A stretch of 64,000 bases of DNA, taken from Nymphaea colorata (taxonomy: Eukaryota > Streptophyta > Magnoliopsida > Nymphaeales > Nymphaeaceae). The stretch covers positions 11,854,571 to 11,918,570 of the forward strand of contig NC_045138.2 in NCBI RefSeq assembly GCF_008831285.2, in the 5' to 3' direction. Every line of letters begins with the position of its first letter. Position 1 is the first letter of the stretch. The notes under the pieces are model-generated. The model saw only the letters and a list, made by a program, of their open reading frames with translations. It was not told the DNA's origin and made no database searches. Shown here in pieces: positions 1 to 64,000 of this stretch. Made by a program: the position numbers and the translations under genes.

Positions 1-202
1 AAGTGGACATGATTAATGCCGACAGCCCAAAACTCCCGTGGATTTTAGGAGGCGGAACATTGGGGCTCTTTTACCGGCAGTCGGTTGTGACCCAACCTTT
101 AAAGTGGAAACGCCAAATTTTGGGTCAAACAGCAAACTTAGTTAAACTGAAGAACCTTATTTTATGTACAAAATTCGAGAAAATCGCATCAGATTAGCGT
201 AC

Positions 203-523
203 CCAACCGACCAATTTGTTGGAACTCCAGCCGGGTTTTCGAAGGCAGAGCGATAGAGTTGCGGACGCAGAAGGTTCTCCTCTGCTGTGCTAAACTTGGC
301 TGTCACAGGCGCAGCTGAATCGCAAAAGCATTGACTGAGAATTGAGTTTCCTAGGTTAGTATCGCCAACCGACCAATTTGTTTGAACTCCATCCGGGTTT
401 TCGACGGCAGAGCGATAGAGTTGCGGAGGCAGAAGGTTCTCTTCTGCTGTGCTAAACTTGGCTGTCACAGACGCAGCTGAATCGCAAAAACATTGACTGA
501 GAATTGAGTTCCTAGGTTAGTCG
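203..523. repeat. Two-copy 162-bp tandem repeat upstream of NTAN1
   Basis: Unit 1 runs about 203-364 and unit 2 about 365-523. The copies match almost base for base at an offset of 162, with scattered substitutions and one small indel near the end. The second copy stops about 8 bp before the NTAN1 start codon, so the repeat lies in the 5' UTR or proximal promoter. The period is a multiple of three, so the minus strand stays open across both units; that ORF is probably a by-product. The first 200 bases of the window show nothing else I can name. Confidence 0.9.
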
Positions 524-530
524 GTCGATC

Positions 531-3500
531 ATGATATACGTCGGAGGAGTTCCCTTTTCGTCGTCGCCTTCATCGGCATCCCCTCGTCAGGTATCGGATT
601 TTCTCTCTGCACTTTTACTGAAGGTCTTCTGCTTCAAAGTGCATCTTTTGTTTTCTTTATTTATTCATGGGTACCCAAGTATAGTTTTTATTTACAAAAG
701 AATTGGCAGAACTGATGAATGAAGATCTGTTCGATTTCGCTCACAAAGGCGTTAGTTATGCTATCTTAATTTTCTTGAATTTCTGTTTGTTATTCTTTTA
801 TTCTTTTAGTTCATGATTCTCGCTTCTGTAACCCAATACCTTTTGTTTGCTGGTACTCTTTGACAGTTCAATTCCTATTTATCAATTCAATATAAAAATA
901 AAAATTATTTTATTCTTAAGCAATTTATCCATGACAAGTACAAGAGAATGAAAAGCTTCTTCATTTCCCAAAACAACTAAATCTGATACGATCGGCTACT
1001 GGCGTCAGCCAATAATTATGGCACAGACATTCTTACGTCTGTTGGTATTCCTCTTACTGATCACTACAATTAATTAATAAATACAGGCATGTTTTTTTTT
1101 TTTTTTGGTGCGTGTTTCATGAAACGACAAACCAAATTCTGGCGTTAAAGCTGTTTGTTGTCATTATGCATGGTTGGTTCATCAGCCACTCATGATATCA
1201 GTTGTTAACAGCAATTCTATTTCTTATACATAATAGATGTGGCATCTATTGCTTGGCAGGAATATGAAATCTTGGTTGCACTATTAGAGCACCCCATGAT
1301 GCTTTCTGCATCAAATTCATTTAAAGAACTACCAGAATTGAAAATCTCAGATGCACAAGGAAATAGCTGTTGCAAGCTGAAGCATGTCTATGTCTTCCAG
1401 AGAGAATACGCAACGGTTTATCCTGAACATGTTGATGTACGTTTGTTTCTTCTAAATCCCTGTTATTACTTTTTTAAAGGTGTATTCCGAATGACGTGAC
1501 AATTCTAATTTCATAATGTTATATTTTTCTCCTGGTTCTAATTTACAACCTAGACATGTTTCCAAGTTTTAATCAGAAGTGCATCACCATACTTGCAAAA
1601 TTTAGTTTGGTGTGCATAGCGTGTGCATGCATGTTTGTATGAAAATAATGAAATAGTAAGGAATACTGGAAATTATTCTTTGCTGCATTTTTTGAATTCT
1701 CAAACACCAAGACTGTTATATGTGTAGATCTGGCTTTTGACTGCAGTAATCATATCAGTCCCACTCCCATGTTATCTTGGGAATTTGCCAACATGAGTCG
1801 AATGTCATGTTGGCATGATAAGGCACAGGACACAGAATGGCACTTCTCTCTGAAGGGGCTCTTGCAATGTGTTAGGTGGCCCCCCGTCCCACTGCCTAAG
1901 AGATCAGTGGAAGGGATAGGGTAGCTGACTCTGCTTGTCCAATCCATGCAAATGAGAATGTGTAAAGCTAACTTGACTACCGTGTCTTGTTTGTTATGTC
2001 TGATGTTTGAGTGTTTTTATAGTCTTCTTTGAACTTTAAATATTCAGGATGTTGAAGATGTGACTGTCTTATCTCCTAAGATTCTCCCTTTTTGCCATCT
2101 CTATCCTTTCTTTCTTTATTTTGTTTTTCTCCCCCACCTGTTTTGCATGAAAGTTTACATAACTATTCACCTGGAACACTTCCATACTTTTGTAACTTAA
2201 AATTTGAAACACTATCTGCACTCATAATCAAGCTTCTTGCCACTAAAATGTAAAAAACTTCTGGAACTTCTTATACACTGTTGACGTTTATTTTCTTTCT
2301 GGTTATGCTAGTACCGAAGGATTTACGAACACAGACTATGCCTTGATCAATTTGTTCTCATCATCCTTGGATGATCACTCGTTAATTTTTTTTTTGTTTC
2401 ACGTGGGATACCTTACCACTTATGTTATAAGAGTTAATCTGAGTGCACTTTTTACTTTGATTGCCTTAAAATTTTGAAACCATTCTTTTGTCCTTACCGT
2501 TTTCTGAGAACACTTGTCAACTTTTTGTGAAGTTTACCTTATATTGGAATGCTCTTATGGCATATTTTGTGTTGTTTCAGACCATATTAATATTGTCAAT
2601 TATAATTCAGTTAAAGCTATTTTTCTTGTAACATGCACAAGGTCACTTTCATGTGGTATGGGAGTGAACATGTTATATTTGGTCTATTGGATTCGGGTTT
2701 GTTCCTGATTCTGGCTTTTGCTACACTGACATCTAATAGTTCCATCTCATTCAAAGTAGTTTATAGGAACAGATGAGGCAACTACCTGTGTGGGACTAGT
2801 GATTCGCAACCAGAAGGATGGGATGTAAGTTTTACAAATTCACATGTTGATATTCAAGCAGTCATAGTTTCTAGCATATGGTATTCACTTATTTGTTCCT
2901 TGATACAGCACCTCTGTTGCTCATCTGGACTCTCCAAGTGTTGTTTCTTTGGGCCTTAACAGCATGTTATCATCACTTAATACTAGCATAGATACAGAGC
3001 TAGATGTGGGTTCTTCCTCTTTCTTCCATAGTATGATTTCCATCTATTTTGTTTTCACCTTTTAACAACTGTACAAATCTATAAATCTGCAGGTGCATCT
3101 AATAGGTGGCTATGAGGATTCACCTTCTCAAGTTTGTATTCCTTAGCTTTTCTGTTTTTTTTAAAGGTTCAGCTCTATTTAAGATATAGAGGTGTACCTT
3201 ATGCACATTTTTTTTTCTCAGGATATGGGTCATAGTGGTGGTAAGTCAGAAGATCGCAGAAAAAAGGTTGGGCATTCTTGGGATTTGTGCGGTGAAATAA
3301 TCAAAGCTTTACAAAATGATGCTACACCTTTTCACATTAAAACGCTCTGTATCCTGTCCCATAATACTTGGAGAGACAACTGTGGAACCTCACGCCCCAT
3401 AGCCAATGGTTTTCTGGTTAGTCAACACAATGACCTTGAAGTTTCTTTCTTCATCTAAGTTCCTTCTGTGATAAGAAAAGTTTATTGTTATTCTACTAAT

Positions 3501-6500
3501 TTCAGTTGTAGTTTGCGGGAAAGAAAATTGAAGAGCAATTTTCTGTTACGTCCCAGTGGCATGAGTGCCTCTCTTCTCTTTTTTTTCTGAGGTTCTTAAA
3601 CATTTATGCAAGCACTAAAAGTTATTAATAGTGGATTCTAAAAGGTCTTTTGCAGCTTTTGTACAGCGGAGGTGATTAGTCTTTTTCAATTCCAACATAA
3701 TGGTCTTATTTCATGGGTCATTACTTGAAGAATATTGCTTTACAAAATTTGTACATTAAACGTGCTAAATTTCTATGACTTATCATGTCCACCATAATCT
3801 ATCTAGTGTTTCCAGTTTAATGTTTTTACTAGTTTGGAACTTTTTTAGTTTTTTTTTCCCGTTTTTTGTTCTCCATCGTCTATGTTCAAAACTTGCTTTT
3901 TGATTCTTTCAGAAAAGCACATCACCATGTGTCTATCCGTAAACTTCTGCTTACAAATTTCCATTAGATCCTCTCAAAAAGGCACAGGACCATGTATCCA
4001 TCTGTAAATGTCGTGCTTAGAGAGCCACTTGCTAACCACATACCTTCCTCCGTTTCCTTTTCAAGTGGCAAACTGGTTATATACCTTCCTCCCTTTGCTT
4101 TTTGTTACAAGAGGTTTGGAGAGATAAAAATCTATTCTAATTGTAGGCTTCAGCAAAGGAACGTTAAAGCTGGTCAGCATTTGAACCTTAGCAACAAAAA
4201 TATTCAGATGATAGCCTCGTAAGAAATTTGGTAACCATAGTCTGGTCTTGATGGGTCTTCTCCTTAGTGCAGCATAAGGGTATGTGTGCATTTAGTCTTT
4301 TAAATGCAGATTTTTCTGATGCATAATAATTGGGTTAATGTCTGCTCTCTTTGTTACAATTGGTAAATCTCCTTCTCAACTTGTAAAACTCAACTCATAT
4401 TAGTGTTACGAGAATATGTATCATGGAAATTATCCCATCTCATTGTTTATGGTATAAAATAAATAAGCTCCTTCCCTATATGAGGCTGCACAATATTCGT
4501 TATCCATGACATTGCAATGTTGTTATCTTTTTCCCATGTCTACTTGCCATTCTTCTCCAGTGGTTCCTATTCCAACAAGATACACTTCCTTCAATGACCT
4601 GAAACTGACATCATGAAGGTGCTGACTACCTTGCATAATTGGCATTATCTAATTTTACTCAAGACCAATACACAGATGGGTTTGTAAAGGCTTTATATTC
4701 TCCAAGGACCTCTCATTTTCGCTCATTATCTTAAGCTTGTGAATCAGCCATAATCAGAGATACAGAAATTTAGACACCCCAGGGACCGCGCTACAAACAG
4801 AACCAGCACCATAATCATGACCTTTAAGTCCAAACTAGGGTATTTTCAAAACATGAACTTTCAGCAATGTTGTATAATATTTCATATACATTCAACCAAA
4901 CTATCAAAGATTCAAAACATAGTCATGAATATATGTAAAAGATCTAATCATCAATCGTTAACCTGATTCAAAGACTGTCATTCTGTTCACTTCTCAATTG
5001 ACTTGGTGATGAATCTCAGCACAGTCCGATCTGAATTCCGTACTGCAATAAAATTCATTAGACAGGGCACACATCTTAAACAAATTTCTATGACAATATT
5101 CGACAGCCAAACGAGCATCAAACCTGATAAATCATGCTGAGATTTTGTCTTCCAGTTAGTGAGATCTCTCTACCATGTGATCATATAGGGACTCTAGTTC
5201 TTTTTTCTTCAGCAACACATCACCACAATGACAATCCGTTTCTAGTCTGAATTGGAAATATGATTAGATTTATGCCACAGCCTTTGGGTTGGAAATTTCA
5301 ACTCAAAATATCAAAGATGGCGATAAAATCTTTATTGCATCGATCTCGATCACAGCCACGACGTTCTACAAGAAAAACAATTTATTTTCCAGATTTGATC
5401 ATGATGTCATCACAGACTCCTGTCAGATCTGATCACTAACTGCCGGAAGATCTCTTATAGCTTTGTTGGGCAACATTGCAAAAATAGTTATTTGGAATTT
5501 GGGGCAATTCCATATGATATAGATGTCTGTTCTTACAGCCTTTTCCGATCAATTTTCCTGACCGGTGGTCCTGCACCTAACACTTATTTGATGAGAAAGA
5601 GATGTCATATGTATGGTCAAGAGTTGAGAAAAGGAAAAATCTCCAAAATCTGACCTTGGTATAAAACTTATTTTAGAGACATGGATTTCATGTTTCAGAA
5701 ACTCCATTTCTTTTAATTTCAAGAGAAATGCACCCACTATCTAAACTACTCAACCATGCAAAAGCAAAAGATTGCATTTTTGTATCTATGCATGCTACTT
5801 TCTGTTGAGTCCTTTTGTGCTTTTTCAGGTAGAAACTTCGACTGGATTCATTAAACCAGCCAGCTTTGACAGAAGCTCCAGAATTCCTGACGAGATTGTG
5901 AGGAGACTTAGAGTCAGTTTCTCATTTGATGATCCTGCATGGAATGGCAAATTACTGGAGACTTATGATGCTCGTGAAGACAAGTTTTCTATTGCATCTT
6001 GCTGTTGGTAAATCCAATATTGTAGATTCTTAATTAATAAATAATGATTTTCTCTTTGAAATTTTATATAGATGAGATGTTCATTTTTTCTTCGTTTTCG
6101 TATATTGTGCCTCTACTTGGTCCATCTTTATGTTAAGAAGTAGGATAAATTGCTATTAATTTTTGTATTTTCCCTTTGTACATACTTTTCTGTATTTTTT
6201 ACGGCCGTTGGGATCCCAACTCTCTTGGGTCTGTCAGTGGGGTCTCTTGCCCCTCTTTTGTTATGCTTCTTTGAAGCAATACTTCATTTGTTTGTCAATC
6301 AATTATTTGGTGTCTTAGTGCAGTTTTCTCTTCTTTTTTGAGTGTTTGTGTTGAGTGAGAAATATAGATTGGCATCTATATTTGTTTCTTGTGGAGACTG
6401 AATTTCGTGCTCATTTGAGATAGCTTGAAGAATATCGGTCTATGTGTATATTTTCAGTTCTTTACATTTCAGACTTTGTATGAGCTTTTTTGTTTTTTTG

Positions 6501-6614
6501 TTTCCACAAGAGCTCTGAATGCCAGATGCATTGGCCTAAGACCTTTAAATTGAAATAGGTGAAGATCTTGACCCCATGGGTGCATCCCTTGAGCATAATC
6601 TGGTATGGACTTGT

Positions 6615-6647
<33 letters not shown>

Positions 6648-8139
6648 TTGAAATCATCCATGGTTTGAAACCATGCACAACTTGTGGGGGGCTATCGAGA
6701 TGTTTATTAACGTTGTCGTATAGTTCTAACTGGTTTGAGAACATAACTATAAGTGGATGTTTCAGCAGATTTTCTCATATTGATGACTTTGCAGTATTGC
6801 AAGCCATAATATATTCTTATGCTATCTGCCTTTTTTTATTGCGTATGACAACATTTATCAGAAATCCGTTTTTGTGATAATTTTATGACAATTTTATATA
6901 GGCAGCTGGTGGTGATTAAATGAAGTAACTATGAAGTCACACTTATAAGACAGCTTTGTTCCCATGGGTCCTATAAGGAGACAACTAATAAGCCATTAAG
7001 ATTGTCGTATTTTTTTCTAGTGCATCACACATCGTGCTTCTAAATACATTCATTTTGGTGAGGAACATATGTTGTATGTTTTCGTATTTCAGGGATGTGA
7101 ATTTGAAGTATCATGCACGAAAGGTTCTTCTATTGTCTGATTTGGAAGTGCTGCGATTTTGTTCAACTTCACCTGATGCTGAGAATCCTGAATTTGTAGA
7201 AAACACAAGGCGGTATCTACTCTCACCCAAGTGTTTCTTATAGCTTATATATTTTGTTTACCTGTTAAAGTTCTTATTTTTTCTCAGTTGGTTTCTTATT
7301 TATGACCTATCTGGGGAAGAAATCCTATGATTAGTCTTAATTCCTCTTGGTTAAGGCTAGTGTGAGTATGCTGGTCCTGCTCAGTCTCTGAGAATTTGTT
7401 GTTTAGAAGGGCGGGGCAGGGGGTGGGGAGGGGGGGGGGGGGGGGGAGAGGGTTGGGGTGTTCGGGTTGGGTGAGGAGGAGGATGCAACACAATTCGTAG
7501 TGCTACCCAATGTGTTAGTATGAAGGACATCATGAAAATAATTGGCCTAAGTTAATTTGATAGTGATAGATCACAATCGCAAAGAGATAGTACACAGGGA
7601 GGGTGGGGAGAATGCTGTTAGCCTAAAATGCCCCTTGGGAGAACTGAGGGGGCCACTCAAGCATGAGCAAATGTACAAATTATGATGGATTTTTGAAATT
7701 CGTTATTGTCATGATGATCTTGCTTCTTATGTTTGCCATAGTAGATTATTCAGTCCATGTATGTTCTTTCCCTTTATCAGACAGATATTCTACGGTCTCT
7801 GTGTCAGATGATTCTGTTTCTTGTTGTGTTGGGCAGATGATGAACTGAAAACGTTCATTGCAGTTGTACAGCTCACACTTTGTTGGATCTAGTTTAAAGA
7901 ACGACCATAAAAAGAGTGGTAGTAGCTCAAAACAGCAAGAATGTTGGTTCAAAACAACTGAAAAACAAGTCCACCACAATTGACAGAATCCAATTCTCTC
8001 ACAAGCTTGCGAAGTGGACCCAGTTACATCATTCATATAACATGCTTAGAAAAGCATAACAAAAATAGGAGTAATCTTGTCTATACGTACAAGCATGTTC
8101 GACGTGTATTATACACACACACACACACACACACAAACA

Positions 8140-8188
<49 letters not shown>

Positions 8189-9324
8189 ACACACACACTT
8201 GGTTGTTAACTACTTGTCAGGTTTGTCTTGATTGTGATTGGGCCTATTATTATGGTTTTACATTCTACAAGTCAAGCCATCACATGTAGAATCTGACGAG
8301 CTGGGAACTTTTGTCACCATTGTATTTCTTATAATTTTAAATTGCTAGGCTCATGGTGCTGATTGTGCTGCCCTGGTTGTGAAGTTTCTTAGACTTGTTC
8401 ACTTGTGATACTATGTTAAATAAGTTAAATTGGTGACCAGACATTGTTAGTTCGTACATGGCGATAACAAACCTTCGTATGGTAAAATGGATCGTAGATG
8501 TGTTCCTTATCTCCTATAATTGAAATGAATATACGGTGGTTAGGCGTACATCCAATGCTATAGAGTTGGGTGGAAGAAACAGTTTACATGAAGTACCCGT
8601 ACGGTATTACTCTAATGAGAAAGTAATGATTAAGATTAATGAGTGTTAACACCGTCCACACTCATGACTAAGCTAAATCTATGCTTAAACTAACTAAAAC
8701 TCAAGCAAAATGTTGAACTAAAGAGAAAAAAGAGAGAAAAAACAACAAACAATTTTTTTTGTATTCTTTCATTAACTGTGTATACAAAATGAACCCACGT
8801 CCCTTTATATAGAGAAAGGGACGGATTGTGGATCTCGATCCATGTACAGGTATTGGAAACTAACTAGATCCAGTTACAGAGATGTGGATCTAGTACATAG
8901 ATATTTATATTCAGGTTCAGTACTAAGGTCCAAATAACCAAACGAAATCCAAAACATAAGATGGAACTCTAAACGAACTATTAAACCTCATTATAATCCA
9001 AAATAAGTTGGATTTGGATCTATCTGCTTCTGGCTCTGCATCAGAAAGGATACATGTTATTGTTGTTAACGTACATGCAAATATGTTTACATATTTCTCT
9101 GCAGCAGCAAGGCAATGCTAAAAAGCATTTGTTTAGACGTGATGGAACAGCTTTGTAATATATCACAACTGACTTGGCTATTTCATTTTGCTAATAATAA
9201 ATGTGGATTTTGCAGGGTATGTAGATATCTTGTTAAGAATCCAGATTGGAGAAAGATCTTTCCTTTGGGGAAACCTCATGTTTTCAAGAGGACTAACACT
9301 GGCGAATGGGCACGATGTGAATAG
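531..9324 (+). CDS. NTAN1: Protein N-terminal asparagine amidohydrolase (nine exons)
   Basis: The enzyme deamidates N-terminal Asn to Asp, which can then be arginylated and recognised by the N-degron ubiquitin pathway. Exons I infer from GT-AG sites and frame: 531-590, 1260-1436, 2760-2824, 2909-3005, 3093-3131, 3222-3416, 5829-6007, 7093-7212 and 9216-9324. They join without a frame break to 346 residues, a normal length for plant NTAN1. The start MIYVGGVPF, the segments VYVFQREYATVYPEHVD, GTDEATTCVG, TSVAHLDSP, GGYED, PASFDRSSRIPDEIVRR and CSTSPDAENPEFV, and the end at GEWARCE all fit the plant family. Cys89 in ATTCVG is the likely nucleophile (inferred from the family). The ATG at 531 is chosen because the conserved N-terminus starts there. 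Intron 6 (2.4 kb) and intron 8 (2.0 kb) hold retroelement debris. Exon borders are inferred without transcript data; identity is confident. Confidence 0.93.
4340..4490 (-). mobile_element. Decayed copia gag fragment in NTAN1 intron 6
   Basis: This stretch resembles the minus-strand gag fragment at 43540-43660 in the NSE4 intron. Shared blocks include the text around ctcaacttgtaaaa and a taaaataaataag-like segment. No open frame remains. Adjacent intron sequence up to about 5500 may belong to the same antisense element, but I see no LTR boundaries. Confidence 0.4.
6619..6647. repeat. (GA)n microsatellite in NTAN1 intron 7
   Basis: An uninterrupted AG/GA dinucleotide run. It has no visible coding role. 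Confidence 0.9.
7415..7450. repeat. G-rich tract with a 16-base G run in NTAN1 intron 8
   Basis: Successive G runs end in an uninterrupted G stretch at about 7431-7446. On the transcribed strand it could form a G-quadruplex. Length may be unreliable because homopolymers sequence poorly. Confidence 0.8.
8112..8200. repeat. Compound (CA)n(TA)n microsatellite in NTAN1 intron 8
   Basis: An AC run of about 12 units is followed by a TA run of about 20 units and a second short CA run. Reading frames across it are low-complexity and not genes. Confidence 0.9.
8644..9071 (-). mobile_element. Probable solo LTR in NTAN1 intron 8
   Basis: On the minus strand the segment has a TATATAAAGG promoter-like box (about 8801-8810 on the plus strand), then T-rich sequence with CTCTCTTT, and an LTR-like end TGTTAACA. 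The other end carries TGTTAACG, a near-match to the same palindromic terminus. There is no internal retroelement sequence and no matching target-site duplication (flanks atgag and tacat). Solo LTR or truncated remnant is inferred. Confidence 0.4.
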
Positions 9325-9363
9325 ATTGCGAATCACTCAATGTGACATGTTTCATTTGATTTA

Positions 9364-9500
9364 AGGGGGTATTTGGTAATGAAAATTTTGTGCTAATGTA
9401 CCATGAATTTGTATAAAAAATTGGTGTTACATGAATTTACTCTAATCTTTAAGACAAATTCATGGAACATGAATGTGGTGTTCCTGTTACCAAATGCCCC
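9364..9500. mobile_element. Short MITE-like element just after NTAN1
   Basis: The ends form inverted repeats: GGGGTATTTGGTAA on the left and TTACCAAATGCCCC on the right, with one mismatch. TTA lies on both outer sides, which fits the three-base TWA target preference of PIF/Harbinger elements. At about 137 bp it is non-autonomous. It begins about 40 bp after the NTAN1 stop, so it may lie in the 3' UTR. Confidence 0.55.
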
Positions 9501-10098
9501 TTATGCCCCTTAGGAGACTTTGTTAGCATATATTCTCAAGTATTGCAACCCCTCCCCATGCTTCAATAAATCATTGTTCTCCAAGTGCGCCCAATAATTC
9601 ATGTGCATAAGGGAGGCGTGCAAGCAAACTGGCTGCCTCTTTTTTTCTAAAATTAATATTTAATATTTTTTTTTTTTAATTCCTTAAGGGCATTGCCCCG
9701 CCGCTCTCCCTCTCCCAATGATCTTGTTTCTCGAGGGGCTAGAACTTGACCTTGGGAAAATGTAGTCTGACATCTTCCTTGACGTTTTAGTTCACGAAAG
9801 GTTTATGTTCATCGTTAGAATTGTTCTTATTTTGCTATAATCTAGTTCTTATTGTTATGCAAATTCCGTTATTTGGTTTTATATGATGTAACCTTCCAAC
9901 ACCTTCTTGGAAGCATGTTTTAGTAATGTTGAATTGTTGTAAAAAAATTCACTAAATTGGTATTAGCCACAGTTTATGATGCAACGATGGTTTATAGTGG
10001 TTTTTATAATGATTTATGGTCCTTTTGGTGACTAACTTTTAAATTTTAGCTGTCAGAGTACAGCAGCATTGACTTTTCCTCTCTCTCTCTTTCTCTCT

Positions 10099-10162
<64 letters not shown>

Positions 10163-10732
10163 AGTTGGTAAAAACCTGACCACTTGGATAAGAGACAAAA
10201 ACCATACCCATTAAAATTAATTTATTATTATTTTTGCATCTTTTTTTCTTACAAAAACACTTCTAAAGCATGATGTATACTAAATTAGTGTTTATAAACA
10301 CATTAGAAAGTTCATTTTTTGTTTAAAACACTTTTGAACATGAATACAAGAAGTTCTGTTTTTATCCCTTACCGAAGTGGTTTGGTATCTATCAATTATA
10401 TATATATAATTTTTGAAGTATGAGCACTTATTTGTATCAGTGCTAAAATATCTTATCTAAATGTGTATCTGGAAAAGCAAACATGTTTTAAAAAAATTTA
10501 AACATCATCCTTTTACGTTTGAATAAAAGGATTCGAGTCAGAATTCTATTAAAAGAATATAACATTAAATGCATATATCCCAGTGTCAGATACTGGAGTA
10601 TGGAAATATATAGGAAGCAGCTTCAGGTGCAATATGGGTAAATATTCTATAGTTCTGGATTTATTGAAACTACTTTATGAGGCATAAAAGTCCAACACTC
10701 TGAATGTCAAGTTACTAGACGTTACATTGTAA

Positions 10733-10814
<82 letters not shown>

Positions 10815-11593
10815 CCAGAATGAGATTGCTTTTAATGTTTAATTTTAGAAAACAATTAGACCAATATCCTTTGCAAGTTTGGATGAACTCGTATCAACAT
10901 GTCAAAGAGCTGGAACACCGAAATTCCAAGATATTGATAGATTAAAACCTGATTTCAGCAACATATATATATTCACTTTCTATGATTCAGGAGCTATTCA
11001 ACAAATAATTTACACTATTCAAGTTTCAGTAAACAATTTACTTGTATCCTATGATTTTAGCTAAAAAGTTTCAATTCTTAATAAACGATTTAGTTATATC
11101 CTATGTTCATTCTACAGTTTTAAATGTCCAACCATCAAAATGAAGTTGTGAATATGCAATATGACATCATAAATATTATTTTCCAGTATCCTTTGGTTTG
11201 GGTAACTCCACAAACACGTGTTTCTTCTATGATGAGTTCTGCTTTTGAGTAGGCGATCTCGAGTATCTGTTTTCTATAATCCTTCGTTTCCTTCAGGCCA
11301 CTGTGAACACTTGTTCATCTCCAAAATCTAGCATCAATTCAATCATATAAGTTTTTAAACTATGCCAACCGTTTAGTTGCTAGTGCAGTTCATGGCGTTA
11401 ACTAACTTTTATGTCATTAGAAAAAAAGAAATACGTCATCAGTACAAATGTTTCTAGAAAATATATGAAGATTTTTTTTTTGTTGGATTATGCATTACCC
11501 ATTTGCACTAATGTTTCTGCATAAGACAATGAAAGTTTGACTGACAAAATTGACACTATTACGTGTGTCCGTCACATGCTTCATCGGCATGTC

Positions 11594-11651
<58 letters not shown>

Positions 11652-12912
11652 CACGCTACAAATTGATAAAAAGAAATAGACACAGGTCGTCCATCAAATA
11701 AACAAAATAAATTAAACTAGACTAGACTATGTTTTAGGTCTATGGTTGCTAATTGAAAATGAATTAATGACTTTCTAGACGTATTACACTAGAGTCTATT
11801 TATTACTGGCCATACTTTTCATTTTTCCAATAAAGCTAATAATTTCTTTCAATCATGAAATTTTGTATGCTACCGAAGTTGAGAGTAATAGGACACTTAA
11901 AAACCTGCTTAGTATCATCCAAAAAAGATAAACAACAAACTGAAAAGAAAGAAAAAACATGCAGACTATATTAATGTAATACTATTTAAAAATATTTAAT
12001 TTTCACTCTATTTTTCTCACTTGCTACTAAGCGTATAGTTACCTACAAGTAAAGTCCAGTGTGCTTTTATCTTTAAATGGTTTTAATTATTTTTAAAATA
12101 AAAATAAATATGTATGTTGCTACCATTTTATACGTGTATAAAAATTTGATGCATTAATTACCCATTCAATTTTTACGTTCATTTAAATACGACAGAAAAT
12201 TTGATAGTGGCAAGGTTAGTCTTTTTATTCAAAATTTCTTTTAACTATATCAATTTCCATATCTGCAATGTAACAGGCTTTTTTTTTTCCTTTTACTAAA
12301 CAGTTCTTCAACTGAGTAAAGCTTATATGTCCATTGTTTATTTTTGTATTTCTAAAGTAATGCAAATTTTTGCTTTCCTAAACAATTTTTTCATGGTGAT
12401 CACTGACCTACGAAGTTGGTTTCTATTGAGAATTCTTAAGTAAGGCTACTAAGACTCACTACAAGAAAAGTAATCTAATGTGATGCTGGCGGGTCTGCAC
12501 CACTATTTCCTGGTACACTATCAGTTTCTATAAAAAATATATTTCATCATTTTTGAGTTTATATAATGGTGGTGAAGTAAACAAATCACCATATTTTACA
12601 TTTTCCATGTTTTAAAACTCTCTTGAGTTATACAGTCAAATAGCGTGTGGCAACTATAGTGAACCGTTACTATTATTAAATTTCTTTCTACAATATTAGC
12701 GCATAATAAGGTGTTTATATTATTTTCAATTGGTTTTGTAGACTTTCCATTTTTTATTTTTTGATTGCACTAAGTAACTCTATTGCACTTATTTAGTCAA
12801 ATAATCTTATTAAAGTACACATGTTTGGTTTAATTAAAAAAATTGTCTAGATAATAAAAAGCTTATATGAAATGTTTGATAACAAAAAAAACTTATCTTA
12901 AATGAATTTGGA

Positions 12913-12948
<36 letters not shown>

Positions 12949-13361
12949 TATTTACAAATAACATCTTGAAGTTTTAAACGGCAAGGTTTTGTCTGGTATA
13001 ATACGTCTAGCTTGAAAAAAAGGAAAAAATATGGTAATTTTTTTTTAAAAAAAAAACTAAAAATGGGGGGAAAATAAAATAAGTGAGAAACTAATAACAC
13101 AAACATCAAAAGATAAGTAGATTTGCAGCAAATAAAAAATAAAAAATAAAAAGAAAACCGTTTAGCATTAGAAAAATTGAAAAAATGAAAAAAGTGAAAA
13201 AAACGCGAAAAACACATTTAAAAAGGCGTTAAAACACGTTTTTTTAGTTTTTAACGTTTTTTTCAAACAATCGCATTTTTTAAAGTTTTAAATGGCCATA
13301 TAATTTATCACATTTTTTGTGCATTTTTTCAAAAAAAAAATGCATTTTCTGTGACTATGAT

Positions 13362-13440
<79 letters not shown>

Positions 13441-13790
13441 ATATATATATATTATTCTGATGTATCTAGCTAAAGGATGTCCCGATGACAATTCAATAAA
13501 AGTGGAATTATTTTTAATGTAACTCCTAGTTGCTTTTTGGACGTCCCTTTGTTATTTGCCGCAAATTCCTCTCATTGCCTTGGCTTGGACGCTCTCTCCA
13601 TCCACATATCGGTTCGTCCTCTCTTGGGTGAGCATATTTTTCTGGAATATAGTTCCTATTAGCTATATTTTTTCCCCATTAAAATTGTAAGATCTGTGTA
13701 GTGCATAGCTTATATTTAGCTGGGACGTCCACCATTTATTTCACTTGTTACCATTGATAGAGTTATGTTTTGAGTGACATTTCCTTGCAA
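9501..13790. other. AT-rich intergenic DNA with long TA microsatellites
   Basis: No gene is recognisable here. Simple TA runs occur at about 10104-10158, 10740-10811, 11597-11652, 12917-12946 and 13370-13452. A CACTACAAGAAAAG string at 12457-12470 matches the usual end of CACTA transposons, but no partner end was found. The stretch 13010-13330 is very A/T-rich, with repeated AAAACGC-like motifs. The rest is unassigned. Confidence 0.7.
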
Positions 13791-13975
13791 ATATCTGAAA
13801 CTCTAAATGATCTTAAGGTGGTGAATTATAATGTTAGGAGTCGCATTTATTTGCAGGTATCTGAGATTCTAAATGATCTTAAGGAGGTGAAGTTTAATGT
13901 TGTCACATTTATTTGCAGATATCTGAAATTCTAAAAGGTCATAAGGAGGAGAAGTTTATGTTAGAACTGTCAGAA
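13791..13975 (+). repeat. Threefold tandem repeat of an exon start with its splice acceptor
   Basis: Three copies of a 62-66 bp unit begin at about 13791, 13857 and 13919. The second and third are each preceded by an atttgcag-type acceptor, and all start with (A/G)TATCTGARA. Only the third leads into the conserved U-box-protein sequence ISEIL...LELSEEEAEKAIA. The array therefore repeats the 5' part of one exon of the pseudogene. Confidence 0.75.
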
Positions 13976-15440
13976 GAGGAGGCTGAGAAGGCAATTGCTT
14001 GAGGAGGAAACATCTAGATGTAATGCAACAGAAATTTCTGAGATGGAAGTGTTTGAAACTGCTGCTCTCAAGTTGTGGATTCTGTCTCCCAAGACAATAT
14101 TAAGACAGAGAAAATGTCTTAAGAAGCTCCTCAACAAATACCGTGGTAGCGACCAGAAGAAGGAGAACATTATATTGTTCCTCTTACACTTATTTGAGAA
14201 GCATGGAAGGTTGGTGAAAGATCAGCACCAAGAAAATGCTGATGATCAATGTAAAGAGTTTTCCACTGCTCGAGATTGTTCATATGATAGGTGTAGATAC
14301 AAAGGAGATGGTACCATGCACACAGTCTCCTGTGAATAGTTTCAAAATCATATCCAATGCATTCCCGTAGCTCCTAATTCATTTAGGTGTCCCCTTTCCT
14401 TAGAAATTATGCATGATCCTGTAGTCATTGGTTCTGGTTAAACATATGAAAGAGCATGGATACAGTGGCTCGATGAGGAACATGACATATGTTTGAAAAC
14501 AGGGAGAAAGTGGCCTCATCTTTCAGTGACTCCAAATGATCGTCTGAAAAACTTCTCTAGTTGGGATGTTAAACATGGGATCACTAAGGAAGACAAAAGC
14601 ATAAGACTCACACCCTCAACATCATGCCATTGGGATGAGTCATGTTCAACCTTAGTTTCTAGTTTAGACATTTTCTTGGAAGCACCAAACTTTCTAGAAA
14701 AGAACAGAACCTCAAGACTCACTGTTGAGTTGATATCGGCAACATATCAATTGGCTCTTCATGCAGCAGTTTCTTTTCAGATTCATCATCTAACATGAGC
14801 TTTAATACTTTGAATTACAATTCATTCCAGTCACTATATTTAGCAAGTCACAAACATGGACTTCTAATCATGATTTCTTCCCCACCATTGGACTCTCAAC
14901 ATAAAGGAGCAGGAAACATTAAATTTCTACTGGAGGAACCTCATGATGTTTGTAACTCCATGTTACATAATGGTTACCTGGAAGACTTGTTGAGTTTCAC
15001 AAAAAGTGCATCTGAACCATCTGATCTAAATTCACAATGTACAAGAGGACAGGCGTTTTTGTCTTTTGTGAACAAAATGGGGTAAATTCCCATATTTCAC
15101 CTAATAATATTAAGTACTTATAACAGTTTATCATACCAACTTTGCTGGTCATGCTTAAACAGTAGAATCATGGTGGCTTTAATGTTGTTTGCATCTGAAA
15201 TAGCTGTATAGAAAACCAAGAACATGTTGTGGCCATACTCCTTTCTTTGTGCTCTCATAGTACTGGTCATCATGACTTGGTCTTAAGGGAGGGTATTATC
15301 CCTTCTCTTGTTAGTGTTTCTGTTACTGGAAATAAAAATGGGAAGAAAAGGTGCCCTCAAATTGCTCAAGTATCTGAGGGACCTGAGGCATAGCTATTTT
15401 GAGGAAGACATGACACCTTATATGAATGTTCGGTGTGAAA
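13919..15440 (+). pseudogene. U-box E3 ubiquitin ligase pseudogene (PUB45/PUB6 type)
   Basis: Functional relatives are E3 ligases with an N-terminal helical domain, a central U-box and C-terminal ARM repeats. Pieces appear in family order but in changing frames. 13919-14002 gives LELSEEEAEKAIA and then a stop. 13995-14250 gives AALKLWILSPKTILRQR and ENIILFLLHLFEKHGRLV. 14385-14600 is a U-box with CPLSLEIMHDPVVIGSG, a stop where Gln is expected, then TYERAWIQWLDEEHD and KWPHLSVTPNDRLKNF. 14600-15110 gives the linker and ARM start, with SMLHNGYLEDLL and QAFLSFVNKMG. 15279-15430 gives the C-terminus LREGIIPSLVSVSV and, after a frameshift, a KLLKYLRDLR-like segment. Much of the ARM region is missing and the N-terminal half is not visible upstream. 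A functional product is very unlikely. Its 3' part is repeated at 18749. Confidence 0.85.
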
Positions 15441-17240
15441 TACTAATAACTCAATAATCCTTGCCCCATGAAAAGAAGCTAGTGATAAGCATAAGCATCA
15501 TTTCTTCGTATGCTTAGTTGACTATGCTTGTCTTTTGAGTTTTTGAACAAACACTGGGGATGAGAGAAGCAATTACATGCTGAGGTCATTTGCGTGTAGA
15601 TAGGCATTGTAACTCTTGATTCAATTGGGTATTTTGGCCGGTTGACAACCAAGTTGGCTGTCATGTTTGAGATCCTTCAAATCTTATGTTGGTCTTCTCA
15701 TGGGTTTCATGCATGTGTGGTGGACTTCATGCTTCATTTTGTAAGAACTTGAAAGGTCATTGAAAGTCATTGGAGTTGACAAAATATTTCTTTGTAGGTC
15801 TGCCTTCATGTTTGACTTCATCCTGCTTGCCCCTGAAACAGTATATTTTTTATGCTCAACTAAAATTAGTTTATAATTATCAAATTTACAGCAGCTTTTG
15901 GTGAATCTCAATGAGTGCAAGTGAGGTTTCATTTCAGAGAAACATTCAATATGAGAATTAGAGAGTACATAATACTAATTCAAGGTGAAGTTTTCTTGCG
16001 GACAAACTGTGAAAAACTGGAACTACAAAAATGAAAACAAAAAGAAACTAACTTGCAGCAGAAAGGGCAGAATTGACCTGGTCCTGCTCAAGATCTTAGC
16101 TCGTAAGGAGAAATTTACTAACAAACATAGCAAGAGTCTCCAGAGTTTCCTGTTGCTTTAGCCAAGCAACAACATTTCTAGCTGATTTCAAAGGAAGCCA
16201 TGTTAATGCATGGAAACATCATAGTCTCATACAGAAACTCAGTAAGACATTGAAGAACAAAATTTGAAAGACATTTCATGTGGCCCTTAAACATTTGAGT
16301 GGGACTGATTAGCACTCTGGTTGTAGTGTGTTAACTTGATGCTGAAATGGGGTGGTGAGCTTTGATGCATCTCTTGGTGATCTTCATGTGACTGACTATT
16401 GTGCAACATGGTAAGCTATAGAGACCATATTCTACGATCTGCTGAACTAACTGCTTCTACGATCTGCTGAACTAACTGCAAGAATTTGGAGTAGATTAAA
16501 CATGATACACAAAAGCCGTCAGTCTTGAATGTATCAATACTAATACCCAGCAGCAATTACAAATGTAGGAGAAACTCAATATATTTCTAATCAAAACAAA
16601 TATTGTAAAAAGAAATGGCTGTCTAAAATAAGTTGATCCAGCAAGTGAAGAATAATAGCCTGGCCAATAATCTACTTTTTCACCTTCGATAGTCAACTTG
16701 TTCCATTAGTTCGTGTCAACTAACGAAGCATGTCTCCCTGCTCCTATTGTGTCCAGCATGTCTCTCTGCTCCTATTGTGTCCATAAACACGTAACCCCTT
16801 GGACCATCCCATACTAGAAAAAAGTTACAAAAATGTTTGTCAACATACAAGAATGAAACCACTTAACTGAGGACAATACTATGCCTTACTTAAATTATTT
16901 TAAACAAATGAATAAGCATAAAATGTAAATTATTGGAGAACCTTACCAAAGTTCATAACCCAAAATCAGCATATCTGGATGTGGAAAGCACGTGAAAAGA
17001 CATCATTTTAATAATTAAAAACTGCATATTAAAGCTTACACAAGGTCAATGCAGTTTCACCAAAAACAGGAAACAATAACAATAAAAGTTGCAGCAAATA
17101 CATACGTTGATCAATTATGTTTTTATCGAGAACAATCCCCATAGTCAATGGTCAAGAAAGGAAAACATGATGACGACGCATAAGATATGCAGCATCTTCT
17201 TTGGAACTTCCAATAATCCTGCCAAATTACAGAAAGAGGG
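15441..17240. other. Unassigned DNA between pseudogene and copia LTR
   Basis: I recognise no gene. There are two small tandem duplications: a 24-bp unit (tctgctgaactaactgc-type) at 16431-16479, and a 27-bp unit containing ctcctattgtgtcc at about 16727-16782. Short frames on both strands show no family features. The same sequence lies at 19161-20960 in the duplicate. Confidence 0.7.
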
Positions 17241-17711
17241 TGTTAGAATGTATGTATCCCATATGTATACATATATACATTTATATATATCACATATATT
17301 AGTCATCTAATATATGCTTTATATATATATATATATATTTTATATTTTGGGTACTTAGGACACTTATGTAATTTTCACTTTCTTTATGTATTTTTTCTTT
17401 ATGTATTATTTTCTGTTTTCCCCTTTTATCCCTCTCCTTTTTCTATTTTTCATAGAGGGAGACTAGTCCCAACGGCTAGATTTCTAGCCGTTGGGACTGC
17501 CTCCTCCTTCTTCTCTTTGGCCCTCTCCTCTATAAATAGGGCAGCTCTCCCATTGTTTTAAGTATGGCTTTTTAGCCTACTTCTTGTATCTCTTTGTGTG
17601 ATTAATTTAAGTTCTTCACCTCTTGTTTGAGGGTTTGTGAGATTGACTTGTTGGTGAAAGCTTCAAGGCTGATATTACTTGAAGAGGTTGTTTCTTTGGG
17701 CCTGATTTACA
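17241..17711 (+). mobile_element. Extra 5' LTR of the young copia element, in duplication copy 1
   Basis: It is the 3,720-bp duplicate of the LTR at 20961-21431. It starts TGTTAGAATG and ends GATTTACA, and is followed at 17712 by the TGGTATCAGAGC primer binding site. It carries the same TATA box (about 17531) and the same 34-bp palindrome (17465-17498). It is not a solo LTR: the leader and the gag start follow before the duplication junction. Confidence 0.93.
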
Positions 17712-18039
17712 TGGTATCAGAGCCTCGTCTTTGGCTCTTTGTCTTGCTGCCATTCAAGATTGAAGGTTCAGTTTTTATTCTTGCGTTGGAGCTGTGAAGC
17801 ACTCCAAGTGTTCGAGATATTGCTTGCTGCAGTTTTACACAAGAAGAAAAGTGTTTTTGCTGGCTTCTTTTTGGTGATTTCTTGACGAAATCTAGCTTCC
17901 TTGGTGGTGAGCTCGTGGCTGTTGAAAGGGTGACTGGTTTCTATCATTGTTGAGTTTTTATCCTTGCCGTGGACTTCTTTTCACGTGGTTGCCATCTTCT
18001 TCATAACTTGTAAGTGGATCTACCTTGTTGATTGTGCCC

Positions 18040-18843
18040 ATGGATGACAAAGTCTCTTCTCTTCCTTTTCCCAAACTCTCATCAACAAATTACATACAAT
18101 GGGCTAGAACTATGGAACACTTTATTCGTAGTAAAAGCCTTTGGGGACTAGTTGATGGGACAAAACTTGAACCACAACTAGTCCTTACGAAAGTTGTTGA
18201 TGGAAGGGCTATGGAATTGGATGCAACCGAAAAAGAGAAGGTAATGGCTGAATACAACAAAAAATGGGAAGAATGGAGTGTTGGTCATCACAAAATCATT
18301 ACTTGGATCTTGACTTGTGTTGACAATGCTACTAGCGGGCAAATCTCTAAATTAAATTCTGCCCTAGAAGCTTGGGAATATCTAAAGAAAATTCATACCA
18401 TGAGAGATGTTGCTTATATGCATCATGTTCAACTCAAAATTCACAATCTTCAACAAGGAGATATATCCATTAAAGATTATGTGGCTGAAATGGATCAATT
18501 ATATGATGAATTGAGTATTTTTGAACCACATTGGACACAAGATCTTATTCTTAGAGAAAAACAAATACAACGTGAGAAGTTTTACAAGTTTATCATAGGT
18601 CTTAGACCGGAATTTGATGGTGTCAAAACCGCTTTACTTCATCGTTCTAAAACACCATCTATGAATGAGGCTATTTCGGAACTTCAAATGGAGGAAAATC
18701 GTCTTTGTCTTGATAAAGAGAAAGTCAACAATGTGCTTGCCACATCTAAATTCACAATGTACAAGAGGACAGGCGTTTTTGTCTTTTGTGAACAAAATGG
18801 GGTAAATTCCCATATTTCACCTAATAATATTAAGTACTTATAA
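18040..18843 (+). CDS. Truncated gag ORF fused to U-box-pseudogene sequence
   Basis: This open frame has 267 codons from the ATG at 18040. About the first 236 residues are the N-terminal part of copia gag, identical to the full element at 21760, with the start MDDKVSSLPFPKLSSTNY and the segment GLRPEFDGVKTALLH. At 18749 it crosses the duplication junction, continues for about 30 residues in a non-native frame of the U-box fragment, and ends at the TAA at 18841. The zinc knuckle and all enzyme domains are missing. The complete LTR at 17241 could drive transcription. No function is expected from the fusion tail; a partial gag product is possible. Confidence 0.7.
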   Translation: MDDKVSSLPFPKLSSTNYIQWARTMEHFIRSKSLWGLVDGTKLEPQLVLTKVVDGRAMELDATEKEKVMAEYNKKWEEWSVGHHKIITWILTCVDNATSGQISKLNSALEAWEYLKKIHTMRDVAYMHHVQLKIHNLQQGDISIKDYVAEMDQLYDELSIFEPHWTQDLILREKQIQREKFYKFIIGLRPEFDGVKTALLHRSKTPSMNEAISELQMEENRLCLDKEKVNNVLATSKFTMYKRTGVFVFCEQNGVNSHISPNNIKYL

Positions 18844-19160
18844 CAGTTTATCATACCAACTTTGCTGGTCATGCTTAAACAGTAGAATCATGGTGGCTTT
18901 AATGTTGTTTGCATCTGAAATAGCTGTATAGAAAACCAAGAACATGTTGTGGCCATACTCCTTTCTTTGTGCTCTCATAGTACTGGTCATCATGACTTGG
19001 TCTTAAGGGAGGGTATTATCCCTTCTCTTGTTAGTGTTTCTGTTACTGGAAATAAAAATGGGAAGAAAAGGTGCCCTCAAATTGCTCAAGTATCTGAGGG
19101 ACCTGAGGCATAGCTATTTTGAGGAAGACATGACACCTTATATGAATGTTCGGTGTGAAA
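18749..19160 (+). pseudogene. Second copy of the U-box pseudogene 3' end
   Basis: A direct duplicate of 15029-15440. It contains the QAFLSFVNKMG-encoding segment at its start and the LREGIIPSLVSVSV segment near 19000, with the same stops and frameshift. It was cut off from the rest of the pseudogene by the tandem duplication. Confidence 0.85.
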
Positions 19161-21184
19161 TACTAATAACTCAATAATCCTTGCCCCATGAAAAGAAGCT
19201 AGTGATAAGCATAAGCATCATTTCTTCGTATGCTTAGTTGACTATGCTTGTCTTTTGAGTTTTTGAACAAACACTGGGGATGAGAGAAGCAATTACATGC
19301 TGAGGTCATTTGCGTGTAGATAGGCATTGTAACTCTTGATTCAATTGGGTATTTTGGCCGGTTGACAACCAAGTTGGCTGTCATGTTTGAGATCCTTCAA
19401 ATCTTATGTTGGTCTTCTCATGGGTTTCATGCATGTGTGGTGGACTTCATGCTTCATTTTGTAAGAACTTGAAAGGTCATTGAAAGTCATTGGAGTTGAC
19501 AAAATATTTCTTTGTAGGTCTGCCTTCATGTTTGACTTCATCCTGCTTGCCCCTGAAACAGTATATTTTTTATGCTCAACTAAAATTAGTTTATAATTAT
19601 CAAATTTACAGCAGCTTTTGGTGAATCTCAATGAGTGCAAGTGAGGTTTCATTTCAGAGAAACATTCAATATGAGAATTAGAGAGTACATAATACTAATT
19701 CAAGGTGAAGTTTTCTTGCGGACAAACTGTGAAAAACTGGAACTACAAAAATGAAAACAAAAAGAAACTAACTTGCAGCAGAAAGGGCAGAATTGACCTG
19801 GTCCTGCTCAAGATCTTAGCTCGTAAGGAGAAATTTACTAACAAACATAGCAAGAGTCTCCAGAGTTTCCTGTTGCTTTAGCCAAGCAACAACATTTCTA
19901 GCTGATTTCAAAGGAAGCCATGTTAATGCATGGAAACATCATAGTCTCATACAGAAACTCAGTAAGACATTGAAGAACAAAATTTGAAAGACATTTCATG
20001 TGGCCCTTAAACATTTGAGTGGGACTGATTAGCACTCTGGTTGTAGTGTGTTAACTTGATGCTGAAATGGGGTGGTGAGCTTTGATGCATCTCTTGGTGA
20101 TCTTCATGTGACTGACTATTGTGCAACATGGTAAGCTATAGAGACCATATTCTACGATCTGCTGAACTAACTGCTTCTACGATCTGCTGAACTAACTGCA
20201 AGAATTTGGAGTAGATTAAACATGATAGACAAAAGCCGTCAGTCTTGAATGTATCAATACTAATACCCAGCAGCAATTACAAATGTAGGAGAAACTCAAT
20301 ATATTTCTAATCAAAACAAATATTGTAAAAAGAAATGGCTGTCTAAAATAAGTTGATCCAGCAAGTGAAGAATAATAGCCTGGCCAATAATCTACTTTTT
20401 CACCTTCGATAGTCAACTTGTTCCATTAGTTCGTGTCAACTAACGAAGCATGTCTCCCTGCTCCTATTGTGTCCAGCATGTCTCTCTGCTCCTATTGTGT
20501 CCATAAACACGTAACCCCTTGGACCATCCCATACTAGAAAAAAGTTACAAAAATGTTTGTCAACATACAAGAATGAAACCACTTAACTGAGGACAATACT
20601 ATGCCTTACTTAAATTATTTTAAACAAATGAATAAGCATAAAATGTAAATTATTGGAGAACCTTACCAAAGTTCATAACCCAAAATCAGCATATCTGGAT
20701 GTGGAAAGCACGTGAAAAGACATCATTTTAATAATTAAAAACTGCATATTAAAGCTTACACAAGGTCAATGCAGTTTCACCAAAAACAGGAAACAATAAC
20801 AATAAAAGTTGCAGCAAATACATACGTTGATCAATTATGTTTTTATCGAGAACAATCCCCATAGTCAATGGTCAAGAAAGGAAAACATGATGACGACGCA
20901 TAAGATATGCAGCATCTTCTTTGGAACTTCCAATAATCCTGCCAAATTACAGAAAGAGGGTGTTAGAATGTATGTATCCCATATGTATACATATATACAT
21001 TTATATATATCACATATATTAGTCATCTAATATATGCTTTATATATATATATATATATTTTATATTTTGGGTACTTAGGACACTTATGTAATTTTCACTT
21101 TCTTTATGTATTTTTTCTTTATGTATTATTTTCTGTTTTCCCCTTTTATCCCTCTCCTTTTTCTATTTTTCATAGAGGGAGACT

Positions 21185-21218
21185 AGTCCCAACGGCTAGA
21201 TTTCTAGCCGTTGGGACT
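21185..21218. promoter_or_regulatory. Perfect 34-bp palindrome: inverted pair of MSA-like elements in the LTR promoter
   Basis: Two 16-base arms beginning AGTCCCAACGGCTAGA flank a TT spacer and are exactly self-complementary. Each arm contains CCCAACGGCTA, a full match to the plant MSA consensus YCYAACGGYYA, which MYB3R factors bind in G2/M-expressed promoters. It lies 33 bp upstream of the TATA box. The same palindrome is present at 17465-17498 and 26087-26120. Binding and cell-cycle control are inferred. Confidence 0.6.
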
Positions 21219-21250
21219 GCCTCCTCCTTCTTCTCTTTGGCCCTCTCCTC

Positions 21251-21258
21251 TATAAATA
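21251..21258 (+). promoter_or_regulatory. LTR TATA box
   Basis: TATAAATA in a CT-rich context, in the expected position for the U3 promoter of a copia LTR. Copies are at 17531 and in the 3' LTR near 26153. Confidence 0.75.
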
Positions 21259-21431
21259 GGGCAGCTCTCCCATTGTTTTAAGTATGGCTTTTTAGCCTAC
21301 TTCTTGTATCTCTTTGTGTGATTAATTTAAGTTCTTCACCTCTTGTTTGAGGGTTTGTGAGATTGACTTGTTGGTGAAAGCTTCAAGGCTGATATTACTT
21401 GAAGAGGTTGTTTCTTTGGGCCTGATTTACA

Positions 21432-21444
21432 TGGTATCAGAGCC
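21432..21444 (+). promoter_or_regulatory. Primer binding site of the copia element
   Basis: TGGTATCAGAGC directly abuts the LTR end and matches the 3' end complement of plant initiator methionine tRNA, the usual copia minus-strand primer. Confidence 0.9.
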
Positions 21445-21759
21445 TCGTCTTTGGCTCTTTGTCTTGCTGCCATTCAAGATTGAAGGTTCAGTTTTTATTC
21501 TTGCGTTGGAGCTGTGAAGCACTCCAAGTGTTCGAGATATTGCTTGCTGCAGTTTTACACAAGAAGAAAAGTGTTTTTGCTGGCTTCTTTTTGGTGATTT
21601 CTTGACGAAATCTAGCTTCCTTGGTGGTGAGCTCGTGGCTGTTGAAAGGGTGACTGGTTTCTATCATTGTTGAGTTTTTATCCTTGCCGTGGACTTCTTT
21701 TCACGTGGTTGCCATCTTCTTCATAACTTGTAAGTGGATCTACCTTGTTGATTGTGCCC

Positions 21760-24700
21760 ATGGATGACAAAGTCTCTTCTCTTCCTTTTCCCAAACTCTC
21801 ATCAACAAATTACATACAATGGGCTAGAACTATGGAACACTTTATTCGTAGTAAAAGCCTTTGGGGACTAGTTGATGGGACAAAACTTGAACCACAACTA
21901 GTCCTTACGAAAGTTGTTGATGGAAGGGCTATGGAATTGGATGCAACCGAAAAAGAGAAGGTAATGGCTGAATACAACAAAAAATGGGAAGAATGGAGTG
22001 TTGGTCATCACAAAATCATTACTTGGATCTTGACTTGTGTTGACAATGCTACTAGCGGGCAAATCTCTAAATTAAATTCTGCCCTAGAAGCTTGGGAATA
22101 TCTAAAGAAAATTCATACCATGAGAGATGTTGCTTATATGCATCATGTTCAACTCAAAATTCACAATCTTCAACAAGGAGATATATCCATTAAAGATTAT
22201 GTGGCTGAAATGGATCAATTATATGATGAATTGAGTATTTTTGAACCACATTGGACACAAGATCTTATTCTTAGAGAAAAACAAATACAACGTGAGAAGT
22301 TTTACAAGTTTATCATAGGTCTTAGACCGGAATTTGATGGTGTCAAAACCGCTTTACTTCATCGTTCTAAAACACCATCTATGAATGAGGCTATTTCGGA
22401 ACTTCAAATGGAGGAAAATCGTCTTTGTCTTGATAAAGAGAAAGTCAACAATGTGCTTGCCACATCTAGGCCGGGGGCCCACTTGAGACCTTATAGACCT
22501 CCTCACTTCAATCGTACAAATGAAGGAACAAGGAGAAAAATTATTTGCTATCATTGTCAAGAAGAAGGACATACCAAGCCAAGATGTCCAAAACTTAGAA
22601 TTTTTGATAAAAGAAGCAATGTTGCGGCTCAAATTCAAGAAGAGAAGAAAGAAGCAAGTTCATTCCAACTTGAGCAACTCATAAGTGCTCTTCAACCTTT
22701 TCTAAAAGGAGGAAGCACACCTTCGACTTTGGGAGCGACCGTGGCATCTACTTCTTCAAGTAAGTACTCTTGGATTATTGATTCGGGTGCATATTTTCAT
22801 ATGACTCCTTATGAATCCCTTCTCACCGAATGCACTAAAAATGATTCTTATTCCTTTGTGAAAACGGCGGATGGTACCTCTCTTGAAATTGATTTTATTG
22901 GAAATCTTGACCTAGCTTTTGGATCCAAAATTTTAAAAGTACCTCAAGTAAGACATATTCCTAAATTAAACTTAAATTTATTGTCCGTTTCTCAAATAGC
23001 CGACCTTGGTTTTGATGTAATCTTCTCACAATCCAAATGTTTTATACAGGATCGGATATCCAAGAAGATGATTGGGGAAGGTTTTAGAACAAATAATCTC
23101 TACTACATAGACTTTTTGGACCTTTCAAGACCATCTTGCAATATCTCCAAAGAATGTGACATTCAAACTTGGCATCAAAGACTTGGACATTCCAATATAG
23201 AAAAAATGTCTCATCTTCCATTCATGGAGAATTTTTGTCAAAAGAACTTTGATTGTAATGATTGTATTAAGGCTAAAATGAAAGCCTTACCTTTTGATAA
23301 TAGAAATTTTATTGCCCAAAAATCTTTTGATTTGGTGCATTCGGATGTGTGGGGACCCGCTCCTATTATGTCAAAAGGAGGATTATTGTACTATGTGATC
23401 TTTATTGATGATTATTCTAGGCATACTTGGGTTTATTTTCTCAAGCACAAATCGGAAGTATTCACAAACTTTAAGAATTTCTACAACATGATCTATACCC
23501 AATTTGGCTCAAATATCAAAGTCTTTAGAAGTGATTCGGGAGGAGAATTTATGTCAAATGATTTTCAACAATTTCTAAAAGAAAAAGGCATTGTTCATCA
23601 AAGATCTTGTCCTAACACTCCACAACAAAACGGAGTGGCCGAACGTAAACATAGGCACATTATTGAAACTACTAGAGCCCTTCTTTTATCTAAAAATGTT
23701 CCCAAAAACTTTTGGGCCGAGGCTGTTTTGACTTCAACCTATTTAATTAATAGAATGCCTACCAAACTTTTGAAACATATTTCTCCTTTTGAAAGACTTC
23801 ATCATGTTAAACCTAATTACAATAGACTTAAAGTCTTTGGTTGCAAATGTTTTGTGTTAAGTGACAAAGACGATAAGCTTTCCTCCAAAGCTATTTGTTG
23901 TGTTTTTATTGGGTATTCCGAAACTCAAAAGGGTTATAGATGTTATGATATTAAAAAAGATAAAGTTTATGTTTCTAGAAATGTGATCTTTTTAGAAAAT
24001 GAAGATGGTTTCAAAGATGAACCCAAGAAACTAGAAGATTATACTTTTCTTTGGACTAATGATATTGATGATGATGATGATATTGATGATGATGAACCCG
24101 ATAAAGGTATAGAGGTACCAATTGAAGAAGTCAACAATGATAATTCTACTCATATCATCCCTCCAAAAGAGATCTTAGTTTATAGAAGAAGAGACCCCCA
24201 AAATCAAGAAACTAATCAATCTCTTCCTAGGAGATCCCAAAGGCACATTAGGCCTCCTCAAAGATTTGTCTCTTATGAGTCTTTTTCTCCAAAATTTCGA
24301 GCTTGTATTATGGCACATCATTCTTTTCATGAGCCATCTTCTTACCTTGAAGCTAAAGAAGATCCCAATTGGATTAAAGCCATGAATCTTGAGCTTAAAG
24401 CTCTTGAAAGCAATGAAACTTGGGATATTGTGCCTCTACCAACGGGGAAAAAGACTATTGGTTGTAGATGGATCTATAAAATCAAAACTAGAAGTGATGG
24501 AACCTTAGAAAGATATAAGGCCAGACTTGTTGCCAAGGGATATGCTCAAGAATATGGGATTGATTATGAAGAAACCTTTGCTCCTGTTGCTCGCATGACT
24601 TCTGTTAGAACCCTTATTGCCATTGCCTCTGTTAAACATTGGACTATTTTTCAAATGGATGTTAAAAATGCTTTCTTAAATGGTCACCTACAAGAAGAAG

Positions 24701-25851
24701 TTTTCATGAGTGCTCCCCCTGGTTTTGATCTACCCCAAAACAAAGTTTTACGCCTTAAGAAAGCTCTTTATGGTTTAAAACAAGCTCCCAAAGCCTGGTT
24801 TGACAAGTTTAGTAGTGTCATGTTTAATCAAGGTTTTAAATTTTGCTACTCTGATACTGCCATGTTTGTAAAAACTACCTCCGTAGGTGTAATTGTTTTA
24901 TTACTGTATGTTGATGATATGGTTATTACTGGGAGTGATGATGAAGGGATTATAGAGGTAAAACACTTTCTTAGCAAATGTTTTCAAATGACTGATTTGG
25001 GAAGACTAACTTATTTTCTTGGAATTGAAGTTGCTTATAGCAAACAAGGTTATCTTCTTTCTCAAATGAAGTTTGCTAGTGAATTAGTTGACAGAACAGG
25101 TATCTCAGATGACAAAGTTGTGGATACTCCAGCAGCACTGGGAGTAAAAATGAAAATTGATGATGGAGAGATATTGGAGAATCCCACTCCTTTTCGGCAA
25201 ATAGTTGGCGCTCTCTCTTATCTCTCCATCACCAGACCTGACATTGCTCATGCTGTGCATGTGATAAGCCAATTTCAACAAAGACCCACCTCAGTCCATA
25301 TGGGAGCGGCAATGCGGATTGTCCGTTATGTGAAAAACACTATCAACAAAGGACTATTTCTGTCTTCTTCTTCTATATTAGAATTAGTTGCGTATACAGA
25401 TGCTGATTGGGGTGGAGATCCCAATAATAGGCACTCCACCACTGGTTTTTGTGTGTTTTTAGGTGACTCCTTAATTTCCTGGCGATGCAAGAAACAGAAT
25501 AAGGTATCGCTATCATCAACAGAAGCTGAATATCGAGCAATGGCAACTACAACAATGGAGATAGTGTGGCTCAAAAGCTTACTGAAAGATATGGGAATTC
25601 ATATTACGAATCCTGTCAAGCTTTGTTGCGACAACAAAAGTGCAATCTATATTGCTAGCAATCACACATTCCATGAAAGAACAAAGCATATAGAGATGGA
25701 CTGCCATTATGTTCGTGAAGAGTTCCTTCAGAAAAACATAGATCTCTCCTATGTCCAATCAGAGTATCAACTTGGCGATTTCTTCACTAAACCTCTCGCT
25801 GCTACCAGATTTAATTTTCTCCTTGGCAAACTTTCGGTTATCACACCGTAA
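21760..25851 (+). CDS. Copia gag-pol polyprotein, intact
   Basis: An uninterrupted frame of 1,363 residues encodes all proteins for capsid formation, reverse transcription and integration. From the ATG at 21760 I see: gag; a CX2CX4HX4C zinc knuckle from C263 (CYHCQEEGHTKPRC); protease WIIDSGA with Asp341; integrase zinc site H472, H477, C499, C502; integrase catalytic D529, D592, E628 with exact D-35-E spacing; reverse transcriptase WIYKIKTRSDGTLERYKARL and YVDD (D1052-D1053); RNase H D1214, E1255 (STEAEYRA) and D1291. The ATG at 21760 is preferred over an upstream non-ATG codon at 21745 because PFPKLSSTNY-type N-termini follow it. An Asp-rich stretch lies between integrase and RT. No defect is visible. 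Confidence 0.96.
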   Translation: MDDKVSSLPFPKLSSTNYIQWARTMEHFIRSKSLWGLVDGTKLEPQLVLTKVVDGRAMELDATEKEKVMAEYNKKWEEWSVGHHKIITWILTCVDNATSGQISKLNSALEAWEYLKKIHTMRDVAYMHHVQLKIHNLQQGDISIKDYVAEMDQLYDELSIFEPHWTQDLILREKQIQREKFYKFIIGLRPEFDGVKTALLHRSKTPSMNEAISELQMEENRLCLDKEKVNNVLATSRPGAHLRPYRPPHFNRTNEGTRRKIICYHCQEEGHTKPRCPKLRIFDKRSNVAAQIQEEKKEASSFQLEQLISALQPFLKGGSTPSTLGATVASTSSSKYSWIIDSGAYFHMTPYESLLTECTKNDSYSFVKTADGTSLEIDFIGNLDLAFGSKILKVPQVRHIPKLNLNLLSVSQIADLGFDVIFSQSKCFIQDRISKKMIGEGFRTNNLYYIDFLDLSRPSCNISKECDIQTWHQRLGHSNIEKMSHLPFMENFCQKNFDCNDCIKAKMKALPFDNRNFIAQKSFDLVHSDVWGPAPIMSKGGLLYYVIFIDDYSRHTWVYFLKHKSEVFTNFKNFYNMIYTQFGSNIKVFRSDSGGEFMSNDFQQFLKEKGIVHQRSCPNTPQQNGVAERKHRHIIETTRALLLSKNVPKNFWAEAVLTSTYLINRMPTKLLKHISPFERLHHVKPNYNRLKVFGCKCFVLSDKDDKLSSKAICCVFIGYSETQKGYRCYDIKKDKVYVSRNVIFLENEDGFKDEPKKLEDYTFLWTNDIDDDDDIDDDEPDKGIEVPIEEVNNDNSTHIIPPKEILVYRRRDPQNQETNQSLPRRSQRHIRPPQRFVSYESFSPKFRACIMAHHSFHEPSSYLEAKEDPNWIKAMNLELKALESNETWDIVPLPTGKKTIGCRWIYKIKTRSDGTLERYKARLVAKGYAQEYGIDYEETFAPVARMTSVRTLIAIASVKHWTIFQMDVKNAFLNGHLQEEVFMSAPPGFDLPQNKVLRLKKALYGLKQAPKAWFDKFSSVMFNQGFKFCYSDTAMFVKTTSVGVIVLLLYVDDMVITGSDDEGIIEVKHFLSKCFQMTDLGRLTYFLGIEVAYSKQGYLLSQMKFASELVDRTGISDDKVVDTPAALGVKMKIDDGEILENPTPFRQIVGALSYLSITRPDIAHAVHVISQFQQRPTSVHMGAAMRIVRYVKNTINKGLFLSSSSILELVAYTDADWGGDPNNRHSTTGFCVFLGDSLISWRCKKQNKVSLSSTEAEYRAMATTTMEIVWLKSLLKDMGIHITNPVKLCCDNKSAIYIASNHTFHERTKHIEMDCHYVREEFLQKNIDLSYVQSEYQLGDFFTKPLAATRFNFLLGKLSVITP

Positions 25852-25855
25852 GTTT

Positions 25856-25864
25856 GAGGGGGGG
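25856..25864 (+). promoter_or_regulatory. Polypurine tract
   Basis: GAGGGGGGG lies between the polyprotein stop (25849-25851) and the TG of the 3' LTR. It is the standard plus-strand primer position. Confidence 0.85.
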
Positions 25865-26336
25865 TGTTAGAATGTATGTATCCCATATGTATACATATAT
25901 ACATTTATATATATCACATATATTAGTCATCTAATATATGCTTTATATATATATATATATTTTATATTTTGGGTACTTAGGACACTTATGTAATTTTCAC
26001 TTTCTTTATGTATTTTTTCTTTATGTATTATTTTCTGTTTTCCCCTTTTATCCCTCTCCTTTTTCTATTTTTCATAGAGGGAGACTAGTCCCAACGGCTA
26101 GATTTCTAGCCGTTGGGACTGCCTCCTCCTTCTTCTCTTTGGCCCTCTCCTCTATAAATAGGGCAGCTCTCCCATTGTTTTAAGTATGGCTTTTTAGCCT
26201 ACTTCTTGTATCTCTTTGTGTGATTAATTTAAGTTCTTCTTCACCTCTTGTTTGAGGGTTTGTGAGATTGACTTGTTGGTGAAAGCTTCAAGGCTGATAT
26301 TACTTGAAGAGGTTGTTTCTTTGGGCCTGATTTACA
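25865..26336 (+). repeat. 3' LTR of the intact copia element
   Basis: 472 bp, with the same ends as the 5' LTR. It differs by a shorter TA run and an extra TTC near 26240. The target duplication GAGGG follows immediately. Confidence 0.95.
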
Positions 26337-26341
26337 GAGGG

Positions 26342-28130
26342 TTCATTACATTAGAGACATAGTATTTTAAGTTAAAAAGCCTCTCTGTCTCCGAGGTTAT
26401 ATATAATGATTATAATGGAGGAATACACTCATCTTGACTTGCCACAAGATTAGTAAAAAAAATATATGTTTAAGTAAGAGAATGGACAATTCGTGGTAGA
26501 AAGGTTTAAATCCTTCAACAAGAGAGAAAATTCAATTATCTCTAGGTCCGTCACCACCAGCGGAAAAATGTATTCTTGTTTGCATCATGTTCAAGATGAA
26601 GGAATGGAACTGAAAAGTTATATATACATCTGCAGCTCATGCCCCTGTTCCAACATTGCTCCTCCCCATCAACAACTTTGAGCAATGGTATGCATGTCCA
26701 TCTTCAAATCGCTCGTTTTTGGGGCTATCCGCTCAGCCGTTCAGGTTGTGAAAAAATGCACTTCCATTTTTCATCTCTTGATGCCCTCTTGGAATGTAAA
26801 TACTATTCTTGAACTCCCTTTACTATTACAAGATCTCTCGTTTGGATTCGTCTTTGCACATGAAGTTTTTGGTTGTTTGGGTTTTGGGGATGCCCTTTCA
26901 CCGATGGCACTGTAAGATTTAGATGCATGCTACAAGGTGTAAAACTTGCCTTATTTTTATCTTTTATGAAAGCAAAAATAACGTTGAAGATCATGAACTT
27001 TTATTTTGTTTTTGATTATTTACCTACCTGCATGTCATTGCAAGTTGCTCTTGCTTTTCACTTCTTTTTCATTACTTTTAGCACCTTAGATATGGTGCAT
27101 GCAGAAGGGCATTCTTTGGTTTCACCTTAAGGGAAGAGATTAACTGAGGTTACTATTATAGATGCCATTTTTAAGAAACATAACATTACCTGTGATGACA
27201 CCTTATAATTAGCATATGCAAAATCCATGCCAAACCCCATCCCTGGTTGCACCTCAAAACAACAAATTGCCTGATGTGCAAACAAGGTGCACCCATTTAA
27301 GAAACCTTATGTGGGAAGATAGAGCAAAGAAGAGAAATGTAATCATCAATTTAGTCGGTCAACTAATGGCGAGCTCTTCTGGTTACACAAGTTTTCAATG
27401 TAAATGTGGATAGCCAGCTATCATTCATACAGTAAAAGATGATCGAAATTCAAGAAGGTTGTTTATAGATGTCAGAATTATGTATGTATTGGTGCACTGA
27501 ACTATTAGTTTTCATTGCATTGAACTTAAATTGTAACCTTCTATTTGACAATTTTATAGGGAACGACGAGATTTGGTCGCTTCTTTCAATGGTATTGCAA
27601 CAAAAACGATTCTTACTTGTCAAAAGAAGAGAATGTAAAGTTTTTGACCGACCGATTAGAAGATGCACAAGAAGACATGTTACGCTTGAATGAGAAAAAT
27701 TGCAAAACAGGATCGTGCAAGTGATCTTGAAGTCACATATGTATGAGGAAGAAATGAATGGAATAAGGAAGTTGCATTGCTTTCCCTGTGAGCACGCAAG
27801 GCCACAAGCTAACTTCTCAATCTTCAACTCTACAAAATCACCTAAAACCTGTTGTTTACCTAAGCAACAACTCAATAGCTTGAGTTCACATTCAATCTTA
27901 AGAACATATTGAACCTGGTTTCATTCAAACATATGAAAACTAAAATGTTGCTGAAACCATTGTACATGCTCGATGGAACCATAGCAGTAGAAAATCTCAA
28001 AGTTTGAATTCTACATCTCCACCTGTAGGTTGTTCAAGGACCATGTATATTTAAATAAAGATGCAGAACTGCAGAGAGATTATAACATTGATTCAGAAAT
28101 TATGATATGCTTAACTATAGAAATGCATTT
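26342..28130. other. Intergenic DNA, a possible decayed coding stretch at 27560-27780
   Basis: No gene is recognised. At 27560-27780 (+) a coiled-coil-like reading (LTDRLEDAQEDMLRLNEKI, after a frame change) suggests an old exon, but frames break and I cannot assign a family. At 26865-26930 is a short sequence that recurs inverted at about 32270-32340. The remainder shows nothing. Confidence 0.5.
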
Positions 28131-28443
28131 CAGTTGGACTTTAGCAGCAAACTAGAGGACATCCTAACACTTTATCATCACCAAGGTTCACATGAAAAAT
28201 ATGACCCTTGCTAGTTGGCATATGTTCAGCCCAAAAAAGCACTAGATCAAACTCACGAATGGGCTAGCTGCAGGCAAACAAAAACTAAATTCAACACAGC
28301 TTCATCCATGCAGACTTTTTAACTCATAACAAATATATTTTAAAGTACATTGTTTTCGAATTAAGGTCTACAGTTTGCAATTAACCAAATTTTACTGCCT
28401 AGAAGGTTGCAAGTTTCAAAAATGTCTTTATTTTGTAAATGAG

Positions 28444-28502
<59 letters not shown>

Positions 28503-28556
28503 TTGTCCGAACAAGCATAAGAATTATGAAGCTCAAATATTATATTCTACAGCCCA
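28131..28556 (+). repeat. Exon-like repeat block, copy A (broken)
   Basis: This block recurs at 31474-31864. It starts with a tttcag acceptor-like site, then a coding-like segment (KLEDILTLY, HGSHEKYDP) with an in-frame TAG after DPC near 28214, then a long (TA)n run at 28446-28500 and a shared 3' tail. The protein family is not recognised. Confidence 0.75.
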
Positions 28557-28619
28557 CATGTCGTCGTTCGTAGTCACCAGTAGGTCCCATTTTTTTTCTT
28601 CTCCTTCCTCGCCACCAGT

Positions 28620-28860
28620 TGCCATCTTCTTCTTCTTCTTCTTCTTATGCGACCAGCTTCCTTCACTTCTTCCTTATCTCCTTCTTCTTTGCCTTTTTCT
28701 TCTTAATTTTCTTTTTCTTCGCCTTCTTCTTCTTCTTTTGCCACCGGCCCACCGACACCCTTCACTCTTTCTCTCCCCCTCTCGGTTGGAGGGTGCTGGC
28801 TGGAAATCAATCTGCAGACGACCCAGCACCCTTCTTCTTCTTCTTCTTCTTCTTCTTCGG
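28620..28860. repeat. (TTC)n/(CTT)n microsatellite-rich segment
   Basis: Two clusters of TTC repeats, at about 28625-28735 and 28832-28858, are separated by about 100 bp of ordinary sequence. Poly-Arg, poly-Glu and poly-Phe frames here are products of the repeat. Confidence 0.85.
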
Positions 28861-31473
28861 GCCGGGCTGGGTCTCCGCAAAACAATTCAGCCTAAGGACT
28901 GACACTCCATTGGCCTAGCTGACTCGATTACTAACAGGCTGGCCTGGCCTGGCCCAATGCCCTGCCCTAGACATGCTTGAAAAAGAGAATTCTTCATAGA
29001 TTGTGAGGCACAAGGAAGGAACATTTAGATTTGGTGGATGGGTTTTGAAGCAAGTGGGCCTTGATCAATCAATATGTGAACTAGTGCAACGCTGATTAGG
29101 ATTAAAAATGGTGGTAGATACCAGGAAATGGTATAGGAAAGTAAGCATTTCAGATTAAGAACTAGAATTATGGTGGAGACCGTAAAAAGGCACTTGTGCT
29201 GCCCCTAGCTATGTACAATCTTGTTAGGTAATGAAGAAAGTTTTTAATGTTTACTGTAAGCAGAGACAATGATTGGGTGAAGTGACATTTCTCGTTCAGT
29301 GGCACTGACGACATAGTTGGCAAACTCGCGATCCAATTCATGAGTTGTCTGGGTCAGTTAGGGTCATCCATTTATTGGATCATGAGTTAGGACTCACTTC
29401 AGTTGGCTAGGATTGTCAGCTACTTACATGTTATTTTTTGTCTTGTATTGCTAGAAACTGAAGTTTGTTATTTTGTGAATTGTGAAATATATATCAATAT
29501 GTGATATTTCTAAAACAGCTTTTTTCCTACTGTAACCAGTTGTTATGTTCACTGTTAATGAATTTAAGAGTAGAAAATAATTGCACACATAAGCTATCTT
29601 CTCCTTAAGTTATTGCCTTGTTTGACATGTAACCACTAACTATACTGAACATCACACAGGCATTCATATTATATGTGATTCAGTTTTACCTATGGAAAAA
29701 ATCGAACTTGAAGTCTCGACAAACTTCCTTCTTCATCACTTGTAGAAAGAAAGCATTATGAAATTTATGACCCAACCCAATCCAATCACTAGGTTAATTT
29801 AATGCAGTGACCCAGCTATGAGCCGATCTAAGTTCCAGTCATGGCTTTGTATGTGCATTAAAGTTGAACTAGATTGCATGTTTGTATGTGCATTATTTAC
29901 TACAAATTAAAATTTTAACATTCAACATTTCTATGTGAAATTCAAATTTATTGATTTCGAATAATATAATCTATTAATGGTAGTATTTGTCACTCAAATT
30001 CTTTGTATGTATCCAATGGATTGTTGCAAAATCACATACAACATTAGTCCATCCAATCAAACCAAATTTGCAGCCACACAAACTTTTTTTGTGCATGTGA
30101 GTTAGTGGGCACCAATGGTTTTCTACTGTTAGAAAGCAACATATTGCACACAATAGTTGACATCAATTGGTTGTTTTCCATTTTTAGCAATTGTCATCTT
30201 CCATACCAAATACAAGCCGAAAACCAGTTCGTGCAAGTGGTAGTTCAATTGGAGAGATAGGTTCAAGTCGAAAAAGGAAGTCTAGTTGTTTCAATATATT
30301 AATACAATTTGATCCAACTAAATCAAACTTTGGAATATTACAAGATTAAACTTGAATACCAAACTATGCAGACCATGAAAATATTTTTGGTCACCCGTTT
30401 CCACAATGTGATTAATTAGTGACTCATGCGACTACCTCCGAACTCTCATCATATCTGATTAGTTGAAGTTTATGGTTTCATCTAGCAAAATCAACTACAT
30501 GTATAACACAAACATCCCACATCAAATGAATTTGTTTACATGGGTATTTCAAAAATTATGATGGTACGTGAAATCACCTAAATTTATCTCCAATTGTCCT
30601 TTGAAAAAAGGCCCAGCATGCATTAATTTGGGATAGATTTGATTGCCAACTTCAACAAGTTGTATGTCTAATTGTATTTACCCCTAAAATGTTGGAAACA
30701 TCATTTGCATCACACAAGAAAGTATGCTGGATCAGACAAATTCTTAAAGTGCAACATAAGAAAACAATATGCTAGTATGCAACTTTAATTACATATTACA
30801 ATAGTTAATTGTTTTAGGGAGGAGGCTCTGTGCTGGACAAAAAAGCAAACCAAAAGGCCGTCCAAACATACCTTGAGTTTGGTGAGGTTGCAAAAGTAGT
30901 AGCTTCAAGATTTATCTAGATAGCTTCACAACAAAAACCTGCTCGTAGGATCAATGGTGAAGTTCCTCATCCAGTGACAGTTTGTCAGTTTAACACCTAC
31001 ATCACAAGCTATTGATGGTTCAACCAGTTTAACCCCTTGCAGTCATAGGTGCCCAAACTACTTCTTGGATCTTGAATTTCCTATGCAAAACATGAAAACC
31101 AAGAATATTAAAAAACTATACCCCATGTTGATTGACTCAACAAACATGTCTCTATAATGTGCAAGAAAATGAAATAGTTGCAAGGTGTATATGGCAACAG
31201 AATGAGCGGTTGTTGAAGAAAGATGACAAACACGAGGCAAATGACATATGGAGATCACATGAGCTATATACATATAAGATGTTGTCAGAGGTAGAACAAG
31301 AAGAGACAAATGGTACAAATATAGTAAAGTAAAGACAGATAAACAAGCAACACAAACAAATTAAGTTAGCACTGATGATATGAGACACATATATACAACT
31401 AAATAATATTTTGAATGGTAAGAAATAGGATTTCAGAAATGTTTGTGCATCGTGGTCTTGGAAATGCTCTCTT
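28861..31473. other. Intergenic DNA with no recognisable gene
   Basis: This is AT-rich sequence without long open frames, splice-consistent exon chains or retroelement domains. Short frames near 31060-31390 overlap on both strands and show no family motifs. Confidence 0.6.
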
Positions 31474-31864
31474 CAGTTGGACTTTAACAACAAACTAGAG
31501 GATATCCTAACACTTTATCGTCACCATGGTTCACATGAAAAATATGACCCTTGCGAGTTGGCATATGTTCAGCTCAAAAAAGCACTAGATCAAACTCACG
31601 AATGGGCTAGCTGCAGGCAAACAAAAACTACATTCAACACAGCTTCATCCATGCAGATTTTTTAACTAATTAACAAATATATTTTAAAGTACATCGTTTT
31701 CAAATTAAGGTCTACAGTTTGCAGTTAACCAAATTTTACTGCCTAGAAGGTTGCAACTTGCAAGTTTCAAAAAATGTCTTTATTTTGTAAATGGGTTTAT
31801 ATATATATATATATATATAGATTTCCGAACAAGCATAAGAATTATGAAGCTCAAATATTATATT
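31474..31864 (+). repeat. Exon-like repeat block, copy B (open)
   Basis: The counterpart of 28131-28556. After a cttcag acceptor-like site it is open for about 62 codons (LDFNNKLEDILTLYRHHG and on through QLKKALDQTHEWAS) to a TAA near 31665. The codon that is TAG in copy A is GAG here. The TA run is much shorter (31799-31819). It may be the last exon of a gene or pseudogene I cannot identify. Confidence 0.7.
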
Positions 31865-32699
31865 GCTTTTAACTTATGAAGTTTCTGAATAGACCAGCTT
31901 GCATGGCTTCACCTTGTAGCAGTGTAATTTCTAGTCGCAAATTTTATGTTGATTTATAGTAGCTTTGACCAACAAAGATCTCATAATATTTATGAAACAC
32001 AGGGGCAGCAAAAATAAAAAGGAAAAGGATTTTGAAACAAAACGATGATGAATTGAAAAAAAAAATAAATCGACATCATTAGAAATGCATTTTTCACCAA
32101 AAAAAAAAAATCGATAGGCTTCCCTGTTCCTTCCGCACGCACATCCCATTAGAAATGCAAAATCAAATGCCCCAAATCTGAACAAAAATGAGCAGGAGCA
32201 TGAGCGGCAGGTGTTGGGGATATGTTGCGCAGGAGCATGAGCGGCAGGTTTTTGCTCATCCAAAACCTCGATGGCTGAGCAGCCAAGCGAAATCCTGTGG
32301 TGCCATCGGTGGAAGGGCGTCCCCAAAACGCAAACAAACAGAAACTACACGCAAAAAATGAATAATCCCATAAACGGGCGATTTGAAGAGGGAGATATGG
32401 CGGGTTCACTTGTCCCTGAGTCAAAAAGAATTTAACCTCTCACCAAACAATATGAGGGTCCATGATTAGAGATTCAGTTTTTGGGCAGGTCAAATGCTTT
32501 TCAGTGAAAGCGGAGCTGACTTTTGAATCATAAGATGCATTCGCATTTATAATATGGAAATCCATTCGATGCACAGAAAAACGACCAGGATGAACATCAC
32601 TGCCATCACGATCATCATTTCAACGAAGAAAAGGGTCAATAAAGAACGGACAAATAATACTTGTTGACACTACAACAGAAAGAATCACATTTACATTAG
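31865..32699. other. Non-coding DNA downstream of the MADS gene
   Basis: It contains an imperfect tandem repeat with gagcatgagcggcaggt at about 32198 and 32237, and a short block (about 32270-32340) that is the inverted counterpart of 26865-26930. The 3' UTR of the MADS gene should lie just below 32700. Overlapping minus-strand frames at 31931-32424 show no family features. Confidence 0.5.
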
Positions 32700-33542
32700 T
32701 CAGTTCTTTCCCCAATAATCCTGCAGGGAGAAGTCCCAGCACTCTGAGGCGGAGCAAGTCATCGGTGAGGGAGGAAGAAAGTCCAAAAGCAGCGGCTGGC
32801 CAATATCCACAACCTGGTTCTTCTGTTGATCGGTATCCATCGGCTTGTTATTCTCTCCTTCAATTTGGGGTAGGAATTCAAAAATTTGGGGTAGAGATTC
32901 AAAAAACTCAAACAATTCCTTGTCCTCCGTCATCCACTGGGTTTTCTCATCAATATCACCAAATGCAGAGTCCAACGCCACCAAAGGCTCAACGTCCTTA
33001 CTGATGGAGCCGCAGGAAGGAGACAGAGCAACTAGCTCCAAATTCTGACGCTTCACCTGCTGGAGCTCCTGCTCTAGGCGGTGGTTCTCTTCTAAAAGGA
33101 ACGACGGAGGGGAAGAGCAATTCTGAGGATTTTGCCGCTTGTCGATGCTTTGGCAGGGATGGATCATGGCAGAGGGCTCCTCAGGTCGTGTGAGCAACGG
33201 GGGCGGTGGAAATGATGTGGAAGAATGATTGCGCCGTTTGCCGTCGCCGACGCTCTCCAAGCGATGGATGATGCGGAGAAGGTCGGAGGACTCCTCAGGC
33301 CATGTGAGAGGCGGCGGTGAAGGAAGGGACGAAGATGAACCTCTGCCGTCTTCGCCGGGAGGAGGAAGGAGGATGACGCAAACGTCAATGCCAACGAGGG
33401 TGGACAGCTCGCGTGCCTTCTTCAGAAGTCCCTTGCCCCGCCTGGCGAAGGTCGCCGCGCTACGCCCGGACGGCAGCCGCAGGCTCCCCACGTTGCTCGT
33501 GCTTCTTCTCTTCTTCTCCTTCATCGTCACCGTCGCTTTCAT
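32700..33542 (-). CDS. Type I MADS-box transcription factor, intronless
   Basis: A nuclear DNA-binding factor. Type I (M-type) MADS proteins mostly act in the female gametophyte and endosperm. The 280-residue frame has a divergent MADS domain at about residues 8-64: a basic start (KEKKRR), then SGRSAATFARRGKGLLKKA and RELSTLVGIDVCVIL, matching the family's KGLLKKA.ELS.L.G....V core. A Pro-rich linker (70-143) is an imperfect internal duplication: SSLPSPPPLTWPEE parallels TSFPPPPLLTRPEE. A heptad-like helix follows at 149-170 (LLEENHRLEQELQQVKRQN), then an acidic C-terminus. There is no K-domain, and the single exon is typical of type I. The start could also be Met7. A TATA box lies at 33621-33627. 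The weak match in the first 25 residues of the domain is unusual, and I cannot say which subclass it belongs to. Confidence 0.85.
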   Translation of the reverse strand: MKATVTMKEKKRRSTSNVGSLRLPSGRSAATFARRGKGLLKKARELSTLVGIDVCVILLPPPGEDGRGSSSSLPSPPPLTWPEESSDLLRIIHRLESVGDGKRRNHSSTSFPPPPLLTRPEEPSAMIHPCQSIDKRQNPQNCSSPPSFLLEENHRLEQELQQVKRQNLELVALSPSCGSISKDVEPLVALDSAFGDIDEKTQWMTEDKELFEFFESLPQIFEFLPQIEGENNKPMDTDQQKNQVVDIGQPLLLDFLPPSPMTCSASECWDFSLQDYWGKN

Positions 33543-33620
33543 CTTCTTTTTCTTCTTCTTCTTCTTCTCGCTGTTTCTTTTCTTTCTTCTTCACGAGTAC
33601 GAGGACCGAGCGAACCCCCA

Positions 33621-33627
33621 TTTATAG
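33621..33627 (-). promoter_or_regulatory. TATA box of the MADS gene
   Basis: CTATAAA on the minus strand, about 80 bp upstream of the ATG at 33542. This leaves room for a 5' UTR of about 50 bp. Confidence 0.6.
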
Positions 33628-33689
33628 TGATCAATTTTCTTGCCCATGAACTCGAAAAGGAAACCGACGTCTCTCTGACACTCACACAC

Positions 33690-33905
33690 ACACACACTCT
33701 CCCTCTCCTTCGCGCGGTTTGGGGTGACTTCAACGGGCAGAATCCTCTCTTCGCGCGGTTTGGGGATCAGACGTCACCGTCGCTTTCCTCTTTCCATGAT
33801 AAGTTCGATTTTTGAATTCCTGAATCTGGTTAACACCCACCGTTAGATTATATTAATTTTGAATTCCCAAAATCTTGTTAACACCCACCGTCAGATTAGA
33901 TTAAT
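33690..33905. repeat. Two short tandem duplications upstream of the MADS gene
   Basis: The cttcgcgcggtttgggg block occurs at about 33708 and 33751 (43-bp period). A 48-bp unit with ttaacacccaccgt is repeated at about 33809-33856 and 33857-33904. A short CA run lies at 33681-33698. Confidence 0.8.
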
Positions 33906-34955
33906 CAAATACTTAAAAAGTGAAATCTACCATTCGAGAGAGAAACTTTTGACCAAATTACTTCAGCTTGGTTTTGAATAAATATCCAATTGGATTTAGA
34001 TTTATGATATAAGTATCTAGTATCCATCTATTTTCAAAAAGTCGGTTCCTAACATATCATAATGCAGTTCAGATTCGGATGTGAAGTTAAAGCAGTCAAA
34101 TTCAGATTTGAATTTAAAGCAGGATTTGAACATGGTGATTTGATTTGGATCAAAATATCCAACTAATGTGTTAAAGTTGGATATTAGAAAAAGTGGACAT
34201 TCAATTAAGAAGTCGGGTATGATCTGGATTTAAGAAATGACCTCTAATCAAATTCGGTTGCAGATTTGGTTCTGAATTGATCAGAGAATAAACAACGATA
34301 TGGCTAGCAATTTTTTCTATATCGAATAACCATATATTTTGAAAGTTGGTTCTTAACGCATCACAATGCAGCTCGGATTCATTTGTAAATTTAAAAGTTA
34401 GATCCATAACAAGTTGTGAATTTGAAATTTGGATTCCAAACTCGAATTTAAAAGTAATCATCTTCGGGTATGCTATGGACTTTTTCCAGCAGCATTTGGA
34501 TCGTAATTCGAATGTGGATATCCGGTAACTTGAAAATAACAAAACATACATCCAGGTCTGAATCCTGTCCAAGCAGACATAAAATAAAAATGGTTGACAT
34601 TAGCAGCTAGTAGAGTTGATGATGATAGAAAATTCTGGATTTACATACGAATTTAATGTGGCGAGGACCTAAAAGCTAGTGTTCTAATGTCTCTTATGAA
34701 GAACAAGATGGTGGCAAGAATTTCTCGCCCCATGTAAGTCACTCAGTTTTGAGGAAAAGGAGATCCATGTGACACAATGTAAAGCTTGATCCACACTTAA
34801 TAGGTTTCCATAATTTCCATAGATCAAACTTTTTTATGAGGGCATTTTTATCATTTTTTTGTATTGTAGGTTTTGCACTAATCCGGTGTTTATGAGTGGG
34901 TGGTTTCTTCGATGATAGTGAAAAACTGCTATGTGCACACCAGAGTTGCAACCGC
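33906..34955. other. Intergenic DNA with GGATTTGAATTT-like degenerate motifs
   Basis: 34000-34560 repeats words such as ttcggat, gatttgaattt and aatttgga without a fixed period. No gene is recognised. Confidence 0.5.
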
Positions 34956-35200
34956 CACTACTGTTTTCAATGACGCAAAAGAACGACGCGCCATTGAACA
35001 TGGTGGTGACGACAGAGCTGCGTGCTACACTGGCGCCGTTTCAACGCCAGAAAAATATGCGCTTACTGACCCTCCCGCTAGGGATGTCTCCACAGTGACG
35101 TTCTCAATAGCGCCGCTATTTAGTTGTTCACAGGCGCTAATATAGCGCCAGTATTTAGATAAGCGCTTTTGATGCATTTTTCTTTTAACGTCAGTGATGA
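34955..35200. mobile_element. Transposon-like segment with repeated GCGC and GTCA motifs
   Basis: TAGCGCC/GGCGCTA and ACGTCAGTGA/CAGTGACGTT words recur in both orientations. This is the arrangement of CACTA-type subterminal repeats, and similar words cluster at 49970-50310. No terminal CACTA was found, so the class is inferred. The open frame across it has no family features. Confidence 0.35.
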
Positions 35201-37100
35201 TATTAAATTTTGTTTTTTTTAAATAACAATAATATTGTGTACATGTACAACAGCTGAATACACAGAACATTAATACATTAAAAGAACCAAAGGTGCCACA
35301 TACTCCTATCGATTTAGCTTTCATAATACATCCAACTTTGACAAGTGTCATAGGCACTCTACCTCCACACACTTATGAACTGAGGTCCCGGATCCCGGCA
35401 CCACCTTTTCCAAGCTAGAGCTAAAGCTCAGACTGATCTCCAAACTTTTCCTGCAGGCATACAACAAAAGAAATGGTGGAAAATATTGTTAATTTCACCC
35501 CATTGGAAAGAATAACAATATAATCCATTAGCTATAACGGATATATGCAATAAAACAACACAATAGAAGAAAATTTGCTTGCCACATTTCCGGTGCCCAA
35601 GGCAAATAATAGGGTGTCCGCGCCTTTGGCAAGATAAACCTTAATTTTAACCTACTCATATTTCAGAACATAGCAAAAAAAAAAAAAAAAAAAAATCAGA
35701 TCACATATTTGAACACCCAACATTCATCTATTACTTGGTAACCTGTTCGTGTTGCAGTTGACACGAGTACACCAGTTTTGCCCACATGTCAGAATGTGGG
35801 TACGGCGACATGGGTACGAGGTACGGCTGGGTATGGCTGCATTTTTAAAAAATTAAAATTATATTTTTAAACTTAATTTTTTCTTTAATTTTTTATTTTT
35901 CCCTTCCACTAAGATTCTATATTTTCTCTCATTTTTCTTTAAATTTGAGATTTTTTTCGTAGATTATAAGACTATTAATGTTTTTTTTTTCACTTTATCA
36001 TTCTTGAGAATATAAAGTTTACCGTACCTGTGTACCCATAACTTTCAAAATCGACCATACATACCCGAACTCATACCATACCCGCACCCATGTGACATTG
36101 TTGTATACATATAACCCAAAAAAGTAAAAGCACAATAGTAGAAAGCAAGCAAAAATCTTCACATATGAAGCAAGTTTCCAGCTCATCCAAATAAATCCTA
36201 TTGAATTTTACAATTTCGAGTATATTCTACGAATTCCAACCAGAAATTACCAATTCCCAAGCAAGCTCGGCCTCAGAAAAATGTTTTGCTCACTGCAAAA
36301 GCATTTCTCAACCACTAAGCATAATAAACTTATTAAAATAACTAGTCATAGCTAAAAGTGTCATAGATTCCACGAAAGAAGCACGAAGTCTGGCCAATCA
36401 GATCAAAGTTTCATCTTTCTACATAATGTTATGCAATTTGAAGTCAGCAATAGTAAATAACCAAGAGGCGCACCTCAAACATTGATTTCCTGCCTTGTGC
36501 ATTTAAATATGACATAAATTTGCAACGGTACCACAGTTATAATGCCACTACAATGCTTCCAAGGATGAATTTTGGTGAATTACATAGATTTGTAGGGTCC
36601 AATGGAATAAAGTTAAGAAAAAACAAAAAAGAGAACTGTTGGTGAATTACAGATTCTCCAAAGCTCATAGCCAAGCAAATTTGCCGCAGCTATGTTCATA
36701 TAAAGCCAAAATAGACACTTTAGTGGCCACGCTTCAAGTAATCCTTGAAAGAATGACACATCTATTACGTTTTTAAGTTCATCATTATAAGTTGACAATT
36801 TCTCACATATAATTAAATTGTGGAGAGACAGTGACTTTGGCTTTTCAGAGTTGTCCAACTATCTAACCACCACTATTATCTGCCTAGTAGCTTGTATTTT
36901 TGGGGACTGCTCGATTCTTATTTACTGGTACCATAATATGTTTCCATGCAAGCTCTGTAAACGCTGGAAGTAAAAACTTGAATAGAAGCAAGAGACTTTT
37001 AATGTGAAAAAATTCAAAAATTTAAATTAAAAAAAATAAATAATGAAAACTAACCACCGACCTTAAATTAAAAAGAAAAAGAAAAGACTAAACAAAACAC
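35201..37100. other. Intergenic DNA with a degraded GGTACGG-repeat element
   Basis: Between about 35786 and 36105, TGGGTACGGCGACATGGGTACG on the left is echoed inverted by a CCCGCACCCATGTGACAT end on the right. This looks like a diverged relative of the element at 40724-41342, without clean target duplications. A poly-A run lies at about 35670-35690. No gene is seen in the rest. Confidence 0.5.
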
Positions 37101-37408
37101 CCGCTCCGTTTATCCTTGGGTCCGTCTGGATTCTTGAGCGTGGCTCGTCCGCGTTTGTGACTAAAACATCCAGAGTTGACAGGTGGACAAAAGCAAAAGG
37201 AGTCCGAGAGTCGAAACTTCCCTTCCAAAGGGACCGATATTTTCCCTCCATCTTGGTCACTCTGTTTCCTTCTGTCCCTCTCACACCCATACTCTCACAG
37301 AGTGTCGGAGGAGAACTCACACTGTGTGCAACTTTGCCGGCCAATCTTTTGCTGCTGAATTTTGTTCGAAGATAGAAGGCAAAAATTTCTGGAGCTGTTG
37401 GCATTCAA

Positions 37409-37805
37409 GTACGTAGGGTAACTTCTCTTCCGATTCTTGGCGCAGTTTTGGTCAACTATGTTTGTTTTGTTAATGAAAAGTTCTGGTTGGGGACAGTTTT
37501 GTTGTTGTTGTTGTTATTTTTTTTTCTTGGTGGGTTCTGACGTTGTTGGTGCTCCTACGCGTCAAAAAAGAAAACCAGTTTGTTGTTTGGGAGAGTGAGT
37601 TGTTTGAATGGTGTAAGCCAAGATTCATTCCAGAATGGCATGAATTTTGGCCTAGATTTGCTGTTATTCTTGTGAGCGAAGACTCCAGAAGCCATACGAA
37701 CAGTCTTATCTTCTTCTAGGTTTAGTGGAACGATTAAGAAAAATCCCCTTAAGGTTTTTGGGGTTTATTGTCTCTATGCTTTTCGTGTATATTCTGATTT
37801 TTCAG
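37409..37805 (+). other. Likely 5' UTR intron of NSE4
   Basis: A good donor (CAA then GTACGT) at 37409 and an acceptor (tttttcag) at 37803-37805 bracket a sequence just before the ATG at 37818. The upstream exon, about 37250-37408, contains CT-rich 5' UTR-like sequence. No transcript evidence is available. Confidence 0.45.
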
Positions 37806-37817
37806 GTTTGATAAGAA

Positions 37818-40800
37818 ATGGTGAAGACCGAAAAGCAAGGGTTGGACGGCAGTGTCTCGCAAAGTCAGGGAACCGAAACAGATGACCCCGGTAATCACGG
37901 TCGTGCGGATAGGCGTGTTCTCCGGTCGCGATATCTGGCCGTCAAGAATTTAATCAATGGTGATTTCTTCTTCTTTACTGTTGCAATTATTTTGGATTTT
38001 CACTTCCTTCTTATGCTTCTTGTAACAATTTTGCTACTTAAATCTGCAGACGAAAGGGAACAGATCTCTAAGGCAGATTCTGATAAGTTCAAATCGATTA
38101 TCAATGAAGTTGAAAACCTGCACCAGTTAGGTATACCAAATTTCTAAATGATCTTCCTCCGATCAGTAAGTTAATCTCTATACCTTTTGGGAGGAGGAGC
38201 GTTTAAAGCCGTTAATGATTGATTGTGTATGAAGCTACTTTCAATTATTCAACGGTTGTATTTCTAGATATGATTTCAGAGGAACATTTTTAGTTGCAGA
38301 GGAGGTGCGATCTTTAGAATGTCAAACAAATGCTGTTTCTCTGAGCATTTTCATTCTTTCCTTATGTCATATTTAAACATCTGGTCCGACCGTTGTCACA
38401 TGGAAGCATCATCTATCACATTTTAATGTTGAATGAATACAATTTCACATTTTAGTGGAGACGTAGGAAGTGTCTAGGGGCCTTTCCATTCCTGTCAGCT
38501 TTTAGAAGCAAGTGTCAACTTCTATTGCTTAGATCTGGTTGGGATACCAATAAAGCAGAAAAGTAAAATAGAAAAGCTGGCATAAAGGCTGGTTGCGGAA
38601 AGTTGTTGCTCCAACCATTACACTGTTGGAACAAGTAACATTCATGTTTTGTTCTTTCTTGCAGTAAAAATCTTTTGTTTGTCTCTGACCCTGTGTTTAA
38701 CAATTTTCTGTGAGTAAACAGATCAGGCAGCCATAAGGCTATCATAAATATATTGAATACTATGCAATAATTATTAGAATCTACTCTGTCCCAGATTAGG
38801 TCTTCAGAAATTTAATTTATAGAGGTTTGGTATCTGATGTGATTTCTAATGGCTGATGTTTTGTGTTTAAATCAATGTTGTAAAAAGCGTATCGTAAGGC
38901 GTATCGGTCGGGCTTTAAGATACGCCGTATCGTAACGTATCGTAACCGTATCGTAAATTTTAAAAAAATAATAATAATAAATCAGAAAAAATTAAAAAAA
39001 AATCAAAAAATTCATAAAAAAATCAGAAAAAATTAAAAATAATAAATTCTTCATATGAAACATGGTTTAGTCTTTTAGATATAATGATAGGCTTATTATT
39101 TTGCTAAATGTTATAAACTTACACGTTCACGGTTCATCATTCATACTTCATAGACATCAAAATTCATAACAATATCATTCTTTTTCATCTTTATCTTCAT
39201 GGTTTAAAAAAAAAACCATTTCCTCTCAATGGGAATCAGCCACCCATGCACAAATCCATGGTTTAATAGATGATTTCACGGTGACAATCGATGATTTCAC
39301 AATGGAAATCGATGATTTCACAATGGAAATCAATGATTTCCCTCTAAAACGGTACAATCTATAGATTAGAAATGAGAAAGGGGTGGCTTTTTATAAAAAA
39401 AACTTGAAAAAATGGGGTTCAAGTCTCCTTTTTAGAAATCAGCCCGTATCGTACGATACGGGCCGTATCGCACGATACGAGCCGTATCACACCGTATCGT
39501 ACGATACGGGGGCCCGTATCGCACGTATCGTACGATACAGGTACGATACACCCCCATTTGCGATACAGGGGGTGTATCGTATCGTATTTTGCAAACGATA
39601 CGATACGGCCCCGTATCGTACGATACGTACAACACTGGTTTAAATAGCTGGTAGGTTCTTGTTTTCGAAAAGGAAGCTGGTGTAATCTTAATTCATTTCA
39701 ATGCTGTCATGTTATTTGCTCTCTAGAAAAGGCATATACTGCCTTCTTGATGTGCCAGAGGTTTCATCATATGATTTCTCTTAACCCTCCTATGCCCTCT
39801 TAAAATAGTTAATAGAGAGTAGTGTTTGGAACTTTGGATACATTTAACTAATAAATATTCAGAATAACAAACATGGATCTTTTTGTTATATCTTGTATCA
39901 CTTCTTTGCCTTTTTCTTGTTAATGGCTAGATGTTGGAGAATTTGTAATTGTCTGTGTTTCAGTTCAGAAACCCAGGGAGCAAGTTGCAGATGCAGAGGC
40001 TCTTCTGGACATTGCTAACACTCTGGTGACTTCTGTTAAGTCTCAGAATAATGAAGGAATTACGCCTGCGGATTTTATAACTAGTCTCTTAAATGACTTC
40101 AGAGTAAATGGATCAATACATGGAGAAATTGCTCAAAGTTCCATATCATGGAAGGAAGTTGGTATCACTGTTTCTCATATTTTCAAGAGGGCTCCAGGGT
40201 TGTGTACCATGTAAGTGTTGTCTTGAAAATTTCCTTTGAGTAGATGCAGCTGCTCTTTTTTTTAGTGACAGATGCTTTGTCTTTGGTCATGTACTGATTT
40301 GTTTATTGCATTAACTGTTTCTTTGTCCACTATTTACAGTGCTCTTTTATTGCATTATCTGTTTTTGTATTTACTCTTGTATATTTTCCATGTCTTAAAC
40401 TTGCCACCACATTCTCACTTACATAGCACTAGAGAAAGTGGCAACACTTGACATAATGGACAGGCGTTTGAAATATCTCATGCTAGCTTTATGCATGAAT
40501 TTGAGATTTGATGGGTAGGATATTCCAGCTTCACCAGATTTTTGCATTGTCAGTACAAATGCATGCTTTGCTTGCGCACAAGGATCATGAAGGCCTTTGG
40601 CCATCTAGGACATACAAACTGGCATCTAGGACATACAAACTGGTTTCATGGGCTTCAAATATCCACTAGGCTATATGAAATTGCTTATCAGAGCAGACCC
40701 GATCTCAAATAGATAGGGAATTCCTATGTCACACGGGTACTCATCTTAAGGAGGAGTACCCGTATGGTACGGGTACGGCCTTGGTGCGGTCAACGCAGTA

Positions 40801-41189
40801 TCGGGTACGGTCAACGTACTCGGGATCATTTTTGTCCATTTTTGGACTCGGTCAACTTTGACCAAGTCCAAAGTTGTCCAATTTTTGAGTTGAAAATTAA
40901 AAATCCCCCTCTCTTTTCTTGTTTTCTTTTTCACTCTAAACCTTTCTTGTACATAGTTCCTCACAACTTTTCATTTAAAATCTTCCATACAATGTTTCGA
41001 AAATCCATCTTGACTCTTCGATAATAGTGTGAGCTATAACCATAGCGATGTCAATAGATCTTAAAAGCGTGACCTATTGCTCCTTCTAATCTTGATGATG
41101 CGACAGAGAATCAAGAAAGCTGATATATTTGTATATTAATCACTTCCATACTGTGTTTTGTGAATATGTTATTCATTTTGAATTTTTTT

Positions 41190-41250
<61 letters not shown>

Positions 41251-44200
41251 CCGCATGTGTGTACGGCCGTACCCCGCACCCAAATTTTTTGAAAATGGTC
41301 CATACTCGCACCGGTACCCGTACCCGTGCCTATGTGACATAGGGGAATTCCAACCCATGGTCTTACATGCTCATGGTGCTTTGATTAGTGTCATCTAGAT
41401 ATCTGTAGTTTGGGAACATGGGTTTCATCACAGACCTGTATCTATTCTGACCAATCTAGTCCACATAAAATTTAGAAGAATGTTTGTGACATCCAGATTG
41501 GTTGATAGTCAGTGGATGTGGACTTGGTATATCTAGATTAGTCAAATTTTCCGACATAAAAATACCATAATCACCTTTAAGTCTGGTATGAATTTTGGCA
41601 TTTTATTCACCCTGAGTTCAACCTGCTGATGCTCCTAGGTTCTGTGAGGCATGTCTTTGAAGCGAAACTACCTTCTTTTGTATGTTCAGAATTAATCTTT
41701 TAGGAACTTGTGCTACTACTTGTTATTGTGGTAATTGAGTATCTTCCTGGTTCTTCATTTTGATAGGCTTGGTCCGATGGATATGGAATTGAAGCAACGA
41801 AAGGCTGTAGTTCATAGAAAAAGAACACGGCCCACAACCAGCACAAGGCCAGAGGAGGTTTGTTTTATCTAATTTGCAGTTTTCAAATACCAGGGTCATG
41901 TTTGTAGTGCAAAATATGTGTGGTTGATTCTGTATTTCTTTGGCATAATTTGATTTTGTCAGCATGGTCAGGTATTAAAGGTCTTTATGTATACTTGAAG
42001 TTGAATGATTAGATGATTAGTAGCAAGAATTCTTGGCATCTTAAGTGCTAAAATTCCAGAGGTATCTCTTCCTCTTTGTTTTGCCTCCACGGAAGCTAAA
42101 CATAAACAGTGAACTTGATAGCATAGAAATGACAAAAAACAGCATGATCTGCCAAGTCTCTATGAGCCGAGGAGTACCATATATCATACAATTGAAAGTG
42201 CCAAAGGGCTTGCCTCTAATAATAATCCTTTTATGTAATTATCAGGTTATTCCTTCTCACTTTTTGTCATTTAGTGCTGAATCTCTATTGCAAACTCAGC
42301 ATCTCAAGCTTGTTTTCCCTGAGCTACTATATGAAATGAGTAGCATGGTGTATGCTATTTGTAGCTCTTTTTTATAGTTTTGAAATTTCATTCAGCAAAA
42401 CTGGCACAGGTGGAGGAGACTGTTGCAGAGCAGAAAAGTGACACTGATAAGAACATGTTAACCATGTTTGATATCTTGAAGAAGCAAAGGCGTGTCCGCC
42501 TTGAGAATTTGGTGTTGAACAGAAGCTCTTTCTCGGAGACAGTGGAGAACATATTTGCATTATCATTTCTTGTCAAAGATGGTAGAGCTGAAATTGCTTT
42601 GGATGACAATCATCATCACTTTGTGTGTAAGAATTTACCACTACTTCCTGTTACAAGCTGTTTTGAATTTGTTCTTCAGTATTAATATCTCGTGATTGAC
42701 AGTGCCAAGAAATGCTCCTGCTGCAAACATGGTCACCAGTGGGGAGGTTTCTTACAGCCATTTTGTCCTTAGGTTTGACTTTAAGGATTGGAAGGTACAT
42801 ATCTTTCTCCCTTATGATTATGAGAAACTTGTCCCTTTGTGTGTGTAGTTTGGGTGCTTATATGTAATTTCAGTGAAATTACATATGCTTAACTGAAGGG
42901 GGAATTTGGTTGATGACTCTTACGAAGTTTGGGCAAATAAAGATGGCTGAACTGAATATGCTACTAAAAAAGGATTAGAAGGCGACATCATAGCAGAATT
43001 CATCACTCCCTTTAATTGGCTGAGAAGATAGATACCACTTTCTTTATGGCCTCCTACAATCCTCTTGTCAGTAAATCATGAAAAGTGCAACATATATGGT
43101 CAAAGATCATTTGACAAGTTAGCACTTTAGTAATAATACAACTAACACAACATTATGGGGTTCCTTAAAAGGCTTTATCGGTGAAAAATTATGTCAATTT
43201 CTGCAAAGATGTCTAGAGGCATCCACATGTATAATTCGTCTGTTATATTTTTACGAGTTATGACACCACCTACAGAACGTGCAACATTAGCCATGGGAGA
43301 AGCACTAGAGAGCGGTGGCACCGTAACTCATCATACTTTGTATGGTGGAGAGTGATATTCTCGTTGGTAGAGGTAGGAGACTTTGCTTCTGACTCAACAA
43401 CCTGGGCCTTAGGAGTAAGTTGTAGCACTTCTATTTAAGGTCTATCAGCATAAAGGTTTATTAATATTCAACCTTTCAAAGGCAGATTTGACAGAGGCAT
43501 AGTGTTGAGCTAACGCCTGATCTCCTTTTTGCAACTGATAAATTTTCTGCTCAACTTGTAAAATGCAACTCACATTTGTCTCATGCGAACAAGTATCACA
43601 ATGATTATTCCACATTTGTTTTGTATTCGTATAATAAATAAGTCCGTGTGCACTGTGCATGTGTGCTCGGTTCTTCATCCATACATAACCATGTAATTGT
43701 CCTCTTCCAAATGGCATATTTTCCAGGTTTTTCTGCATGCTTTGCTTCACTAGAATATCGATGGCCAGGCATTGACATCATAAATGTAGTGAGACCATCT
43801 AGCATAACTCTTATCATCTAATTTATAGAGGATCCATATGCAAAAGAGGTTATAAGGCATTGTATTCACCAACAACTTCGGCCTTCTTTTCACTGCCACA
43901 ATCATGGGTATCTGCCATGATAGAAAAAAAGTAAACTCCAGAACTAGCACTCCCCCATCTGATTACACCTATTTCAAGTAATCAGGTATTAATCAACAGA
44001 ACATGCCAGAACCAAGGAGATCAGATTGATATGACTTCTGATGTGTTATATAACCACATTATATAACCAGCATAGCAGGCTAAAGAAAAGTCTCTATTGA
44101 TGACAGAATGCATATATGGCTGCACCAATTTCATCGTTTGTACTTTCCAACTTCTGGACTATAATCTAGAGAGCAGGAGATATCCATGAATTCGGCATGC

Positions 44201-45662
44201 TATAATTAAAATAAGAGTATAAGTTTGATTTAAAGGTAACCAGTTCTGATCCAAAAGAAATTTCATCAACAACACAGACAAATTAGATCTGGTTATAAAC
44301 TGATAATCAGATTCTGTGTTTCTTAAAACTTTTTCAACATCACTCAGCTCACCAACCAAAACAGATCAAGCCACTCCTTACGTATTTATATAGCATCTGT
44401 ATGTGCATGAGTGCAGTTGCATAATTCAATTTATTTATTAGAAATTAAGAGGAGGTAAAAGTAAATATTTGCAAGGTGATCTTATCTTAGTATTGTTTTT
44501 AACAATCTGAACTAGAAGATCTGCTTCTCAAAGATAGAAAATGTTCAGAACTTATTTCTGTTATGCTTTTTGAGTCATATGCCTCTTGTTTTGCTGTCAT
44601 CTGTTTATATTTTAGTTCTAGAAGCACTAGTCTCCCTCCCTGCCCCCCCCCCACCCACCCCCCCCCCCCCCCCCTTCACATGTCACAGTTCCATTACTAC
44701 CCAATAGGCTTGGGCTGGCCATACTAATTTGGTTGGTCTGCTTGAATAAAAGTAATTAGGTTTATGAAATATAGTGTTTTCATCTAGAAAGTCTTATGTT
44801 TGGTTGAAGTCTTGTATGTATCCTGCTGTTCTATGTGCGTTGAAACTGGAGACTTGAAAATGATCAATCGAAAGAGCATATTGCTGAGGCTTTAACCTTG
44901 CTTAGTCATATTAAATATATTGGTGTTGTCTGTTGGCGAGCTATTTTGATTTCTGCATGCTCTACGGTTGGTGGGAGTTCATTGTTGTTCGGAATTGTAT
45001 TGGAATCCCTAAAACCTGATGCACATAACTGATATGCTTTGGCCTGCATCAGGCTATTTCTGTTTTACTTACTCAAAAGTTACTTAATAAATATTTTCAA
45101 GTATTAGTTAAACAAAAAATTCTTATTTTTCTCAGTCCCTTACTGAATTTTTCTCAGTCCCTTACTGAGCACGCTGATAACTTCTAGACCTAGCCAATCT
45201 TAAAGGAATATAACACGGTATAACTGCTTCATTTATTTCAGAGTTTTCTAAAACTTGAGTTTAAGATGTGCCAAAAAAGGAAAAAAATGTTCCTTTGCTG
45301 TTGATTATTGTTCTTTTCAGGGCTCAGGCAATGGAATGTAATAGACTGAAATTGTTTAATTATTTATTGATATTTACAAACATACGACAGTAAGAATACT
45401 ACTTAGCCTTCTTTCCATAGAACGGAAACTTGTATTTCTAGTGCCTTTTTATCCATGCCATCTGACGGGCTCATTAGGCTGAAATTATTGGTTTCAGTTA
45501 ATTTGAACATGACACTGAAATGTTGATTCAGTTGATATTGAGAGGATCTGATTGATTAATTTCCGTTCCCAGTTAATGAAGGACCAAGTTAGGATCGGGG
45601 AAGAATTAATGCCATGCAGAACTAGGGCAAGTGCGGCAGAAACACTTGATGATGTGAGATAG
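37818..45662 (+). CDS. NSE4: Non-SMC element 4, kleisin of the SMC5/6 complex (seven exons)
   Basis: NSE4 bridges the SMC5/SMC6 heads with NSE1 and NSE3 and acts in nuclear DNA repair and chromosome maintenance. Exons inferred from splice sites and frame: 37818-37959, 38050-38130, 39964-40210, 41767-41857, 42410-42626, 42703-42794 and 45573-45662, joining to 319 residues without a break. Conserved plant NSE4 blocks appear in order: RRVLRSRYLAVKNLING; HQLVQKPREQVADAEALLD; ANTLVTSVKSQ; SWKEVGITV; TMLGPMDMELKQRKAVV; DTDKNMLTMFDILKKQRRVR; then LVLNRSSFSETVENIFALSF and LPRNAPAANMV up to RFDFKDWK. The C-terminal domain covers about residues 200-300. The product lacks the longer tail of Arabidopsis NSE4A, so a further exon or an alternative end is possible (a GTGAGA donor-like site is at 45654). 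Introns 2 and 3 hold DNA transposons; intron 6 holds retroelement debris. Confidence 0.93.
38865..39645. mobile_element. Non-autonomous DNA transposon (hAT-like) in NSE4 intron 2
   Basis: The element is 38873-39637 (765 bp), flanked by the eight-base direct repeat GTTTAAAT at 38865-38872 and 39638-39645. Its ends are imperfect inverted repeats, CAATGTTGTA on the left and the complement of CAGTGTTGTA on the right. An eight-base target duplication and CA-TG ends fit hAT. Both ends are packed with self-complementary CGTATCGTACGATACG words. It has no transposase; protein frames there are just the repeat read as Tyr-Asp-Thr and Arg-Tyr words. Confidence 0.85.
40716..41350. mobile_element. Non-autonomous DNA transposon in NSE4 intron 3
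   Basis: The element is 40724-41342 (619 bp). It has perfect ten-base inverted ends, CTATGTCACA and TGTGACATAG, and an eight-base direct repeat GGGAATTC at 40716-40723 and 41343-41350. Inside the ends are repeated GGGTAC/GTACCC words and a long (TA)n run at about 41195-41244. The eight-base duplication suggests the hAT superfamily. No transposase is present. A more degraded relative seems to lie at 35786-36105. Confidence 0.85.
43445..43960 (-). pseudogene. Antisense copia gag fragment in NSE4 intron 6
   Basis: On the minus strand, pieces in changing frames match copia gag: KLDDKSYARWSHYIY, then HAEKPGKYAIWKR, then HETNVSCILQVEQKIYQLQKGDQ and ASVKSAFERLNI. At least two frame changes and stops occur. 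No LTR is evident, although unassigned sequence up to about 44400 may belong to the same insertion. Confidence 0.75.
44639..44675. repeat. C-rich homopolymer tract in NSE4 intron 6
   Basis: Runs of C interrupted by single A or T, ending in a run of about 17 C. The exact length may be unreliable. Confidence 0.85.
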
Positions 45663-48530
45663 AAACGTTCCCAACCAATACTTACCACTTCTGGAGAAGC
45701 GTACGAGAAAAAAATAGTCAGGCCACTGAAGAAACCATTTTGTAAGGGGGGAACATCAAATTTTCTCCTGAACTGGAGCTGGTGCTGCTGTGAATGTTCA
45801 GATTGGTTTTACCTGATGAACGGAATCCATCTTTTGCTCAAAAGTTTGTAGTGAGCACCTGCAGGTATCTTGCCAAAAGGGGAGGAAAATTATTGCTTTC
45901 CTTAACTGTAGATAGTTCTGAACATAAATACTTACCTTGCCAAGTCTGCGATATTTGGTCTCCTACCGGAGAGCTTGCATCTCTAGTATTGCTCCGGTTA
46001 TCATTACACTTTTGTACACTTCTTTCCACTGCCTGTATATTCTTTTCATCTCTACTGTCAAAGCAGGACCTCAGTCAAGAGTTTGTATTGCATCATTTAC
46101 AGTGCAAGTAAATCTGTAGTATGACTGAAACTTGCGTAGGTTTTTAATCTTGGATTACCAACATACTCATAAAAGTTCGTTTAATCAACTCAGTCATCAA
46201 TAACTGTGCCAGCTCTCTGAAAAAATGATGAAGGCTTTGATTTTGTAAGTGCCTTCTGTAAAAAATTCCTAGTTTCTTGTCAACATGTCATGAATCTCTC
46301 GTCTAATTATTTGTTGTTAACACATGCTTCAACAGCCGCTGGGACTGGATACTGTACAACGTGTTACTATAATGGTGCCGTGATACCACCTTGGAAGGGT
46401 TCATGGTAGAATGGTTGTTCTTGTAAGAGTGGTGCTTTGATCTTAAAAAGGTTGATGATGATTGGGGTTGTGCTTTCGTAAGGGCGTACCGGCTTAGTCA
46501 CAGTAGAGCCCCACTTGACTGCAGGGGGAAAGAAATTATCTGAACCATTGTCCCTGCTTATAAAATCGGGCAGTGTATGCCAACAAAGGATTCCGGAAAC
46601 CCCACTACAGTTTTGCAGCAGAATTTCTGCCAAGTATTGATTCCCACGGCGCTTTGTGGGTCGCTGCACTCACCCTGCCGTATATGTGCGCGCTCTCTCT
46701 CTCTCTCTCCCCATGTGCGTGTGTGAGGAATTTTAAGCATATGAAGCCATTCAATCCTGCACCAAATCCATGTGCTTAATCAGTTCAATTAATTGGCAAT
46801 AGTACAAGACAAGACGTGCACCTTCAGTTCACAGTTGCTTGTTCCGATCTATTCCCAGCTTAGCTGGTATTTGGTGAACTCAAGGATTGGAACACGAAGA
46901 CATCCCCAGTCTAGCTGGTATTTTGTCCATTTTCCATTTGCTGCCACTAGCATTGTCGCATGTGGAATTTGTTTTCAAGACTAGCAAAAATCTGATTGAA
47001 GTTTACTCCCTCAACTTGTGTAAAAACTTTTGCGACCAAATTGGTTGATTGTTCTAACAATGTCATTACGGGATTGCATTCGACTTACAACCTACATTTT
47101 TTTTCGGTGAAGTGGAACTAAGTTCTTGGATTTGGTTTCCTTACCTTAAGGGGCATAGCTGATCAATGGGCACCATGGCCCCACCCCAACTAATTGAAAA
47201 AAAAAACATTAAAAATATTAAAAAATTTTAGTTGTGCAATGTTATTTTTTAGATTTGGGTTCAGTTTGGCTCTACTTGGATCCGAGGTTGGACTGTTTGG
47301 CCTATCCCTGAAAAAAATCCTGATGCCGTCTTTGGTTGCAGCTACCCATGTCCCGAAGCAATCAAAGTAGGCCCTGAACCGTGGGAGCAAGGGGTATGTG
47401 GAGAGGCTTCGGCTTCTTGAGTATCACACTCTTGGGTTTGGCTTTTTTGAGTATTGCGTTCCACTTGAGAAGATCAATCAAGTTAGTTGGTAAACATTGA
47501 CATGAAATGCATGCCTTTGAGAGCTTTTATGTTGTGGAAGTTGGTGCATACATAAACAAGTTAGGGGCAAAGTATGTAACAGAAACTCCAGTGACCAAGC
47601 GACCTTTAAGTTCTAGAACATTCTTGTGCTCCATTACAACATTATCTTTACTGAGTTTATTGACTCTTGTATCTTGTGCAGTGGTACAGCCACATGTGTG
47701 TTTGTGTGGACAGTTGCTTACACATTCCCAAAAATCACTTTTATTTACATATAGGTGATTTCCTTTAATTGTTCCTGTGATAGTGTCCTTCATTAATTTG
47801 CTTAGTGCCCTTCATTCATCTCATTATATATTTGAAGGGTCTAAGTTTTTTTGAATTAGAATTAGTACCCAATTTTTTTTTTCTAGCTTCGCAACTGGTC
47901 TTGTGATCTCTCAATTGATGTTGATTGAACACAATCTTAGATATTAGGCCTTGAACTTAAGCAATATAAGGATATAATTTTTGTGCTTTTCTGCCTTGAA
48001 GCATAAAATCCAATCGTCCAAGAATATCAAAGAATTTCTCCTTATTAAAAACTCAACAGGAAATACATAGTATTATGCTTCTTAGGTCATATCATTTGAA
48101 CCCCTTCTTGCTTGTAAAGAAGCTTATGACGGAGCATTTTGCAACATGACCTTCAAGTATATCATGATGTTTTTCACAGAAATCTACAAGACATTTGCAC
48201 CAAAATAACTTGAAATATTTTAATAGGGCTCCTTAAGTCGATTGGAGATGGATGATTTTGAAGATAGAGACTTGCAAGCTCTTCATCGTATGATGTTGAG
48301 CTGCCACAATCTTCGTCTACAAGTTTTTTGGTGCATTCATGTGAAACATTGGATATGCGTTTTCTACATCTACTTTTTTCGGCAGTTATATACTCCGTTG
48401 AGGTTGTTATCACATACGTTTGCGTCATTAATGATCTTTTAGTGTAAAAATCCATAAATGTAGCGTTGTAATATTCACAACAGTTATTAAAAAAAATCTT
48501 GGTATTGAACGGGGTTAGAGTCTTGCTATA
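45663..48530. other. Downstream and intergenic DNA after NSE4
   Basis: The start should include the NSE4 3' UTR. A 100-codon minus-strand frame at 46367-46669 (MQRPTKRRGNQYLAE to QGGITAPL) reads like ordinary protein, but I recognise no family and no splice context. A (CT)n run lies at 46691-46710. The rest, including 46800-48500, shows no supported feature. Confidence 0.5.
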
Positions 48531-48539
48531 AATATCACC

Positions 48540-48740
48540 AAAATGCTGTAAAATTCAGCTTTTTCTTTCATAAAATAGACACATGTGATTATAAGGTGAT
48601 ATCTAGAATGAAAGCCAATTGGGTGTAGACCCCAAACATCTAAATGGACAAGATCTATTTTATGTTCACATCACTCAATTGTTGTCTGGAAGTTCGACCT
48701 AGACATGCAGTCAATAAACTATGCAAAATGATAAATTATG
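48540..48740 (-). pseudogene. Copia integrase fragment, antisense
   Basis: Read on the minus strand, the segment gives KIDLVHLDVWGLHPIGFHSRYH followed by a CVYFMKEKAEFY-like stretch. This parallels the integrase core start (DLVHSDVWGP...DD(Y/F)SR...VYF) of copia. It is degenerate and has no boundaries; neighbouring minus-strand sequence down to about 48050 could be more of the same element. Confidence 0.6.
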
Positions 48741-49960
48741 ATGAAAAAAAAAGGAAAATCAATTCCTAAGATGAAAACGGAACAGAATTGTGTATATCAA
48801 TAAGGAATCGTAATAGCCTTTATAAATCAGAAATTCTAGTTATACCATTGTAATCCAAAATTATTTAGGGGATCCTCACTGTTCTGTGAAAGTGACAAGT
48901 GATCTTGAGGATGCCATGGACACAAGTCATCGTAGACAGAACCATGTAAAAACTCCTAAGCTTCTTATGTAATCTTGTTCTTATCATTCTTGAGTAAAGA
49001 TATGCAATTAAAATCCCAGCTACAACACCTTAACAGGGATAATGCCAAATCATTGGCTCATCAACTTGCTGTTGCAAAACTTGTCATGCAAATTTTGTGG
49101 GATTGCCAACATAATATTACGCCTATAAACTTCAGCCAAGTCTAGACCAAACCTGATTTTTTTTTTTTTTGCTGGACTTCATAACTTGCACCTTATACAA
49201 GTAACCCACTTGCTTGAAACAAGAAAGCTGCCTGAATTTGAGCATGTCAGCCTCTTGTTGCTGCCATTTCTGCTAGAAAAACAATATGACGGTTGCAAAA
49301 CAATTTTCAAAGAAAAGGTAGACGTGGTAGAAGTCATGGAGGATAAGGCAAAATCTGGATTTTTTTTTGGCAACAAAAAAAAAAACCCTAAGTATATCAT
49401 GCTTCTTGTGGAAGGTCATCCTAACAATCAATTGCTGATGACAACTATTCAAGAGAACGAAAAGCTTAAAAAGTGAACCGGCCCAGATTAACTTGATGGA
49501 AAAGTGAACGAAAAGCTTAAAAAGGAGAGGACCTTATCAAGGATAACGAACAACTGAACTGCTTGTGGGTGATGAGAGAGGCTAAGACCTCCTGTAGGCT
49601 GTTGGGTATCATTCCAAGGGATGACTTGAGGGCCATTACTTCTCAACTCATTGTCATTTGATGACCTGAAATTAGAAAAGGAAAAATACAAGGGGATAAT
49701 GAAATTTAGGAGAGGTGAAGAAAGAATTGGTCTCTGATTTGAGGATATATAGAGACATGCCATAGCTGATATATATATATATATATATTCACTTTTATGA
49801 CCCTAGAAAAGTTGCATGCCAATACAAGTGAACTTTCACTGACTCATGGAGGAAACGTGAGTCAAAGTCAGTCCTAAAATAATGCGAAACTGGAAACCTC
49901 GGAGCTGGTTAGAATATAATGAGAAAAACATCAGTAAAACCTTCTCATTTTCTATTGATA
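48741..49960. other. Intergenic DNA with no recognised gene
   Basis: A 96-codon plus frame at 49186-49476 and a minus frame at 49488-49763 lack recognisable motifs and splice context. A short TA run lies at about 49771-49790. Confidence 0.5.
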
Positions 49961-49969
49961 GAATGAGGA

Positions 49970-50310
49970 GAGTGTCAGTGTAGGGCTATAATTTCATTGA
50001 CGCTAAAAGGAAGCATTAAAGTGCACTGAGACCTTCACTGACATTCGTCCAGTGTCAGTGAAGGTTAAAAACATTACTGCTCTTTACTATGTTAACAACG
50101 TCAATTAAATGAAACTTTCAGTGACGTATCTTACATCACGTTAGTAGTCACATGTTTTCTGACGTTCACTTTATGTCAGTATATGTTTTTCATACACTTT
50201 TTTCAGAATGTCAGTAGTTTGCCATCTTGGGCAACCTTATTTGATGCCAATTGATGTTAGTAAACATTATCCTCTTTATTGACGTTTGTTTTGTGTTAGT
50301 GAAGGTGTAT
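49970..50310. mobile_element. CACTA-like subterminal repeat cluster
   Basis: GTCAGTG/CACTGAC and TGACGTT/AACGTCA words occur more than ten times in about 340 bp, in both orientations. This is typical of the transposase-binding subterminal zone of CACTA elements. No CACTA terminus or transposase is visible, so the assignment is tentative. Confidence 0.4.
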
Positions 50311-50443
50311 TTAACCGTGAAACCTTCTCGTTCTTTCCCTCTCTCCTTTTTTGTCTTAAATCTGTCTTCCCACTTCTGCCTTCTACTGAACCTCAGCTAC
50401 CACAGAAGGCCGTGCTCCCTCTGTGAGTCCTGATAGTCACAGT

Positions 50444-50912
50444 TGTAAGATCATTTGGTAGGCCGGCATATGTTTATGAGGAATTTCAGACATTATAACT
50501 GTCTTAACGTAAATATCCGCTTAAGTGATTGCATTTTGGGATATTACGTCATTTTAGATGGTATGTGGTAATTTTGAAATGTATAAATACCTGTACGCAA
50601 TTACGGATTCTTTGATGGGTTGAATCCGTAATTGCCCTTAATATAAAATGGCAGTGGTCCATGGGGTTGTGCAATGGTTGCTTGAAACGTTGGTTTTTAG
50701 GGTCTTCTTCTTCCCCATTTGATAGAGAACTCAAGCGCGCCGCAAAGGCCCTGGAAGATCCTACCGCGATCTACCGTCCAGTTCTTCAGATGGATTCAGG
50801 TACGCTTCTGCTACAGTTAAGTTTATTTTGTTTAATTCAATGATTTAGCATGAGCATGATCCTGTTTTAGAGCATATCGTTTGTGTATGCATGAAGGGGA
50901 GAAATCCCAACA
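50444..50912 (+). repeat. 5' LTR of the degenerate copia element
   Basis: 469 bp. It pairs with 55972-56435. Confidence 0.92.
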
Positions 50913-50989
50913 ATTGCTATCAGAGCCCATGTTCATTGTTCAATCGTTGATTTTTTGGATGATTTTGTGCGTCTCCCCATTCGGATGTT

Positions 50990-51660
50990 CCTTTCTTCGG
51001 CTGCAAGTATTGTTTTAAAAAAAAAAAATCTGGAAAGGGGGCGACGCTTCCATCGCGTGTGCGATGGAAGCCATCGGCTTCCGTCGCAACCGAACAAAGG
51101 GAGGAGAAACGGCCGGATTCGGCCGTTAAGATGGGATGGGTGGGCAGCGACCGCTGGCTTCGGGCGACGGCTGGCCGCTCGCTTGCCGTGCGCCCTGCCT
51201 TCGATTTTTGAAAGGAACGGGCAGTGAGGGACGATGGCGGGAGAAGAGGGCTTTGCCCACCTCCGTCCGGCCATGTCCAGCATCGCCGGGGAGTTCACCG
51301 TCGCCGGACGGCACCGTGCGACGCACTGGTGCCCACCCACAGCCTGCTGGTGGCTTTTGGGGGCCGCTTCAGCCGCACAAATCCTTGAAAGGGGGCCGAT
51401 TTGCAATCAGGAGAAATCCAGCCGTTTTCGGCTGGTTTTTGGTAGGCGACGGCCGGCCATCGCGGCGGGCGATGGCCGGCCGTCCTCGCGACGCCCGCCG
51501 GCGGCCACCCACGGAGTTGGGTGGCCTGCCGGTGGAAGACCACCGCCCGCGACCGCTCGCGAGGTCGAGCGGGCGGGTCGGGTCTTGAAAGACCCGATCC
51601 GGATCCATCAGCTTTAAAAAAAAAAATTTCTTTCGCCCGCCCGCCTGTGCCTCCGCTTTT
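50990..51660. other. GC-rich, CpG-rich leader of the degenerate copia element
   Basis: Between the primer binding site and the repeat array is a strongly GC-rich block full of GGCCGGC, GCGGCC and CGACGG words, in contrast to the AT-rich surroundings. Long overlapping frames on both strands are side effects of base composition. No family motif is seen. Confidence 0.75.
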
Positions 51661-51689
51661 GATTTTTTGGATCCGGTCGGGTCTGGTTT

Positions 51690-52185
51690 TAAAACCGAAC
51701 CGGTTCATTCAGTTTTGGAACCAATTCGAAACTTTTCAGACCGGTTCGGACCTTCTGGGACCGGTTCAGATAATTTTGGAACCGGTTCATTCAGTTTTAG
51801 AACCGATTTAAGCCATTTTCAAACTGGTTCAGTGGGTTTCAGAGACGATACGGTCTATTTTTGACCGGTTCGTCCAATTTTTAGACCAGCTCAATTGTTT
51901 TCAGATCGGTTCAATTGATTTTCAAACCGGTTCATGATTTTCAGAACCGATTCAGTTGATTTTAGAACCGATTCAAGGCTTTCAGGACCGGTTCATTCAG
52001 TTTTGGTACCAATTCAGACCCTTTTTAGACCAATCCAGGGCTTTTCAGTCCGGTTCATTCAGTTTTTGAACCGATTCTAGCCATTTTGAAACCAGTTCAG
52101 TGGGTTTTGGAACCGATATGGTTTAATTTTGTATGGTTCGTTCAATTTCTAAACCGGTTGGGGTCTATTTAGGGCCATGTGGGTG
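51690..52185. repeat. Degenerate ACCGGTTCA array in the copia leader
   Basis: About twenty ACCGGTT/ACCGATT-type words are spaced roughly 20-35 bp apart. A higher-order repeat is visible: CGGTTCATTCAGTTTTGG at about 51701 recurs at about 51989, and CGGTTCATTCAGTTTTAG at about 51783 recurs near 52051. The array lies between leader and gag. Confidence 0.8.
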
Positions 52186-52892
52186 TTTTAGTTGTGGTTT
52201 AAGAATGATACAGGCCATTTTAAGGCCGACTCATTGGTTCTTGACCCACTTAAGCGCGATTTTGGTACCAGTTTATAAAATTTTGGACTCTTTTGGGTCC
52301 ATATCATTGAATCATTTGGTTTTGGATTTAATGTAGGGCAAACTTGTATGTGAATTTGGTTTATGCATCATGTTTTGTATGTTGTTCATTTGTGGGTATA
52401 CTTTAGATGATTGTTTGGATTATGAATTTGATCTTTGGCCATGTCTGTTGTTTGAAATGAGTAAGTTTGTACTTTATGTCGCCAAAGTGACCTCTGTTGT
52501 ACGAATTTGTCTATTTTGAACATTGGATGATAGTATACTTAATCCATGCGGGCAACGATCAACCCAAAGAAGGATTGTTGCTTGGTCAGGTTTAAGTATA
52601 CAGGGCAATGAATATGTGATAATTTTTCAGGTTTTCATGTGAATAGCGAATCAATCCAAAGATAAGCTCGTTGTTTGACAGGGTTAATTATCTATATTCA
52701 TTGTTGACCAAGAATACCACTTGCAGTTGATATTTCAATCCAAAGATTGGATATTAGCGTTGCACCGGTACCTTGTGATGAGATTTGGGCCATTGTATTT
52801 AAATTCATTTGTATTTGTTATTTCATCTTTGTACATGTATTGACTGTGAGCATGTTTGATATTTTGTTTTTTGTACAGTGAGTTCTGCTTCC

Positions 52893-55521
52893 ATGATATC
52901 TGCTAATTTGAGTACTATTCCTGAGCTAAATGATTCGTTTTTTTATAAGTAAGAAAAGAAAGACTATTAAGGAAGTTGCAGTTGACCTGTCATCCATTAA
53001 GAAACAGAAGAAGCATAAGGAAAGTCAAACAGGCTGCTTCTTTTGTAAGGGTGAAGGTCATATGAGGAAGGATTGTACTAAGTTTCATGCATGACATGAA
53101 AGGAGAGGTACACTTCTTACTTTGGTTTGTTCTGAAGTTAATTTAACTTCAGTACTCAGAAACACTTGGTGGGTAGATTCAAGTGCTACTACTCACATAA
53201 GTGTCTCTATGCAAGGCAGCCTAAATTGTCGAATACCAAATGATGCTGAAAGATTCATCTATGTGGGCGATGGCAAGAAGGCGAAAGTTGAAGCCATAGC
53301 AGATTTTCGGTTATTGTTAAAGACTGGTTGTTATTTGAATTTGATAGAAACTTATGTGGTACCATCTTTTAGACGAAATTTGGTTTTTATTTTTTCGTTG
53401 GACAAATTTGGTTATTATTGTTCATTTGGAGGAAGTAAATTTAAATTGTTTCTGCAGTCAAATTTGATAGTCGCTGGTTATTTATCTAGTAGCGATAACC
53501 TTTATTTTCTTGATACGGTTGCTTCATAACATGAAACCTTGCATGTTACGTTTAGTGGTACTAAAAGAAAATTAGCCAATGAGAATTCTTCTATGTTGTG
53601 GCATAGGTGCTTAGGACATATCTCTGAAAAGAGAATAAAAAGTCTTATGTCGAATGAAATTCTTGAGTCCCTTGATTTTGTAGACTTTAATGTTTGCATG
53701 GAAAGTATGAAGAGAAAACGAACAAACATTAAGGGGTTACAAGTTTTATAATCCAACCAGTAAGTCTTTCTTTGAAACGAAAAATACCTATTTCTTTGAG
53801 GATATTGAGTTTGGGGGAGGTGATTAGGTTAAACATATTGTCTTTGAAGAGAGACGTGAGTCTACTCATACAGATGTTGTAAGCAATAGTCAGGTCTTTG
53901 TTCCTACCATTGTTCCATCAACATATTCAGAAGAAGACAATGATGTCGGTCTCCCTACTGAAGAACAAACTCAACAACCTCAAGAAAATCAAGTAGAGGT
54001 GCCACTGAGGAGCTCCACTAGAAAGAGGAGAAATACAATTTCAAATGATTTTGTCTATCTCCAAGAACATGATGTTGATATGGGCTTAATGGAAGATGAT
54101 CCTATCAACTTCCAGCAAGCGATAAGAAGTGCTAAATCTTATAAGTGGATAGATGTCATGAATGAGGAGATAAAGTCCATGATGGACAATGACGTATGAG
54201 ATATTGTTCCCTTGCCTGAAGGTGTGAAACCCATTAGTTGTAAATGAATATTTAAAACCAAGAGGGATTCATTAGGTAACATCGAAAGGTATAAGACACC
54301 TCTTGTCGCAAAGGGCTTTACTCAAAAGGAAGTCATTTATTATACAGAGTCTTTCTCTCCAGTTTCATTGAAAGACTCTTTCAGGACTATAATGGCACTT
54401 GTGGCTCATTTTGACTTAGAGCTACATTAGATGGATGTAAAGATAACGTTTCTAAATGGAGACATTGATGAAACGATATATAAGGTACAACCAGAAAACT
54501 TTGCTTCAGGAGATGCAAAGAAAATAGTCTGCAAACTTAAGAAATCCATCTATAGGCTAAAGCAAGCTTTCCGTCAGTGGTATTACAAATTTCATCAAGT
54601 TATAGTTTCATTTGGCTTTGATTCTAATATGGTTGATGAATGTGTATACCAAAAGTTCAGTGGGGTAAATTTATCTTTCTGGTTTTATATGTCGATGATA
54701 TATTGCTGACAAGTAATGATGTGGGCATATTGCATGAAACTAAGAATTTTTTGTCAACAAAGTTTGACATGAAGGATTTTGGTTATGCATCTTTTGTATT
54801 GGGGATCCATATATTTCGAGATCATTCTTGGGGTATTCTTGAATTATCACAAAAGGCCAACATTGATAAGGTGCTTCAGCGATATGGCATGAAGAATTAT
54901 AAACCAGGAGATACTCCAGTTGCTAAAGGAGACAAGTTTAGTTTCAAACAGTGCCCTAAAAGTGATATCGAAATTGAAAGGATTCCCTATTCGTCTGTTG
55001 GGGGAAGCCTTATGTATGCTCAAGTTTGTACTCGCCTGGTTATTGCATTTATTGTTGGAATGTTAGGCAGATACTTAAGTGATCATGGTATGGATCATTG
55101 TAAAGCAGCCAAAAGAGTTTTGAGGTACTTACAGAGAACAAAAGATTTTATGCTCACATACAGGAAGTCAGACCAGTTGGAGATCATTGGGTATTCGGAT
55201 TCTGACTTTGCTGGGTGCCAAGACAATAGCATAGCATGTTACGAGGCATCCAATCATGCTTTGTGGTTGCGGAATTTTGTCACGGGGCTGCGCATTGTGA
55301 GTGGTATAGAAAGGCCACTAAGATTGTTGTGTGACAACAATTCAGCAGTCAAGTACTCTAATAACAGCCGCAGTTTGTCAAAGTCGAAGCACATCGACAT
55401 TAAGTTTTGGGCCGTTAAAGAGAGGATACAGAATGGTCAGGTGTCTTTAGAGCATATTGAGACAAACTCTATGATTGCAGATCCGCTTACTAAGGGTTTA
55501 ACACATATGGTCTTTCACTAA
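52893..55521 (+). pseudogene. Broken copia gag-pol of the degenerate element
   Basis: The remaining parts in order: a short gag start (MISANLSTIPELNDSFF) and then, after a loss of most of gag, a zinc knuckle near 53033 (CFFCKGEGHMRKDC); protease WWVDSSATTHIS with DSS in place of DSG; integrase N-terminal LWHRCLGHISEKRIK ending in stops at 53750; the integrase core largely missing; RT from about 54100 with an in-frame TGA at 54197, further stops, and a frame change before LVLYVDDILLTS; RNase H YSDSDFAGC, then a deletion that removes the conserved S.xEAE region, then CDNNSAV and SKSKHIDIKF. At least six disabling changes are seen, so it cannot act alone. Confidence 0.9.
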
Positions 55522-55971
55522 CATGTTGTTCGTATGAGGGTGTTATCCTTGGATGATGTGCTGGATTAGTGAGAGTTTGTATTTTGTTTGCTTTTATGTA
55601 TGGACACATATTCAGTTTTCTGCAGAATAAAGTTTAAAGTTCTTTGGTTCCATTCTGTGTTTATGTGTTTATGTTTTGATCTCCATAAGGTTTTAAAGTT
55701 GGACCAGTTGAGAATAGACATGTTGTAATCACATTACATGTAATTCTCATGCTATACATCCATATCAGATCTATGTCATTGGTTGTGTTAACATTTACGA
55801 TCATTGAAGGTTTAACTAATTTTAATATAGCGAAAGCCGCTTTGGTTCTGTGTTGATATGGTCATGGACAAGATTGGTGAAAATGACGTTTAATAAGATA
55901 ACAATTATGAGCTCCTAAGGTTTTGTGTAATGTCTGAATGTATAAAGACATATTTGGCCCAAGTGGGAGAT

Positions 55972-56435
55972 TGTAAGATCATTTGGTGGGCCGGCATATG
56001 TCTATAAGGAATTTATTATGGTTGTCTTAATGTAAATATCCTCTTAAGTGATTGCATTTTAGGATATTACATCATTTTAGATGGTATGTGGTAATTTTGA
56101 AATGTATAGATACCTATACACAATTACGGACTCTTTGATGAGTTGAATCCGTAATTTCCCTTAATATAAAATGGTAGTGGTCCCTGGGGTCGTGCAATGG
56201 TTGCCTGAAACGTTGGTTTCTAGGGTTTTCCTCTTCCCCATCTGAGAGAGACCTCAAGCGCGCCGCAAAGACCCTGGAAGATCCTACCACGATCTACCAT
56301 CCAGTTCTTCAGATGGATTCAGGTACGCTTCCGCTACACTTAAGTTTATTTTGTTTAATTCAATGATTTATCATGATCATGATCCTGTTTTAGGGCATAT
56401 CGTTAGTGTATGCATGAAGGGGAGAAATCCCAACA
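55972..56435 (+). repeat. 3' LTR of the degenerate copia element
   Basis: 464 bp. It pairs with 50444-50912 and is shorter by a small deletion near 56015. Confidence 0.92.
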
Positions 56436-57357
56436 ATAGTCCCATGGACCGCCATCCTTCCCGCCACACAAACCGACGACAAACCTCTCTACCCAAAGAC
56501 CGACCGGCGTCCAACGACTTCACAAGTAGACCTCTCTCTTTCTCCTCCTCACTGTGCATGTGTGTGAGAGTCGTCGCTCGGTCGACTAATACAATCAGAT
56601 TTGTTTGTTGATAGCAGGATTCGTCAATTGATTCGTTACTACTAACGATGCAATTTGGGGTTGTCGGATTCCTTGCAGGGCATGTGTTTCCGCTTCTGAG
56701 CTGATAAGCATTCTCCCTCTCTCTTATGCAGATTTGCTAATGCACATGTTTTCTCCTTGGTATTACAAGGTTCAATCGTTGGTTGAGTGATTGCACTAGG
56801 CATGAAATCCCTGCAAAGGTAAGATACCCCTTTTATCCTTCTTCTTATTCTTTTGCCTCGTTTTTTTGTTTTTGTGGATATCCTTCTTTTTCGTAGTCAT
56901 TGTTTCAATCTTCAATGTGTTTCTTCTTCAAATGCGCAAGGATATGTAGATTACATGGATTTCCATTTGTGGTATTACACATGAATGTCCCCTGCTTCTT
57001 GGTGTGTGAGCGTGTGAGTTCTTTGGTCTATGCTATTGTTGCTGAAACTTTCTTATATAGGAACCATAGATAGCAACTAGAACTGGGCACCCTAGTTTCC
57101 ATGATATATTCCACGTCCTCCTATCAGTAGGAGATAAGCACTTCATGGTGGAACACGTGCTATTTTGTTTAATAAATTGAGAAACAAGAGACTCAATCTA
57201 GACAAGAGAAGTTTTTACCTCTCTTCTTACTAAATGCTCATTATTGAGTATTGATGAAGAGTAAAGATTTTTGAACCATCCATATGATAGGAACCGAGCA
57301 TTGCAAGTGTAAACCTTTTGGGAAGTTTTTCTTTTTATTGTTGGTTTTTGGTTTCAG
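56436..57357. other. Non-coding DNA, possibly a gene 5' region
   Basis: It starts with GC-richer, CT-rich sequence resembling a 5' UTR, interrupted from 50330-50443 by the copia insertion. A donor-like GCAAAG/GTAAGA lies at 56816-56821. No coding start can be supported. Confidence 0.35.
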
Positions 57358-57603
57358 ACAAAAGTTGTTTATGTATGTCAATCTAATTACTTTATGAGTA
57401 ATACCAACTTGTTATTATCTAAAGATGAGCTCCTCTGGAGTCACAAGGCAAAAATTTCTCAATATATAGAACACCTAGGAGCTCTAACAGTTTTCATTAA
57501 AACGCCCCATGCTCCTATATTTGGTGTTGCTGACATAAGATCGGGGCTAACTAGTCAAATAGGGACAGTTATGTGCCATTATGTTTCATGTATGCCCACT
57601 TGA
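57358..57603 (+). CDS. Exon-like stretch of an unidentified gene
   Basis: A tttggtttcag acceptor at 57357 leads into 81 open codons with ordinary protein composition: TKVVYVCQSNYFMSNTN, then SHKAKISQYIEHLGALTVF and APIFGVADIRSGLTSQIG. A GT (ACA/GTTATG near 57567) could end the exon in phase. I do not recognise the family and see no convincing neighbouring exons. It may be a gene remnant or one exon of a gene split by large introns. Confidence 0.35.
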   Translation, partial: TKVVYVCQSNYFMSNTNLLLSKDELLWSHKAKISQYIEHLGALTVFIKTPHAPIFGVADIRSGLTSQIGTVMCHYVSCMPT

Positions 57604-58859
57604 ATCCATGTATTACCCAGATCCATATCCTGATCCAACTAGGTTCTACAAATTTGGATTGGAGGCTGGAATTGAAAATACCAAGCTTGAGCTGAATTGG
57701 AATTCAATAACTACACATAGGCTTGGAATCTACTGTTGAAGCATCCAAAATTGCAAGTAATATAATTAATGCCGTGTAATACAGAAATTGCAAAGCACTG
57801 CATTCCGATTAAATGAATGCCAAAGATTAGAAAGGTATTTGAATCCTCTGGAATGTCAAGGGGCGCTTCACATAGCTATGAGAATTACTTAGTCTCTACC
57901 ATTCTCTCAACTCATGATTGCAATTGCTGTTGTTGTGCAACCAAGCACCCTAATTAGTTGTGGCCTTGTGGATTGTTTTGCATTTACTTATTTCTTTTCA
58001 TGCCCATTTGATTATCCTCGATCTAGTTTTTCAAGATTTAGATTTAAGATTAGTCTCTCCTCTCTCCGTTATTGAATAAGACTATTTACCAGTGTAAAAA
58101 CAAAAATAAGCATATCAAATATGAATCTTGTTAAGAGCTATTAATTTAATGTGAAGTGGTCGATCTTAATTTAGGAAAGAAAAGTCGTAGGAAGTACTTT
58201 TTATGATTTATTATTTCTGTTTTAGACTTATCTTTTAAATATGTCAATTGATCCTAATCCCTTATATTCGTGGGATAGGGATAATGAGATCACAACTATC
58301 TTTTCTCTTTAACCCTTACTGTTACACGGTATTGTAGCAGTGAATCCCAAGCCTGCCCTCTCTGATGATAGAAAGTCTCCTCCTCCTCCTTTACTCTCTT
58401 CTCCCTCTTTTCTTGTGGACGGGTGATCATGTACATCTAAGTTTCACATGAACCTGGCTGTTGGTAGACTATCAAGAGATTTGTCCTCTCCTATTGATCA
58501 TGCAACGGTGAGCAGATCTCCTTGGTCAATGGTCATAGGATGCGGTTCATGGTTGATGATCATGGAATGCGGGCACTGAGTTGAAGAAGGCATATGTTGT
58601 TGAGTTGAAGGGAGATATCCAAGTCATGGAAGTTCTGATGTGTTTCTTGGTGATCCAAGTCATGGAACCTGACATTTCTCTTGCTGCAACATATTTTTTG
58701 GTAAGTTGTTGGGTAGAGTCAGCTGTGTTAGTCAGTGGTATTGCTTCTAACAGTTCAAAGCATGAAAGTTTGTTACGGAGTAGATGTCAGATCTTTGAGG
58801 TTCCTTTGGTTTATTGTTGTTGACGTCAAGGTGGGTCTATTTTCAGGTCTATTATTCGT

Positions 58860-58897
<38 letters not shown>

Positions 58898-59220
58898 CGT
58901 CAATTTGAAATTCACTATTATGTTGAGGGAGGTTGTTTCTGTTGCTAGTGGAAATTCAGACCAGATTAAGGTGACTGATTGTATCAGACAATATTAACCT
59001 GCTTTTTCTCTTCGTTGGTGGGGTTTTCTTATGTTTATTCTGGAAATCAGATCTGATCACACTAGCAGATCTTATTAAATTTGATCAGTTCTGGTTATTT
59101 GAGGAGTGAAAGAAGATGTTGGTTGCTGGTTGTTAATAATATACGAGTGTGTGTCTCTTGCTTGTGAGTTCTACTGCTTTACATTTGGTGGTTGCACCAT
59201 TTCTGCTCTAATATATAGAT
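57604..59220. other. Intergenic or intronic DNA without recognised genes
   Basis: A (TA)n run lies at 58862-58893. From about 58400 to 59220 the sequence may be the leader or LTR of the copia ruin that follows, but I find no LTR boundary. The 80-codon frame at 58581-58823 has no family features. Confidence 0.45.
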
Positions 59221-59244
59221 GAGTTTGTTCAAGTGTTTGTGATC

Positions 59245-61430
59245 TATGGCTAAAGTTAAAACACACGAAGAGGGCTTCAAGCCTGATGGTATAGCAGAAT
59301 ATAAGGCATTTGCATACCCCTTCTCACATGATTTGTCTGTTAAACTAGATGATATCAATTATGAAAAATGGTCATGCACTTTTATGATGTCGGTAGCTAG
59401 ACATGGAAAAGAAATATATTTCTAAAGAAGAGCCAAATGAAAGTAGGACAATATGATACATGCAAAGATGACAATAGTATAGTCATGGTCAGGTTTGTGG
59501 ATAGTATATAGGCGCATATTGCAAATGGCCTTATCTTCTATACTACATACAACTAAGCAGATGTGGAGGTTCTTACGAGATACTCATATGATAAGAACGT
59601 GAGCATGAAGTTTGTGGGTAGAACGGGAGATTTTTCAACTCTAGCAAGGAGATCAGAATTAAGCACACTATTTTGCATAGTTGGCTTATGAGAGGTAGAA
59701 TTCAGTTTGTCCACCTTGTAAGGCACACCAGAAAACTCACCAGAAGCAGACTATAGTGGCAAATTTCTTATTTGGACTATATCATGAGATTGCAATTGCA
59801 AAGGTGCAGATGCTAACTAGTGCTGAGATTCCTAATCTAGCCGATGCATACAATCGGCTGAGTCGTTATACTGTTACCGTTCTTCAGTCCCAATGATATA
59901 ACAACTCCCTTACTGCTGCCCTGGTAGTGACGGTTGGTCTAGGTCATGGCTTTCCCATGCCTACTCATGGCAGAGGTCATGGCAGAGGTATTGGTGGTTG
60001 TGAGAGACTTTAGTGCACATATTGTGGCAAGCAAGGTTATGGAGAACAGGTGCTGGGACAAACATGGTCGTCCTCCCTCTTATACAGCCTCTTCTAGCAA
60101 ACCAGTGGCTCAGGCTGCATCTCCTATCACCGAGCCTCCTTAGTCTTCCTCACCTACAGGTTCCCTTATGCTTAATGTCAGCCATGATGAATGTGAGCAG
60201 CTGCTTGCCTAATGTGCTTCATTTGCATTAGCTTCTACTCCTATGATTGACCTTGCTTGTTTTGTAGGTACTAAGGTGAAAGATAAATGTATTGTATGGA
60301 TTGTTGATTCTTGAGTGTCTCGACATTTTTGTAGTCAGTTCTCACAGATTTTCCACTTTTCACTCATCTCATTTGTTATGACAAGTCAAATTAGCAGATG
60401 GATGGCTGTCTCCCATCTTGGTTCAGGGGGATTTACAAACTATCCCCTACACTATATGCCTAGCAGTTCTTCGTACCCTAGAGTTTTCTAAACATCTTTT
60501 ATGTGTGAGCCAACTAACTAAGAAGTTAAAGGAGGAGTTTATTATCTCTCTTAACTAGTTGGAGTAGCCATATCATTAGTGAATCGAGTTGTAGTCCTTT
60601 CTAAAGGTACCTCAGACTTGGTCATCATTCTCTTCCTAAACTTTGACTTGCCATCCCTTTGATTCCTTCTTCTATGTTCTTTCAATGTGAAGCTTGTTAG
60701 CTTGGGAAGTGTTCTCGTAGCTCATTTCCTTCTAGTAAGAGTCTTTCTAGTGAACATCCATTTGATGTTGTTCATGTTGATGTACGGGGATTTAGTCAGG
60801 TTTCCAATCGGTCTTAGTTTAAGTATTATACTATTTTTGTTGATCATTTCTCCAGAGTGCCATGATTTTTCTTGTTGAAAGAAAGGTCAGAAGTCTTTTG
60901 TATTCTCAAAATGTTTATTCTTGACATAAAAACTCAATTTGGTTCTATTGTTAAATGTGTTTATACTGAAAATGCCCTAGAATTCAAATATGCTCAGTTA
61001 CTGTAATTTTGCAAGGACCACAACATCTGCTCTCAATTTAAATGTGCATGCACATCTCAACAGAGTGGGGTTGCAGAAAGAAAATACTGGCATCTTCTTA
61101 ATTAGCCACACCATTATGATTCAAAATAATGTTCCATCTTATTTTTGAGAGAATGCAATTTCCATAGCTTGTTCCCTGATAAATCAGTCCTCATCCATTG
61201 AGAACCAAATATCTCTCCAACTACTTTATCTGGGTTGCATTTTGTTTAGTCTTACTCCTAAGGTTTTTGTTTGTGTATGTTTTGTGCATATATTGGGACC
61301 TAATAAATACAAAAATTTTTGCTCAAACCATCAAATGTGTGTTTGGCTACCTCTAGAATCAGAAGGGGTAGAGATGTTTGCTCGTATTTCACAAAAAGAG
61401 TATGTTAGTATAGATTTTACATTCTTTGAC
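59245..61430 (+). pseudogene. Copia gag-integrase ruin
   Basis: Readable pieces: gag HEEGFKPDGIAEYKAFAY and KLDDINYEKWSCTFMMSVAR at 59260-59420; a Gly/His-rich stretch with CTYCGKQG near 60020; a protease-like WIVDS followed by a stop near 60300; integrase DVVHVDVRGF, YYTIFVDHFSR, KTQFGSIVK and then SGVAERKYWHLL at 60760-61100. Many stops and frame changes interrupt it. RT and RNase H are absent after about 61430, so the element is truncated as well as decayed. No flanking LTR pair was found. Confidence 0.8.
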
Positions 61431-61800
61431 TCATAACCTTGCTTTTCTAGACTTGTGTCTACTATGAATACTAAGGTGTCTTGCCTCACTTCCCTTCATA
61501 TTTCTCATTTTCCTCCCATGTGGGCACCTCTGCCGAAGGCGCTCTTATTGTGAGGCTAACTTTCTTGTTTGTGAAGAGAACACGGGAGCGGCTTCGGAGA
61601 AGGGTGAAAAGGCTAGGGGGGTTAATTTTTCTAGTTCCTCTTTGGCGCTTGCAGGGAAAGATGGTGACTTACTTTGTGACGTTAATTCCTTAAGAAACGC
61701 GGGAACGACTTCAAGCAGCTATGACATACTTTTGCATTGTGAGGTTAACCCTTAAGCGTGAAGCGGTTTGGAGCGAAGTGGATGACGCATTGAAAACCCT

Positions 61801-62391
61801 TGTGATGTTAAGAATGCGAGGTTCGAGGAAGACCTAGGTGACTCTAACCTAGGAGACCTAGACTCACTACATCTAAGTGAGGAAGACCTAAGCAACTTCA
61901 GCCTAGAAGAAGGTGGGCTCGGCATGGCGAGGAGCGAAGGACAGCCTAGGACGATCTAGAAGGACTGGGTCGAACCCACTTCATGGATCACATTGCGAAG
62001 CTCAGGCGGAACCTGGGTGAGGTGGGGCTTCGGCCCAAATTCAGACTTTGACTTTCTCTTTGTTTGACTTTTGATTCAAAGACTCGTTTCATTGCTTTTG
62101 TACCATTTTCTTCATTTGATTCGGTTTAGTTGCATTTCATCTCGAGACATTGTAAGAACCGGTTTGACATGTGTATATAAGCCAAAACCGAGGCATTTAT
62201 CTTATTCTTGCGTAATGAAAAAGTTCTTTTCTCTCTCTTCGATGTGTGGAGAACCCTTAAGCCTTAGGTCGTGGCTTCCTTGGAAGCAATACACAGAAAT
62301 ACTCACCAAGCCGTGAGATTATTGGAAGTCTTTCATCCATTAATGGCTGTCGGAAGCCATTAACGAAGAAGAGCAACATCGTACCCTAACA
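61801..62391 (+). mobile_element. LTR-like segment
   Basis: The features fit a retrotransposon LTR: a TG start region near 61801, a GTATATAA promoter box at 62173-62180, a downstream CT-rich stretch with AATGAAAAAG, and a possible TACCCTAACA end at 62391. No second copy, primer site or coding region is in the window, so class and borders are uncertain. Confidence 0.35.
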
Positions 62392-64000
62392 AAGGAGACC
62401 TTGGATAGGCAGCCATGCCTTCTCCTTGAACACAAAGGATTTGAGAGGCGTCTGCTCTATAGGGTGTTGAAGAAGGTGTCAGCCCGTGGTTTTGGCCCAT
62501 CATCTTCAACCTTGACATCCGATGAGATCTCAGCCTAAGCCAAGCCTTCCGACTTCCTAATGCTTGGTAGAGGAGCTCTCGGATTCACCTTGTTCACAAC
62601 ATCAACGTCTCTTCAAGCCTTGCATTCAAGCTCGTCTTGTCTAACTGGGATTGAATGGGCGGCATCGAGTGAAAAAGAAGGTTCCATTGTGGGTAGCACG
62701 AGGAGGAGAAAGGAGCATCCGGTTGATTCCAAAATCAATCCGCCTAAATCCTGGACTCTCCCTGGGTTGTTTACAATTGGATGAGGCGTTCCATGATCAT
62801 TCAAAAGATCTGAGACGAGAGGCCAGATTGTGGACCGCGGAAGGAGAAGAAGAAAGGAAACGGCGGAAAGGAGGAGAAGAAACGCGAAGAAGAGGAGCCT
62901 TGCGGTACTCAATTTCTAAAGATAGCGCCAGAATACATCTCTGATCAGAAAGCGATTGCCGGAGATCCACCAAGAGTTTTAAGGCGTTCCATAGCTTGTT
63001 GGAAAGCTCTCGACCTCCTCTCCAACATACTAAAATTTCACGGTCATCGGAAGAGGGAAAGGCTGTCAAATCTGCCATGGAAGTCGGCTGTTTCCGTCGG
63101 TGCTGCTCAGGCACAGCCGCCGCAGAACCGCCACTTACAGAGGCTGTTTCCAGTGATTCCCTTGGAGTCTTTAGGCGAGACATATACCGTTGGATTTGTA
63201 ATTATTTTCAATACAACATATTTAATTTTCACGTTAATTGAAAAGGATTTGACCATTCAAACGTCATATGCAAGTTCATTCCTATCGCTGACCTGATCAC
63301 TGAAATCCATGGATTGAATCAAAGATCTGGCCAACATTCCGAGCATCTCAGGCCAATTCCGGCCAATCTGGGTTTTTGTTGATGAATTCCCACTCTACCC
63401 TTTCTTAGCATTAAATTGAGTATCTTATTAAATATATTACAATGGCAATTTGGTCCAGATTAGTTCGAGCTAACCCTAGCATCACATTCGAAAGGAAAGT
63501 CCAACGCGCCAAAGAAGGAAGTCTTTGTGCGCCGCATTCACCTTCATCATCTCTTTGGCGACAATTTTGGGGAGGTGATCAGCTGCTAAATCCGTTGAGG
63601 ACAGGTGTCAGCTCAAGAGGGAAGGTCCCGACCCGCCAGCCACCTCATTAGCGACGGAATAGGAAGGCCGCTCGAGGAATTAGGAACTGGCACCAAGTGT
63701 CCACGCGCAAAAGGGGAAGGCGATCTCCTTCCAAATCCATTCCTATTGAATAGGGAAAGAGGGATTCACGTGCCTTCGATGCATTGAACTTGGTCATTTC
63801 CAGGAAAGGTAAGAGCTAAGTGGCGCCACAAGGTGAGGACACGTGAAGGAAGAGATCTCACCATCCTTGTGCGGGATCAACCTTCCTAATTCTTCTCCAA
63901 CGAATAAAGAAGGAGATCTCCTAGTCGGCAAGGTGCATTGAACCTAGACAACGTCCATCTAAGGAAAGGGGATTTGGCGACATCTTCGAAGATCAACCTC
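62392..64000. other. Unassigned DNA at the window end
   Basis: This is moderately GC-richer than the rest. Frames on both strands (for example 62613-62912 and 62797-63183 on minus) overlap and carry no family motif. Repeated words such as aaaggggaagg..gatctcc and tccaaatccattcctattgaatag hint at a retroelement leader, but nothing decisive is visible. Confidence 0.4.

Follow-up and report, generated by a model that had tools for sequence, protein, structure and literature searches.

The window, i.e., the whole 64-kb stretch of plant DNA analyzed here, contains a forward-strand Ty1/copia LTR retrotransposon, as is evident from its LTRs, target-site duplication, primer-binding site (PBS), polypurine tract (PPT), and gag-integrase-reverse transcriptase (RT) order. 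It is delimited by a 471 bp 5′ LTR (20961..21431, + strand) and a 472 bp 3′ LTR (25865..26336, + strand), immediately outside of which lie the two copies of the target-site duplication GAGGG (20956..20960 on the left and 26337..26341 on the right). Between the LTRs are found the PBS TGGTATCAGAGC (21432..21443, + strand), which is presumably of the tRNA-Met type, a single open frame coding for Gag-Pol (21745..25851, + strand), and a single PPT GAGGGGGGG (25856..25864, + strand). The Pfam domains of Gag-Pol are arranged in the copia order, viz., gag_2/gag_3, Pol_BBD, gag_pre-integrs, rve, SH3_retrovirus, and RVT_2; in the RNase H part, no Pfam family was recovered at E≤0.001, with Ribosomal_L7Ae alone appearing at E 0.05, below this cut-off. 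Since the two LTRs differ by only two small indels (one of 2 bp and one of 3 bp), with 0 substitutions across 469 aligned positions, the insertion is a recent one. Membership in the Sireviruses was considered and rejected, as just 13 nt separate the stop codon from the 3′ LTR (i.e., there is no long linker) and only one PPT is present.

Part of the element has been copied by a 3720 bp tandem duplication, wherein the segment 15024-18748 is repeated as 18744-22468 with 1 mismatch and with ATCTA at the junctions. This duplication takes in the 5′ LTR, part of gag, and flanking DNA, with a third LTR copy accordingly lying within it (17241..17711, + strand), and it may be either a recent event or an assembly artifact.

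The U3 region of the 5′ LTR bears a perfect 34-bp palindrome, which is by nature strandless, with 16-bp arms and a TT spacer (21185..21218). It recurs in the 3′ LTR (26087..26120) and in the tandem-duplicated, and hence non-independent, copy of the 5′ LTR (17465..17498). The original prediction had described this palindrome, with one MSA box in each arm, and the description is exact at all three sites. It had also spoken of three LTR copies; these are indeed present, but they are not independent, since one insertion and a tandem duplication together make the window a single observation of the palindrome rather than three. We have therefore rejected the three copies as evidence for conservation. 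The element displays one such dyad per LTR, in contrast to the high-copy CGG-CCG motifs before the TATA box (at least 8 per element) that serve as a Sirevirus criterion, though this criterion by itself cannot exclude a Sirevirus, as some Sireviruses are without the motif and the position and CGG-CCG symmetry of the dyad do match.

The full MSA consensus is YCYAACGGYYA. The MSA-type box CCCAACGGCTA is present in both arms of each of the three palindromes, in the 5′ LTR as a forward box (21188..21198, + strand) and a reverse box (21205..21215, − strand), and conforms to this 11-bp consensus, as given in the original prediction, with its AACGG core. Both boxes also match the type-I R2R3-MYB site pattern (YAACKGHH), as well as the MYB2 core. 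Downstream of the palindrome lies the TATA box TATAAATA (21251..21258, + strand); the predicted placement ahead of this box holds, with the measured gap being 32 bp from the end of the palindrome instead of 33 bp, a distance that would suit an MSA element lying near the transcription start.

Could a random palindrome have come to match the MSA consensus by chance? MYB cores are common, with 57 instances of AACGG/CCGTT in the 64 kb. However, the full consensus has just 6 matches in the window, all in the palindrome arms (shuffles: mean 0.15, largest 2), and a match arose in 3 of 2000 dinucleotide shuffles of the LTR. Moreover, the longest inverted repeat in 2000 such shuffles was 11 bp as against the 16 bp observed (arms with at least 30% G+C), and there are 233 exact copies of the 26-bp core CCAACGGCTAGNNNNCTAGCCGTTGG in the 408-Mb genome of the same plant, as against 0 of its reversed control. 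These figures refute a chance origin, to which we assign a negligible probability. A CCGTT at 6205 was entertained as LTR-like and dropped, as weak matches alone are found in that region.

Other repeats are also seen in the window. The direct repeats 50443-50914 and 55971-56437, which are 91.5% identical and surround an RVT_2 frame at 54640, probably belong as LTRs to a second copia element, which would be the older of the two. The left repeat has a perfect dyad with 14-bp arms (50597-50635), situated 6 bp before TATAAAA, and the right one a slightly decayed version; neither dyad has an MSA match. A G+C-rich perfect inverted repeat with 16-bp arms and a 5-bp spacer (51448-51484) lies between these probable LTRs. 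TATA-proximal dyads may thus be a wider copia habit, the second element being the sole negative-control copia in our survey. Further, an imperfect direct duplication (28129-28546 and 31472-31864), with pieces 95-100% identical and ~3.3 kb apart, lies near an SRF-TF (MADS-box) frame at 32700-33542.

Conservation of the palindrome in related LTRs

All the evidence for conservation comes from one genome, that of the plant itself. At the shortest range, a subfamily probe taken from downstream of the palindrome (21219-21431) yielded 187 candidates, 40 of which were scored, including the window's own 3. The scored LTRs match at 88-100% identity, and many are paired ~4.9 kb apart. The exact 34-mer is retained in 26 of the 40, and the MSA matches number two in 30 LTRs, one in 9, and none in 1. 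The window LTR has just two CpGs, one in each box, and the losses within the subfamily include C-to-T and G-to-A changes at these box CpGs. At this level, the palindrome does not stand out from the remaining LTR in conservation (0.988 versus 0.980; rank 223 of 438 windows), which is expected, as the copies are young, yet lends no support to selection on it. The original prediction, which is partly supported overall, would have been refuted had the palindrome been absent or degenerate in other family members, and it survives this check: the exact 34-mer persists in the above 26 LTRs and its core is kept across families found through their RT.

To reach these families, the window RT was searched as a protein, giving 11,428 candidates, 150 of which were scored. 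We examined 3′ LTR stretches in three bands of RT identity to the window: 58 at 82-100% (the first being the window itself), 27 at 73-78%, and 6 at 64-70%. Left out were the partial RT hits of at least 82% at C6:19938144, C4:1106650, C11:12440821, C11:6364795, and C7:10174669, the other hits at 70-81%, and those at 64-70% beyond the 6. Loci selected by the palindrome arm had earlier displayed it in divergent LTRs, nine of which gave a high conservation rank; as these had been selected for the palindrome, the recount was made on the RT-chosen stretches. The score covers the 22 fixed positions of the core, and a stretch was taken to carry the palindrome if it had ≤3 mismatches.

By this measure, the palindrome is carried by 71 of the 85 stretches of the two closer bands (70 of 85 without L085, which is positive just through a stretch widened after a nearby arm hit), though many of the 71 are close relatives and the number of independent witnesses is nearer to that of the promoter types described below. 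The closest band contributes 47 of 58 (33 perfect, 14 with 1-3 mismatches, and 11 without the palindrome) and the 73-78% band 24 of 27 (21 perfect, 3 with 1-3 mismatches, and 3 without). None of the 6 stretches at 64-70% is within 3 mismatches (two have 4 and four have 6), because there the inner pair is AACAG and the AACGG boxes are the outer ones. When palindromes with permuted arms were scored as controls on 60 of the stretches, none of 2400 trials gave fewer than 5 mismatches. Position is conserved along with presence: 70 of the 71 positives, i.e., all but L090, are followed by a TATA match at a distance of 25-85 bp, compared with 574 of 4550 positions drawn at random from these stretches, and, with the 6 deepest stretches included, 72 of 76 palindrome-TATA distances fall within 33-48 bp.

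The palindrome is missing in 14 of the 85 stretches. These include L083 and L088, where the palindrome in the stretch belongs to an opposite-strand neighbor. In L083's own LTR, L111, and L138, the inner palindrome has been lost between short flanking direct repeats with single boxes left behind, i.e., it is deletion-prone. Relatives were also sought in IMG/VR and GTDB contigs, and none were found there.

Promoter types, divergence, and symmetry

Grouped by the identity of their flanks, the 76 arrays that precede a TATA match form 12 promoter clusters, with the TATA placement in these being by construction, as a downstream match was needed for admission. Two of the clusters, L125 and L134, have the appearance of larger ones that were rearranged internally. 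The window type has the inner box pair alone; this pair was retained, and the outer boxes lost, in its subfamily, which comprises numerous nearly identical copies. The L004 type adds a third forward box to the inner pair, which is CCAATGG in L004 itself, and CCAACGGCTAG, CCAACGACTAG, CCAACTACTAG, or lost in related LTRs found by the exact arm. Four boxes in reverse-forward-reverse-forward orientation, with AACGG in the inner and AACAG in the outer ones, characterize the L112, L082, L105, and L128 types. The L139 type reverses this pattern, with inner AACAG and outer AACGG, and one box alone fits the strict consensus, whereas the L142 type has AACGG in all four. Overall, each of the 12 cluster representatives has one or more boxes that fit the strict MSA consensus, and 10 of them have two or more, with the first consensus position being C in some and T in others, both of which it allows. 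Thus, the identity of the AACGG-type boxes shifts between types, and AACGG boxes still remain before the TATA box.

This retention is set against considerable divergence of the surroundings. Between the window and L112, the palindrome is identical at 26 of 26 positions, whereas the 100 bp upstream are 0.68 identical (30 shuffles: mean 0.64, max 0.66) and the 90 bp downstream 0.70 (shuffles: mean 0.59, max 0.68). The RT dS from the window is 1.13 for L145 (the RT of the same element as L112), 1.35 for L146, 1.45 for L147, and 1.51 for L148, and 0.18 and 0.16, respectively, for L149 and L059. Hence, in some palindrome-bearing families, the silent sites of the sampled RTs are saturated (dS >1) and the flanks are barely above shuffles. 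RT distance is, however, no strict clock for the LTR. The L082-type RTs are 90-96% like that of the window, but the L082 flanks are closer to L112 (0.74/0.79) than to the window (0.69/0.67). The same combination of an RT 91-96% identical to the window and flanks nearer to the 77% RT family is observed in L082, L084, L087, L092-L096, and L099. This discordance shows exchange of LTRs or U3 regions between copia families, and such exchange may have spread the module.

Exchange of this kind would also be an ingredient of a history without selection, in which the palindrome was born and corrected by template switching and is shared by descent and LTR transfer. The window arm is the more perfect one (GGGACT for GGAACT), as self-correction would give, and deletions or duplications of the palindrome are seen in L083, L111, L138, L134, and L125. 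Yet a deletion-prone sequence has been kept in the great majority of the RT-chosen stretches while flanks approach the shuffle level and sampled RTs exceed a dS of 1, which renders such a history very improbable. Template switching during reverse transcription can correct quasi-palindromes, and it could maintain the match between the two arms, provided that the boxes themselves are held in place by something else.

The symmetry is itself maintained through paired changes. The seven four-box representatives share a consensus stem of 32 pairs, with a predicted energy of -51 kcal/mol and 94.5% of its cells paired. In it, 12 pairs have changed on both sides as against 5.3 expected from shuffling (none of 500 shuffles reached this number; sliding the register gave 2-4), a count that comes from seven related sequences with few independent events and that leans toward the result, as the structure was derived from the same alignment. 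The flanks beyond the boxes pair too, with letters differing by family, and both the length of the dyad and this outer pairing exceed the need of two MYB sites. Accordingly, the dyad might be kept as a structure, either a hairpin at the 3′ end of the genomic RNA (the U3 of the 3′ LTR) or a DNA cruciform, with the boxes retained as its stem; it may then serve in stability, packaging, 3′-end formation, or dimerization. Against this, the box letters are near-fixed (CCAAC.GCT is invariant in 7 of 7), though any pairing letters would do for a stem; no one-sided G-U step occurs inside the box pairs, the few wobbles being in the linkers and the outer end; and the window-type and L004-type LTRs are without the four-box stem, having shorter ones. 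The fixed box letters and the lack of G-U steps in them only mildly favor a dyad acting in the DNA over a stem acting purely as RNA, and we regard the structural reading as unlikely. The original prediction had mentioned a hairpin in passing; that sister families hold a far longer dyad with paired changes suggests that this remark deserves more weight.

Membership in a known RNA family was rejected: Rfam searches gave no match at E≤1 in the 14-30 kb part of the window, and 0 of the 25 matches from 8 loci attained the gathering score. Separately, the L139 dyad (620-701) aligns over the full length of the Rfam MIR405 model (RF00768; 44.6 bits, E 9.7e-6 in 13.8 kb), a score far under the gathering value of 102, with matches on both strands and unrelated miRNA models matching as well. 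As a lead only, it raises the question of whether some annotated plant miRNA hairpins are perhaps copia U3 dyads.

A candidate MYB-responsive promoter module

On the evidence of sequence, we view the palindrome as a promoter dyad that a copia clade outside of the Sireviruses has conserved close to the TATA box. Specifically, it would be the minimal form of a module kept in U3 by this Ty1/copia clade, composed of 2-4 MYB-type boxes (CCAAC(G/A)GCTA or closely similar) whose orientation alternates, such that together they form a dyad. A host MYB protein is proposed to bind these boxes, which precede the TATA box by ~33-48 bp, and thereby set the timing of LTR transcription; if this were a MYB3R acting via the MSA element, synthesis of the genomic RNA would be coupled to the G2/M phase of dividing cells.

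The steps of this proposal differ in strength. We are highly confident that the module is conserved and functional, and infer that its function is in transcription. Given a functional module, MYB-type factors probably act on it; given a MYB, a MYB3R with division-linked expression is favored, if somewhat less firmly. The latter is put forward because of the MSA consensus and the multi-box layout presumably close to the transcription start site (TSS), and MSA/MYB3R control of the palindrome LTRs is plausible. Two points weigh against it: the inner boxes have AACGGC where AACGGT is given by the MYB3R1 matrix (ACCGTT, PMC8725346), and the motif also fits R2R3-MYBs, such that it cannot tell the two classes apart. 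The account in its entirety, i.e., a MYB-bound U3 module with MYB3R as the best candidate and G2/M-tied genomic RNA, is hence offered tentatively, as somewhat doubtful. More doubtful still is its broadest version, in which a clade-wide mitosis-type MSA-dyad promoter would have been kept through saturating divergence and be driven by MYB3R in dividing cells.

Alternatively, the conserved dyad might be the target of a different factor, e.g., an R2R3-MYB or a dimeric factor on CCAACGGCTAG, with stress- or tissue-linked expression as the outcome. The type-I MYB and MYB2 matches of the window boxes are in line with this, as is the conserved stretch, which is longer than the AACGG core and includes CTAG in all but the 64-70% families. 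Plant LTRs elsewhere are driven by HSF, WRKY, TCP, DOF, and GATA factors (PMC12786077), and the Sirevirus palindromes match mainly stress-related PLACE sites (PMC2829016). The occurrence of the strict 11-bp MSA consensus in every cluster representative, with variation at its first position confined to the allowed letters, is less readily accommodated, and we hold this alternative to be unlikely, though far from negligible.

Turnover of the boxes leaves AACGG boxes ahead of the TATA box in all of the promoter types observed; if the MYB3R proposal were true, the element RNA would be made in meristematic cells, lineages of which reach the germline. Plants are considered to be without a germline set aside early (PMC10980394), and an LTR element would therefore gain from activity in dividing meristem cells. 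A conserved mitotic module would provide a direct mechanism for such activity, adding the cell-cycle machinery to heat and immune responses as drivers of LTRs.

Comparison with known systems

In their AACGG core (PMC9730800) and its context, and in having several TATA-proximal boxes of varied orientation, the LTRs resemble the MSA promoters of plant G2/M genes. In such MSA promoters, multiple boxes lie close to the TSS and may face either way; SCL28 promoters, for example, have two to four, which in Arabidopsis occur in both orientations (PMC10905365). The LTR boxes differ in forming a dyad, in the 17-bp spacing of their inner cores, and in having AACGGC in the inner pair.

A parallel of another kind is provided by ONSEN/HSFA2 and EVADE/WRKY, where an LTR promoter motif recruits a host transcription factor (PMC12786077). 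The capture of a host factor by the LTR, which is putative in the present case, would be alike, but the factors there belong to stress or immune responses. That 2025 review of host factors of plant LTRs does not feature MYB in its main text, and 'cell cycle' appears in it twice, once for LINE-1 and once in a reference title. In tomato, EPRV-type elements have been tabulated with a MYB3R1 motif (PMC8725346). TATATA and TGTAAC(C)A are named in a study that modeled LTRs of the plant Retrofit and Sire groups by HMM, and in the text examined neither MYB nor palindrome occurs (PMC3601003).

Palindromes are concentrated in the hairpin regions of maize Copia LTRs, where they've been suggested to be kept for cis-regulation despite their small-RNA cost (PMC10760457). 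The commonest motif there is CACCGGACNNNGTCCGGTG, and, unlike in the window family, MSA boxes were not seen in the part of that report consulted (PMC10760457). The present dyad bears on why copia LTRs would retain palindromes despite the cost of serving as small-RNA templates.

The closest known kind is the palindromic CGG-CCG motif found before the TATA box in Sirevirus LTRs, for which a cis-regulatory role has been proposed (Bousios et al., 2010, PMC2829016). These motifs are short, present in at least 8 copies per element, found in 13 of 21 Sireviruses, and reported to be absent from 'classic' copia elements (PMC2829016). The two are alike in symmetry and in position before the TATA box; here, however, there is one dyad or an array of 2-4 boxes per LTR, the boxes are of the MYB/MSA type, and the element has a 13-nt linker and a single PPT. 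Within the PMC papers searched, as far as their accessible text goes, we found no report linking MSA or MYB3R to an LTR promoter. Hence, while CGG-CCG palindromes are known from Sirevirus LTRs, an MSA-type dyad or array in the LTRs of non-Sirevirus copia elements appears to be new.
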